Shown here piece after piece: positions 1 to 64,000 of a DNA stretch of 64,000 nucleotides (its first letter is position 1; the number at the start of each line of letters is the position of its first letter). A program made the translations under genes and the position numbers. Source of the DNA: Tetraselmis striata (Eukaryota; Chlorophyta; Chlorodendrophyceae; Chlorodendrales; Chlorodendraceae); the NCBI GenBank assembly GCA_006384855.1, contig VCJN01000555.1, positions 1-64,000 of the forward strand, in the 5' to 3' direction. The notes under the pieces are model-generated. The model saw only the letters and a program-made list of their open reading frames with translations. It did not search any database and was not told where the DNA came from.

Positions 1-1536
1 AATATTAAACTACAATATAAACAGGATCCAAAACCGAACAGGGAGAAATTGCCCCCTGGAATACGTTATGATTACCATACTGAACTATACATGATAGCTG
101 ACAAAATATATATTCATGCAGATGATGAACTCAAACAGAGCATCATCAAAGAACATCACGATATCAAGACGGCTGGCCATAACGGTATCCTCAGGACTGA
201 GAACCTGATCAAAAGAAATTTTTGCTGGCCGCACATGCACCAAAACATAAAATCATATATTCGCAACTGTAAAGTCTGCAAGCTGACGAAACATCATACG
301 CAGGCCCCGGCAGCGGCTTTGCAGCCACTGCCAACACCAACTGTACCATGGGAATATTTCAGTCTTGACTTAATCACAAACTTACCATCAGTGGATGGTT
401 TTGACTGTATTGCCACTTTTGTGGATTTGTTCACAAAGCAGGCACACTTTGTACCATGCCAAAAAGCCATCTCGGCTCCATAACTGGCACAACTGTATAT
501 AAAAAATATATACAAACTCCATGGTCTCAGTACCTGTATGATAGGAGACAGAGATGTCAAGTATATATCGTCATATTTCCAAGAACTGTTTAAACAGCTT
601 GGCACAACCTTAAACCTCAGTACTGCATATCATCCGCAGACTGATGGCCAGACTGAAATTCTCAACAAAATCATTGAGCAGTTGCTGCGAGCATTCTGTT
701 ACAATAACCGGCAGGATTGGGTCAACTATCTTTCCCTTGCTGAGTTCAATTACAATAACACAGAATCGTCAACCACAAACTTTACTCCATTCCAGGCAAT
801 ATATGGCTTACTTCCATCCTCGGTTGCCAATCGATACTGTAAATCCCAAAACTGGAGTGAGAGAAAGTACCATAGACATTCTGTCAAAAATCCAAGATAT
901 ACACAATTTGGTGCATGAAAATATCATAATTGCCAAAGAATACCAAAGGCACTACTATGATAAAGACAATAAGCAGCCGATAACGTTTCAGATCGGTGAT
1001 AAGATAATGATAAAAACTGACGATATGATCATAAGAGGACAGAAGTGTCCTAAGCTCAAACAACGATATGTAGGACCATATGAGGTAATCGAACAGGTGA
1101 AACCTCAGGCCTACAAAATACAATTCGCACCTGAGCTTGAGTGCCACCCAGTGTTTCGTGTCTCAAAGTTGAGACTCTGGGATACTATATCTGCGCAAAC
1201 AGACATTCATGATGCCTTGATTGGCAGACAGACGCGCAGAACTGATGACCCAATCATTGCGGACACCACTGACTGTAAATTGGCACTATACCCCGGACTA
1301 TATGCAAAGGGCAAAGCCTTGCTGTTCAAAGTAAGGTTCCATACTTTTCCAGCAACAGGAGATGACTGGATGCCCTATGAAACGATGCGGTATTCACCGC
1401 TGATGCAGCATTATATGCTGTCAGAACGATACAAACATATCTCGACCTCACCAGCATATCTTGCTGCTAAGGCGAGCCACCCGCAAAGGTTTCCACCGTG
1501 AATCTGCTGGCTCAGATTCATCAGAGCGGGGTGGAA
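1..1536 (+). mobile_element. Ty3/gypsy element, 3' part of pol (integrase region), fossil
   Basis: This is the downstream part of a Ty3/gypsy polyprotein. The order is an HHCC zinc-finger region (around 130-290, with the motif NCKVCKLTKH), the integrase catalytic core (around 330-830, including AYHPQTDGQTE), and a C-terminal region around 1000-1450 that reads like the usual post-integrase SH3/chromo-type tail. Reverse transcriptase and RNase H lie outside the window to the left. The copy is broken, with a few interruptions of the reading frame, and looks moderately old. Codon use is AT-richer than in the other elements of this window, which suggests a separate lineage. The family assignment is solid; the clade is not resolved. 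Confidence 0.85.
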
Positions 1537-1760
1537 TGTGAGGATATATCCTATACCCTCACTAATCCTAATCGACCATAGCACACATTAAGGCGCGTAG
1601 CGCGCGCACCACTTATAGTGGCTGCGCCTGCGCCCTGTCGTCCGCACTGCGCCCACTGATATATCAGCGCGGCGCCCTGCTGGACTGTAATCATAATACT
1701 CTCACCCTCACAACCTCGGAGTAGCACAGACTCTTGCCACCATAAGCGCATTCCCTCACA
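1537..1760 (+). repeat. LTR-like 3' end of the gypsy fossil
   Basis: A 224-bp segment starts TGTGAGG and ends CCTCACA, so its termini are short inverted repeats of the TG...CA type. It directly follows the purine-rich stretch GAGCGGGGTGGAA after the integrase tail, where a 3' LTR belongs. The partner LTR is outside the window, so identity and target duplication cannot be checked. Confidence 0.6.
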
Positions 1761-2570
1761 GTGACACAGCGTACACGCCGTGGAAGGTTAAACGTCGCCG
1801 GGCCAAATACATTCATGTATTTTAAAAAGCAACAGAGAGACGACGGGAGCTGTCGGGGGACAACGCTCGGAGCGTTGCGCATGAACAAGGCACGGGGACG
1901 AGAGGAGCAGACAGGGGGTCGCAGGGCGACGCACCGCTACACATATAGCGGGGCGCAAGACAGACTAAGCATAAGTGCGACGTCAAACCCAACTCCAGGT
2001 CCACACTCCTACCACGGCACGCTACGCCACACCCCTCCCCCCATTTTGTGTTTTTTTCTGCTATCAGCTATACCAACTACCATGGCCGAAAAGGAGAACA
2101 ACATGCCGGAGGGGGAGCTCGCACCTGCCGGAGACGGGGCCCCGCTCAAATCAAAGAGAGGGGCAGCAGCAGGTATGCCGACCAGACCACCGACTCCGAC
2201 AGGGGCGGGCATCTGTACAGATAAGAAAGGCAGTACCGCGCCGTAGGGCTCCACCAGGGGCAGGCCCACTTCGGCCACCAAGATCCCCGCAGGCGTAGAC
2301 CAGGCGTACAGGTAGTGGCCAATAACCCCGCAGAGCCCAGCCCTCCGTCACGGCTCGTGCTCCCAACGCTCCGCACTGACGAACAGCACTGCGTACCGAC
2401 CGACAGGCTGGCGTAGTTAGCACTCGGAAACGGCCAATGGGGCCGTCCTGTCACAGCTCAGACCACCCACACCCGCCAGGATCCGGCGACCAACTCACCT
2501 CACCTAAACGGCCCGTATCACTACGGTACCGAGGACTCACCGGCCCCCACAGTGCATCCTGCCCCTCGGG
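1761..2570 (+). other. Leader region of the DIRS-like fragment, possible small ORF
   Basis: This GC-rich stretch has no recognised domain. A good initiation context (ACCATGG near 2081) opens a short frame beginning MAEKENNMPEGEL and ending near 2246, rich in Pro, Gly and Ala. It could be the start of the first ORF of the DIRS-like element that follows, but nothing homologous is recognisable. The region from 2250 to 2570 has no long frame with protein-like composition. Confidence 0.25.
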
Positions 2571-3743
2571 GTGGATGTGAACCTGTTCAACCGATATGTC
2601 AAGTTCTCGTTGGAGTCCATGGAGGACGCCACGACCGGAACCACAACGGGCTTTTGGGGAGTGGCCAGCGACATCAAGGGCGGCTACACCCATCCATGTT
2701 TCGCCCGCAGCTCGGTCACTTACACCGGCGTGGAAATTGAAGGAAAAGTGTGCGCGCATGTGGCCGTTAATTTCGGCAATGCGCATGCGCCACGTGTGTA
2801 CACAGAAGTTACCGCAGTTATGTTCCACTGCATGCGCATGGCGGGGGTCTACATGACCCTCTACATCGACGACCGCCTGATGAGAGCTTTCCTCAGGCAC
2901 CAGCTCATGCAAGATGCGCTGATGGCGTTCATCCTGGAAGCAGCTCTCGGATGGGCAGTTTCCACCGAGAAGCTGCATGCACCCCCCCGCCAAACAGTGA
3001 CGTGGACGGGGCACGAAATCCACTGGCACGCGCAGGAGCCGTTCCTAAAAATCCCAGAGGAAAAAATGGCCCACGTGGTCAGCTTGACGCGGGAGCTCAG
3101 CGCGCGCCCGCTGGCAACGCCGCGTGAGCTGGCGCAGGTAGCGGGAAAATTATACAGCATGGAGAAAGCTGTCCCGCTCATGCCACTACTATGCCGCGAC
3201 CTGTGGGAGGAGACAGCGGGGACCAAAGCATGGGACATGCCATCACCGCTCCAACCCCGGCTATCAGCCTACCTGCGTTTCCTCGCCAATCACTGCGCGA
3301 AGCACAACGGCAAGCGCATCTGGCAGCGCCAGCAGGGACTCATCGTATGCGGGGACGCATCAGCCATCGGATTCGGCGCAAGGGTGGTTAACCCATCCGG
3401 AAACTTCAAGGGTGACCCCGACACATGGGCAGTCCCGTCACACGAGCAGCTCCAGCGATGGGGCACACCTGTATTCCGAACCGCGTTCACAGAGGCGCTA
3501 CGAAAAGGCGCTGAGGATCATTCCTATTCCAGCACCGAGCGGGAGCTCGATTGCTTACTGGCATTTCTCCGCATCGCACTGATCCGGATGCCGCAGTTGC
3601 TACGCCACTCCGCCATGCTCTACCTAACGGACTCCCAGAACACAGAGACAGACATTAGGCGCATTCGAGGCGGACCACGGGTGTTTCACACTGACGCGGC
3701 GCCGCTACGACCTGGTAGTAGCGGTCGTCGACCAAGACGGTAG
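2571..3743 (+). mobile_element. DIRS-like retroelement, reverse transcriptase / RNase H fragment, fossil
   Basis: A 390-codon frame has the layout of DIRS/Ngaro-type RT-RNase H. There is a palm segment with a YIDD-type catalytic motif (LYIDDRLM, residues ~97-104). A region resembling the thumb of these elements follows (TPRELAQVAGKLYSMEKA). Then comes an RNase H-like domain with CGDASAIGFGA, a STERELDCLLAF helix and LYLTDSQNT. No tyrosine recombinase is found nearby, so this is a partial copy. Its right end runs into the repeated mosaic block that starts at 3694. Membership of the DIRS group rests on motif layout and is fairly secure; the subfamily is not resolved. Confidence 0.65.
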
Positions 3744-3869
3744 GGGGTAAAGAGCCGGCTCGGCAACCTTCCAGTATGAGGATTTTTATGACAAAAAGGG
3801 GATTTAATTGCCCATATGCTTTACAATACTATACAGATTGCAAGGCAGTACCACTAATGCCTGATATTT

Positions 3870-5040
3870 GCTCGCGGCACGCCGCAGATTGCTGCAGCGC
3901 TGCACCGCAGATGCTGCCTTTAGCCATGCTTATATTGCCTAGATGGCTGCAAACCATTTCGTATGCGGGGCTGCATGGCATAGAAGGGATGTGAACACGC
4001 ACCTGCTTGTCGATACCATACAGATTGCAGGGCAGTAGGGATAATACGTTATATTTGCCGGCGGCACGCCGCAGATTGCTGCAGCGCTGCACCGCAGATG
4101 CTGCCTTAAGACATGCTGTAATTGTCTAGATGGCTGCAAACCATTTCGTATGCGGGGCTGCATGACATAGAAGGGATGTGAACACGCACCGGCTTGACGA
4201 TACTATACGGACTGCAAGGCAGTAGGGCTAATACCTCATATTTGCTGGCGGCACGCCGCAGATTGCTGCAGGCATTTGCCTACATGGCTGCAAACCATTT
4301 CGTATGCGGGGCTGCATGGCATGAAAGAGATGTGAACACGCACCGGCTTGACGAAACTATACGGACTGCAAGGCAGTAGGGCTAATACCTCATATTTGCT
4401 GGCGGCACGCCGCATATTGCTGCAGCCATTTGCCTACATGGCTGCAAACCATTTCGTATGCGGGGCTGCATGGCAGTAAAGGGATGTGAACACGCGCCGG
4501 CTTGACGATACTATACGGACTGCAAGGCAGTAGGGCTAATACATTATATTTGCTGGCGGCACGCCGCAGATTGCTGAAGCGCTGCACCGCAGATGCTGCC
4601 TTAAGGCATGTTTTAATTGACTGGATGGCTGCAAACCATTCATTAGTATGCGGGGCTGCATGGCATAGAAGGGATATGAACACGCACCTACTTGACGATA
4701 CTATACGGACTGCAAGGCAGTAGGGCTAATACATTATATTTGCTGGCGGCACGCCGCAGATTGCTGCAGCGCTGCACCGCAGATGCTGCCTTAAGGCATG
4801 CTTCAATTGCCTGGATGGCTGCAAACCATTTATTAGTATGCGGGGCTGCATGGCATAGAAGGGATATGAATACGCACCTGCTTGTCGATACCATACAGAT
4901 TGCAGGGCAGTAGGGATAATACGTTATATTTGCTGGCGGCACGCCGCAGATTGCTGCAGCGCTGCAACGCAGATGCTGCCTTTAAGCATGCTTTGATTGC
5001 CTAGATGGCTGCAAACCATTTAGTATGCGGGGCTGCATGA
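3870..5040. repeat. ~190-bp satellite, about 7 units (block A)
   Basis: Units are marked by GCGGCACGCCGCAGATTGC near 3876, 4060, 4249, 4400, 4556, 4746 and 4936. Spacing is mostly 184-190 bp, with two shortened units of about 150 bp. Each unit also carries a conserved ATGGCTGCAAACCATTT stretch and a GCGGGGCTGCATG segment. Short frames seen here are by-products of the repeat. Confidence 0.9.
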
Positions 5041-5070
5041 ATCACCAACATGCGCCAGTCGCCGCGCGTT

Positions 5071-5160
5071 TGCGCGTTGGCGCCCCGCTGCGCCGGCCGC
5101 GGCGCGCTGGCGCCCCGCTGCGCCGGCCGCGGCGCACTGGCGCCCCGCTGCCCCGGCCGC
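5071..5160. repeat. 30-bp GC-rich minisatellite, 3 units (block A)
   Basis: Three units of 30 bp contain TGGCGCCCCGCTG and end in CGGCCGC. The unit length is divisible by three, so open frames run through several phases, but the products are simple Ala/Arg/Pro repeats. Confidence 0.9.
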
Positions 5161-5329
5161 GCTAGCAAAGGAAGTGCGGTTTGTGAAATCGACGGACAGG
5201 AGTCGATTAAACTCTTATTTGCGGTTGAGAATGATTTGTTGTGATAGTTGATTATGATTAATGAGGTATTGTCCAAGGAGCTATGGCAGCGAATTTCAAG
5301 CTGCATGAATCCCTTGTCACGGACCAAAC

Positions 5330-8300
5330 ACGAACCCACGTTGCTTGCCGAGGTGCTCCGAGAGATGCGCCCTTAAAGTCGCCGAATCTCTTCCGACGAC
5401 CAACCACAAGGCGCGTCCGTTGGTGTCGGGGTTTCTTGGGTGCTTTGGCGCGATGAGAAGTACACGACCCGCTGTCAACAGGCTGTCGAGGTAGTCCATT
5501 CGCGGCAGGGGCCTTTGCGTCATGTAGGTGCTCGGAATCTGCACGCGATAGATTACCGCCTTGGAGGCCGCCTGCAGCTACAGGAGCAAATTCAGGTGAG
5601 CAAATTAAGGCGACATGGCAACGACAAAGGGATCCTTGCCTAGGGCAGCGTTACAAGAGCTAGGGGCGACAGTACACGGGTTTGTACACGAGAGATGCGG
5701 GCGTTCACCTGCCCCCACTGCGGAGATGCGGCGGGTAATCCCACCATTTACGGCGGTCAATTCGATCTCTCCACCCTCCGCATCTCTTGCTCGCCAGTCG
5801 TGCCAGCGGTGGCCTCAGCCACCGCTGCTTTGACGTCCGGGAGGACGTACCCGTCGTCCCCAATAAGGGCCTCCGGGTTCCAGTGCCGCGTCTCTTTCGC
5901 CGCCGTCATGGTTCTCGCCGTCTCGAATACACGAACCCACGTTGCTTGCCGAGGTGCTCCGAGAGATGCGCCCTTAAAGTCGCCGAATCTCTTCCGACGA
6001 CCAACCACAAGGCGCGTCCGTTGGTGTCGGGGTTTCTTGGGTGCTTTGGCGCGATGAGAAGTACACGACCCGCTGTCAACAGGCTGTCGAGGTAGTCCAT
6101 TCGCGGCAGGGGCCTTTGCGTCATGTAGGTGCTCGGAATCTGCACGCGATAGATTACCGCCTTGGAGGCCGCCTGCAGCTATAGGAGCAAATTCAGGTGA
6201 GCAAATTAAGGCGACATGGCAACGACAAAGGGATCCTTGCCTAGGGCAGCGTTACAAGAGCTAGGGGCGACAGTACACGGGTTTGTACACGAGAGATGCG
6301 GGCGTTCACCTGCCCCCACTGCGGAGATGCGGCGGGTAATCCCACCATTTACGGCGGTCAATTCGATCTCTCCACCCTCCGCATCTCTTGCTCGCCAGTC
6401 GTGCCAGCGGTGGCCTCAGCCACCGCTGCTTTGACGTCCGGGAGGACGTACCCGTCGTCCCCAATAAGGGCCTCCGGGTTCCAGTGCCGCGTCTCTTTCG
6501 CCGCCGTCATGGTTCTCGCCGTCTCGAATACACGAACCCACGTTGCTTGCCGAGGTGCTCCGAGAGATGCGCCCTTAAAGTCGCCGAATCTCTTCCGACG
6601 ACCAACCACAAGGCGCGTCTGTTGGTGTCGGGATTTCTTGGGTGTTTTGACGCGATGAGAAGTACACGACCCGCTTTCAACAGACTAAGGATAGGTAGTT
6701 CATTTGCGGGCGGGGCCCTTGCGTCAAATAGGTGCTCGGAATCTGCACGCAACAGATTTCCGCCTTGTAGGCCGGCAGCAGCGGTAGGAGCAAATTCAGG
6801 TGAGTGAACCAAGGCGACATGACAACGACAAAGGGATCCTTGCACATGTCAGCGTTACAAGAGCTAGGAGCGATAGTTCACGGGTTTGCACGCGAGAGAT
6901 GCGAGCGCTCATATGCCCCCACTGCGGAGATGCGGCGGGTAATCCCACCCTCTACCTTTAAATTCTCTCCACCCTCCGCATCTCTTGCTCGTCAGTCGTG
7001 CCAGCGGTGGCCTCAGCCACCGCTGCTTTGACGTCCAGGAGGACGTACCCGTCGTCCCCAATGTGGGCCTCCGGGTTCGAGTGCCGCATCTCTTTCGCCG
7101 CCGTCATGGTTCTCGCCGTCTCGCATACACGAACCCACGTTGCTTGCCGAGGTGCTCCGAGAGATGCGCCCTTAAAGTCGCCGAATCTCTTCCGACGACC
7201 AACCACAAGGCGCGTCTGTTGGTGTCGGGATTTCTTGGGTGCTTTGACGCGATGGGAAGTGCACGACCCGCTTTCAACAGACTGTGGAGGTAGTTCATTT
7301 GCGGGCGGGGCCCTTGCGTCATGTAGGTGCTCGGAATCTGCACGCAACAGATTTCCGCCTTGTAGGCCGGCAGCAGCGGTAGGAGCAAATTCAGGTGAGT
7401 GAACCAAGGCGACGTGACAACGACAAAGGGATCCTTGCACAGGGCAGCGTTACAAGAGCTAGGAGCGATAGTTCACGGGTTTGTACGCGAGAGATGCGAG
7501 CGCTCATATGCCCCCACTGCGGAGATACGGGTAATCCCACCCTCTACCTTTAAATTCTCTCCACCCTCCGCATCTCTTGCTCGCCAGTCGTGCCAGCGGT
7601 GGCCTCAGCCACCGCTGCTTTGACGTCCAGGAGGACGTACCCGTCGTCTTCAATGTGGGCCTCCGGGTGCCGGTGCCGCATCTCTTTCGCCGCCGTCATG
7701 GTTCTCACCGTCTCGCATACACGAACCCACGTTGGTTGCCGAGGTGCTCCGAGAGATGCGCCCTTAAAGTCGCCGAATCTCTTCCGACGACCAACCACAA
7801 GGCGCGTCTGTTGGTGTCGGGATTTCTTGGGTGTTTTGACGCGATGAGAAGTACACGACCCGCTTTCAACAGACTGTGGATAGGTAGTTCATTTGCGGGC
7901 GGGGTCCTTGCGTCATGTAGGTGCTCGGAATCTGCACGCAACAGATTTCCGCCTTGTAGGCCGGCAGCAGCGGTAGGAGCAAATTCAGGTGAGTGAACCA
8001 AGGCGACATGACAACGACAAAGGGATCCTTGCACATGTCAGCGTTACAAGAGCTAGGAGCGATAGTTCACGGGTTTGCACGCGAGAGATGCGAGCGCTCA
8101 TATGCCCCCACTGCGGAGATGCGGCGGGTAATCCCACCCTCTACCTTTAAATTCTCTCCACCCTCCGCATCTCTTGCTCGTCAGTCGTGCCAGCGGTGGC
8201 CTCAGCCACCGCTGCTTTGACGTCCGCGAGGACGTACCCGTCGTCCCCAATGTGGGCCTCCGGGTTCGAGTGCCGCATCTCTTTCGCCGCCGTCATGGTT

Positions 8301-10180
8301 CTCGCCGTCTCGCATACACGAACCCACGTTGCTTGCCGAGGTGCTCCGAGAGATGCGCCCTTAAAGTCGCCGAATCTCTTCCGACGACCAACCACAAGGC
8401 GCGTCTGTTGGTGTCGGGATTTCTTGGGTGCTTTGACGCGATGGGAAGTGCACGACCCGCTTTCAACAGACTGTGGAGGTAGTTCATTTGCGGGCGGGGC
8501 CCTTGCGTCATGTAGGTGCTCGGAATCTGCACGCAACAGATTTCCGCCTTGTAGGCCGGCAGCAGCGGTAGGAGCAAATTCAGGTGAGTGAACCAAGGCG
8601 ACGTGACAACGACAAAGGGATCCTTGCACAGGGCAGCGTTACAAGAGCTAGGAGCGATAGTTCACGGGTTTGTACGCGAGAGATGCGAGCGCTCATATGC
8701 CCCCACTGCGGAGATACGGGTAATCCCACCCTCTACCTTTAAATTCTCTCCACCCTCCGCATCTCTTGCTCGCCAGTCGTGCCAGCGGTGGCCTCAGCCA
8801 CCGCTGCTTTGACGTCCAGCGAGGACGTACCCGTCGTCTTCCAATGTGGGCCTCCGGGTGCCAGTGCCGCATCTCTTTCGCCGCCGTCATGGTTCTCGCC
8901 GTCTCGCATACACGAACCCACGTTGCTTGCCGAGGTGCTCCGAGAGATGCGCCCTTAAAGTCGCCGAATCTCTTCCGACGACCAACCACAAGGCGCGTCT
9001 GTTGGTGTCGGGATTTCTTGGGTGCTTTGACGCGATGAGAAGTACACGACCCGCTTTCAACAGACTGTGGATAGGTAGTTCATTTGCGGGCGGGGCCCTT
9101 GCGTCATGTAGGTGCTCGGAATCTGCACGCAACAGATTTCCGCCTTGTAGGCCGGCAGCAGCGGTAGGAGCAAATTCAGGTGAGTGAACCAAGGCGACAT
9201 GACAACGACAAAGGGATCCTTGCACAGGGCAGCGTTACAAGAGCTAGGAGCGACAGTACACGGGTTTGCACGCGAGAGATGCGAGCGCTCATATGCCCCC
9301 ACTGCGGAGATGCGGCGGGTAATCCCACCCTCTACCTTTAAATTCTCTCCACCCTCCGCATCTCTTGCTCGTCAGTCGTGCCAGCGGTGGCCTCAGCCAC
9401 CGCTGCTTTGACGTCCAGGAGGACGTACCCGTCGTCCCCAATGTGGGCCTCCGGGTTCCAGTGCCGCATCTCTTCGCCGCCGCCATGGTTCTCGCTGTCT
9501 CGCATACACGAACCCACGTTGCTTGCCGAGATGCTCCGAGAGATGCGCCCTTAAAGTCGCCGAATCTCTTCCGACGACCAACCACAAGGCGCGTCTGTTG
9601 GTGTCGGGATTTCTTGGGTGCTTTGACGCGATGGGAAGTGCACGACCCGCTTTCAACAGACTGTGGAGGTAGTTCATTTGCGGGCGGGGCCCTTGCGTCA
9701 TGTAGGTGCTCGGAATCTGCACGCAACAGATTTCCGCCTTGTAGGCCGGCAGCAGCGGTAGGAGCAAATTCAGGTGAGTGAACCAAGGCGACGTGACAAC
9801 GACAAAGGGATCCTTGCACAGGGCAGCGTTACAAGAGCTAGGAGCGATAGTTCACGGGTTTGTACGCGAGAGATGCGAGCGCTCATATGCCCCCACTGCG
9901 GAGATACGGGTAATCCCACCCTCTACCTTTAAATTCTCTCCACCCTCCGCATCTCTTGCTCGTCAGTCGTGCCAGCGGTGGCCTCAGCCACCGCTGCTTT
10001 GACGTCCAGGAGGACGTACCCGTCGTCCCCAATGTGGGCCTCCGGGTTCGAGTGCCGCATCTCTCGCCGCCGCCATGGTTCTCGCTGTCTCGCATACACG
10101 AACCCACGTTGGTTGCCGAGGTGCTCCGAGAGATGCGCCCTTAAAGTCGCCGAATCTCGTCCGACGACCAACTTCAAGGC
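5330..10180. repeat. ~595-bp tandem repeat, about 8 units (block A)
   Basis: The anchor ACGAACCCACGTTG recurs near 5330, 5931, 6532, 7128, 7720, 8317, 8912, 9508 and 10099. Unit length is 591-601 bp. The first two units are nearly identical to each other; later ones form a second subtype (CTCATATGCCCCCACTGC in place of the first variant). Minus-strand frames within each unit have protein-like stretches such as KHPRNPDTNRRALWLVVG and IGDDGYVLPDVKAAVAEA. Each also has stop codons and possible splice-like borders (CTCCGCAG before TGGGGGC on the minus strand). The units could be tandemly copied exons of the coding-like segment to their right. Confidence 0.9.
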
Positions 10181-11311
10181 GTCGACAATTGTCACATCTC
10201 GCCCCCTCCTCACGGCAGTGAGTGGCGCGCAGCAATTGAGAAAGATGATGAGGAGCAGCCCCCCCCCCCTCCCCCGCCACGCTGTCGACATTGGCAGGAC
10301 CCGAGCCGTAGTCCGGGTCTGCCATGACGAGGGCTTTTGCCGGGCCATTTTACCAGGGGACGAGATTCGCATCTGCCTGTGAGCTTCTTGGACATACTCG
10401 TTGCAAATCCCCCGCAACTCGTTGTACATAAGCCGGTGGTCTTCAGAGGCCAAGAAGGCCCGCATGTTCACCGTGCTGCCTCTCGTCCCTGCCCCTCTCT
10501 TGCAGTCTGAGGTCATCGGGTATCGCGGATCGTGCATGATGTGTTAGAGGTCGTTGGCAGACAAGGACGAAAACACGAAGCGGGTGGGAAACGGGGCGGG
10601 TGTCACCACTCATGTCGAGATGCGCGACGGCGAGGTGCGCTTAACGCAGCCCACGGCGCCCTGATGAGAGATGCAAGCGAAGATGCGAGTCCGCGTACCG
10701 TTGGAGTCGCTCCTGGGAGAGGGACCAAAGGTGGCATACCTTGAGGCTTGGGGGGTCAGGCTGAGGCTCGCGGTGAGGCGAAGGCTGCGAATCTCCGGCC
10801 CCGGGCCATAGCGGTCCGCTTCCATGTTGCCTGCCGCCCGGCTGCATGGGCCTCATGGGCTGAGTCGTGGGTATTGACGCCTGAGACGCCCTCATGCCGG
10901 AACGCAAGTGCATCTGCGGAGAATCTTGCGCCATGGGGGTCACTAGCAGTGTGTCGAGAGCCCTGCTCGTTGGGTCAACGCCAAGTGCAGCCGCAGATGT
11001 CCCCGCCACGCACAGAAATGTGCAAGCGGGCAGATGTGCGTTTTGCTCTGCGAGGACGGTATGCCATGCTTTTGTGCACCGAGAAGCGTTAAGATGCCTC
11101 AAAGAATACAAGCGCGAGGGAGCTTGCGAGGGGTAGATGAGTGGGAAGCACAGTGGCGGCGTAGCATTCGAGGCCAGAAAAAACGGGTGGCGTGGAAGGG
11201 TAGCGACGCATCTCGTCAAAGGGCGGTGGACAGGCGTGTAGTACATAGTGAAGGTTCATTTCACTGAACAGTACCTCGTACAGTGTTGGCAAGAAAAGGA
11301 AGCCAGGTTCA
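10181..11311 (-). other. Coding-like segment of block A, unknown function
   Basis: Read on the minus strand, the segment present in all three copies (also 17090-18240 and, inverted, 20583-21705) has a Pro/Gln-rich stretch beginning MAQDSPQMHLRSG, a possible donor AAG|GTATGCC after DPPSLK, and later the helical stretch MRAFLASEDHRLMYNELRG. That stretch leads into DVTIVDALKLVVGRDSAT and joins the first ~595-bp unit. No family is recognised. Three copies keep similar reading frames, which favours a real gene of a repeated element, but splice borders are only guesses. Confidence 0.35.
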
Positions 11312-11334
11312 CAGTACATTCGTACAGTGTTAGG

Positions 11335-11404
11335 CTGGACTCAAATTTGCACCCCCCAAAAGGGGTACAATATTGAGTTAAGGGGGGTGCAATTTTGAGT
11401 CCAG
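11335..11404. repeat. Hairpin repeat of the GACTCAAA family (block A end)
   Basis: The 23-bp arms (CTGGACTCAAATTTGCACC... at 11335-11357 and its complement at 11382-11404) have one mismatch and enclose 24 bp. The sequence continues AAATGTGCCCATTTTGACTCAATAAT. Related copies are at 12611, 18268 and, inverted, 19951. It looks like a small foldback/MITE-type repeat. Confidence 0.7.
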
Positions 11405-11442
11405 AAATGTGCCCATTTTGACTCAATAATCGCCCTTTTTCC

Positions 11443-12610
11443 GCTCGCCAGGCCTCGAATTCTCGCAGAATCCCGCGACGGCGCTGCGTAGTCACATGCC
11501 TCTCGCAACGGGAGGCCACCCGCGCAGCGGAAGTCAGGGCAGCAGCCGAGCGAAGGGCATACTGCTGCACGGAAGCGGGGGCAGCCGCCACCGCAGAGAG
11601 CGTAGAACTGCCGCCAGCGCCGCGTCCCTAGTCGCTCACGCCTTGAGCCGCCAGAAAGGCGCTGCGCTGCATCACTCGCAGGGACTGCGCCCAGTCTTGA
11701 CTGCCCTAGGGGGCGGAGATCAGAAGGCAGCAATGACATTTAGTCAGCTCCCTTCGCCCCCATGTTATATATTCCGGCAAGTCCAGCCACAAGGTAACTG
11801 GGAATATAGGGAAGACTACTGCAAACAACACCAGCACCGAAATACACACCAAAAGGGCTAAGAAACCCAAATTGGGGCATAAATTGGGAAGATCAACGTG
11901 TATTTCAGCAAGATTGCCAACAACAGCAAAGAGGCCAGATAACTGCATCGTGCCCTAGGGGCTGTAGCAGTGGCCTAGGCGGACAAGAGGCAGAAGTTGA
12001 GGGCAGAGTATGATGACCCTATGAAGGGTATGTACCACACCACCCCAACTAAGTCGGGAGACAAAACAGATCAAGGTCGGCATTTAAAAAGGACAAATAA
12101 ATGCAGACACCGCAGGATGTGAACATGAACCCTGGGGGGGGTCACCACCATATGCGGATGGGGAATGAAAAATCAAGACTTATCAGACCGCGCGGGGGCG
12201 CCAGAGAAAAGTAGATCCAAAGTCGGGTGACGGGAATTCACATCGGTTAAATGAGGATAAATCATGGCAACCGAGGCATCTGCCATAATTATCAGAAAAA
12301 AGAGTTGTACTAATCTTCAGAGTTGCGGAATTCTCCGGGTTCGGCAAAAAGGGATTGCACGGGGTCATTCAGACGTTGGCTCCATCATGAGAAAATTGTC
12401 CGGAAAATACCTGCATATACCCTGTCACCGGACTACGGGGAGAACCCAATCTGAAATTTAGCAAAACTAACCAGGGATGCGGAGGATACCCGATTTTGGT
12501 ACAAAGATTTCGGGCATTACATGAACCGGAAAAGGAAGGCCAGGGCCATGCCAAAAAGGGCAAGCCCAGAGTACAAGAGGTACCGCCGCATGGCGGGAAC
12601 GGAGGTACAT
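11443..12610. other. Unassigned region
   Basis: No convincing gene. Short frames on both strands are Ser/Arg/Ala-rich without recognisable domains. From about 11880 the sequence is purine-rich and punctuated by stops, with no tandem structure that I can see. Confidence 0.4.
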
Positions 12611-12660
12611 GGCACATTTTTGAGTCAAAACGGTCCAATTCCTGGACTCAAAAATGTGCC
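12611..12660. repeat. Perfect 16-bp hairpin of the GACTCAAA family
   Basis: GGCACATTTTTGAGTC at 12611-12626 is exactly complementary to 12645-12660, with an 18-bp loop. The arms match the flank of the longer hairpins at 11335, 18268 and 19951 (GTGCCCATTTTGACTC / GGGCACATTTTTGGACTC). Confidence 0.8.
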
Positions 12661-13046
12661 CCCCACGTGATCGCTTAGGCTGGGATATGTACCCATTTTT
12701 CGGTCACATTTCAGGTGCAATGCAATACTATACGAGAGTACTAAAAATGGCACATCGGCGTGTCCTCTTCGCGCCCTCAGTCGCGTAAAGTATTATCCGC
12801 CTCACCTTGGAAGATTGCGGACGCGAGGGCATGGCGACTGCGTTTCAAGCGTTTCAAGCCTGGAAATCGAGCCTCACTCGCGCAGAGAAGACGCCCCGGG
12901 CCTACGAGTCTATCGCCGACCTCAGAGATTGTGTTCGTCGGAACGAGATGCTACCTTTGAACCCTGCTGACAGCGACGCGGCGTTGGGGCGAGATGTCGG
13001 CGCAAGCGGCGGTGCGGGCTTCGCGTCCCGAGATGAGGGCTCCTTA

Positions 13047-13790
13047 GGCGGAGATGCGGGTCGGGGAGGCGGAGATGCGGCACCGCCACGTGAAGATGTG
13101 GCCCTGCGACTCCCACCAGCGGCACCCGAAGGCGCCTGGCGGCTTGACGTGGCTTCGCGTTTCGGCTTAGGCGCCTGGAAGGGGTCGTCGTCCTCCAACT
13201 CTTTCGCCATCTTAAAGGAGGAGTCGGCCCACGCTTCTTGGAATGCTTCTTGCGCAGCTTAATGGGCGACAAGCTGCTGCTCTTGCCTCCATAGGCGGAG
13301 ATGCGGGTCGGGGAGGCGGAGATGCGGCACCGCCACGGGAAGATGTGGCCCTGTGACTCCCACCAGCGGCACCCGAAGGCGCCTGACGGCTTGACGTGGC
13401 TTCGCGTTTCGGCTTAGGCGCCTGGAAGGGGTCGTCGTCCTCCAACTCTATCGCCATCTTGAAGGAGGAGTCGGCCCACGCTTCTTGGAATGCTTCTTGC
13501 GCAGCTTATTGGGCTACAAGCTGCTGCTCTTGCCTCCATAGGTGGAAATGCGGGTCGGGGAGGCGGAGATGCGGCACCGCCACGGGAAGATGTGGCCCTG
13601 CGACTCCCACCAGCGGCACCCGAAGACGCCTGACGGCTTGACGTGGCTTCGCGTTTCGGCTTAGGCGCCTGGAAGGGGTCGTCGTCCTCCAACTCTATCG
13701 CCATCTTGAAGGAGGAGTCGGCCCACGCTTCTTGGAATGCTTTTTGCGCAGCTTATTGGGCGACAAGCTGGTCTTGCCTCCCGTGCTCAA
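13047..13790. repeat. ~247-bp tandem repeat, 3 units
   Basis: Three successive units begin near GGCGGAGATGCGGGTCGGGG (about 13050, 13295 and 13545). Each contains the same GCGTTTCGGCTTAGGCGCCTGG and GGAGGAGTCGGCCCACGC segments. On the minus strand each unit can encode a stretch like MAIELEDDDPFQAPKPKRE followed by Ala/Ser/Arg-rich sequence. A plus-strand frame beginning at 12831 (MATAFQAFQAWKSSLTRAE) runs into the first unit. Either strand might derive from a real exon; no family is recognised. Confidence 0.75.
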
Positions 13791-13872
13791 CGCACCGTGC
13801 GGGCGCTTCGTCGCACTCGAAGGCTGAGGCTCACTCGGCGGCTTGGCAGTCTCCGAGGGACCAAGCCTGCTC

Positions 13873-13893
13873 GGGGGGGGGGGGGGGGGGGGG
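13873..13893. repeat. G homopolymer, 21 bp
   Basis: An uninterrupted G run. Similar G or C runs occur at 19216, 52711, 53010, 57679, 58146 and 58503. Length is prone to sequencing and assembly error. Confidence 0.9.
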
Positions 13894-14184
13894 CGGAGCT
13901 GCTCGAAGCTCTATCAAGAGACCTGCTGCAGCGCCGTTTTGGGAGCCATCTCCGCCGGACCCCGGTGGCGGTGGTTGAGATGCGGGCCTAGAGGACCCGC
14001 CAGCCTAACGCGGCGCCGCTACGACCAGGTAGTAGTGGTCGTCGACCAAGACGGTAGGGGGTAAAGAGCCGGCTCGGCAACCTTCCAGTATGAGGATTTT
14101 TATGACAAAAAGGGGATTTAATTGCCCATATGCTTTACAATACTATACAGATTGCAAGGCAGTACCACTAATGCCTGATATTTG

Positions 14185-14860
14185 CTCGCGGCACGCCGCA
14201 GATTGCTGCAGCGCTGCACCGCAGACGCTGCCTTTAGGCATGCTTGTATTTGCCTAGATGGCTGCAAACCATTTCGAATGCGGGGCTGCATGGCATAGAA
14301 GGGATGTGAACACGCACCGGCTTGACGATACTATGCAGATTGCAAGGCAGTACCACTAATGCCTGATATTTGTTGGCGGCACGCCGTAGATTGCTGCAGC
14401 GCTGCACCGCAGATGCTGCCTTTAAGCATGTTTTGATTGCCTGGATGGCTGCAAACCATTTATTAGTATGCGGGCCTGCATGGCGTAGAAGGGATATGAA
14501 TACGCACCTGCTTGTCGATACCATGCAGATTGCAGGGCAGAAGGGATAATACCTGATATTTGCGGGCGGCACGCCGCAGATTGCTGCAGCGCTACACCGC
14601 AGATGCTGCCTTTAGGCATGCTTTGATTGCCTAGATGGCTGCAAACCATTTCGTATGCGGGGCTGCATGGCATAGACAGGATATGAATACGCACCTGCTT
14701 GTCGATACCATACAGATTGCATGGCAGTAGGGATAATACCTGATATTTGCGGGCGGCACGCCGCAGATTGCTGCAGCGCTGCACCGCAGATGCTGCCTTT
14801 AAGCATGCTTTGATTGCCTAGATGGCTGCAAACCATTTAGTATGCGGGGCTGCATGAATC
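14185..14860. repeat. ~190-bp satellite, about 4 units (block B)
   Basis: The marker GGCACGCCG recurs near 14190, 14376, 14566 and 14754, in register with block A's satellite. It is followed at once by the same spacer and the GC minisatellite. Confidence 0.85.
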
Positions 14861-14887
14861 ACCAACATGCGCCGGTCGCCGCGCGTT

Positions 14888-15067
14888 GACGCGTTGGCGC
14901 CCCGCTGCGCCGGCCGCGGCGCGTTGGCGCCCCGCTGCGCCGGCCGCGGCGCGTTGGCGCCCCGCTGCGCCGGCCGCGGCGCGTTGGCGCCCCGCTGCCC
15001 CGGCCGCGGCGCGTTGGCGCCCCGCTGCCCCGGCCGCGGCGCGTTGGCGCCCCGCTGCCCCGGCCGC
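14888..15067. repeat. 30-bp GC-rich minisatellite, 6 units (block B)
   Basis: Six units contain TGGCGCCCCGCTG and end CGGCCGC; the last three share a CCCCGG variant. Block A has three units. A related inverted fragment (GCGCCAACGCGCCGCGGCC) lies near 19005-19040. Confidence 0.9.
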
Positions 15068-15237
15068 GCTAGCAAAGGGGAAGTGCGGTTTGTGAAATCG
15101 ACGGACAGGAGTCGATTAAACTCTTATCTGCGGTTGAGAATGATTTGTTGTGATAGTTGATTATGATTAATGAGGTATTGTCCAAGGAGCTATGGCAGCG
15201 AATTTCAAGCTGCATGAATCCCTTGTCACGGACCAAA

Positions 15238-17090
15238 CACGAACCCACGTTGCTTGCCGAGGTGCTCCGAGAGATGCGCCCTTAAAGTCGCCGAATCTCT
15301 TCCGACGACCAACCACAAGGCGCGTCCGTTGGTGTCGGGGTTTCTTGGGTGCTTTGGCGCGATGAGAAGTACACGACCCGCTGTCAACAGGCTGTCGAGG
15401 TAGTCCATTCGCGGCAGGGGCCTTTGCGTCATGTAGGTGCTCGGAATCTGCACGCGATAGATTACCGCCTTGGAGGCCGCCTGCAGCTATAGGAGCAAAT
15501 TCAGGTGAGCAAATTAAGGCGACATGGCAACGACAAAGGGATCCTTGCCTAGGGCAGCGTTACAAGAGCTAGGGGCGACAGTACACGGGTTTGTACACGA
15601 GAGATGCGGGCGTTCACCTGCCCCCACTGCGGAGATGCGGCGGGTAATCCCACCATTTACGGCGGTCAATTCGATCTCTCCACCCTCCGCATCTCTTGCT
15701 CGCCAGTCGTGCCAGCGGTGGCCTCAGCCACCGCTGCTTTGACGTCCGGGAGGACGTACCCGTCGTCCCCAATAAGGGCCTCCGGGTTCCAGTGCCGCGT
15801 CTCTTTCGCCGCCGTCATGGTTCTCGCCGTCTCGAATACACGAACCCACGTTGCTTGCCGAGGTGCTCCGAGAGATGCGCCCTTAAAGTCGCCGAATCTC
15901 TTCCGACGACCAACCACAAGGCGCGTCCGTTGGTGTCGGGGTTTCTTGGGTGCTTTGGCGCGATGAGAGTACACGACCCGCTGTCAACAGGCTGTCGAGG
16001 TAGTCCATTCGCGGCAGGGGCCTTTGCGTCATGTAGGTGCTCGGAATCTGCACGCGATAGATTACCGCCTTGTAGGCCGGCAGCAGCGGTAGGAGCAAAT
16101 TCAGGTGAGTGAACCAAGGCGACATGGCAACGACAAAGGGCTCCTTGCACAGGGCAGCGTTACAAGAGCTAGGAGCGACAGTACACGGGTTTGCACGCGA
16201 GAGATGCGAGCGCTCATATGCCCCCACTGCGGAGATGCGGCGGGTAATCCCACCCTCTACCTTTAAATTCTCTCCACCCTCCGCATCTCTTGCTCGTCAG
16301 TCGTGCCAGCGGTGGCCTCAGCCACCGCTGCTTTGACGTCCGCGAGGACGTACCCGTCGTCCCCAATGTGGGCCTCCGGGTTCGAGTGCCGCATCTCTCG
16401 CCGCCGCCATGGTTCTCGCTGTCTCGCATACACCAACCCACGTTGGTTGCCGAGGTGCTCCGAGAGATGCGCCCTTAAAGTCGCCGAATCTCTTCCGACG
16501 ACCAACCACAAGGCGCGTCTGTTGGTGTCGGGATTTCTTGGGTGCTTTGACGCGATGGGAAGTGCACGACCCGCTTTCAACAGACTGTGGAGGTAGTTCA
16601 TTTGCGGGCGGGGCCCTTGCGTCATGTAGGTGCTCGGAATCTGCACGCAACAGATTTTCCGCCTTGTAGGCCGGCAGCAGCGGTAGGAGCAAATTCAGGT
16701 GAGTGAACCAAGGCGACGTGACAACGACAAAGGGATCCTTGCACAGGGCAGCGTTACAAGAGCTAGGAGGGATAGTTCACGGGTTTGCACGCGAGAGATG
16801 CGAGCGCTCATATGCCCCCACTGCGGAGATGCGGGTAATCCCACCCTCTACCTTTAAATTCTCTCCACCCTCCGCATCTCTTGCTCGTCAGTCGTGCCAG
16901 CGGTGGCTTCAGCCACCGCTGCTTTGACGTCCGCGAGGACGTACCCGTCGTCCCCAATGTGGGCCTCCGGGTTCCAGTGCCGCGTCTCTCGCCGCCGCCA
17001 TGGTTCTCGCTGTCTCGCATACACGAACCCACGTTGGTTGCCGAGGTGCTCCGAGAGATGCGCCCTTAAAGTCGCCGAATCTCGTCCGAC
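15238..17090. repeat. ~595-bp tandem repeat, about 3 units (block B)
   Basis: Anchors ACGAACCCACGTTG and variants lie near 15238, 15838, 16430 and 17022. The first unit is the same subtype as the first two of block A; the rest match the later subtype. The junction with the coding-like segment (CCAACTTCAAGGCGTCGAC) is identical in both blocks. Confidence 0.9.
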
Positions 17091-18240
17091 GACCAACTTC
17101 AAGGCGTCGACAATTGTCACATCTCGCCCCCTCCTCACGGCAGTGAGTGGCGCGCAGCAATTGAGAAAGATGATGAGGAGCAGCCCCCCCCCCCTCCCCC
17201 GCCACGCTGTCGACATTGGCAGGACCCGAGCCGTAGTCCGGGTCTGCCATGACGAGGGCTTTTGCCGGGCCATTTTACCAGGGGACGAGATTCGCAGCTG
17301 CCGGTGAGCTTCTTGGACATACTCGTTGCAAATCCCCCGCAACTCGTTGTACACAAACCGGTGGTCTTCAGAGGCCAAGAAGGCCCGCATGTTCTCCGTG
17401 CTGCCTCTCGTCCCTGCCCCCCTCTCTTGCAGTCTGAGGTCATCGGGTATCGCGGATCGTGCATGATGTGTTAGAGGTCGTTGGCAGACAAGGACGAAAA
17501 CACGAAGCGGGTGGGAAACGGGGCGGGTGTCACCACTCATGTCGAGATGCGCGACGGCGAGGTGCGCTTAACGCAGCCCACGGCGCCCTGATGAGAGATG
17601 CAAGCGAAGATGCGAGTCCGCGTACCGTTGGAGTCGCTCCTGGGAGAGGGACCAAAGGTGGCACACCTTGAGGCTTGGGGGGTCAGGCTGAGGCTCGCGG
17701 TGAGGCAAAGGCTGCGAATCTCCGGCCCGGCTCGGGCCATATCGGTCCGCTTCCATGTTGCCTGCCGCCCGGCTGCATGGGCCTCATGGGCTGAGTCGTG
17801 GGTATTGGCGCATGAGACGCCCTCCTGCCGGAACGCAAGTGCATCTGCGGAGAATCTTGCGCCATGGGGGTCACTAGCAGTGTGTCGAGAGCCCTGCTCG
17901 TTGGGTCAAAGCCAAGTGCAGCCGCAGATGTCCCCGCCACGCACAGAAATGTGCAAGCGGGCAGATGTGCGTTTTGCTCTGCGAGGACGGTCTGCCATGC
18001 TTTTGTGCACCGAGAAGCGTTAAGATGCCTCAAAGAATACAAGCGCGAGGGAGCTTGCGAGGGGTGGATGAGTGGGAAGCACAGTGGCGGCGTAGCATTC
18101 GAGGCCAGAAAAAACGGTTGGCGTGGAAGGGTAGCGACGCATCTCGTCAAAGGGCGGTGGACAGGCGTGTAGTACATAGTGAAGGTTCATTTCACTGAAC
18201 AGTACCTCGGACAGTGTTGGCAAGAAAAGGAAGCCAGGTT
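17091..18240 (-). other. Coding-like segment of block B, unknown function
   Basis: This is a near-identical copy of 10181-11311, read on the minus strand with the same MAQDSPQMHLRSG and MRAFLASEDHRFVYNELRG stretches. Small differences (for example an extra GCTCGG near 17735) shift the downstream frame relative to copy A. It is therefore unlikely that both are intact genes. No family is recognised. Confidence 0.35.
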
Positions 18241-18267
18241 CACAGTACATTCGTACAGTGTTAGGCT

Positions 18268-18336
18268 GGACTCAAATTTGCACCCCCCAAAAGGGGTACA
18301 ATATTGAGTTAAGGGGGGTGCAATTTTGAGTCCAGA
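18268..18336. repeat. Hairpin repeat of the GACTCAAA family (block B end)
   Basis: This is the same hairpin as at 11335-11404, with arms beginning CTGGACTCAAATTTGC, followed by the same GTGCCCATTTTGACTCAATAAT tail. Confidence 0.7.
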
Positions 18337-18714
18337 AATGTGCCCATTTTGACTCAATAATCGCCCTTTTTCCCGGGAACGGAAACCGCAAAGTACAATG
18401 ACCACGACATGCTATGGGACTTCGTATCGCATATGATAACGGAGGGGCTAGTCGCTAAGTACGATTGGTGCTACCCGACGTTACAAATTCCGCCGTACGC
18501 GGGTAGTATGCTACAACTGTCTCCCAAAGTCCGTCCCTCACCCCTAAATGACGCCCCGTGACGCGGCGGTGTCTCCACCTTCTGCCTTTGCGCCATCTTC
18601 CAGCTAGCGCAACGGCATCGAGACTCTCGCAGTCTCGCAAGGTAACAAACGATCTCACATCACGACGTTCGACGCCAGCCGCTCGCCGCGATTGCAAAAC
18701 GACAACCCCGTACT

Positions 18715-19035
18715 ATGGACAACACACGGTTGCCTGACGACCCGTACGATTCGGAGGGGGGCGGTGGAGGCAACGCCGCGAGTTCGATAGATGACACTGC
18801 TAGCCTCACTGCCATGACGTTAGCGGGTGTTGCTGGCGTGCTGACAGTGCGACTCGACGAGTTGGACTCCCGCACCTCTTCCATTCAACAACCACCGCCA
18901 CCGAAAGCTGTTCCCGCGACGCCAGCCGACCACAACACTACCTGCGGTAAACCGTACGACATTTCGCGATCCGAAAACTGTACGAAGAATCTGTCCGCGA
19001 GGCAGCGCGGCGCCAACGCGCCGCGGCCGGGGTAG
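18715..19035 (+). CDS. Hypothetical protein, 106 aa, doubtful
   Basis: An ATG-initiated frame begins MDNTRLPDDPYDSEGGGG, with a Gly run, a mildly hydrophobic middle (AMTLAGVAGVLTV) and a Pro/Ser-rich end. Its last codons run into a fragment of the GC-rich minisatellite (RGANAPRPG), so the C-terminus at least is repeat-derived. No domain is recognised and no splice partner is evident. The surrounding 18374-18714 holds nothing else identifiable. Confidence 0.2.
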   Translation: MDNTRLPDDPYDSEGGGGGNAASSIDDTASLTAMTLAGVAGVLTVRLDELDSRTSSIQQPPPPKAVPATPADHNTTCGKPYDISRSENCTKNLSARQRGANAPRPG

Positions 19036-19668
19036 CGTGGCGGCGCCAACGCGCAGCAGGGTAGGAACGCGCAACAAGGTAACTACGCAGTAAATAGGCG
19101 GTTCTCATGGTAGTAGGAAGTTGCGTATATTCCCGGAACATGCTGCGTTACGATTTTGACCTATGACCTGCGTTGCGATTCTAGCTAAATGGGTGATAGG
19201 GAGCGGCATGGGTCCGGGGGGGGGGGGGGGGGAGGGGGTCACTTGATGTCACGGGGGTTGAGCCCCATTTCATATTCGTGCTTTCATGCCGGCTCGTGCT
19301 CCAGTGTGCCAGTTTCTTGACAGTACTTATCCAGCGCCTCTGCGCAGGCCGTGGATGTGGCGGGGCGGCTGAGGTGCCTGGCTGCACGGCGGCACCCCGG
19401 AAGCCCGGTCCCGTGCCCTCAAACATATCCACCACATCATGTGCGCCAGCGGCCTCCCGCTGTCCCAAAAAGCTTGGCTGCCAAAGAGGCAGGCTAGGGA
19501 AGTCTGGGTCCATGCATGCATGCATGCATGCATGAACTTGGTTCGTGCCTCAAGTAAGAACTGCCGCCCGTGTGCCCGCTCCGTGTCAGTGGTGCCACTG
19601 CCCTGGCCACGCACTTTACGTCCCACATCTGCAAATATCATAGGGCATGCATTCATATGACAACAGCC
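19036..19668. other. Unassigned region with G run and CATG microsatellite
   Basis: It contains a 17-bp G run at 19216-19232 and six CATG units at 19511-19534. Otherwise no gene with recognisable content. Confidence 0.4.
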
Positions 19669-19910
19669 AAGGCACAGTTGCGACAGTCTCAACAGGATAG
19701 AGACTCAAAGACAAACAAAGGTGGGTGTGCAGTGGTGGTGCCAAGGCGAAAGGCTACAGTGTTTTTGGAATAGAACAATTGTTTAACACAACGCTTACCA
19801 CATGGCAGCATTATACAGTACATATACTCGTAGTCTCAGGTACACATTGTACTAGTACACACAGGTACTAACTCGTAGTATATCGTACTCGTATAATTGT
19901 CACACAGTGC
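19669..19910. repeat. Dispersed repeat, matches 51120-51355
   Basis: About 230 bp are shared with 51120-51355 (CAATTGTTTAACACAACGCT, GCAGCATTATACAGTACATA, ending GTATAATTGTCACAC). Only the right half recurs twice more in the tandem units at 51356-51855. The repeat is unclassified; it may be the end of an LTR-type or other element. Confidence 0.7.
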
Positions 19911-19950
19911 GTATGAAGGTAAAGGCCGGCCGGGGTGGGGGAGGGGGGGG

Positions 19951-20046
19951 CAATAATTGAGTCAAAATGGGCACATTTTTGGACTCAAAATTATCCCCCC
20001 CCTTCACTCAAACTTGTACCCCTTTTGGGGGGTGCAAATTTGAGTT
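19951..20046. repeat. Hairpin repeat of the GACTCAAA family, inverted copy
   Basis: This is in the opposite orientation to 11335 and 18268: TTGAGTCAAAATGGGCACA, then GGACTCAAAATTATCC, ending GGGGTGCAAATTTGAGTT. The inner arms are more diverged than in blocks A and B. Confidence 0.65.
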
Positions 20047-20582
20047 ACGCCTAGTAATGTACGAATGTACTGTGAAACTGAGCTGTGCACACCGGTTCCC
20101 CGGGTACTCGCCAAATGAAATCCTCCCGGGGGTTGAAGCTGTGTATAGCGGGGTCACAATCCTGAGATGCAACTACCGAAACGAGTACGAGTAGTGAGTA
20201 GCATCCAGTTGATACAGTCAATATAAATATTACAGTCAAATATAACGTCATTTGATCAAAACTGAGAGCCCACGTGACCACCCGTCTCGCCCACCCATCC
20301 TGCCCTACCGATGCCAATCGGACAAACCTGCCGGCACCATCACGCGCATACCGCGGTAGCAGCGCGCTAACGCAGGCATATGGTGGCGTTCATGTGCCTC
20401 GTCTTGTGTGTCACGGGGAGGGATGGGGCTGGCGGCCGCTTGATGAGGGGGAGCGCGAGCGGTCACGTGCTAACATTACGCACGTAGCGCGTGCCACGTA
20501 GCCAAAAAGCGTTGCCAGCTACATATCTCGGATTTGAGACCCGGTTACTGTCTTCGGAAACGAGTACCTACGCGAACCGGTG
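20047..20582. other. Unassigned region
   Basis: No gene recognised. It separates the inverted hairpin from the inverted coding-like segment, at the place where blocks A and B have only a few tens of bases. The inverted copy is therefore either split by an insertion of ~0.5 kb or joined secondarily. Confidence 0.35.
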
Positions 20583-21705
20583 TGTGACACATCCCTCTTC
20601 TTGCCAACACTTTACGAGGTACTATATATTCACCTAGCTAGGGAAATGAACCTGCACTATGTACTACACATATGTCCACCGCCCTTTGACGAGATGCGTC
20701 GATACCCTTCCATGCTAACCTCGAATGCTACTCCGCCACTGTGCCTCTCACTCATCTACCAATGGCATGCACCCCCGCGCTTGTATTCTTCGAGGCATCT
20801 TCACGCCTATTGGTTCACAAAAGCATGGCCGACGGTCCTCGCAGAGCAAGACGCACCTCTGCCCGCTTGCAGAGTCATGTGGCGGGGACATCTGCGGCTG
20901 CACTTGGCGTTGACCCAACGAGCAGGGCTCTCGACACACTGCTAGTGACCCCCATGGCGCAAGATTCTCCGCAGATGCACTTGCGTTCCGGCAGGAGGGC
21001 GTCTCAGGCGCCAATACCCACGACTCAGCCCATGATGCCCATGCAGCCGGGCGGCAGGCAACATGGAAGCGGACCGCTATGGCCCGGGGCCGGAGATTCG
21101 CAGCCTTCGCCTCACCGCGAGCCTCAGCCTGACCCCCCAAGCCTCAAGGTATGCCACCTTTGGTCCCTCTCCCAGGAGCGACTCCAACGGTACGCGGATT
21201 CGCATCTTCGCTTGCATCTCTCATCAGGGCGCCGTGGGCTGCGTTAAGCGCACCTCGCCGTCGCGCATATCGACATGAGTGGTGACACCCGCCCCGTTTC
21301 CCACCCGCTTCGTGTTTTCGTCCTTGTCTGCCAACGACCTCTAACACCTCACGATCCGCAGGACCCGATGCCCTCAGATTGCAGGGGAGGGGCGGGGACG
21401 AGAGCTCGGCGAACATGCGGGCCTTCCTGGCCTCTGAAGACCACCGGCTTGTGTACAACGAGCTGCGGGGGATTTGCAACGAGTATGTCCAAGAAGCTCA
21501 CCGGCAGCTGCGAATCTCGTCCCTGGTTACATTGCCCGGCACAAGGCCCTCGTCTTGGCAGACCCGGACTGGCTGCGGCTCGGGTCCGGCCCATGTCGAC
21601 GGTGTGGCAGGGGGGGCTGCTCCTCATAATCTTTCTCAATTGCTGCGCGCCACCCACTGCCGTCCGGAGGAGGCGAGATGTGACAATTGTCGACGCCTTG
21701 AAGTG
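20583..21705 (+). other. Coding-like segment, third copy, inverted
   Basis: This is a plus-strand copy of the segment at 10181-11311 and 17091-18240. It begins after GTGTGTGACACATCCCTC and ends in GACAATTGTCGACGCCTTGAA, exactly where the other two copies enter their ~595-bp arrays. It carries MAQDSPQMHLRSG near 20954, a possible donor AAG|GTATGCC near 21148, a possible acceptor ATCCGCAG|GACCC near 21360 and ANMRAFLASEDHRLVYNELR near 21412. Because it lacks the array, it shows where segment and array were joined. Function unknown. Confidence 0.35.
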
Positions 21706-22699
21706 GGCTGCACCTGGAATCGTGAGCCCCTCCCCCCCTTCGCCTTCCACAGTGCCATTATGTTTTAGACGCTAGTCGGGGTGGAATCTCACCCTCGCGC
21801 CTGTCTCTCCCTGCATCTCCGCCATGTGGTAAGTCGCAGCAGCGTCGCCGCTTGGCGTCGTGCCGTGGCTGGAGCAGAATCGGCCGGAGGGTCCTTTTCG
21901 AGCTCCGGAAGGTCCGGAATCTCTGAACTGGCAGCATGGCGCGGAGCAAATCTCTCGTCCCCTCGGCGTCGCGGACGACCGCTACCGCACGGACGTCTGC
22001 CAAGGAAACGAGGACGCTGCGACATACTCGCGCCATGGCCTTGCTTTCCTCTTGTTAGTACAAGATGTCCACGCCAGCCCGCCCAAAGGAGGCGTCAAGC
22101 CTGCTTTCGTAACATGATGCCCGAGATTCAAGGACGTCGCGGGTTTCACCCCTTGCTTCCGCATCTCGGAGAGCATGCACCCTAACACAAGCGCGATGAT
22201 GCCGGGACCGGAGTGGCAAATTCTGTCTTGACGCATGGAGTAATAGGCCACACCTCGCTACATCAGGTCAAACCCACCCAATTGTATGTATACTTATACT
22301 AACATCTCGCAGCATGTACCTGCACTTGGGTACGAACCAAATGCCATGTATCCAGCAAGAATATGCTTTGTTGAAATGCAGCTCCACCCCATCTCCACAC
22401 AAATCATACACCCCGTTGTCTTTGTGAGAAAACTTCCCGTTGGTGGCAGCATCCATGGCCTTGCATGCTTCAGAGTTTCAAAACCCAATGATAGCTGGTC
22501 TCTGCATGTGCCTCGGCGCATAGCCCATTCCTCATCCCAACAGAATTGCTTCACCACCTGCATCGTGTTTCGTGCAACAACAATAACTGAAATACGCTTT
22601 GCGCTGATAATGCTGCCGATGAGTGGGGGCAAACGGAAGGGGGCGGGAGGGCATCACCGCACATGCGTTGACGTCGTAGAAAAACTTGCGCGGTTGAGG
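21706..22699. other. Mostly unassigned; possible coding remnant 22268-22632
   Basis: 21706-22267 contains GC-rich sequence without a recognisable gene. Between 22632 and 22268 the minus strand reads partly like protein (KQFCWDEEWAMRRGTC, then in another phase NGKFSHKDNGVYDLCGDG and FNKAYSCWIHGIWFVPKC). This suggests a decayed exon; I cannot place the family. Confidence 0.25.
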
Positions 22700-23340
22700 C
22701 GTGGCTGGGCGCGGGTGGCGCAGTGACTCGGGTGTCGAGCGCGTCAGATTGCACCGAGGGCAGCGGTCGTAGCCCCAGTCACCATCCAAGGAGAGGCCGT
22801 ACCGATGCTCGTCGCACGGGCAGCAATGAACGAGTTACTTCTTTATGTCCGGGACGTTCAGGCACTTATTCACCTGGTACGTCTCGGTAAGCTCCGACCC
22901 GTCCTTCGGCAGCATGTGTTTCTTCAACAGCTTCGGCAGCCTCTCCAACTAACGCCACCGTCTTTATGTTGTGCTTCAGCTTCCACTCGCAGAGATTGAG
23001 CGCGGCCTCCATCAGGTTGGCGTCGGCACCGGTGCACAATTGACGGCGTCTGTTGCGAAGGGGGTGGATAAACATGAGTTAGCAACGGACTAGTAGGCGC
23101 CACATAAGGGGGGAGGGGGAGTCGACATGATACATGCTCACCTCTTCCAGTCGTCGTACTTCCCTCGAGCGCTGATGGTCCCGGTACTAAAGTCATACTT
23201 CGCACCAGTGTCTCTTTCACCGTCGATGTCGCTGCGGATGTCGTCAGAGGGGTTGCCTTCCACAACCCCCCGCGACAATGCCTTCGGCGTCGCTATCGGC
23301 GTCGCTCTCGGCGTCTAGAAGTTCGCGTAGCTCCAGTAGG
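22700..23340 (-). pseudogene. CACTA/EnSpm transposase (Tnp2-like) remnant
   Basis: On the minus strand, an exon ends GKYDDWKR at a GTGAGC donor (about 23142). After an acceptor near 23050 comes ANLMEAALNLCEWKLKHN, then in another phase LPKLLKKHMLPKDGSEL and ETYQVNKCLNVPDIKK. After an in-frame stop this continues with HCCPCDEHRYG and CPRCNLTR. Order and spacing match the Tnp2 (Transposase_21) segment that normally reads LLLKHLLP...Y..KK......H.CP..C..Y......CP.C. It is truncated, and the phase shift and stop mean it is not functional. It lies just outside the left end of the large element at 23578. Confidence 0.55.
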
Positions 23341-23577
23341 TGCACATGTGCGCAAGCATGTAAAGGAACGCGCGCGTAACCGTCATCTTCAGCAATTCAT
23401 CGTTTGCACCTTGCCAATGCGATATTCTTACCAATACCTAAACTATGGGGCAACAACGGCGCGGCAAGCACCACCCCCGAAGGCACCGTCGGTGGGTGCG
23501 CAAGGGGCGCACCGCCGGTAGGTCGTCAATGGCGCATGGAGACAACCTGCGAGTGAAATCGCCCAGAACAGTAATTA

Positions 23578-23593
23578 AACCTATTTTGCACCG
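23578..23593 (+). repeat. Left terminal inverted repeat, 16 bp
   Basis: AACCTATTTTGCACCG is exactly complementary to 39299-39314. A second TTTTGCACCG follows 19 bp further in, and then TAGGGTTTG, which also has a counterpart near the right end (TTAGGGTTTGGGGG on its minus strand). Confidence 0.6.
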
Positions 23594-23763
23594 TGGAATT
23601 CATTTTGCACCGTAGGGTTTGTTTATACCCTAGTTCCCGGGTCTACTATCAGTACTTAAGACTCACTGGTGATGTAGCTTGGGTTTGTAGACCTTGGGTG
23701 CAGTGCAGCATTCACCAGCGTGCAGGCCAGCCGCGACGCATATCCAATGTTGGTTTTGGAGCA

Positions 23764-23783
23764 TTTTGTCCAAAATGGGACAA
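23764..23783. promoter_or_regulatory. GTCC-N6-GGAC palindrome 1
   Basis: TTTTGTCC-AAAATG-GGACAAGA, about 190 bp inside the left end and 73 bp beyond the stop of the transposase gene. It probably serves as a binding site for an element-encoded protein. Confidence 0.5.
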
Positions 23784-23855
23784 GATGAGGCAATGAAATC
23801 AGTATTTATTATGATGATTACATCCAGCGGCTAGCCATAAGACGTTGCTGATAGT

Positions 23856-26800
23856 TTATTCGTTGAGCATCCCCAACTCAAGCAAGTCCTTCTTCGTGTC
23901 TGCGTTAAACTTGACGACTCCGCCGGGTTTGCGTTGCGCTGGGGTGGTTGACATGACGTGGACGCAGTTGTTTCGTGGCTGGCTGATTTGCCACCCAGTT
24001 TGCGCATATGTCTTCACGACTTGGACGCTTTTACCGTACCACTTCTTTCTGACCATGGTGCCGTCCTCGTTGAACACCTCTCGACTTCCCGACGCGTCGT
24101 GGATGGCCTTCGCGTACGATAGGGGGACGGCTTCAACACGCTTCCAAGGAAGCGTCAGGCACTTCTCCCAGCTTGTGTCAACTGGCTTCTTCCCTCCTTT
24201 TGTCTGCGCGTACAACCATAGGCGCATGAGGGGTTTGCCCTTTGCATCGGCATGGAAGGGCTCGTATACGGCCACGGTCAACGTGTCTTCGGTGGTCTCG
24301 CGCGACTTCACAAGCCCGATGACGAATCTCGACTCCCAATCACCAAGAGTTTCAGGACACTTGTCTTCCTCATGCACCTAACGATGGCCAAGACCGCGAG
24401 CTATGTTAGTCCCGAGCGAGACGCCACGCCATTTTTGTCCCGGTTGGGACAAAATAACAAGCAAGGAAGATGGACCAAACTGTTTTGTCCCGTAAAGGAC
24501 AAAATGACAAACAATGGGACTCACATCGGAGACGTCGATGACAACGAGGTTCGAGCCCTTTGCATCGCTGGGATCTGTGTTGTCATGAAGCCTCTCCTTG
24601 GCGCCGGCGTGAACTCCCCGGAAGGCGCTGTCATCTTGAAGCACTTGAGCACGAACCTCGGCTTCAACGCGAGCGGCTTCGGCATTGTTGAGGTCTGCGT
24701 TGGTAGCCATCGTGTGACGTGCCTCAACAGGCGCGATCTGCCCGTGCTCGCGCAAGAAGTCGTCAACTTCCTCTTTCCGTTGCGGCCAGATCCCGGAGAA
24801 AGCTGCCGAAGGAGCAGTTTGCATCTCATCCAAGTCGTCGAGCAGATTCTTCCAGCTCTCGCGCTCGACTGGGGAGAAGTGCCACCGGACCGCCAGGTCC
24901 GGGATAAGACGACCTGACCTTCTTGAAATCATCCAAGTACCTCTGGACCTTCACCGCGTCGGGCTTCTTTTTGTCGCAGAGAGCGTACCAAAGGGGCCGG
25001 CCCGCACGAATCTCGGGCGTCCCAGTTGGCGCGCTCTTCAAGATTTGCACGGGCTCAGAAAGCGGTGTGTTGGACCACAAGGCGGTGCGCAACGAGCCGC
25101 CAGACGCGGCGGCGTCGTCACGGGTGAACTCGAATTTGTGCGGCTTACTGATGTCATGAACGTGATCTTGGAAATGGGGCCTTAACCACTCAGAGAAGTC
25201 GAGGGAGAATGAGAGCTCAGCAATCTCCGGACTGGGCGAGAATGCCTTCGCCACCAAGTCAAGAAAGGCCTCGATTGTGTAGGAGCTGCGAGATAGCGCA
25301 AGACTGATGCGGCTGAAGATCTGGTCAACCCGTTCGTGAGTGTGCCCGACAGGCAAGAAGACCAAATGAATGACGTCGCGGATGCCGATGGACAAAAGCC
25401 AATTGCATAGGGCCGCCACGTTCCTATTCTTGTTCTCCCTGACGGTGTTGTCCATCTGGATTCTGATGTACGGAATCTTTCTACCACGGTGTTGAATTTC
25501 CTGCATCGCAAATCAGATTTCATCAGTCCATGGCTACCGGACAACCACGGCGAACCTATCGGGAGGCTAACGAGCTCACCTTCATGATCGTGATCCATAT
25601 TAGAGTGCACGTCGTGGACGAATCGTGGGGGATGGTGTTGGTGTAGTAGTAGATGTCGTCCGGGCGGTATCCGTCGTACTTCACACAGGTGAGGTGGTAC
25701 TTGAGGAGCATGTCGGGCTTTACAGTCTTGGGGATGCGAACCCAGTGAGGCAGCATGGTCTTCGCGGAGTCCATGCTATCAATTTCGAAGAAGAAGAAGT
25801 TTCCATGGCCAAGGCGCGACTGGAAGACGGCGTTGTTCATAACCCTTCGTTCCTGGCGCACTCTCTCGAGGTGTACCTTCTGCTCGGCGCTGACCTGACG
25901 CCTCACCAACTGCTGATGTTGACGGTGCACTTGACGTTCCTCTGGCGTCATGTCCTTTGTGCAAATCTCGCGAGCTTGGTCTCTGAGTGCTTTGCCCGCC
26001 GCGCATATGGGACAGTGGCTGAATCGCTTCACCTTCGGCGTGGTGACATCCGGGAAGTCTTCTTTCCAAGTCCGGCGGAAAGTGTCGAACGATGCGAGCT
26101 TCACTTCGCTCTCGGTAGTCAAATCTACAAAGGGGCAGGGGCATGATAGGTCGGTATACAAATAAGGTCTCATAATGCGAGATAGAAAAGTTCGGTCTAA
26201 AGTGGGTCGAAATAATTATATAGATAGTGGGTGAATAATTATGTAATCAGCAGGGCGAAACAATCTGTCATCACTGTGACGAAACGGTGTGTCAATAGTG
26301 GGACAAAACCGTCTCTCAACAGTGGGACAAGACGTTCTCTCTGCAGTGGGACGATATCGGCTAATTATGTGGGACAAATACGTTTGTGGTCGGTGGGACG
26401 AAACGGTATGCCATGAGCGGTGCGAAACGTTCTGTCAACAATGGGACGAAATCGGTCCAGCGTCGGTGGGACTAAACGTTGTGGCGATAGCGGGACGAAA
26501 CGGTTTGTAAATAGAGGGACGAAACGGTTTGTCATCAGCGGGACAAAACGGTTTGTCATCAGCGGGACAAAACGGTCTCTCATCAGTGGGACGAAACGGT
26601 TTGTCATCAGCGGGACAAAACGGTATGAAATTAGCGGGACAAAACGGTTTGTCATCAGTGGGACGAAACGATTTGTCATCAGCGGTGCGAAACGGTTTGT
26701 CATCAATGGGACGAAACGGCCTGTATGTCATCAGTGGGACTAAACGTTCTGGCGATAGCGGGACGAAACGGTCGGTCATCAGTGGGACGAAACGGTTTGT

Positions 26801-27861
26801 CATCAGCGGGACAAAAACGGTATGTAATTAGCGGGACAAAACGGTTTGTCATCAGCGGGACGAAACGGTTTGTCATAAGCGGGACAAAACGGTTTGTCCT
26901 CAGTGGGACAAAATGGGCCTCACCACGGAGAATGGCGTTGTCGTCCTCGGCCCACGACTTGTAGTAGTAGTAGACGCAAATCTTGGTCATCCAGGGAGGT
27001 AGGTGCTTCTTGAAGGTCTCGCTGTTGCCGTCGTGAAAAGGCATGATCTCGACGTGACCGAGGTCATCTGAGAAGAAGTGCTCGAGAAACATGCGCACAT
27101 GCTCCCTCGGTCCGGTTTGTTTGCTCTCGTATTGCTTGCGCCGCCTGATGTACGTGGGTTCGTTATCCACCACCGACCGCCGGATCACGAGACGTCTGCG
27201 TTTCGAGACCTGATGCAAGACCTCCCACGCACGCCCACACGTGTAGATGGGGCCTCGATGATCGAAAGATCGCAAGTAGCCACCGTGATCGAACATGTAA
27301 TCGAACTTGTCGGATGCCGACTCGTACCCACCCCTGAGAACCTGAGCGAGCCGGTCAAAGGAGCGGTTGTGATTGCCAGAGTATACGGTCAATGCACGGT
27401 CCATCACGGCATCAACGAGCGAGGGTCTCTCCGCACTGTGTGTATAGCTTGTGCACGCACTTCCGCGAACAGCACGGCGACTGCTCGCTAGCCTCCTTGG
27501 CGAGCATGAGGCGGATACAGTCGCGAGAGGTGCGCTTGCTGATCAGAGACGAGACCTTGCCTATACCGCTTTTGGCGACCTCATCGGAGCCCTTGCCCCA
27601 CGTGTACTTCCTTTTCTCAGGCTCCTTACGATCACTAGCACGCGCGTCGCAATCACACGAGTACCCGCTGCGGCACGAACACGGCGGTAATGTAACTGTA
27701 GTATCCGACGCGCCGGATCCTGGAGAAGAGGCCATGCTTTCGACCGCCGCCATGCTCCAGCGTGGGGGCGAGTGGGGGGAGGGGGTGAAGGACTGTGATC
27801 TGTGGTGAGGAAGACTGACGGCCGATGACCGTTCTCGGACGGGTTGTTGACCGGGGTGCAT
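23856..27861 (-). CDS. DUF7869-type DDE transposase, 5 blocks, intron-split
   Basis: Read leftward: start ATG at 27861 or 27753; exon to 26924; intron 26923-26125 holding a 24-bp array; exon 26124-25580; intron of 79 bp; exon 25500-24525; intron with palindromes 2 and 3; exon 24377-23856. Phases agree at each junction given. The N-terminal part has a Cys-rich segment (SPCCSRKCVHKL). The middle has a Cys pair (FSHCPICAAGK). The catalytic-type region has FEIDSMDSAK (~25770), QMDNTVRENKNR (~25440) and LPVGHTHERVDQIFSR (~25335). These are the signature blocks of DUF7869 proteins, an RNase H-like DDE family common in transposons. Two one-base phase slips (near 27415 and 24917) mean it is slightly decayed or carries sequence errors. 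It should act in the nucleus on the element's ends. Confidence 0.75.
24433..24454. promoter_or_regulatory. GTCC-N6-GGAC palindrome 2
   Basis: TTTTGTCC-CGGTTG-GGACAAAA, perfect 8-bp arms, inside the last intron of the transposase gene. Spacing is identical to the other four sites. Confidence 0.55.
24483..24504. promoter_or_regulatory. GTCC-N6-GGAC palindrome 3
   Basis: TTTTGTCC-CGTAAA-GGACAAAA, perfect arms, 50 bp from palindrome 2 in the same intron. Confidence 0.55.
26276..26915. repeat. 24-bp minisatellite array 1 (intron of the transposase gene)
   Basis: About 26 units of the 24-bp repeat (core GTCATCAGYGGGACRAAACGG) lie wholly within the intron 26125-26923. Many units here have GGGACAAAA, the half-site of the terminal palindromes. 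The left third is more diverged. Confidence 0.9.
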
Positions 27862-28291
27862 AATATCCGGCTACGGGTCAAAATAATTGATGACACAAAT
27901 ACCGAATTATTTCGTGTTTCTTTCGTATGTCGGTAATAGTTCTATACTAGTAAGTACACCCGAATCCAATCCAAGGAATATATCATCCCATGAAGGAATA
28001 TTATTGCCACGCCACTGTACTCTCGTACCGTTATGGCTCTCGAGTAGGGAATATTTTATCTTCCAGTAATAGTAAAAATAGTCGCAGTAGTTAGCCATGT
28101 ATATTCGTCGCGGAGCAAAATACATGAACCTGATGACGACGACAAGGTGCACTACAGTGCGCGCACGCGCGCCGTTGGTCCAGCAGGGGTCAGAGCGGCG
28201 GCAGACAGAAACCACGTCATTTCCACCTCTCCCTCACCGCTTCCCACCAAGAAACCCGCTCATCTACCGCGTCAACCTACCTACCGCCAGA
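27862..28291. promoter_or_regulatory. Shared divergent promoter gap
   Basis: About 430 bp separate the ATG of the leftward transposase gene from the ATG of the rightward gene. The sequence is AT-richer than its surroundings (for example around 27895-28090) and has no long frame. It is the only place from which both genes can start, so it is inferred to be a bidirectional promoter. No TATA box can be assigned with confidence. Confidence 0.45.
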
Positions 28292-31200
28292 ATGGCGCCG
28301 AAGAAGAACGAGCCTGCCAAGGACAAGGAAGACAAGGACGACGCCACCCCACGTGAGTTGCGCGCGCGTATAGTAGCTGCCTGCCTGCTCGACGCGTGAT
28401 GCGGCCAGATCTAGCGAGCTCGGTTAGGGTTCCCTTTAGAAGCAGTGTAATCTAGGACCGCTCGAGGTGTAGGCAGACGAGTGGAAATAGAAACCCAAAC
28501 GAGACGAGCGGCATCAGGGTCCTGCACGGTAGTATTACGTCCCGTCGAGGCAGCAGCAGCAGGTTCAGTAAGGATGCTAATTGGTGGTGGGAGGGGGGTG
28601 AAGGTGGAGGGCGGCCAGGTGGACCCTGTGCCTGTACTCCGCCGTAAGGAGTGGTTTAATATAAGTGTGAAGCGCAGTACTTAAAGACAAAATATTATTA
28701 AACCGCAGTACATAATGTATTGGAAATAGTTCTGTCATCAGTGGGACGAAACGGTCTGTCATCAGTGGGACGAAACGGTCTGTCATCAGTGGGACGAAAC
28801 GGTCTGTCATCAGTGGGACGAAACGGTCTGTCATCAGTGGGACGAAACGGTTTGTCATCAGTGGGACGAAACGGTATGTCATCAGTGGGACGAAACGGTT
28901 TGTCATCAGCGGGACGAAACGGTCTGTCATCAGTGAGACGAAACGATCTGTCATCAGTGGGACGAAACGGTTTATCATCAGTGGGACGAAACGGTCTGTC
29001 ATGAGTGGGACGAAACGGTCTGTCATCAGTGGGAAGGAACGGTCTGTCATCAGTGGGACGAAACGGTCTGTCATCAATCGGACGAAACGGTTTGTCATCA
29101 GTGGGACGAAACGGTTTGTCATCAGTGGGACAAAACGGTCTGTCATCAGTGGGACGAAACGGTCTATCATCAGTGGGACAAAACGGTCTGTCATCAGTGG
29201 GAGGAAACGGACGAAACGGTCTGTCATCAGCGGGACGAAACGGTCTGTCATCAGCGGGACGAAACGGTTTGTCATCAGTGGGACGAAACGGTCTGTCATC
29301 AGTGGGACGAAACGGTCTGTCATCCGCGGGACGAAACGGTTTGTCAACAGCGGGACGAAACGGTCTCATCAGTGGGACGAAACGGTTTGTCATCAGTGGG
29401 ACGAAACGGTATGTCATCAGTGGGACGAAACGATCTGTCATCAGTGGGACGAAACGGTTTGTCATCAGTGGGACGAAACGGTCTGTCATCAGTGGGACAA
29501 AACGGTCTGTCATCAGTGGGACAAAACGGTATGTCATCAGTGGGACGAAACGGTATGTCATCAGTGGGACGAAACGGTTTGTCATCAGTGGGACGAAACG
29601 GTATGTCATCAGTGGGACGAAACGGTCTCATCAGTGGGACGAAACGGTATGTCATCAGTGGGACGAAACGGTATGTCATCAGTGGGACGAGTCGGTCTGT
29701 CATCAGTGGGACGAGTCGGTCTGACAGAATATGATATTTATAGGTCGAAGGTCCAAGCGGACATCAAAACCTACCGAGAAAGCAAAAGAATTCGATGCGC
29801 TCGGAACGCTAATCGGGAGAAAACACAAGGCGTCATCTTTTGTGCCCGAGCAGCCGGCGGCGAAGAAGAGCCGTGCAGCCTTAGCTTCTGCAGCGAGAGC
29901 GGGCGCTGAGGCATCAGGTGACTCCTGGAAACCGAGCCTTTTAGGAGGTAGAGTGCCGGTTTACGGCACGCACTCGCAAGGAGAAAGATCGGCCGCGGCT
30001 CTTTTGAGGGCCCGAATCATGAGCGGCCAAGTCCTCTCAGATGCTCAAATGCAGACAGCGCGAAGGCTAATCGATTACGAAAAGCTCATGCAAGCTTACT
30101 ATCAATCAGGTCCTTGCCTCTCCAATCATATGATTTTTGTGAGTGCACTGTGTCATATTGACATTGTTTGAAATCATGTGTGTTGACAGGTTCGAAAGGA
30201 CGCGCATATGAGCCAGTAGCGACTCAAGCTTCGAAGGAATCCAAGGGAAAAGAAAAGATTTCAGAGACGATTGTGACTCCAGGTAATTGTGACTGAAAGT
30301 ATCAATCCCTGCCTTCTCACTCCCTTCGATTAATTTCTCGTCAGTGAGTTATCTGACGTTCCAACATGTCGTCAATTGGCGCAGGCAACCGCGTCGCAAG
30401 CAGCCGGTAAATCGGGATCCCCAGGTAAAAAAATCACGCCTGGCTTTGATGGTGTATGGCGATACCGTTCAGTAGTTAATCGTGACGCCCACTGCAGGTG
30501 TGTTGAGTACTCTCTACTCATTCTTTATAGGTTCCCCTACTCAAGGCTCTTCTTTGTCTAAAGGCCCGCCACAAGTACCAAAAACAGAGCCGAAGCATGT
30601 GCCCGATCCGGAGCCCGAGCCAGAGCCTGAGCCGGAGCCTGAAATAGAGCACACTGAGCCGGAGCCGGAGCCCGAGCCGGAGCCTGAAACAGTGCCCACT
30701 GAGCCCGAGCCCGAGCCTCACCATGAGCCTGAAACTGAGCCCACTCAGATGGAGCCAGAGCCGGAGCATGAACCGGAGCCTCAGCCCGAGCCGGAGCCCG
30801 AGCCTGAGCATGAGCCCACTCGGCTTGACCCGGAGCCTGAACCGGAGCCGGAGCCCGAGCGAGCTCGAGACTCCAGCGCCGACTACCGGGCAAGCGTCCG
30901 GTTCTGGACCCTCTAGTTCTCGACCCTCTAGCATCTCTTGCCGAGGCTCCGAGAAGAAGGGTTCCTGAATTCCTCAGCATGTGCACGGATGAAGAGGTCT
31001 TCGGCACAGAGGAAGAACAGAGGCAACGGGCGGCAGAGAAGCGTAAGCAGGCTCTCGACATCACCGGCACTCCTGGACCCGAGAGGAAGACAAAGCTGAT
31101 GACAGTCGCCTCTTACGACGACTTCTTTGACGAGAGGGACGGATCCCAAGAACATGACTCCTACAGCGACTTTACCTCAAGGAGCTAGACTATCCACTGG

Positions 31201-32607
31201 TTCAAGAACACAAGTGCCGAGGTACAGATCTATTTGTACATCGAGTTGCACAAGGCGAGCCTGCTGACTGGCAAGGACTTTTTCGATGATCCGAAGGGGC
31301 CACTTCTCGCGTGTATCGGAAAGATCAAGGACGTCGAGCTGGACTCGGCCGGAAACTACGGGGTGAGTAAAGCTTATATAATGTCTTTGAATTCGTGTCA
31401 ATTTCGTGTATCAATAAGTATTACTATTCTTATGCTTGTTACCGCAGATCTCTCTTGAACCTTATCGCTTGACACTGCACAAGGAGTTCAGGATCGATGT
31501 CAGCTTTGAGAGGTTGCTACTCCACGCGATCCAACCGCCACTCTCCTTCCAGCCGCGGTTCCAGTCTAACTACGCATGGACTTTGGTCGAGCGCAATGTG
31601 CTGTCGCAGGCGCTGAGAGGTTTCGCGTCTGGTCACATTGACATCGATGACTTGGCCAACATTGACAAGGATTTTAAGAACGCGCTTCCATACGTCGACA
31701 CGTTGGCCGTCCCGCCGGCCTTGAATGGCTTCCACCACACCGGTGCCGTCGACTGGATCTCTTACGGCCACCTCAGAGTCGAGATTGCTGATCCATGGGT
31801 GAAGACATCTCACGGTGGCGACATCAACACGTTATACGCCGACAGAGTCAACCTCGTCATCGACAAGGATACGGGGTTGCCTCACATTTTCAGCTTCCCA
31901 TCCGATAAGTTCGTCGCACCGCCGCCAGAATTTGAATTCCGATCCCCAAAGTTGCAAGACTGCAATATGGTGGCGCAATGCTACAAGGTAAAAGCCTATC
32001 GCGACATGTTGTACCTATCCGGATCAAATAGGTGTAGACAAATCTAAATCAATACACAAATCTAAATCAATACACAATGCAACTTACATTTCTCAGTGTC
32101 CTTTCCAGTGATTGCCAAGGGTATGACCTCAACGTTCAGGAAAGAGTATGAGGCCCTCGCTCTGACCATGGCCAACTTCAAGGAGCTAGTCGCAGCATTC
32201 GAAGGCGGGGAGAAGCCGAGGTTGGCGGATTCAAGTTCCTACAAGCCAGAGATCTACGTAATCATCAAGTTTCTGGGCGCCCACGGCGCGCGTCAAGCCA
32301 ACATCGACGGCAGCCACATACGGGAGGCGAAGCGCATGGTGAAAGAAAATTATCCGGAAATCTACAAAGCCAACAAAGGCATCCACCTCACGTCGGACAA
32401 GATGTACATCGGCCTCTCGCCGGAAGTCTGCCGCTACATGTCTATGAAGCTCAACGAGGCGGGTCACACCGTCGTGGGAGACACGCACGTCCATGCACAA
32501 ACTCCTGGTGAGCGACGCATTCTCCCAAATTATTATTAAGCTGACCGTAGCGTGGGAGCAAATAGGCGTAAAGTGTGTCAAAAGTCGTTCTGTCGTCACC
32601 GGGTTAA
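28292..32607 (+). CDS. Lysine-rich multi-exon protein of unknown function, copy 1
   Basis: Exon 1 (28292-28352, [17 protein letters not shown]) ends at a GTGAGT donor. An intron of about 1.4 kb holding array 2 follows. Exon 2 (29744-30109) encodes a basic stretch [24 protein letters not shown] and a helical end. Later pieces are 30190-30282, about 30531-31362 (Glu-Pro repeat, then [17 protein letters not shown] and [18 protein letters not shown]), 31448-32031 and about 32098-32507. An in-frame TAG (31186-31188) interrupts the third large exon in both copies. Copy 1 also has a 4-base insertion near 32485 and a rearranged last intron. No known fold is recognised. The position downstream of the shared promoter suggests it is the N-terminal part or partner of the methyltransferase-like gene. 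Confidence 0.5.
28731..29722. repeat. 24-bp minisatellite array 2 (intron 1 of the rightward gene)
   Basis: About 41 units of the repeat with core GTGGGACGAAACGGT, mostly exact, run to within 25 bp of the acceptor at 29744. The orientation of the unit on the plus strand is the same as in array 1, although the host gene there runs the other way. Confidence 0.95.
30590..30870 (+). repeat. Glu-Pro coding repeat
   Basis: Irregular GAGCCN hexamers encode runs of PEPEPEPE with interspersed His, Thr and Gln within an exon of copy 1. The matching stretch in copy 2 (about 34010-34290) is 6 bp longer. It probably forms an extended acidic linker. Confidence 0.8.
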
Positions 32608-32610
32608 AAA

Positions 32611-33146
32611 TATGTCTGTCAGTGGGACGAAACGGTCTGTCATCAGTGGGACGAAACGGTCTGTCATCAGTGGGACGAAACGGTATGTCGTCAGTGGGAC
32701 GAAACGGTCTGTCATCAGTGGGAGGAAACGGTCTGTCATCAGCGGGACGAAACGGTATGTCATCAGCGGGACGAAACGGTTTGTCAACAGCGGGACAAAA
32801 CGGTATGTCATCAGTGGGACGAAACGGTCTGTCATCAGTGGGAGGAAACGGTCTGTCATCATCGGGACGAAACGGTCTGTCATCAGGGGGACGAAACGGT
32901 CTGTCATCAGTGGGACGAAACGGTCTGTCATCAGCGGGACGAAACGGTCTGTCATCAGTGGGACGAAACGGTTTGTCATCAGTGGGACGAAACGGTATGT
33001 CATCAGTGGGACGAAACGGTATGTCATCAGTGGGACGAAACGGTCTGTCATCAGTGGGACGAAACGGTATGTCATCAGTGGGACGAAACGGTCTGTCATC
33101 AGTGGGACGAGTCGGTCTGTCATCTGTGGGACGAGTCGGTCTGACA
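32611..33146. repeat. 24-bp minisatellite array 3
   Basis: About 22 units lie between copies 1 and 2 of the rightward gene. The array joins the last intron of copy 1 to exon 2 of copy 2, with the same array-to-exon border as array 2. It is therefore the likely crossover site that produced the 3.4-kb duplication. Confidence 0.95.
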
Positions 33147-33163
33147 GAATATGATATTTATAG

Positions 33164-36060
33164 GTCGAAGGTCCAAGCGGACATCAAAACCTACCGAGAA
33201 CGCAAAAGAATTCGATGCGCTCGGAGCGCTAATCGGGAGAAAACACAAGGCGTCATCTTTTGTGCCCGAGCACCCGGCGGCGAAGAAGAGCCGTGCATCC
33301 TTAGCTTCTGCAGCGAGAGCAGGCGCTGAGGCATCAGGTAACTCCTGGAAACCTAGCCTTTTAGGAGGTAGAGTGCCGGTTTACGGCACGCACTCGCAAG
33401 GAGAAAGATCGGCCGCGGCTCTTTCGAGGGCCCGAATCATGAGCGGCCAAGTCCTCTCAGATGCTCAAATGCAGACAGCGCGAAGGCTAATCGATTACGA
33501 AAAGCTCATGCAAGCTTACTATCAATCAGGTCCTTGCCTCTCCAATCATATGATTTTTGTGAGTGCACTGTGTCATATTGACATTGTTTGAAATCATGTG
33601 TGTTGACAGGTTCGAAAGGACGCGCACATGAGCCAGTAGCGACTCAAGCTTCGAAGGAATCCAAGGGAAAAGAAAAGGTTTCAGAGACGATTGTGACTCC
33701 AGGTAATTGTGACTGAAAGTATCAATCCCTGCCTTCTCACTCCCTTCGATTAATTTCTCGTCAGTGAGTTATCTGACGTTCCAACATGTCGTCAATTGGC
33801 GCAGGCAACCGCGTCGGAAGCAGCCGGTAAATCGGGATCCCCAGGTAAAAAAATCACGCTTGGCTTTGATGGTGTATGGCGATACCGTTCAGTAGTTAAT
33901 CGTGACGCCCACTGCATGTGTGTTGAGTACTCTCTACTCATTTTTTACAGGTTCCCCTACTCAAGGCTCTTCTTTGTCTAAAGGCCCGCCACAAGTACCA
34001 AAAACAGAGCCGAAGCATGTGCCCGATCCGGAGCCCGAGCCAGAGCCTGAGCCGGAGCCGGAGCCTGAAATAGAGCACACTGAGCCGGAGCCGGAGCTCG
34101 AGCCGGAGCCTGAAACAGTGCCCACTGAGCCCGAGCCCGAGCCTCAGCATGAGCCTGAAACTGAGCCCACTCAGATGGAGCCAGAGCCGGAGCATGAACC
34201 GGAGCCTCAGCCCGAGCCGGAGCCCGAGCCGGAGCATGAGCCCACTCGGCTTGACCCGGAGCCTGAACCGGAGCCGGAGCCCGAGCGAGCTCGAGACTCC
34301 AGCGCCGACTACCGGGCAAGCGTCCGGTTCTGGACCCTCTAGTTCTCGACCCTCTAGCATCTCTTGCCGAGGCTCCGAGAAGAAGGGTTCCTGAATTCCT
34401 CAGCATGTGCACGGATGAAGAGGTCTTCGGCACAGAGGAAGAACAGAGGCAACGGGCGGCAGAGAAGCGTAAGCAGGCTCTCGACATAACCGGCACTCCT
34501 GGACCCGAGAGGAAGACAAAGCTGATGACAGCCGCCTCTTACGACGACTTCTTTGACGAGAGGGACGGATCCCAAGAACATGACTCCTACAGCGACTTTA
34601 CCTCAAGGAGCTAGACTATCCACTGGTTCAAGAACACAAGTGCCGAGGTACAGATCTATTTGTACATCGAGTTGCACAAGGCGAGCCTGCTGACTGGCAA
34701 GGACTTTTTCGATGATCCGAAGGGGCCACTTCTCGCGTGTATCGGAAAGATCAAGGACGTCGAGCTGGACTCGGCCGGAAACTACGGGGTGAGTAAAGCT
34801 TATATAATGTCTTTGAATTCGTGTCAATTTCGTGTATCAATAAGTATTAATATTCTTATGCTTGTTACCGCAGATCTCTCTTGAACCTTATCGCTTGACA
34901 CTGCACAAGGAGTTCAGGATCGATGTCAGCTTTGAGAGGTTGCTACTCCACGCGATCCAACCGCCACTCTCCTTCCAGCCGCGGTTCCAGTCTAACTACG
35001 CATGGACTTTGGTCGAGCGCAATGTGCTGTCGCAGGCGCTGACAAGTTTCGCGTCTGGTCATATTGACATCGATGACTTGGCCAACATTGACAAGGATTT
35101 GAAGAACGCGCTTCCATACGTCGACACGTTGGCCGTCCCGCCGGCCTTGAATGGCTTCCACCACACCGGTGCCGTCGACTGGATCTCTTACGGCCACCTC
35201 AGAGTCGAGATTGCTGATCCATGGGTGAAGACATCTCACGGTGGCGACATCAACACGTTAAACGCCGACAGAGTCAACCTCGTCATCGACAAGGATACGG
35301 GGCTGCCTCACATTTTCAGCTTCCCATCCGATAAGTTCGTCGCACCGCCGCCAGAATTTGAATTCCGATCCCCAAAGCTGCAAGACTGCAATATGGTGGC
35401 GCAATGCTACAAGGTAAAAGCCTATCGCGACATGTTGTACCTATCCGGATCAAATAGGTGTAGACAAATCTAAATCAATACACAATGCAACTTACTGACA
35501 TCCATTTCTTGCATTTGTTATTCACAGGAATCCTTCCCTATCCGCCGAGAATTTCTCAGTGTCCTTTCCAGTGGTTGCCAAGGGTATGACCTCATCGTTC
35601 AGGAAAGAGTATGAGGCCCTCGCTCTGACCATGGCCAACTTCAAGGAGCTAGTCGCAGCATTCGAAGGCGGGGAGAAGCCGAGGTTGGCGGATTCAAGTT
35701 CCCACAAGCCAGAGATCGACGTAATCATCAAGTTTCTGGGCGCCCACGGCGCGCGTCAAGCCAACATCGACGGCAGCCACATACGGGAGGCGAAGCGCAT
35801 GGTGAAAGAAAATTATCCGGAAATCTACAAAGCCAACAAAGGCATCCACCTCACGTCGGACAAGATGTACATCGGCCTCTCGCCGGAAGTCCGCCGCTAC
35901 ATGTCTATGAAGCTCAACGAGGCGGGTCACACCGTCGTGGGAGACACGTCCATGCACAAACTCCTGATGAGCGACGCATTCTCCCAAATTATTATTAAGC
36001 TGACCGTAGCGTGGGAGCAAATAGGCGTAAAGTGTGTCAAAAGTCGTTCTGTCGTCACCG
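33164..36060 (+). CDS. Lysine-rich multi-exon protein of unknown function, copy 2
   Basis: This repeats 29744-32607 at an offset of 3420 bp (3426 after the Glu-Pro run). Exons are 33164-33529, 33610-33702, about 33951-34788, 34874-35457 and about 35528-35957. Here the acceptor CACAG|GAATCC at 35528 is intact and joins in phase to a donor at 35457. The last exon reads [19 protein letters not shown] and [18 protein letters not shown] through SMHKLL. The donor used by copy 1 after that point (CTG|GTGAGC) reads CTGATGAGC here, so the two copies have decayed in different places. They share the in-frame TAG (34612-34614). No family recognised. Confidence 0.5.
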
Positions 36061-36070
36061 GGTTAAAAAT

Positions 36071-36226
36071 ATGTCTGTCATTGGGACGAAACGGTCTGTC
36101 ATCAGTGGGACGAAACGGTCTGTCATCAGTGGGACGAAACGGTTTGTCATCAGCGGGACGAAACGGTCTATCATCAGCGGGACGAAACGGTTTGTCATCA
36201 GTGGGACGAAACGGTCTGTCATCAGA
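36071..36226. repeat. 24-bp minisatellite array 4
   Basis: About 6.5 units lie between copy 2 and the methyltransferase-like gene, in the same orientation as the others. The first unit follows GGGTTAAAAATATG, the same junction that starts array 3. Confidence 0.95.
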
Positions 36227-36547
36227 GGTACAATCGTTTGGAATTTTAAAATCGGTGCAATTGTTTCTGCAGAACCTTCGCCGATGTTTCGAGAGCTGGT
36301 ATGCAGATCAGGATGCAACTCGACCGGCTTTAGGGCACTTCCGCAAATCAGAGTCGTGAAGGAGTTCAAGAAGTCTGAAGTTCTTTAAGTTGAACTTGAG
36401 AAGATCGGCATCAAAGATGAGACATCAAATTTGATGAGACATCAAATTTGATTGACCTTTGCTCGCGCCCACAACGGTAAGCTGTGTACATGATGAAAAT
36501 TTATCGTGTTGTTAATGCTGCTAGATTCTGACAATTGATTTGCGCAG

Positions 36548-39055
36548 TGTTTTTGAGCCCCTTGAGCAGATTTCTGAAGCCTACCGGCATGTGGATCTCG
36601 GGGTTCGAGGATGGGACGAAGCCAGAACCAAACTCGGAGACCTATTTGTGTACTACAAGCAAGAACTCGATAGAGTCGAGCGTCCCAATTACGGCAGGCA
36701 ACTCACCCAGAAGGAAGTGAGGAAGGTTTACGAAGCAATTCGGAAGCCTATCAATGCAATCCTCGATAACAAGAAGTACGGCTTCGGCAAAGACAGAGCT
36801 CACTTCCGAGTCGCCCTCATGGAGGTAAGTTGTGACCGACCCCAGTGTCTTAATCACATGGAATACTATCAGTCCTTTCTCCGTACTGAAGTTTGTTTTT
36901 CGACCCAGGATGTTGGCTTTGGACACTATGCGCCCTGGCTAGACGAGCCGTCTCTTGCCAAGCAGTGCGACAGCGCGGATCTCCCTGTGGGCCAGATGTA
37001 CCTGGTGGTTGGACTGCTCATCCAAGGCGAGCACAGTGTGACCCCTTGCCTCTACGAGTTGGTGGATGACCTAAAGCATGCCGGCGACAAAGACCCCATG
37101 GCTGTTACGCACACCAACACGGAGTGGCTCGCGATTATTGAGACCTGGAGGTTTCGCGATCTCTTGCGTCGAGCAAGCATCAAGCTCATGAATGCCATTG
37201 ACACGGCAAAGGGCAGAGAGGCACTCCAACTGCTGACGCCGGACGAACCGGCCAGGAACGGGGGAAATATCTCTTGGACCACATCATCGAATGGGATGTG
37301 GAAGACGATGTGTCGGATGAACAAGCGGCCGCTCGCCTTGACGCCATCACCAAGTTCCGAGCCAATGTTGATGACCTCGGCCCAACAGGCTTCCCCAGAA
37401 AGTTCCAGGATTTGTTCAAAGGTGCTCATCGCTCCGGTCCTTTGATGGTCTTGCTGACCCCTCCGGCCGGATGGGGGGACATGAAATCCGCCGACTGTCT
37501 CACACCACTACCGGTTCGAGAGCATATCGCGGCCACCAACACCACCAACATGAGTGAGGCGTATCGCATCAAGAATCAGATGCCGGACTTGGTCATCGCC
37601 TTCTTCACAGAGTTTGCTCTTCTGGCATGTGCACCGGAGCTTATCGCGGTTTCCGCTCCGAATGTTTCTAATGAGCTGTGGATATCGATGAAGGTAACTA
37701 AGATCTTGTGCAACCACAAATGCTCTTCTGAATTTTCATTGTGAGCTATTAACCCGAATATGTTTTCTAATACACATGCCGAGGCACTTCCGGTGATGCC
37801 CAAGGGCTGGGAGGTCGACAAGGATGACAAGATCTATTTGAACATGGAGCTTTGCAAGACTTGCATTATGGAGGGGGACTTCAAGGCTCCCGCGACAAAA
37901 CAAGCCGTCGCGGACGCCATGTCGGCAGTTCGAGCAAAAAAGGCAACAATCTTCATTGTCGACACGCTTTTCGGAGCTGGTTCGCACACATGGGACTCGA
38001 AGGATGCTGCGTGGGGTACGGACGACTTCAACGACGTGTTTGCTTTCGCCAGGCAAGACACCCTCCACAACCCCGGTGCGTAGATGACTGTGCTTTCATT
38101 TATCTCATTCCCGATTTTCCCCGCGCAGGCATTTGAATATCCTGACTGGATCTTCTGACGTCCACACTGCTCTCGATGGGTGCCATTTCTTCATTCACCT
38201 CTCGGACCAGCAACTTGGATCCGCAATCACAACCGTTCAAAAACAAGCTGAGGACCTCATCTATCACGTCCTGACTTGGGCCAAGGATTGCGGGATGAAG
38301 ATGGGCAGTTCTCTGCGTCACGACGCTGAGTACTACCTCTACGTCAGGAAGCCCCCGCCAAGCATCATAGCTGACAACATCCGTTTCGATGATCCCCGAA
38401 GGTGAGATTTGATCCGTGGAAAATAGCCGGCTTGTATTTATTAACTCGCTAAGCCGGTTGTGCCTTTCCAGGTTCTCTACATCCATCATGTTGGGTCACT
38501 TCAAAGACTCTGCCAAGTTGAAGGACGAGAACAGACAAACGGTGAACAAGTACCAAAAGCCTATCGCTCTCTTCGCCAAGCACCTAAAGATGGCGGCAAC
38601 AGACGGGACAACAATCGTCGACGTCACAGCCGGAACCGGGACAACCGTGGTGCGTGAGGGGTGCAACCCGGGTGAGTGTCTTAATGGGATCAACATAAAA
38701 AATTAACGCCTTGTGCGGTTTGCCACGCCTTTTCCAGGTCGCTGCGGCCTTTTCCGTGTGGTGGGACCATATGGATCATAGCTACTCGTTCACACACAGA
38801 AACTTGAAGATGATCCTTATTGACAACCAGAAGACGCAAATTGATGGGATGAAGTCCGGGATGACCTCATGGTTCAAAGAGAAGCCATGGGACGAGACTC
38901 AAAGACTGCGTCCAAATGACTTCGAGAAGTGGCCGGGTATACCCCTTCCAATGACCGTGGTAGAGGAGTTCGCAGAGCGTCTTGCGGCGGAGAAGAGGAG
39001 GCAAGAGGCGGCAGATCGTCGAAGGGATTATGTGATCGAAGATGATGATATGTAG
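36548..39055 (+). CDS. Permuted (beta-class) N4/N6 DNA methyltransferase-like protein, multi-exon
   Basis: Exons 36548-36824, 36909-37693, 37784-38075, 38129-38401, 38472-38649 and 38738-39055 have standard GT-AG borders; most join in phase. The N-terminal ~350 residues are unrecognised. The methylase-type region then runs in the order of the permuted class. First comes FIVDTLFGAGSHTWD at the motif IV position, then FFIHLSDQQLGS and LTWAKDCGMKMGSSLRHDAEY. YQKPIALFAKHL follows, equivalent to the usual HPTQKP helix, and motif I is DVTAGTGTTVVAAAF, split by the last intron. NLKMILIDNQKTQIDGM closes it. The cofactor-binding end is well kept, but the DPPY-type tetrapeptide is altered (DTLF), so activity is uncertain. 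Phase slips near 37262 and 38129 suggest early decay or errors. An additional upstream exon (about 36250-36475) is likely but interrupted. Confidence 0.7.
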
Positions 39056-39085
39056 TACAATTCCGCAAAATTAGCCGCTCATATG

Positions 39086-39107
39086 TTTTGTCCCAGTTTG
39101 GACAGAG
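39086..39107. promoter_or_regulatory. GTCC-N6-GGAC palindrome 4
   Basis: TTTTGTCC-CAGTTT-GGACAGAG, 31 bp after the stop of the methyltransferase-like gene, near the right end of the element. Confidence 0.5.
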
Positions 39108-39164
39108 TTTCAGCCCCCGATGGCGCAAACTTCTTATAACCATCCCGTTTCCTTCACTGTTTTG

Positions 39165-39186
39165 ATTTGTCCCTGTTTGGACGGAA
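39165..39186. promoter_or_regulatory. GTCC-N6-GGAC palindrome 5
   Basis: ATTTGTCC-CTGTTT-GGACGGAA, 79 bp after palindrome 4 and about 130 bp inside the right end. The arms are diverged but the GTCC-N6-GGAC core and spacing are kept. Confidence 0.45.
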
Positions 39187-39298
39187 TTGGTTTCCCCGAC
39201 TTGGCACAAAATGAACCAACTGCCATTCATATTAGCTTTCAATCCCGCTGCTGCCCCCAAACCCTAATTTAGACCTAATCACAATGCACCGCGTGCCT

Positions 39299-39314
39299 CG
39301 GTGCAAAATAGGTT
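39299..39314 (-). repeat. Right terminal inverted repeat, 16 bp
   Basis: CGGTGCAAAATAGGTT is the complement of the left end. An inner GCACCGCG copy of the motif lies at 39286-39293. The bases beyond (GCATTAC) do not repeat the left flank (GTAATTA) directly. Confidence 0.6.
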
Positions 39315-39791
39315 GCATTACTGTTTGGCGCGACCGAGCCACCCAATCGTAGTTGCGTCGTCACACACAACTTCGTTACAGCGTTATATACATATCATTC
39401 TATGCCGCGCGCCCCCGTAGTAGCGTCCGCTGGACCCGCCATCACTGAGTTGCAACTGCCCATCGCGACCCCGACGGCACCCGAGCCCCTAAGCTCCGAG
39501 AGATCATGCCCATAACAGTGCTTGCGTCTGAGCATGCCGCTGCTGGTTGTCGTCAATGCCGCTAGTCGTGCAAAACTGCAAATACTTGTAGACGGAGACG
39601 CAGGTATATGAAGACAACCCCCGCGCACGCAGGCGGCACGACGACCGCGGTGTACTCGTTCAGTATATGGTATGACCTCGCGAGCCGTCGCTACAAAGTA
39701 CATGTACATGTACCAGTAGTCGCTAGTGCCCTTTGCAGCTAGCTCATGTAACTATTAACATTATTTACATGAGCTAGCAGCAGAAGGCGGT
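39315..39791. other. Unassigned region
   Basis: No gene recognised. It contains a perfect-looking inverted pair AGCTAGCTCATGTAA / TTACATGAGCTAGC near 39737-39778 and nothing else of note. Confidence 0.4.
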
Positions 39792-40009
39792 ATGATCTAA
39801 ACGTGTTTATGGGGTTTCCTACGGATTAAAACTGTCCTAGTGCGACCCGTACGGTCTGTAGTGCTTTCAAGCGGTTAAGTAACTGTTACCATCGGGTTTT
39901 GGCACGGGCTGCCCCATCGCCCGCGAGCCCTGCGCTCCCGGCCGGGGAGCTACTTAGGACAGCCACCAGCAGTTCGTCTGCCATCTTCCAGCTCGCTGCC
40001 TTCGGCAGC
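39792..40009. repeat. 218-bp dispersed repeat, copy 1
   Basis: This matches 52069-52286 in the same orientation with a handful of differences; both start ATGATCTAAACGTGTT and end CTTCGGCAGC. The pair brackets the gypsy insertion at a distance. It carries no ORF of note. Confidence 0.85.
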
Positions 40010-40132
40010 GGCTTCGCGTACTTGTGCGCGCGAGGGTCATTGAGGCTGAACAAGTCCGCACCGAGGTTCATCCACCCGGTAGTGAGTCGTCGTGCCGCGC
40101 ATATGCGTTACATCAAGCAGCGACAGACAGCC

Positions 40133-40545
40133 TGTTATACTCCATTTCCCTTTAGCCATAATGTTCTGCTATACTAGCAGGTATAACTCCCCGCAAAGGT
40201 AGTACGACTACGCATCCGCGGAGTCGCTGTACATATTAGTATTGCGGGCGTAAATATTAGTAGTATAAGGCCGAGGACTGTTATGGAATTCTCTAGAGTT
40301 CTCTGACTCAAGCCTTACGTGGCTAACACAGCACGGGTATCCCATGACACCCGGCTAACATAGCACAGGTATGACTATGACCTCGGCGGGTATAAATACC
40401 GCCTCGGACAAGTCTACTAGGTAGAATTCAGAGACAGAACTATAACCCAGGAACCCCTGTAACCAGAAGAGATTGGCCATACTTTCTAAATCCTTCCGCT
40501 GCATCCTAAAGGGCCTAAAGAACAGGCTTAAGCTAGAGCCTAACA
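40133..40545 (+). repeat. 5' LTR
   Basis: 413 bp, TGTTATAC...CTAACA. It contains the likely TATA box GGTATAAATACC at 40389-40400, a plausible transcription start shortly after it, and GC-poor flanks. Confidence 0.92.
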
Positions 40546-40584
40546 CTTGGTTTCGGAGCTTAGACAGCGGTAAGCGACGTAAAG

Positions 40585-41745
40585 ATGGCTACACCAGGAG
40601 AGACGCCACCTGAGGACAGCGGAAGCTTTCGGGTAGCGGCCACTGCCGGCGAAGCACAGCCGATTCCGCTCGAAGGAGGTCAAGAGGGCACGCAACCGAC
40701 CCTCGTAACCATGATGAGCATGCTTCAACGACTAGCCGACCGAGTCGAGACTATGTCGACGGAGCAAGCGAGGATGCAAGATGTAGCGCAAGCTACAACG
40801 GCGGCAACGGCGGAGATTCGCCGCTTGGACGAGTACGTGCGACAAGGCTTCAGTCATTTCGACGACCGAGTGAACCGGAGCCGAGTTGTAGAGCAGCAGA
40901 TGCGAGACCAGCTTCGTTCTGCCCGGACCAGCGACATGCCTGGGCTCATGCCGAGTGATGTGAAACCAGCGAAGATCGAGAAGCTATCGACTACGAATAT
41001 CGACGAGCTACGGAACTGGTTTCGTCATGCACGGGGTTACCTGAAATATCACAACGTAAACCCGGAGGAACATCGTAGCGTGTACTGGGCATCTGGCTAT
41101 TTTCATGGACCCGTATCCAAGTGGTGGTACGCGCAAGTGGCGAGTACGCACGACGAAATTGGCGGCGGTTTTACCGGTATTACGCACATGGAGGCGGCAC
41201 TAATCACCGAATTCTGTGGACGTACACCGGCGAAGCAAGCTCGTATCAATCTGGATCGCGCGACACAGCGGACTACAGTACAGAAGTACGCGAATTATTT
41301 CCGCGAGCAACTGCTGGAGTTACCCCATCGTCACGAGGAAGATAATGTACATGACTTCCAGCGCGGACTGAAACCCCATATTCGAAAGGAAGTTGTCCTG
41401 AAAAACCCTAAGACCCTGGCAGAAGCTGTACAGGCAGCTCTGGCTGTTGAAGCTGCGGAGCGGGAGACAGATGTGCACCGCGAGATCCGTTGCGAGCGCC
41501 TAAACATCATGGACGACGATGGCGACGACGACGAGCAGTACTACTGCAGTGCTGAGGGTGAGGCTACAGAACAAGAAGACGACCTGTTGATGGCGCGGCG
41601 ATTGACCGAGGAGGAGTTTGAGAGATTTAAGAAGGAAGGTCGCTGCTTTATCTGCAGGGCGAAAGGTCATGTTGCGTCCGCGTGCCCGAGCAAGAAGAAG
41701 AAGATTTCTGAATATCGACCCAGAAAGACCCGGCCGGGAAACTAA
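40585..41745 (+). mobile_element. gag region of the gypsy element
   Basis: A frame of 386 codons: N-terminal coiled-coil-like segment (residues ~50-110), a retrotransposon capsid-type helical domain around residues 140-300 (NWFRHARGYLKYHNVNPEE, ISKWWY-like core), an acidic linker (DDDGDDDEQYYC) and one CCHC knuckle CFICRAKGHVASACPS near the end. The start ATG at 40585 lies 39 bp after the LTR and is the natural first ATG. Confidence 0.9.
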
Positions 41746-41885
41746 GACGTGAGTCGGCCGCGCGCGGCGCGCGACAGGGTGAAGGACTGTCCCCTAAAAC
41801 GGCTCGCGAGACTACAGAAGTACAGCCCTCGTATCCTCAAACGACACTGAGGTCTGATTTCCTCCACAAGGATTTCAGCGACTGG

Positions 41886-43018
41886 ATGGTACATCGCGAA
41901 TTATTTCACGAGTACACGAAGAAATACGGACCCTGCGACCTGGACGGAGCTTGCGATAATGACGGCCTGAATTCTCAAGTTTCTGGTAGTTTTTGCTGTC
42001 CGACGCGCCCATTTCAGGAACATGATCTCGGAGAATATCGGCGTATTTGGCTAAATGCCCCGTATGACCGAATTGAAGAATTTTTGGGCCACTACCTTCG
42101 ACAGAAGTTATTGCATCCGCATCTACGAGCAATTATTGTGGTCCCAAAATGGTCGCGTAAGCCGTGGTTTCGACTACTTAGAAATTTTCGTCTGGTGGAT
42201 GAGTTGCCAGCGGAGACTTCTGTGTTTACGTGCCCAACGAACGATGGCATAGAAGGTGCGAGACAAGATGTTGGCCCCACTCGATGGGCAACACAGATCT
42301 ACGCTGACGATGGCGCCGGCGTACGGTTTCTACCGCAGCACCTGAGAACCCCACCGAAGCCTGAGTGGACGCACTCGAAGGTTCTAGTAACCGATGGAAG
42401 ACGAGTGCTTCTGACTGTAGAAGACAGCGGACTGATTTGGTTTCCGGAAGGCAAGCGCGGCGACACGGACGCGACGCCGGAGACAACAGCAGTACGACGA
42501 TTACTCGAGCAAACTGGGTACCGGGTACAGGAGAGCAATCTACGGTACCTCGGCACTCAGCGGACGGGAGACAACCGGTGTCCTGTATACCTGTATCGCG
42601 CTCGTCGTAATACTGTACCTGAGAAGACCCCTTTGAACCGTGCACTATGGACAACCTGGAAGAAATTATTGGAGGCACGAAGTACGGGTTATCTGGAGAC
42701 GGAGACAGTACGCTACCCACTACGGTACGAGAGCTTCGGCGAACAAATTGATGAATATGTCAACCGTAACGTCCGACTACCGCCGGGCGAAGACTCCACA
42801 TCGCGTTTGTGCAACGTATCTTCACCGAGTGGTACCCGACTGCTGACTATTACTGGCGAATTGCGAGGACGACACTGTAAAATACTGGTGGACTCTGGAG
42901 CAACCGAAAATTTTGCGAGTACCGAATGGGTGCAATTGCATCAGTGCCCTACAGTATCCGGAGGAAAACACCGTATAAAACTGGCGAACGGCAGTATGAG
43001 TACCAGTACCAAACGGCT
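41886..43018 (+). mobile_element. pol region, left part: Dam-like, Nudix-like, protease
   Basis: Residues ~1-110 resemble the phage-type N6-adenine methyltransferase (Dam) fold: YGPCDLDGACDNDGLNSQ, IWLNAPYDRIEEFLGHYL and IIVVPKWSRKPWFRLL. Around residues 160-260 is a Nudix-like domain (KVLVTDGRRVLLTVEDSG, then ETTAVRRLLEQTGYRV in place of the Nudix helix). The retropepsin-type aspartic protease begins at VDSGATENFAS. Such additions upstream of protease are unusual for Ty3/gypsy elements. The domain names rest on motif resemblance. Confidence 0.6.
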
Positions 43019-45755
43019 TTACCTCCAAGGTCGCCTGCCCGGGTGGTTCAACCGGCTCTTCGCGTCTGCTAGGCTCGTGGCACCTGTCAAGAAGCTAGGC
43101 GAGGGGAGGGCCCCGGACGTGCGGCCTGTGGCAGTTGGAGAGGCGGAGCGGCGCGCAGCGGAGCGGGCAGTGGTGGACAACATGAAGGAGGCATACGTGT
43201 CAGTGCTCGCTCCATCTCAGCTTGGCGTTGGCATTCCCGCGGGCGACTGAGTGCTCATCCACGGCGTCCGGCTCATCGCCGAGAAGCTTGGCCCACGTGT
43301 CGTCATCGTCCACACCGACCTTCGCAACGCTTACAACGAGGCATGGCGCCGCACCATCATCCAACGCCACATCGATTGCTCTCCACTACACCCTGTCATC
43401 CCTGCGCTCCTAGCCTCCCTCTCCACGGATTCGTATCTGGTCGTGGACGACCGGTCCGCCCCTCTGCGGTCGGAGGACGGCGTGCAACAGGGCGCACCTT
43501 TGGCCACGACTTCCTTTTGCGTCGCGATTCACCCCGAGGTGCATCAGTGTGATACCACGTTGGAGGTCAATGACGGGGCGGCGCGCTTCAACGCCGACGA
43601 TGGATTTCTGGTGGGCCTTCCGGAGCACGTTTGGCCGGCTCTTCACGCCTTCCGCACGTCCATCAAGGCGTCCGTGGGGCTTGAGGTGCGCTTCGACAAG
43701 ATGCAGGCGTACATCGCTGACATGGAGGCCGCGCGGCGTGAGGCTCCGGCCGACATCGAGTGGCCCGAGCTAGATGGCCATCACGGCATCGCGGTTCTGA
43801 ACGTGCCGCTCGGATCGCCAGAGTATGTGCAGGCGTACATGCGCGGCAAGGCGGAGGAGCTACGAGAGGAGGTGGACGCTAGCCTGAGCAAGCTTCTATC
43901 TGCCAAGCCCAGCCGTCGGTACACCCACGCCTTGCATCACCACGCATGGGCCCTGCTCAAGCACTGCATGCAACACAAGGCGGGGTATTGGCTCCGCAAT
44001 TGTCTTCCGTCCGAGGTGGAGGCCTTTGCGGAGGCGGTGGATGCCACCATCCTCGCGGCGGTCGAACGGGTGCTAGGGGTCTCTTTTGATCCCTCCACGT
44101 ACGGCACCGACACCAATCCGGTGGTCACCGATTTCTTGGCGGAGCTTTTGCACGACCCCGACCCCATCGCAGCGGAGGTGGCTACCTTGAGCGAGGATGC
44201 AGTGGCCAGGGCGCGCAGCAGGCTTCACCTCCCCACTCGATTGAAGCGAGCTGGCATCCGCCGCATGGCTACCGTTCGTGATGCCGCCTTCATCGGCTGC
44301 ATGAATGCCATCCTCCCAAGGTTCCTGACTAAGAACTCCGGCACCAACACCCCCACCCCTGGTTTCTTCGACCCACAGCTCGGGTCCGTACTTGGCCGAG
44401 GCAGCTTCAACGCAAATTCTTCCGCCCGCCAGTATGACCACTTCCTCAACGATGCTCATGGGTCGGACAGCTACGCCGCGGAGATGCGCGAGGCGTGGGG
44501 CCGCCTCCAAGTGGCTACTGCTGGCCATCTCGGCGACGCAGATGCACGCCAGATGGAGCGGGAAGTGGAGGCTGCATCGGGCTCGCAAAAGGAGCTGACG
44601 GCATTTCTAGACCAGGCCAACAACTCTCGGCTTCGAAATGAGGTGTGCGCTCTCCCCGCCACATGTAGGGAACGGATCTTGTTCAACCAGCTCGACGCGG
44701 CGTCAGGCATGTGGACAGTGGCCATCCCCACCGCGCGGACAGCCATGACTCCGCATGAGCTGCGGGAGGTCGCTGCCGGGTACTTCTTTCTGCCTAGCCC
44801 GTGCTTGGCCCCGGTGGTTGGGTGCCAGATCATTCTGCCCTCGACAGAGCACAACCCTGTCATTGTTGATCTATACGGCGACGCGCTCATGAACCTCCCG
44901 GCGCCTGGAGACGCTCACTGGCGTGTACAGCACGACGCTATCGCAGATGCCTTCCGCGATCACTGTGTTCACGACCTAGGTATCGCAGTACGGCGGGAGG
45001 TGGATGACTTGTTCCAGCAGGCAGTGCCTCTCGGCAACACCGTACCCAGGGATGAGCTCAAGGACCTAGTGCCGGACGCAGAGCTCTCCCTTCCGGCGTT
45101 CAACGTCGCGACCGGGAGCTATGATCCCCGGAGCTTGAAGTCCACCCTGTTGGAGTTCAAGACTATGCGGTACGGGGTCAAGTACACTTTAGTGCCCCGG
45201 GCCACGGCTGTGGATCGGTTTGAGCGCTCCCTGTTGGGCGACATACAACGGGGGTTGGCTGCGCGGGATGCGGCGTGGCACAACACGGAGCCCGGGCAGA
45301 AGGGTCCTCTTCGAGACATCCTGGATATGTCGGAGTACACGGGCATGGTCTTCGGCACAGTGGGTGAGGTGAGCAAGGGGGTGCACCGCACAGTGCGTGG
45401 TATCGCGTGCTTGGCTGCGGATCGGGGTGCCCTCTCATCGAGGGGCACTCGGTGCATCACCCGGGCTCACCAGGAGGCCTTGCTCGCAAGAGATTTCCTC
45501 GGGGTCCTGAGCTTGGTGGCCGCTCGAGAGCGCGCTCGCTGCCTCATCAGACGGCGCAGATTCGTCTGCCATCCCGTTGCTGAAGCTGCACAGCACGTCC
45601 GAGGATCACCCACACACACACGTGCTCGCGTGGCCCGGACTCTGAACCGTGCGCGTATCACTCATCCATCCCGTCTCATGCGGGATGCGGGCCGCTTTTA
45701 GGCGGCTTGCTGTGTTGATTTTCTAATTCTGGGGAACTGTCTTTTTGTAATTCAC
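43019..45755 (+). mobile_element. Non-LTR (LINE-type) retrotransposon nested in the gypsy pol
   Basis: This 2,737-bp insertion is flanked by a 17-bp target duplication, ACCAGTACCAAACGGCT, at 43002-43018 and 45756-45772. The single frame (43019-45701) is interrupted by one TGA at 43248-43250. It contains reverse transcriptase blocks HTDLRNAYNEAWR, GVQQGAPLATTSF and FNADDGFLVG (residues 21-122 after the stop). After a long middle region comes a C-terminal stretch DPRSLKSTLLEFKTMRYG, which resembles the core of a restriction-like endonuclease (E-x-K type). The copy is 5'-truncated: no N-terminal part precedes the RT fingers. There is no poly(A); the 3' end is CTTTTTGTAATTC. Confidence 0.85.
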
Positions 45756-45772
45756 ACCAGTACCAAACGGCT

Positions 45773-48700
45773 GAGGAGCGAAGTACTTACCGTAGGAGCT
45801 TTCGACTATAAATTGGACGCTATAGTTACAGACCTGGAGAAATTCGACCTTATTCTCGGACAACCTTGGCTGGAAACAGTTAATCCTGACATCGACTGGA
45901 CTGCTAAAATTATTAAACACCGGAAGACTGGACAACACATTGCTACAGCGGAACAGTATACAGTACCTACGACGGTTTACCACCTGGACGCGGCTAAGAT
46001 GGCGAAGGAACTGAGGAAGAGTCGCGGCGAGGAACTGTTTGCTGTTGCGGTACGCGAGGTGTTCGATGCGGTAGCCGAGCTGCGCACGGACCAGTCGACC
46101 GAGTGGACCGAGGAGCTCAAGGAGTCCCTTATGGAGTTTGCAGACATCATCGCGGAGCCTACTGACCTGCCACCGGAGCGCGAGTTCGACTTTGAGATCA
46201 ACCTGGAGAGTGATGAACCCCCCAAAGAACGAACGTACCGTATGTCACCAGCGGAGTTGCAGGAGGTACGGTCACAACTGGAGGAATTGTTGGCAAAAGG
46301 GTGGATTCGTCCGTCCAAGTCAAACTACGGCGCCCCGATTTTATTTGTGCGTAAGAAAGACGGCACTCTGTGTATGTGTGTGGACTACCGTAAATTGAAT
46401 GACCTTACGAAGAAAGACCGGACCCCGCTTCCTCGTATCGACGAATTATTGGACTCATTGCATGGTGCGACTATTTTCAGTACTCTGGACCTGTACAAAG
46501 GCTACCATCAAGTACGAATTAAACCGGAAGACATCCACAAAACAGCGTTCCGGACACAATATGGACTCTACGAGTACTGTGTGTTACCTTTCGGCTTGAC
46601 AAACGCCCCAGCTGGATTCCAGACTATGATGAACCGTGTTTTGAGCCCATATCTCGGCAAATTCTGCGTGGTATACCTGGACGACGTGCTGATCTACAGC
46701 AAGACAGCTGAAGAGCATCTCGAGCACATCAGATTGGTGCTACGGGAGTTGCAACGACACCACTTGCATATCAAGCTGTCGAAGTGTTCGTTCGGCAGTA
46801 CTAGCGTGGAGTTTTTGGGCCATATCGTCGAAGCAGGACAGATCAAGATGGACCCCCGGAAGGTGGAAGCAGTTCAACAGTGGCCCGTGCCGAAGACAGT
46901 AAAGGACGTACGAGGTTTTCTCGGCCTTGCTGGCTATTACCGCAAGTTCATCCATAACTTCGCGGCTATTGCGGCGCCACTACATGACCTGACGAAGAAT
47001 CAACCGGAGTTTGTGTGGACGCCTCGTGCTGATGCAGCGTTTCGTGCATTAAAGGACGCAATGGTACGAGCACCTGTACTGAGTATACCGGACACATCTG
47101 CGGACGCCCGTTACACATTGTATACATATGCTTCTGGATTTGCAGTGGGAGCTGTGCTGCTGCAAGATCAAGGCACAGGACTTCGACCTGTCGCGTACCA
47201 TGCACGCAAGATGAACAAACACGAAGTTCACTACCCGGTACATGAGCAAGAGTTGTTAGCGGTTCGTGATGCACTCATCAAGTTCCGATGCTACCTTGAT
47301 GAAGCGGCGGGCTTTACGGTCATCACCGACCATGACACGCTACGGCACTTCTTTCGCCAACGCGATTTGTCGACGCGGCAAGTACGATGGCTGCAAGTGT
47401 TTGCGCCTTACCAACGACATATGGACATCGTCTACAAGCGAGGAGCTGCCAATCATGCGGACGCCCTCTCTCGGCGACCCGACTTGAAGGATGCGCTACA
47501 GAAGCTAGATCTGCTGAATAACTGGTCAGAAGACGAGGCTGACTGCGAAATAAATTCAGTTTTATTTGCTATGGAGTCGCGACTACAGGCGGACAACAAG
47601 TTTTACGACGAAATCAAGACCGCATATGACTCCGACGAGTACCTGAAATCGCGGAAGGCTTTACCATCCTGGCTAGTACGTCACAGTAATGGTCTACTGT
47701 ACGCCTACGGCTCACGACTTTACGTACCAAATGTGGCGGACCTGCGACAACGAGCACTGTACGAACTACCTGACGCGCCTACTGCTGAACACCCAGGAGG
47801 ACGACGACTACTGGCGCGTACTGTGGAACTGTACTGGTGGCCCCGTATGAAACAGACTGTCACTAACTACGTGCGACGCTGCCCTACCTGTCAACGTACT
47901 AAGGCGGCCCGGCATAAGCCATACGGCTTACTTCAGCCCCATGACGTACCGTCACGACCATTTGAGGTAATATCCCTGGATTTAATCACAGATCTTCCGG
48001 AGTGCCAGGGGTATGACTCAGTAGTGATTTTCGTATGTCTACTGTCAAAGCGAGTAATTGTTGAGCCAACTACGAAGACAGTTACTGCTGAAGGCCTGGC
48101 GGAGATTATGCATCGCTCAGTTTTTCGTCATTTCGGCCTACCGGCTAAACTCATCTCTGACCGAGACCCCAGATTTATGTCGGAATTCTGGCAAGATATG
48201 TTCAAGACCATGGGTACTAAGCTGAACATCTCTACAGCTTTTCATCCAGCAACCGATGGCCAGACGGAACGCACTAACCAAACTTGGGAGCAAGTGCTAC
48301 GCTGCTACGTGCACCCCCTGCACGATGATTGGGTCAACCACCTCACCAACGTGGAGTTTGCGATCAACGCTGCTCAGTCGACTTCGACTACTATGTCCCC
48401 TTTCAAGGCGACTTTGGGATTCGAGCCGACTACACCTGCTACTACTCAACTCGCAACCGAGCCGACTCGAGCTCTTCCGGAACACGTCAAGTATGTACAG
48501 GAGCTTCATCGCTTCGCGCATGATTGCGTACTGGAGGCTCAAACTCGTATGCAGACTGCAGCTAATCGTAAACGACTACCCGTACCATTCAAGACCGGCG
48601 ACAGAGTTAAGCTGAAGGCGTCTCATCTGAAGTTTATTCAGCAACCCTGTGCTAAGCTACGCGATCGCTACGTGGGCCCCTTCGTCATTACAGAGCAGAT

Positions 48701-49168
48701 CTCGCCAGTTGCTTTCCGATTGCAACTACCTGCGGGCGTACGAGTCCACGACGTGGTGCACGCGAGTATGCTGGAGAAGTGGTATGACGACCCTGACCAA
48801 CCGGCGAAGTCTGAACGAGTACCGATTGTCCACGACGCAAACCGATTCCATGTTCAGGACATACTCGATGTTGCCTTCAACAACAATGGCACTGGACTAC
48901 TGTTTCGAGTGCGATGGGCGTTCCCGTACAACGTACCAAGCGAAGACACCTGGGAGCCCCTACGCGGAGTCAAGCACCTGGACATTTTCCGGTTGTTCTT
49001 ACTGTCTAAACCATACCGACAGTTTACTGAGAGCCCAGACTTCATTCGGTTCCGGAATCGCTACCCAAGCCGAGTACCTTCCGCCTGAACTTCAAAATCA
49101 AGACTGTAGTTTCCTGTAGTTCTGTGACACCTGCACAGCGAGGACGCTTGTGCTTAAGGGGGAGAGAG
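45773..49168 (+). mobile_element. pol region, right part: RT, RNase H, integrase
   Basis: The main frame, 45813-49088 (1,091 codons), carries a reverse transcriptase with FVRKKDGTLCMCVDYRKLN and the catalytic YLDDVLIYS, RNase H (YTLYTYASGFAVGAVLLQ through VHEQELLAVRDALIKF), and an integrase. The integrase has its HHCC finger (VRRCPTCQRTKAARH), the catalytic core (ISLDLITDLPE, AFHPATDGQTERTNQ) and a C-terminal chromo-like tail (FRVRWAFPYNVPSEDTWEP). This is the typical Ty3/gypsy order. Confidence 0.92.
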
Positions 49169-49581
49169 TGTTATACTCCATTTCCCTTTAGCCATAATGT
49201 TCTGCTATACTAGCAGGTATAACTCCCCGCAAAGGTAGTACGACTACGCATCCGCGGAGTCGCTGTACATATTAGTATTGCGGGCGTAAATATTAGTAGT
49301 ATAAGGCCGAGGACTGTTCTGGAATTCTCTAGAGTTCTCTGACTCAAGCCTTACGTGGCTAACACAGCACGGGTATCCCATGACACCCGGCTAACATAGC
49401 ACAGGTATGACTATGACCTCGGCGGGTATAAATACCGCCTCGGACAAGTCTACTAGGTAGAATTCAGAGACAGAACTATAACCCAGGAACCCCTGTAACC
49501 AGAAGAGATTGGCCATACTTTCTAAATCCTTCCGCTGCATCCTAAAGGGCCTAAAGAACAGGCTTAAGCTAGAGCCTAACA
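49169..49581 (+). repeat. 3' LTR
   Basis: 413 bp, same ends as the 5' LTR and nearly identical throughout. It is followed directly by the target duplication CAGCC. Confidence 0.92.
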
Positions 49582-49586
49582 CAGCC

Positions 49587-51119
49587 CCTCGGTAGTGTGG
49601 TTTTCTCTACTCGTGCGCCCAAGGTCGTTTTTCGATTTTTGCCCTGGCCTTGCAGCTGGGACGTTTTCGGGTAGCGATGCGCACGGCAAGGAATTGGAGC
49701 TGGGGGGTCCCCGTTGGGGGGGTTTAAACCTCAACACCCGAAGTCGAGTCGCAGTACAGGCCTTCGGGGCTCTCGCAGTGGAGCGCCCTCTCGCAGTAGT
49801 CAAATCTTGAGGTTTAGGTGCGGTGGACGCGCTCGGCACCATGGCCGCTGCTCGTCAAGGTTGTCAACGACGACAACTACGCCCACCGCAACAAATCGGC
49901 GCGGACGGAGGAGGACGTCTGTGTCGTCGGGGCGGCCACTTGTTGCCCCGCAAGACACTACAACCCGGTCCGCGTGTCCTCGCAGCAGGGCGTCGTGGCA
50001 TCAACGGTCGTTACATGCTGTGGTTTTCCGGAACTACTCGCGTAATTGGTATGTTACGGGGGTGGCGCCGCTCATGCGCCAGTGTTTTGAGAGGGCTCGT
50101 TGCCTTCGCCCCAATCATGCTTCAGCAACGTTTGCTGTGGTCGCAGTGGAAGGCGTTTGTGTGGCTCGTGCCGATGCGTCTCCGACGCCTCCTACTGCAA
50201 CGTCGTCGTCACAAGGACCACGAAAACCTGCAGCTGCCCGCCGGGGGGCAGCTCTACCACCTGGCGTGCCTGGCGTCTCGTGGTGTCCGTAACTACCCCT
50301 GGCCAACTCTGGGTTTGGGACTTCGGCGGCCGTCGCTGGTGCAGCAGCAGCGGCCGCCTCGTCGTCACCCTCGCCCCGACATCATGGGCATCGTTACGGG
50401 CCGGCATGGGCTACAAGGGCCTCTACGCCGGCCAACCCGCCTCCAACGTCACGGCAACGCATCTGTGACAACACGAGCTGCCCGCCGGGGGACAGCTCTG
50501 CCACCTAACGCGACTTGTGCGTTTCGTGGCATCATTCTAAGCCGGCGCTTTGTGGGGTGGTCAGCAGCCATCGCTGGTGCAGCAGCGGCGGCCTTCTCAC
50601 CGCTCTCCGCGAAGAAAGACCCACAGCTTACCGAGTCGGCGGGTCTTCTGCGACGTCGCCGACAACCTACCCCGACACACCTAGCAGCCGGTACGACACG
50701 ACCACACATGGTCCCACGTTCCCGCGCCCCTCAGCGTTGTGTGCTTCTCCCGCCGCTCTGCGCAAGGGGGCGAAACAACCACCGCTGGTGATGACAGCAG
50801 CATTACATCGCTATCATCGGGCGTTGTTGCGTGTCCACCCCTCGTAACGTGCACCGCCAGTACAGGTACAGAGTTACCATCGCGTCGGGTACAGCGCACC
50901 AGTACTTCACCTGGCTGTACACGGCGCGCTCGCGCGCTCGTGCGCGCAGCTGTACTCGTCCTACTGGTGCCTGTGCCGCTGCTTTGCTTGGCGCTCGTCG
51001 CCAACTGGGCCACTTCTACCCCTGCTTCTACTGGCCTGCAGTTCCGGCTCGTGCCGCACGCCACCACGGCGCGCGGCCAATGCTATGGGGCGCCGTCGGG
51101 AGACGGCGCCTTTATTCCG
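49587..51119. other. Repetitive GC-rich region, no clear gene
   Basis: Long frames exist on the plus strand (for example 49823-50791) but are Arg/Pro-rich with no domain. Two diverged internal repeats are visible: TGCCCGCCGGGG...CAGCTCT at 50237 and 50480, each near a CTGGTGCAGCAGC stretch (about 50336 and 50575), with a period of about 240 bp. It may be the body of the element whose end is shared with 19669-19910. Confidence 0.35.
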
Positions 51120-51355
51120 CGACACTGTGGCAGTCTCAGCCGGATAGAGACTGCAGGGACAAACAAAGGTGGTGTGCAGTGGTGGTGCAAAGGCGAGAGG
51201 CTACAGTGTTTTTCAGCATAGAACAATTGTTTAACACAACGCTAACCACACGGCAGCATTATACAGTACATATACTCGTAGTCCCAGGTACACATTGTAC
51301 TAGTACACACAGGTACTAACTCGTAGTATATCGTACTCGTATAATTGTCACACTA
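51120..51355. repeat. Dispersed repeat, matches 19669-19910
   Basis: It shares CAATTGTTTAACACAACGCT through GTATAATTGTCACAC with the copy 31 kb to the left, with small differences at the left end. Confidence 0.7.
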
Positions 51356-51855
51356 CATTCCGCCCCCCCCTGCGAGAATTCAATTCTCGACATCAGCGGG
51401 GTTCGAACTGGTGAACTTTACATCAGGATGCTGGCGCCTTGTAACAATTGAGGCGGTATCAATCCGGCTCCGAAGCACAACGCTTCACAACGCTTACCAC
51501 ACGGCAGCATTATACAGTACATATACTCGCAGTCTCAGGTACACATTGTACTAGTACACACAGGTACTAACTCGTAGTATATCGTACTCGTATAATTGTC
51601 ACACTACATTCCGCCCCCCCCTGCGAGAATTCAATTCTCGACATCAGCGGGGTTCGAACTGGTGAACCTTACATCAGGATGCTGGCGCCTTGTAACAATT
51701 GAGGCGGTATCAATCCGGCTCCGAAGCACAACGCTTCACAACGCTTACCACACGGCAGCATTATACAGTACATATACTCGTAGTCTCAGGTACACATTGT
51801 ACTAGCACACACAGGTACTAACTCGTAGTATATCGTACTCGTATAATTGTCACAA
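51356..51855 (-). repeat. Tandem ~251-bp units with tRNA-like promoter (SINE-like)
   Basis: There are two near-identical units. Each contains, on the minus strand, an A-box-like TACCGCCTCAATTG (about 51447-51460 in unit 1) and about 50 bp further a B-box GTTCGAAC (51401-51408), separated by CAAGGCGCCAGCATC. This is the arrangement of a tRNA-derived RNA polymerase III promoter. The rest of each unit is the GCATTATACAGTACATA...TTGTCACAC tail shared with the dispersed repeat. It is best called a tRNA-derived SINE or tRNA relic; no full cloverleaf can be drawn. Confidence 0.45.
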
Positions 51856-52068
51856 CACGTCCGGCCTATGTCGTGCCGGCGTCAACATCTCCCGTCCGCG
51901 TATGATGCGCCTGCGCCTCGATCGAAGACCTCTTGGCGCGAGACCCCTTCTACAACTGAAGACATCTTCCGCCTTCGTCTGGTCGGCACGCCTTCCGACT
52001 GCCTACGCTCGCAGTCGTAAACGAACCGCGTGTAAACTGGCAAAACCAGACTCGAATGCAAGATTGAA

Positions 52069-52286
52069 ATGATCTAAACGTGTTGATGGGGTTTCCTACG
52101 GATTAAAACTGTCCTAGTGCGACCCTTACGGTCTGTAGTGTTTTCAAGCGGTGAAGTAAATGTTACCATCGGGTTTTGGTACGGGCTGCCCCATCGCCCG
52201 CGAGCCCTGCGCTCCCGGCCGGGGAGCTACTTAGGACAGCCACCAGCAGCTCGTCTGCCATCTTCCAGCTCGCTGCCTTCGGCAGC
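52069..52286. repeat. 218-bp dispersed repeat, copy 2
   Basis: A copy of 39792-40009. It is flanked by a ~30-bp direct repeat, GGCAAAACCAGACTCRAATG, at about 52038 and 52408, so the region 52038-52440 may be a small insertion unit of its own. Confidence 0.8.
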
Positions 52287-53696
52287 ACCCTCCCCTTTTC
52301 CGCCTCCGCCCTGCGGGCTCCTCCTCCGACATTCCCTCCCTTTTCGCCGAACCTTCCTAGCCATAAAATGGCGCTTTTCCGTGTAAAACAGCCTCCGCAC
52401 CCTTTTTGGCAAAACCAGACTCAAATGCATGATTGAAACCCATCTTCCATCCTGTGGCGGGCCGCGTCACCCTAGAGCAGTGACGCGGATCTACCATGTG
52501 GCGGGCCGCGTCACCCCTCCCTCCCTCAGTTCGTGCTTTCTGTTCTCGGGGGCTGCCGACAGGCTCCTGACTTAGAAAACACAAAGGGTTAGCGACCAAG
52601 GATTAGGTCTAAGGAGTCCTTATATCCTGACCCCTTCGTCTGTGGCTAGAAAACTTCCGACCCCCTAAAATGATTTCTGACCCCCCTCCGGAGGTCCTGA
52701 AGACATTTCTGGGGGGGGGGGGGTTGCTGAAAAGGCTCTTCAATAAGCAAACTTAGCCCCGCGGCCCGGCGCTAAGAGGGTTCTGCGTAAATGTAGGCTT
52801 TTTCCTTCCCCAGTACTTTGCGTGCATTCTCTGGACGCTCTCCCTGAAACCAAAAAGTTTACAATAAGCAAACACGTCCGGAGGGGGGGTCTGAAAAGAA
52901 AATTGCCTATTCAGTCTACGGGTACTCGCGGGGTCTGAGTTCATTTTAGGGGTCGGTTTTTTTTTAGATTTATATGGGCCCCAAAGCGCCCTTTCGGCAA
53001 ACCACAAAGCCCCCCCCCCCCCCCCCCCGCCGCCCTCATTTGAAAACTGGTGTGAATTAAAAAAAGGCAGCACTACTGTAGTAACAAATCCACCTACCCT
53101 GTACTGCTAAAAGCAGTACAGTACTAAGATTGAAAATTTGTACACTACTGTGCTGCGCGGATCCGTTGTAACTGCCAATGTATTATGTAGTAACAGGCTT
53201 CTACCATGTGCCAGCCCTCTTCCAGCTATTTCCCGCGTCGCTTCGTGATAAAAGTGCTGCCGTTCCCAATGATTCAGCACAGGCTTCCCAGAAACCGCCC
53301 ATCTAGCGACAATGTACTACGGGTACAGCGCTAGCCGCTACCGTATGGGATACTCGTGACCAAACCTCGTATACATCGGCATCACGGGACGGAGAGTACA
53401 GGTTGGGTAGCGACTAGTTGATGGTAGTGAAGGTTGTGTCGCGCGGCGGCAGCCGGGGCCAGCGCAATCCAGATATACCCTGTAGTATCGCCGGGCCGTG
53501 ACAGTCTCCGCACCGCGAACATGCTGTTGCAATATCGCCACACCAATGCGAATCTGTTACACCCGCGCAGTTAGTAAGACGAACCTACGACAGGGACGTA
53601 TCGTTTAGCGAGTGTCCCTGCCGCTACTCCACTCACTGTCTGTACCGAGTAAGGCCAGGAATCCGAACGCCCAAGCGGCTCAGCCAACAGCACCAC
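52287..53696. other. Unassigned region with G/C runs
   Basis: It contains two GGCGGGCCGCGTCACCC repeats (about 52456 and 52501), a G run at 52711-52723 and a C run at 53010-53028. Frames here are short and unremarkable. The upstream ~300 bp of the transporter gene (53400-53696) has no clear core promoter motif. Confidence 0.4.
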
Positions 53697-55340
53697 ATGT
53701 CGGCCCGACTGTCGTTGACCACTGGCTGCGGCATGCCGCTTCACAGTAGCGCTCGGTGCGGGTCCTCGTCCTCCGGCAATGCGCCGCGTCCACCCACCCC
53801 CGCCACGTTGCCCAGCCACCCCCTCTCCCGCGGGCGTTCCCTGGCACGGCGCGAAACCGATCCTGGCGGTGTCGTAACCCCTGCGTCCACATTATCGCCC
53901 GGTTCGGCTGCCCGAGGCCATGCGTCGAGCAGATGCCGCGCAGCCCGCACTTCGGAGGCGGCGGCGGCCGCCTCCGCCCCGAGGCAGTTTAAAGCCGTTA
54001 TCGAGATCGCTGCGAGGGCGCGCTCCCCTGCGGCCGCGAGCACCAGCATGTCAATGTCGGACGCAGTGGAGGCCAGCGGCGGGCTGTCGCAACTGCAAGC
54101 TACCGCGCTCTCAGGGCTGTGGGCGGCGGCGGCGGCGCTCTCGTTGTCGAGCGTTTTTGTGCGCGAGAACGTGCTCGCACTGGGTCCCTCCGTCGCGGGG
54201 CTCAGCCTGTCCGCGGTGCACGCCGGCGAGACGGCTCTTCTGGGAGGGCTGACGGTGGCAGCACTGGGCGTGGGGCTGCTGCAGGAGCGGCTGGGCCGCC
54301 GCGGCATGGCGGTGATATCGGCGGCGGGGCTCGTGCTGGGGGCGGCACTGTCGCTATCGTCCACGGACACGGCGTATGTCGCCGGCCGCGCCGTGGTGGG
54401 CGCCGCCACGGGCGGCGTTTTCCAGAGCACACACTGTCTGGCCTGCGAGGTCAGTCCAGCCAAACAGCAGTCGTTCCTGGTGAGCGTGCTGAATGCGCAA
54501 TGGTGCATTGGCTGCCTGGGACTGGTGGCACTTGCGTTCTGCGTGCCCGGCTGGCGCGACTTCGGGCTCATCCTCGCCGTGGCTACCGGCGTGCTGACCG
54601 CCGCCTGCGCCGCATTACTGCCCGAGTCGCCGCGCTGGCTGGCGCATCGTGGGGACATATCGGGAGCCACCGGCGTACTGGCAGCGCTGGCCAAGCAGAA
54701 CGGGCGTCCGTGGGCCCGGGGGCGCAAACTCCGGCTTAGCGAAGTCGGCGAGACCGCCTCGCCGGCGGCTGCTGCAGCCGGCGATAGCGGCGCGCCCAAG
54801 GCCTCCTCCCCCTGGACTAGCCAGCTCCTGTGGAACACGGCATGGATGCTGTTCGCTACAACAGGCCTCGCTCTTCTCTACTGGGCCATGAGCATCGGCG
54901 TCGGCGGCCTGGAGGGCTGCGTCTACTCCAACGCCGTCGCCAATTACGGCGCTGAGCTGCCCACCGCGATGGTTGTCGGCTATTTTCTCAATTCGCGCCT
55001 CGGCCGCCGCGGCACCGCCGTGCTTAGCTTCACGTTCACAGCGGTGGCGTGCGGCATGGTCGTCCTGGCGCCATCGCACGGTGGCGCCGCCGTCGCGGTC
55101 GGCAAGCTGGCGATCTGCGGCGCGTACGCCGCCGTCTTCACGCAGGTCGGCGAGATGTACCCCACCTCGCTGCGCGGCGTCGGCGTAATGCTTGCGCGCC
55201 TCGGCGACGGCCTCGGCAGCTACCTCGCATCCTTTGCGCTCGGCGTGGCTGCCCCGCACTGCGGCTTGGCGGCCATCGCCGCGCTCTCTGCGTGCGCAGC
55301 ATTCATGATGCCCGAGACCAAGGGCGCGGCAATAAGCTAA
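53697..55340 (+). CDS. Major facilitator transporter, SLC22 / sugar-porter-like
   Basis: A single-exon gene of 547 residues with about 12 hydrophobic segments from residue ~134 on. Family marks: loop 2-3 motif LLQERLGRRG (194-203), PESPRWL after helix 6 (309-315), the repeated motif YFLNSRLGRRG (429-439), GEMYPTSLRG (485-494) and PETKG at the end (539-543). These define the SLC22/organic ion and sugar-porter branch; the substrate cannot be told. Membrane-located. The first ~117 residues are Ser/Arg/Ala-rich and low in acidic residues, so they are either a targeting extension or non-coding, with the true start at Met118 (54048) or Met120. It looks like a host gene and the only one clearly intact here. 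Confidence 0.85.
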   Translation: MSARLSLTTGCGMPLHSSARCGSSSSGNAPRPPTPATLPSHPLSRGRSLARRETDPGGVVTPASTLSPGSAARGHASSRCRAARTSEAAAAASAPRQFKAVIEIAARARSPAAASTSMSMSDAVEASGGLSQLQATALSGLWAAAAALSLSSVFVRENVLALGPSVAGLSLSAVHAGETALLGGLTVAALGVGLLQERLGRRGMAVISAAGLVLGAALSLSSTDTAYVAGRAVVGAATGGVFQSTHCLACEVSPAKQQSFLVSVLNAQWCIGCLGLVALAFCVPGWRDFGLILAVATGVLTAACAALLPESPRWLAHRGDISGATGVLAALAKQNGRPWARGRKLRLSEVGETASPAAAAAGDSGAPKASSPWTSQLLWNTAWMLFATTGLALLYWAMSIGVGGLEGCVYSNAVANYGAELPTAMVVGYFLNSRLGRRGTAVLSFTFTAVACGMVVLAPSHGGAAVAVGKLAICGAYAAVFTQVGEMYPTSLRGVGVMLARLGDGLGSYLASFALGVAAPHCGLAAIAALSACAAFMMPETKGAAIS

Positions 55341-56199
55341 GGGTTCCGCCTTTCTACCACCTCAAAGAACACATCGAGCCGTCCAAGACATCGCCACTGC
55401 GCACATACTTTGCCCCCGCATCAGAAGATCCCCCCCCAAGACACGCGTCATCTCCGGGACGGCATCGTGGGGAATCTGCCAGTGTACGACCAGTCAGCGA
55501 ATCAATGATTGCTATAAGTAAGAGGGTCGGGCCCGTGTCGCCCTCCTTCTATATATGTTTATTCTTAGGTAGATATTATGGGGGGTACCAGGGCCTGCAG
55601 GGAGCAGTCTGGATGGTCTAGGCCCTTGTCCCGCCGCCGCCATTTGGAAGGAGCGCTACCCCCCCGCGTGTGGATTCTCCGCAGCTGGGCACTTGCACCA
55701 TCGCACGCCGCGTTGAGAGCTCAACACGGGCGGGAAGAAGAGAATGAGACGGCTCTGATAGGGCTGTGCACGCAGGACGGACAACCTGGAGACTCACAAT
55801 AACGCGCACACAATGCACTGCGCACTCGCCAAAATAGCGCTGCGTTAAATATGCTTCCAGGTTTCTCGATATAATCGCTAGACAAGTGCTGTAAAGTGTG
55901 TGTGTGTGCGTGTGTGTTTGATGTTGAATACTTTCACATGTAGACTGACGGCCCAACTTCATAGCGTTGCACGTGGAATGCAGGTCGAGACACGGGGTGC
56001 ACGGGATGTGGCCCGCTTCCTCCATGCGCCCGCCCAGGCATGGCACCTCTATAGTTCACCCAAGACACCAGTCCTACAGTACGGTCTACCTGTAATGGCA
56101 GGTTCAACCCGAGGGAGGGGTGGGTGTTCAGGCTAGGTGAGGGTTACTCCACCAGGGGCACGTCAAGTTTTAACAGATAAAAAATAACACTCCACCTGA
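55341..56199. other. Unassigned region downstream of the transporter
   Basis: It holds a TG-rich microsatellite (55894-55918) and no convincing gene. The transporter's 3' end and any polyadenylation signal cannot be pinned down. Confidence 0.4.
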
Positions 56200-56475
56200 C
56201 ATCCAAGCAACACTTTCGAGTCTCCAAACCCTTCTCATTCCACCCATAAACCATGGTGACAATCCTCGAGCACTCAGTTCCCACAATTCCAATTCCCACA
56301 CAAGATATCACGAGCAGCGTGTGGCTTTGGAGGTCAGCCACACTTTCAAGTCACCAAACCCTTCTCATTTCACCCATACGCCCTAAACTATGGTGTCAAC
56401 CCTCAAGCAATCAGTTCCCACAATTCCAATTCCCACAGCAAACGCGATCACAAGCAGAGCATGATGTTGCTTTGG
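56200..56475. repeat. ~135-bp tandem repeat, 2 units
   Basis: Two units contain CACTTTCRAGTC, CCAAACCCTTCTCATT, CAGTTCCCACAATTCCAATT and end GGCTTTGGAGGT / GCTTTGGAGGT. They are diverged by a few per cent and small indels. Confidence 0.75.
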
Positions 56476-57859
56476 AGGTACCGCAGCAGTGGCTACCTAG
56501 CTACCGGGGTATCTGCCACAACAATACAGTGCCACAACATGAAGGCATTTGCTGAACCCGCCAGGTGCTGGCAGGGCCGGGGGACTTCATCATTCGTGAG
56601 TTGAGCCAGGGGGGCGGGGCGTGGGTTTTTAGGGTTTATTGGACCCGTCGCGGCCCCCAGGGTTCAGAGGGTCCCGCAACCCTGGGGGGCAGGCGGGTGA
56701 TATGCCACAGCTCCGGACACTGGTACTGACCATAACCATACAGGGTCCCTATCGGTACACATCTGATTATGCTTGTGTACACTTTGTGTAGCTCGAGTGT
56801 GCTAAGACCCGACCGACAAGTTGACAACGGTACACATCTGACTACTTCGTATACACTTTGGAGTGTCGCGCGGCGCGCGTGCGGTGAGCCCGACGCAGGG
56901 CGTGTTTGCCCCCTGGTGGTCAGAACTGCACTTTGCACTGTTCCGGGGTAGGGTGCAGGAGGGGGTGTGTGCGTGGGCCAGCCCAAGCCATCAATAGGTG
57001 CACCTCGTCCTGCGGCATGATTTGCCCATCCTCCCGGTCGAGGAGTCATCTGGGGGGGAGGTGGCGCCACGCGGCGGCAAACCACCCGTCCTTAAGCCCA
57101 GTCTATGCATTGCACCTGATTATATACCGCGCATCCCGAGCTGTGACCGACCCAGCCAGCAGGTGGGTGGGGGTGCCGGGCCGGGCGGGGGGGAGGGGGG
57201 GGGGGCGGTCACGCGATGCAGCTGGCAGGCAGGCATGAAACTTTTGACTGAGCTAAATATTGTGCTAGCTGTGCTGCACATGCCCTGCTGCGTGTGCAAA
57301 AGCAAAGGGGGACGCAACCATGGAGCCACGACAAATGGTCTTCGACACCAAGGGGTGTGGGGGGGGGGGGCAACTTGGGGCACCCGTCATCATTCGCGCT
57401 TCAAGAGGTCCAGCGCGGCCAACTGGCAGCAGGTGGCGGCGTGCGGCTGCGCGGTGGCGGACACGCTGAGCCGCCAGGCGACGCATGGCACTTGGGACGC
57501 CGCCTGCACGGGGAAGCTCTGCCGCTGGTTCCTGGCCTAGACACTCGCAGCGCAGCGCAGCCGAATGCCCCGGTCAGACGGAGCAGATGTTTCCGCTGCG
57601 ATTCCGCTGAAAACTGAGAAATGCGGTCAACCAGCTCGATCCAACAAACTGAGGGATGCAGGGAGAGGGAGAGGGAAAGGGGGGGGGGGGGGGGGGGGGC
57701 TCTCCCGGTGTCTGTTATTGCGATGTGTGCAATGTCCTAGGCGGAGTCAAGCTTACAAATTCATCAGTTCACCCCATTGAGGCCCATACTCTTAAAAGTC
57801 CGCCCCGGGTCATCGGCCGAAGCCGCCTCGCCAGCACTGGACCTCTGGCGCCAACCGCA
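56476..57859. other. Low-complexity region, no clear gene
   Basis: It includes a short repeat GGTACACATCTGA at 56754 and 56830, G runs near 57187-57206, 57359-57370 and 57679-57699, and GC-rich frames without domains. A plus-strand frame at 56998-57540 is open but low in complexity and unlike a known protein. Confidence 0.4.
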
Positions 57860-57894
57860 GTCGTAGGTCTGGCATATAGGCCCTAGACCGCTGC

Positions 57895-58037
57895 CTCGTT
57901 CGAACCCCGAAGGGCGAATGCATCAACCGGGGAAACCCGGGACACGAGCCCGGACACTATTGCCCTAAACTGACAGCCGGGAATCGATCCGGGCACCTCT
58001 TGAGCAGGAGACCACCACTCTACAGAGCGGACAGACA
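57895..58037 (-). repeat. tRNA-like relic or SINE head
   Basis: On the minus strand, TGTCCGCTCTGTAGAGTGG (58033-58015) resembles a tRNA A box, and GGATCGATTCCC (57991-57980) a B box with a T-arm of four of five pairs. Acceptor arms do not pair, so this is not a working tRNA. A second B-box-like GTTCGAACCCCG lies at 57899-57910, suggesting two tRNA-derived pieces. Confidence 0.35.
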
Positions 58038-59147
58038 ACGAGGCATGTGACAACGAGGCCCATACTGACGAGGCCCATACATACCCTCGGCGTAGAATTG
58101 CATCTACGAATGCTACCAAAATCATGGCTCCAAACCTTGAAAAGCCCCCCCCCCCCCCCCCCCTCCTCTCTCCTCCTCCTCATGACTAGGACTGGAACCC
58201 TTATTGCGCTTTTGCTTATTTAACAATCGGAGCTCAGGAAAGTTCTGAAGGACAGCCCCCAAAAATAACGCAATCAGCGTCAAGTTATAATCTCTCCTTT
58301 ATTACCATGTTATTGTTCCATATCATTCTCAGCATGTTCTTCCCTCATTTGAAGTGTTGCGATGTCAGTACGGCTTATGCATATGTTCCGAGCAGGGGCA
58401 ACACTTTATTATTATTCCCACACGGGGGTAGCGTGACTAACAGCCCGCATTGCGCAGCGGTCATACGCGGGATGGCGGCGCACGGGTGCGCAATATCATA
58501 GAGGGGGGGGGGGGGGGGGGGGGGTTATATGAGCTACCTTCCCATGGAGGTGTATAGGTGGCATGTGACAGACCCAGACGGTTTTAACGGTTTGAGAAAC
58601 TATGAGTTAAGCAGCCTTTAACAACACACCATGTACCCGTGCAAGGCGCGGTGGGAGTTGACACGTTGTTGACGCAGATGGCGGCGATCAAGCTGTGGGC
58701 GAGCTAGATGACGACGTTGCTATTTGCTAGATGGTTGGTCGGCTGACAATGCCGTTCTCGACGAGGTTAACGGCCAAGGCGCCAAGCTGGCGGCTGCAGT
58801 GACCATTCGCGATGATGCGGCAGTCGGACGGACGGGGAATGTTGGCGATGGTAGCGGCTCCCGCAACAACACAGCCAACCCTGCTGGGCTGTAGAGGGGC
58901 AATGTTGTAACTATTCGAAACATTTTGAGAAAGACGTAAACACTGTTTAATTCACAAAGGCTGCTTTGTCGTACGCAACGCTCATAGCATCTTGTAGCTG
59001 TTATCCTGTAGCTTTAATTTCCTTCTAACATTCTTACAATATCCTTGTAGTTATTATCTTGTGGTTACTACGTTAGTAGCTCGGTGGTGGTACAGGCTCG
59101 TCGTATCATCCATCCTGTAAGGATTAGCCCTATACAACATTCGCGAC
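58038..59147. other. Unassigned region left of the Harbinger element
   Basis: It has a C run at 58146-58163 and a G run at 58503-58524. The remainder is AT-richer than the window average and has no recognisable gene. Confidence 0.4.
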
Positions 59148-59171
59148 AAATTGCAACGCCATATTGCAACG
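59148..59171 (+). repeat. Harbinger left terminal inverted repeat
   Basis: 24 bp beginning AAATTGCAACGCC, exactly complementary to 62696-62719. GAC directly precedes it. Confidence 0.92.
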
Positions 59172-59361
59172 CATAATATACCGCCACGTCGCGCGGTGTC
59201 CGAGTCATGATGTAATCGTTACAACTGCTGCGGGTATATACCGGTACCGGCGCCGGCATGCGTCACATCACCCTGCCGCCACCACCCTTCTGGCAGCTCA
59301 CAATCTTTCGCGCCCCACGCGACTTCACGCGGGTAATCGCTACAACCCTGCACCCTACGTC

Positions 59362-60510
59362 ATGGGCCGTCTAATAGGCAACGCGGCCGAGGTGCACCAG
59401 GCCCGGACGGCGCTGTCACGGGCGATTCGGCTACTGTCCATTTCCGCGCCTGAGCCGGAGCTCGCAGCTATATTCCTGCAGCGCACCATTCGGCACCGCC
59501 GCCGCCTGCGTCGCCTCATGCGCCCCGTATCCCGAGCCTGGCCGTCCCACCTCAACCGGCTAAACATTGACCTCGCCGTAGAGCGCGTTGACGAGGCGCT
59601 CTTTCAAGACACGTACCGGTGCCGCCCTGAGGTATTCGACCAGCTGCTGGAGCACCTGAAGATCCCTGATGTGCTTCGCTGCGAAAGTAGGCAAGGCAAG
59701 TTCACAGGAACGACCGGCTTGCTGGTTTTGCTGGCACGGCTAGGAACGGCAGGCGCTGCGCACAGCCTGGGGGCGAAGCTTCGCATGAATCCGAAGCGTA
59801 TCTCGAAGATATGCACGCACATGGTGAAGTGGCTCACGCAGCGATGGGGCCACGTCGTTATGACCGGTGCGCTCGACAGCAGGCTGCCAGGATACGTGCG
59901 TGCCATCCAGCGGAAGTCGGGGGTGATGCTGCCTGTCTTCGGGTTCATCGACTGCACTTTGCGTGGATGTCGTCGTGTGAAATACAGTCAGGAAGCGATA
60001 TACTCTGGACACAAGAAAAAACACGGTTTGAAATATCAAATTGTTGCTGTGCCAGACGGACTTATCACTTACCTTACAGGTCCTATCCAAGGTCGGCGTG
60101 GCGACAGCAGAATTTTAGAGGAGAGCCAGCTGGAGGATGTGCTCCGTGTGGTGCAGCAGCGCACAGGTGCAGATTATCTGATATATGGAGATGCAGCTTA
60201 CGCAGAGTCTGATGTGATTATGACAGGGTATAAAAAACATGAGCGTAGGGCAGACCCAGATAAGGATTGGCTCACAAAGAGCATGAACGGGCCCCGCACA
60301 TCTGTGGAATGGGCGTTTGGGCTAGTGCAATCTCTATTCCCATGGGTAGATGACGTGGCAGCAAACAACATAGCAGTCACCCCAGTGGGTTTGTTTTACC
60401 AGAGCGCAGTTTTGCTTACAAATTGCATTACATGCGCTAACAGGGGAGCAGGCAGTTTCATGTCCTACTTTAACCTGCCTCCCCCATCGCTAGCAGAATA
60501 CCTTAGCTAG
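59362..60510 (+). CDS. Harbinger transposase (HARBI1-like DDE nuclease)
   Basis: An intronless frame, 382 residues from the ATG at 59362 (MGRLIGNAAEV); the frame is open further upstream into the terminal repeat but has no ATG there. An N-terminal helical part (RPEVFDQLLEHLKIPDVL, then TGLLVLLARLG and a helix-turn-helix-like KLRMNPKRISKICTHMVKW) precedes the DDE_Tnp_4 catalytic domain. The acidic residues are visible in FGFIDCTLRG (first D), QGRRGDSRILEES, YGDAAYAESD (second D) and SVEWAFGLVQ (E). Length and motif order fit a full-size HARBI1-type nuclease. It cuts and rejoins DNA at the element ends, usually with a DNA-binding partner encoded by the second gene. Confidence 0.9.
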   Translation: MGRLIGNAAEVHQARTALSRAIRLLSISAPEPELAAIFLQRTIRHRRRLRRLMRPVSRAWPSHLNRLNIDLAVERVDEALFQDTYRCRPEVFDQLLEHLKIPDVLRCESRQGKFTGTTGLLVLLARLGTAGAAHSLGAKLRMNPKRISKICTHMVKWLTQRWGHVVMTGALDSRLPGYVRAIQRKSGVMLPVFGFIDCTLRGCRRVKYSQEAIYSGHKKKHGLKYQIVAVPDGLITYLTGPIQGRRGDSRILEESQLEDVLRVVQQRTGADYLIYGDAAYAESDVIMTGYKKHERRADPDKDWLTKSMNGPRTSVEWAFGLVQSLFPWVDDVAANNIAVTPVGLFYQSAVLLTNCITCANRGAGSFMSYFNLPPPSLAEYLS

Positions 60511-62432
60511 GCCTAGGTGCTGGCGGCGGCAGTGTTGCCTGTAATATATCACCTAGACGTGATAAAATTGCAGCTGTCTGCTTTTGGGAATTGCTTAACT
60601 CTGTGAATCCCTGCATCATCTTAGTCTGTAGTTGCTCTGAGCTGTCAATCATGCCGCGCATGCCCTGTTTCAAATCTTTAAACACCTCTGTCTGCTCCTG
60701 CCGCCTGTCCCTTTCCTCTGCCATAAATTCTCTCACTTCAATCATTTCTTGGTGCAGCTGCTCGTCCAGCTCCGCCGCCTTAGTGATTCTGGTGGTGCTG
60801 CTGCGGCTGGTGCGCTGTCGCTTGCGCCCTCCACTGCCACTGCCAGCGCCGCTCTCCCGGCATGCTTGCACAGCATCACTCCACTTTTGATTCCTCTCTG
60901 GAGTTGATGTTATGATCCTGCGCATAAGAAACACACATTTATGTTAGGTCTATATGTGTGTGTGTGTGTGTGTGCCTGTGTGAGTATTACGTATATATCT
61001 GTGTGAGTATAATGGCTGTGTGAGTAAATATGGGAGCGTACCTTTCATGCAGTGACCTAGATGCCGCCTCCGAAATCAGCAAGCCTACATACTTCAGCTT
61101 CTGTAGCTGCTGCTCCTGGCGCATGCCTTTGAGACGGCGCAGCTCCACCATGACGGTGTCACGGCGCTTTGCGCGGAACGCCGCCAACTCCTCCGGGCTG
61201 GTGTCCTTCCCCGGCACAGTACCTCCCTCACCAACCTTAAGGTTGTAAGGGAAGTGGGCCAGGGACTCCAGCCTCTCCATGGTCTGCAGCATCTCCTCGC
61301 TGCCGCTGTTGCTGCTGCCGCCGCTGCCGGCCTGCTGCTGCAATATGTTGTGTGCCACCAGCACGGGCAAGTCCCTCTCCACCACCATCTCCTTCAGCTC
61401 TGTCATGTGCTGGCAGTCCATCGCGCACCAGGGCTCTGGCAGCTCTGTGTCTGCCGCTGACAGCAGTGGCAAGGTGTGGAAGGACTCACCATCACTGCAG
61501 AGCCGAAGCAGTCGCTGCTCTGTGGCTGTCAGCTCCAGCACCTGATCCAGCTCTGGCAGCTCCCCCTCATCACCTTGGGAGGGCTCCCACTCAGCCTCCT
61601 CCCCATTGCTGGGCGCGTTGCTGCGGCCCTCCGGGCGCATGCTTTCCAGAGTCTCCTTCCTGTTGCCCGTGGCGGTAGCCAGCCTGCGCAGCAGCAGAAG
61701 AAGCGAACTCGGTGGCTGCTAAACACAAAAAAAATATACAGAAACATATGTTTCTTTTATCGACGGCCAGCAGCAGGTAGCTTACCTCTCCGCTGCTCGC
61801 CCCCCCTTCTCCTTGCGGTTGTCCGCCCGGGCAGCCTTGTCGCGGTCGTTCTTCCGGTTGCTCTCCCTGGTTTCTTTCGCCGCCAGCGCCTCGTCCAGGC
61901 CGAGCAGCAGCGGGCGGTACTCCTCGACGACCTCCACTGTGACCTCATCGGGGCACAGCGGGTCGTCCTCGTCGCACTCGGCGTCCACCCAGCCCAACAG
62001 TAGCAGATACTCGTGGATGCTGTTCCAGACTGCGTAGCCGGCCTGCCCTTTTCGCAGCGGCGAGTCGTCCCGCTGCTGTTTAAGCGCTGCCTGCCACTGG
62101 CTGTCGTTCATGGCGTCCTTGCGCGCCTCGCCAGCGCGCCAGGTCTCCACCATCTGCTGCAGCCGCTGCAGCAGCGACCGCCCCGAAGGGAGCTCCTCCG
62201 TGTGCGGAGGGCAGTCTTCCTTGAGCGCGTCGTACAGGCGAGCCTCCATAGCTAGCTTCTTGCCGTGTGGGTTGGTGTCGCGCCAGTGCGCAGCAACCTT
62301 GGCACGATCCGCGGCGGTCAGCAGCGCCGCGATCCACAGGACGTCCGACTGCCAACGCCGTTTCCACACGTGGGACGCACCCTGAGCGCTCTCCTTCTTT
62401 ACGTCTGCCGTCTCCTGAGTGGATTCCGCCAT
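60503..62432 (-). CDS. Harbinger second protein (DNA-binding partner), 3 exons
   Basis: Exons 62432-61786, 61683-61042 and 60917-60503 join in phase (donors GTAAGC and GTACGC; acceptors CTGCGCAG and TATGCGCAG) to give 567 residues from MAESTQETADVKK. The N-terminal third has Trp-rich helices (HVWKRRWQSDVLWIAALL, HWRDTNPHGKKL) that may be the Myb/SANT-like part expected of Harbinger partners, though I cannot align it confidently. The middle is Glu-rich with an RRDTVMVELRRLKGMRQEQQ helix. The C-terminal exon has a basic patch (GGRKRQRTSRSS) and a long coiled coil (EEMIEVREFMAEERDRRQEQ-type heptads). In this superfamily the partner brings the transposase to the nucleus and to the ends. Confidence 0.75.
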
Positions 62433-62695
62433 GGTGGTGCCGGGTTTTGCTGCGGTGACTGGGGGAGAGGCGGGGAGCTGCGAGCAGTTTTGAAATGGCG
62501 CAGGCGCCGGCGGAGTCCCGGCAGGTGGTGACCGGGTACGGGATCCACCCGTACCCGTATCCGCGACTACCCAGATCACGGTCAAACTCAGACGTTGCAG
62601 AAGTAGTCGCTCGTTGCAGTTTCAGCCAAAATGCAACGCCGCGAGCGTTGCATTTTGGTGCGTACGCGGGCGTACGGCTGACGTGTACCGCGTAT

Positions 62696-62719
62696 CGTTG
62701 CAATATGGCGTTGCAATTT
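62696..62719 (-). repeat. Harbinger right terminal inverted repeat
   Basis: 24 bp ending GGCGTTGCAATTT, followed by the target duplication GAC. A perfect 14-bp hairpin with the same core (CCAAAATGCAACGC / GCGTTGCATTTTGG) lies just inside at 62626-62658. Confidence 0.92.
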
Positions 62720-62760
62720 GACGCGGGAACCCCCTAATGGGGGCGCGCGGCGCCGGGCGA

Positions 62761-63021
62761 CTATGCGAACAGTACCCGAGTAATATCCCCGGTTAGCGCA
62801 GCACGGGGCACGCGGCACGCACGCCCCGGGTGAGATGGTTCCAGCCGTAGAGTAGGGTTTTCAGGGGCCGAGTACAGCCGGCTGTTGGCGATCACCTGAA
62901 AGGCCACGCCCTCGCGTCGGTCCAGCTCCAGCCACTCCTCCACAGGCAGCGTCCGCGGTTCCTCCTCTGCGGGGCTGTGCGCGCGATGGCGCGGTGCGAT
63001 GAGGAGCGGGGCAAATTTCAT
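62761..63021 (-). CDS. Hypothetical protein, 86 aa, doubtful
   Basis: An ATG-initiated frame starting MKFAPLLIAPRHRAHS, with EEEPRTLPVEEWLELDRREG and FQVIANSRLYSAPENP. The composition is protein-like. It ends 39 bp before the Harbinger target site, so it might be a host exon or a frame of chance. No family recognised, no splice partner found. Confidence 0.25.
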   Translation of the reverse strand: MKFAPLLIAPRHRAHSPAEEEPRTLPVEEWLELDRREGVAFQVIANSRLYSAPENPTLRLEPSHPGRACRVPRAALTGDITRVLFA

Positions 63022-64000
63022 TTCAGCCGGTTTTATGTTATGTCGTCCATATTTCAGACAGAAGGCAGAGGCTGGGGAGGCTACCAGCCGAGAAGACGGA
63101 AGGCGGCGGGGTCTCGACTCGGCTCGTCGTTTCCCGAGGTGATAGCATACTCAGAAACGGTCGCCGGGGTCGCGCTCTGCGAGTGCCGGACAGCAAAACC
63201 GTCACACGCCGTTTCCTCTTTTACAGGTGGATAATTGGTCGTACGACGAACGAATACTGTAAAGTTCGAACAGCGCAAGTGTCTATGTTGCGGCAGCCGC
63301 TGGAAGCAGCGCATAGAAACAAGCAGTCGCGTCCTGTGCTGCTTTGTGCCATATGCTTATCGGGAAGCACCGTGCTGGTAATCGCTGCTGCAATTACATA
63401 TCCCATCAATGCGAACAGGGAGTATTTCAAGGTTACGTTTCAAAATGGAAAGGTTACTACATCGAGTGAATCGAAAGTGTCTTTCGGTAACGATTTCCCC
63501 TACCTCTTGGGTTGAGCGGATGAAAAGGAGAGCCGCGTCCGAAATCGCCTGGAATACGAGAGAATCGATACCGGTTACAATACGGTTTTATCACGGATGT
63601 TTAGGCGTCCGTCCTCCGTCCTCCGTCCTCCGTCCTCCGTCCTCGTGTGCTGCGTCTTCGTGAATGAACCGTCATACGTTCGATCTGTGCTCGTTTGATT
63701 TCTAGGCACTACTACCACAGTCCGTGAAAATCCTGCGACTAAGACGGATCTATCGTGAATTATACCGGAAACATACTGCAAAAATCACGAATGTCCTCCG
63801 TCCGTCCTGTCACATACGCGTTTCGCGTATGAACCGTCATACGTTCGGTTTTCGCTCGTTTGATTTCACGGTACTGGTACGTGTACGGTAACGTTCTGAA
63901 TGGATGCGCGTGTATTCTAGCCCAGGCACGTCATATATTCGTCTAAAACGCCAAAATAACGCGGTATCGCAGCGCGTTTTTACTGCTGAATCAGCAAGTG
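63022..64000. other. Right flank with short repeats, no clear gene
   Basis: It contains five to six CGTCCTC units at 63614-63651 and a direct repeat GAACCGTCATACGTTCG...CTCGTTTGATTTC at 63665 and 63830 (period about 165 bp). Frames here are short; none has a recognisable domain. Confidence 0.45.

Follow-up and report, generated by a model that had tools for sequence, protein, structure and literature searches.

This study analysed a 64-kb stretch of Tetraselmis striata DNA (the window), in which positions 23567-39325 hold a copy of a DNA transposon bounded by 27-bp terminal inverted repeats. The left repeat (23567..23593, plus strand) and the right repeat (39299..39325, minus strand) match at 25 of 27 positions and recur in other copies, whose termini coincide with the window ends at 23567 and 39325. 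The initial annotation had reported 16-bp inverted ends; we confirmed that repeat but place the actual element ends 11 bp beyond it on either side. As it had also proposed, the element carries two divergent, intron-rich genes, both modelled by hand. A DUF7869 gene encoding a probable transposase occupies 23856..27753 on the minus strand in four exons (26924-27753, 25580-26124, 24525-25500, and 23856-24377), whereas an accessory gene, the terminal part of which (36909..39055) encodes a permuted N4/N6 DNA methylase, occupies 28292..39055 on the plus strand in 14 exons. In the copy C24, the accessory gene encodes 1559 aa with no internal stop.

A genome-wide search for further copies sharing both ends revealed 282 left-end and 323 right-end matches with at most two mismatches, and none for the reversed controls. 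We typed 96 left and 100 right ends, both lists covering the same contigs after four listed left ends on contigs following C1376 had been omitted to equalise contig coverage. We found 36 pairs of left-type and right-type ends with the orientation expected of one element, and the spacing was 12.0-12.65 kb in 18 of these. Some paired copies (C70, C200, C586, and C48) spanned 7.1-7.5 kb, and one long paired copy besides that in the window, C687, spanned 15.9 kb. The estimate of approximately 15.7 kb given at the outset therefore holds for the window copy, but this size is atypical of the family. Border alignment revealed a perfect 4-bp target duplication in five of the seven other copies examined (C24, C48, C1376, C1757, and C238) and a duplication with one mismatch (3/4 bases) in C687 and C884. 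Most copies tested thus bear the duplication, but the window copy does not (0/4 bases). Inverted ends common to many copies and a target duplication of fixed length are two features expected of the TIR class, alongside a DDE transposase with an RNase H-like fold. As far as sequence comparison can establish it, the element belongs to a cut-and-paste DNA transposon family of T. striata, with target duplications in most tested copies. An Rfam scan of the element returned no match.

To examine the pairing of the two genes, we sorted 104 methylase matches by eye, on the basis of profile range and stops, into 59 element-type matches and 45 others. A DUF7869 match was located within 20 kb of 34 of the 59, and the two genes lay on opposite strands in all 34 pairs, typically about 9.7 kb apart. 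Among the annotated proteins, methylase and transposase also bore adjoining TSEL gene numbers in several cases. No nearby DUF7869 was found for the other 25 element-type matches, with 150 of 548 DUF7869 candidates scored. These 25 matches would fit two unrelated mobile elements lying side by side and misread as one, as would the divergence between copies, which averaged 0.9% on the transposase side and about 4% on the methylase side among the best matches to the window. Nevertheless, the 36 correctly oriented end pairs, half of them spaced within the narrow range given above, and the 4-bp duplications across the end pair in most tested copies speak strongly against such a juxtaposition; we consider it hardly credible and rejected it. 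The initial annotation had claimed a single mobile unit to which the two genes, the two ends, and the palindromes described below all belong, and had named as contrary evidence transposase copies that never carry the methylase gene or the palindromes, or a general absence of the ends. Neither outcome was observed, and the unit recurs throughout the genome.

The assignment of the left gene to DUF7869 was confirmed by Pfam (PF25273, E = 3.4e-34). The protein contains conserved D residues, around which its predicted structure, a low-confidence model (mean pLDDT 34.5), places strands and helices in an order like that of the RNase H fold. A Foldseek search with this low-confidence model returned no match at E 0.001 or better (best E 0.014). 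The matches were mainly Argonaute chains, with the Mos1 transposase at rank 33, a weak resemblance; Argonaute is RNase H-like. We infer that the DUF7869 protein is a DDE transposase that cuts at the element ends. A literature search on DUF7869 found no publication, and scans of viral contigs with the transposase and the accessory protein revealed no relative.

The right gene had been described as ending in a permuted N4/N6 methylase. This part matches phrog_67 (4.8e-7) and the PADLOC type II MTase (2.6e-7). For PF01555 (N6_N4_Mtase), single-protein scores of 22.4 bits, obtained in the window copy, and 25.9 bits fell under the Pfam cut-off of 26.7, but the profile exceeded the cut-off at all 59 listed element-type places, at three of them only with neighbouring in-frame pieces; the description thus holds for the family, with the window copy itself below the threshold. 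Motifs that we take, by eye, to be IV, X, and I are arranged in permuted order, with motif IV (T-P-P-A-G-W in the window, near 37457-37474) upstream of motif X and of motif I (D-V-T-A-G-T-G-T-T, near 38620-38646), all on the plus strand. Motif IV is usually D/S/N-P-P-Y/F/W. Among the 25 loci examined, it was found in 23 and read TPPARW in 18, so the canonical motif IV expected of an active N4/N6 methylase was not found; because the motif mostly departs from this form, methylase activity is uncertain. One annotated protein (P0007) carries DPPARW. Searches of the accessory protein revealed no DNA-binding domain, and with E values up to 1 neither Pfam, NCBIfam, nor PHROGs gave a ParB match; structure prediction yielded no usable fold for it (mean pLDDT 29). 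All 14 matches to this protein among 7989 scored candidates were from Tetraselmis. A tblastn search of phages with the methylase part gave no match, and PDB sequence searches gave no relevant match, with two irrelevant ones at E 0.74 and 0.85.

Five palindromes with the arms TTTTGTCCC...GGGACAAAA lie inside the element, deviating from the pattern at 0 to 4 of 18 positions, whereas the best candidate elsewhere in the 64 kb deviates at 5. They occupy both outer parts, as had been noted originally. The copies in the palindrome comparison, and in the divergence, frame, and selection comparisons, were the best matches to the window and not a random sample. The left subterminal palindrome P1 (23764..23785) was identical in 24 of 25 such copies; P2 (24433..24454) and P3 (24483..24504), identified by pattern match and copy comparison, lie in the last transposase intron, and the P2 core was the perfect 22-bp TTTTGTCCCAGCTGGGACAAAA in 19 of 25 copies. 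On the right, where 22 of 25 loci were usable, the motif was present at P4 (39086..39107) in 16 and at P5 (39165..39186) in 21 of the 22 ends, the window included. The pattern with its half-sites in the opposite order gave no match (reversed control, 4 and 4). The half-site GGGACRAAA, counted on either strand, occurred 82 times inside the element and never outside it in the window.

Tandem Repeats Finder (TRF) also delineated four arrays of 24-bp units on the plus strand. Arrays 1 (26264..26913) and 2 (28731..29723) lie in the first introns of the transposase gene and the accessory gene, respectively, and array 3 (36078..36225) lies in the accessory gene between exons 7 and 8; an extra array (32619..33143) separates the arms of an internal duplication. 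C24 contains three corresponding arrays, the lengths of which differ from those in the window. The initial annotation had recognised intronic arrays of the half-site; according to the hand gene models they are indeed inside introns, but their units resemble the whole palindrome, being a degenerate version of both arms with the spacing unchanged. A genome-wide count of the array unit gave 1348 occurrences, against none for the reversed control.

The window element is one ageing copy in which both genes are frameshifted. Its DUF7869 gene has a 1-bp insertion near 24908, unique among the 25 copies compared, and exon 10 of its accessory gene measures 785 bp compared with 786 bp in C24. It also contains a 3.4-kb internal tandem duplication on the plus strand (29744..36080; arms 29744-32600 and 33164-36080) of a region present once in C24, so that exons 2-6 and most of exon 7 of the accessory gene occur twice. 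Both this duplication and mismatched flanks may have arisen when copies underwent unequal exchange at an array, an account to which we give an even chance. The arrays flanking the duplication and the lack of a target duplication in the window copy are consistent with such an exchange. However, the arms, compared in two pieces, are 98.5% and 98.1% alike, whereas their similarity to C24 is about 94-95%, which would also suit an older duplication in place, and the other long copy, C687, retains three of the four duplication bases. This account concerns the window copy alone and does not compete with the interpretation of the family given below.

For the methylase frame, 24 loci (L027-L050) were surveyed, of which L030 and L044 were dropped because no orientation or bounds were found; for the divergence and selection tests, L036 was further dropped as a duplicate of L035, which left 22 rows including the window. 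The frame was uninterrupted in 8 of the 22 other copies, 6 of which had all splice dinucleotides, and was interrupted in 14. Pairwise dN/dS was 0.25-0.30 for the transposase and 0.60-0.63 for the methylase; omega was about 0.53 for the transposase, and about 0.69 (uninterrupted copies) or 0.78 (all 22 rows) for the methylase. The N/S ratio of transposase exons 2-4 (25 copies) was lower than in all 300 neutral simulations. That of the methylase was likewise lower than in 300 of 300 for the eight uninterrupted copies and, for the methylase half in all 22 rows, than in 299 of 300, although 10 of 300 simulations were as low for the methylase core alone. These comparisons provide signs of purifying selection on both genes, weaker on the methylase.

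On the basis of these findings, we favour, with a probability of roughly 0.55, a cut-and-paste family that combines DUF7869 with a permuted methylase and in which an element protein binds the repeated sites and the element marks its own DNA. The DUF7869 protein would cut the element ends as a DDE transposase. The accessory protein or the transposase would bind the palindromes near both ends, and the same protein would bind the degenerate-site arrays in both first introns, which flank the shared divergent promoter region. The methylase domain would then mark the DNA of the element, and this marking would control the expression of both genes or time transposition. Self-binding and self-methylation are plausible, and we place less confidence in these steps of the proposed mechanism than in the rest. 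A narrower version, in which the accessory methylase itself would bind the perfect 22-bp palindrome near the ends and the intronic arrays and would mark only the element's own copies (4mC or 6mA), controlling expression and transposition timing family-wide, appears unlikely.

The methylase may instead counter host silencing or act on host DNA generally, with the arrays and palindromes serving as transposase binding sites unrelated to it. Epigenetic enzymes are carried by other eukaryotic transposons, TET/JBP by fungal DNA transposons (PMC12730594) and DNMTs by retrotransposons (PMC5890265), and subterminal palindromes are the expected binding sites of a transposase; alone, however, this explanation does not account for the arrays in both first introns and inside the methylase gene, and we regard it as somewhat improbable. 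Less probable still is a reading in which the accessory protein would be a decayed passenger and slippage would have expanded the arrays as minisatellites. The 14 interrupted methylase copies, the unusual motif IV, and the near-equal divergence of methylase exons (3.8%) and introns (4.0%) suit a passenger, and the unequal array lengths in the window and C24 suit slippage, but the former is opposed by the neutral simulations on the uninterrupted copies and on all 22 rows, and the latter by the presence of arrays in corresponding introns of both copies.

Timing of transposition by methylation has a precedent in IS10/Tn10, where the Dam methylation state has this role; Dam is encoded by the host, whereas the Tetraselmis element carries its own putative methylase. 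The initial statement that no described element has this combination does not stand. According to the available text of PMC12477816, Sola1-1_Ec32 of Ectocarpus (21.5 kb) encodes a 1104-aa ParB-like/N4C-N6A methylase protein opposite its transposase, and similar proteins are cited there from algal transposons; the host in our case is a green alga. The transposase-methylase pairing is therefore not new in kind. Compared by description, both are large algal DNA transposons with an N4/N6 methylase gene opposite the transposase, but the Tetraselmis element is smaller (about 12.2 kb), its accessory protein has no ParB-like domain detectable with Pfam, NCBIfam, or PHROGs, and it contains palindromic-site arrays, of which the same text makes no mention for Sola1-1_Ec32. 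The fungal transposons similarly place a DNA-modifying enzyme beside a transposase, but theirs is a dioxygenase acting on methylcytosine and accompanies other transposase superfamilies (PMC12730594). The 4-bp target duplication of the Tetraselmis element fits Sola-1, whose elements generate 4-bp duplications, but is not specific to Sola. For Sola2, a 4-bp duplication is stated in PMC3627910.

Methylases on eukaryotic transposons are suspected of marking their own element; the authors of PMC12477816 raise the possibility that ParB-like/methylase proteins bind to, and mark, the transposon encoding them, and its available text presents no demonstrated case. The Tetraselmis family offers a good test case for a transposon that chemically marks its own DNA. 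It is numerous, its best-matching copies differ by only 0.9% on average on the transposase side, some copies have an uninterrupted methylase frame, and it carries a repeated palindrome unequalled elsewhere in the window; therefore, long-read sequencing could test self-marking directly. PacBio long-read data exist for T. striata.

The limits of the window copy of the transposon were determined by end comparison and placed at 23567 and 39325, and the same end points were found in other copies. The inverted ends described in the initial annotation are real, but their limits required revision: each true end lies 11 bp further out, and the terminal inverted repeats measure 27 bp (25 of 27 positions identical). 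A search of 224 Mb of the genome at up to two mismatches yielded 282 matches to the left-end pattern and 323 to the right-end pattern, and the reversed patterns yielded none. When 96 left and 100 right perfect ends among the matches listed were compared, at least 36 left ends had a correctly oriented right end within 30 kb. The spacing was 10.5-15.9 kb in 28 of 36 pairs, including 18 at 12.0-12.65 kb; four others were spaced at 7.1-7.5 kb, and one each at 3.8, 9.2, 27.6, and 28.0 kb. Unpaired ends may reflect mismatched partners, contig ends, truncation, or nesting. The transposase side of the window copy and the 24 best-matching fetched copies diverged by a mean of 0.9% (range 0.07-2.6%). The four copies of 7.1-7.5 kb, on contigs C70, C200, C586, and C48, are perhaps internal-deletion derivatives, and the C70 copy still contains a DUF7869 match within its span. 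On contig C42, right ends at 103238, 117808, and 132315 share one orientation approximately 14.5 kb apart, with no perfect left end between them among the matches listed; these are possibly tandem copies.

We compared the target duplications of eight copies with both flanks, including the window copy. Perfect 4-bp duplications were identified in five (C24, C48, C1376, C1757, and C238), and three of four bases matched in C687 (GGAG/GGCG) and C884 (CGTA/TGTA). The flanks of the window copy (CCAG/TGGC) matched at none of the four bases, and this copy carries an internal duplication of 3.4 kb with arms approximately 98% alike. These two features make it possible, but do not prove, that the window copy was shaped by unequal exchange between copies.

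The left gene, modeled by hand as four exons on the minus strand, encodes a DUF7869 domain (E 3.4e-34 in the profile search), as originally proposed. The window copy carries a 1-bp insertion near 24908 that none of the other 24 copies in the comparison shares. The protein shared up to 98% identity with annotated Tetraselmis striata (Tetstr1) proteins; with approximately 8000 scored candidates per search, the relatives found outside Tetraselmis were three distant proteins (two metagenomic and one from Symbiodinium; 20-27% aligned identity). The predicted structure was poor (mean pLDDT 34.5), and the best Foldseek matches of this low-confidence model were Argonaute chains (E 0.014 or worse). In the same model, the secondary-structure elements near the conserved D residues follow an order similar to that of an RNase H-like fold. 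On the basis of this order and the structure of the element, we infer that the DUF7869 protein is probably the transposase.

The right gene, also modeled by hand, comprises fourteen exons, which in the C24 copy form a stop-free reading frame of 1559 aa. In this copy, intron 9 has lost both splice dinucleotides (TT...AT). Across 23 rows, intron 9 has a GT donor in 22 and an AG acceptor in 18, and all 23 show a GC donor at intron 11. Exon 10 lacks 1 bp in the window copy. Three profiles matched the C-terminal part of the accessory protein, namely N6_N4_Mtase (25.9 bits, below the cut-off of 26.7), phrog_67 DNA methyltransferase (4.8e-7), and a type II methyltransferase (2.6e-7), and the motif order is permuted (IV, X, I), which bears out the methylase proposed at the end of this gene. 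All 59 listed element-type genome places were flagged above the N6_N4_Mtase cut-off, three only with neighboring pieces. Among the 25 loci examined, motif IV was TPPARW in 18 of the 23 where it was found, and motif I was VDVTAGTGTT in 18 of 25. Searches with Pfam, NCBIfam, and PHROGs profiles revealed no convincing domain in the rest of the protein. It shared 74-93% identity with annotated Tetstr1 proteins, and all 14 homologues among 7989 scored candidates were from Tetraselmis. Given the protein identities of both genes, we take T. striata, a green alga, as the host.

The co-occurrence of the two genes, raised in the initial annotation as a point to check, was examined genome-wide. A DUF7869 match lay within 20 kb of at least 34 of the 59 element-type methylase matches, a class sorted by eye, and on the opposite strand in all 34; this count is a lower bound because scoring covered 150 of 548 DUF7869 and 150 of 259 methylase candidates. 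The other 25 had no partner among the scored candidates. Consecutive annotation numbers of methylase and transposase proteins (e.g., TSEL_018301/018302 and 006719/006720) agree with this pairing. One annotated protein, P0059 (TSEL_005106), fuses DUF7869 with the methylase C-terminus; this fusion may reflect either an error of gene prediction or a copy with a deletion.

Under the hand-made model, the methylase half was uninterrupted in 8 of 22 other copies, six of which retained all splice dinucleotides. Selection was assessed by counting each change once per column against 300 neutral simulations. Transposase exons 2-4 gave a nonsynonymous/synonymous ratio of 1.40, against a neutral mean of 2.61, and the eight uninterrupted methylase copies gave 2.03, against a neutral mean of 2.96, with no simulation as low in either case. 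The ratio was 2.14 for all 22 methylase rows (1/300 as low), 2.16 for the 14 interrupted rows (3/300), and 2.06 for the methylase core of the uninterrupted copies (10/300). The transposase had a pairwise dN/dS of 0.25-0.30. The corresponding value for the methylase half was 0.60-0.63, and exon and intron divergence in this half were nearly equal (3.8% vs 4.0%). Because selecting uninterrupted copies removes stops and the copies are related, these figures serve as indications rather than formal tests, and they point to a modest constraint on the methylase.

Pattern comparison located the palindromes of the window copy at 23764, 24433, 24483, 39086, and 39165; at the second of these, 19 of 25 copies carry the perfect core TTTTGTCCCAGCTGGGACAAAA. 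One common version of the array unit, GTYTGTCATCAGYGGGACRAAAC, is closely similar to the right arm of the palindrome and partly similar to the left arm, with identical spacing; array units typically differ from the palindrome pattern at 3 to 5 of 18 positions. The apparent likeness to the left arm was a post hoc observation. One array lies in the first intron of the transposase gene, another in the first intron of the accessory gene, and a third deeper within the accessory gene. The first two therefore flank the divergent promoter region, a placement that suggests an operator-like role.

The initial annotation knew of no described element with this combination. However, according to PMC12477816, the Sola-1 transposon of Ectocarpus has a transposase/methylase pairing of the same kind, so the kind of pairing is already known. 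The authors suggest self-binding and self-modification by its accessory protein and refer to comparable proteins of green and red algae. The Tetraselmis case adds a DUF7869 partner gene, a high-copy family, signs of methylase selection, and arrays of palindromic sites. No description of this particular element was found in the literature searched, mostly outside subscription papers.

The other 45 PF01555 matches in the genome (e.g., C1010:99804 and C761:90499) had no scored DUF7869 match within 20 kb, and some were much stronger (C1010, E 6.9e-32). Seventeen cover almost identical stretches of the profile (54 to 196-198) at nearly equal scores, which suggests a second repeated methylase family. 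This family could belong to integrated polinton-like viruses; some of the literature on these viruses mentions T. striata.

Beside the transposon, a Ty3/Gypsy retrotransposon with gag and pol occupies 40126-49461, bounded by 300-nt direct repeats (40126-40425 and 49162-49461; 99% alike) that are probably its LTRs. Between gag and pol lies a 454-aa ORF (41886-43250) that contains a NUDIX domain and weakly matches Dam methylase (3.2e-4, below the cut-off), with no PHROG match. The retrotransposon also has an 816-aa ORF with no Pfam match. A pair of 218-nt direct repeats surrounds the retrotransposon (39792-40009 and 52069-52286; 12.3 kb apart, 97%), and 251-nt tandem repeats occupy 51235-51987. 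Another transposase family is represented by DDE_Tnp_4 (3.9e-20) in a 448-aa ORF at 59164-60510.
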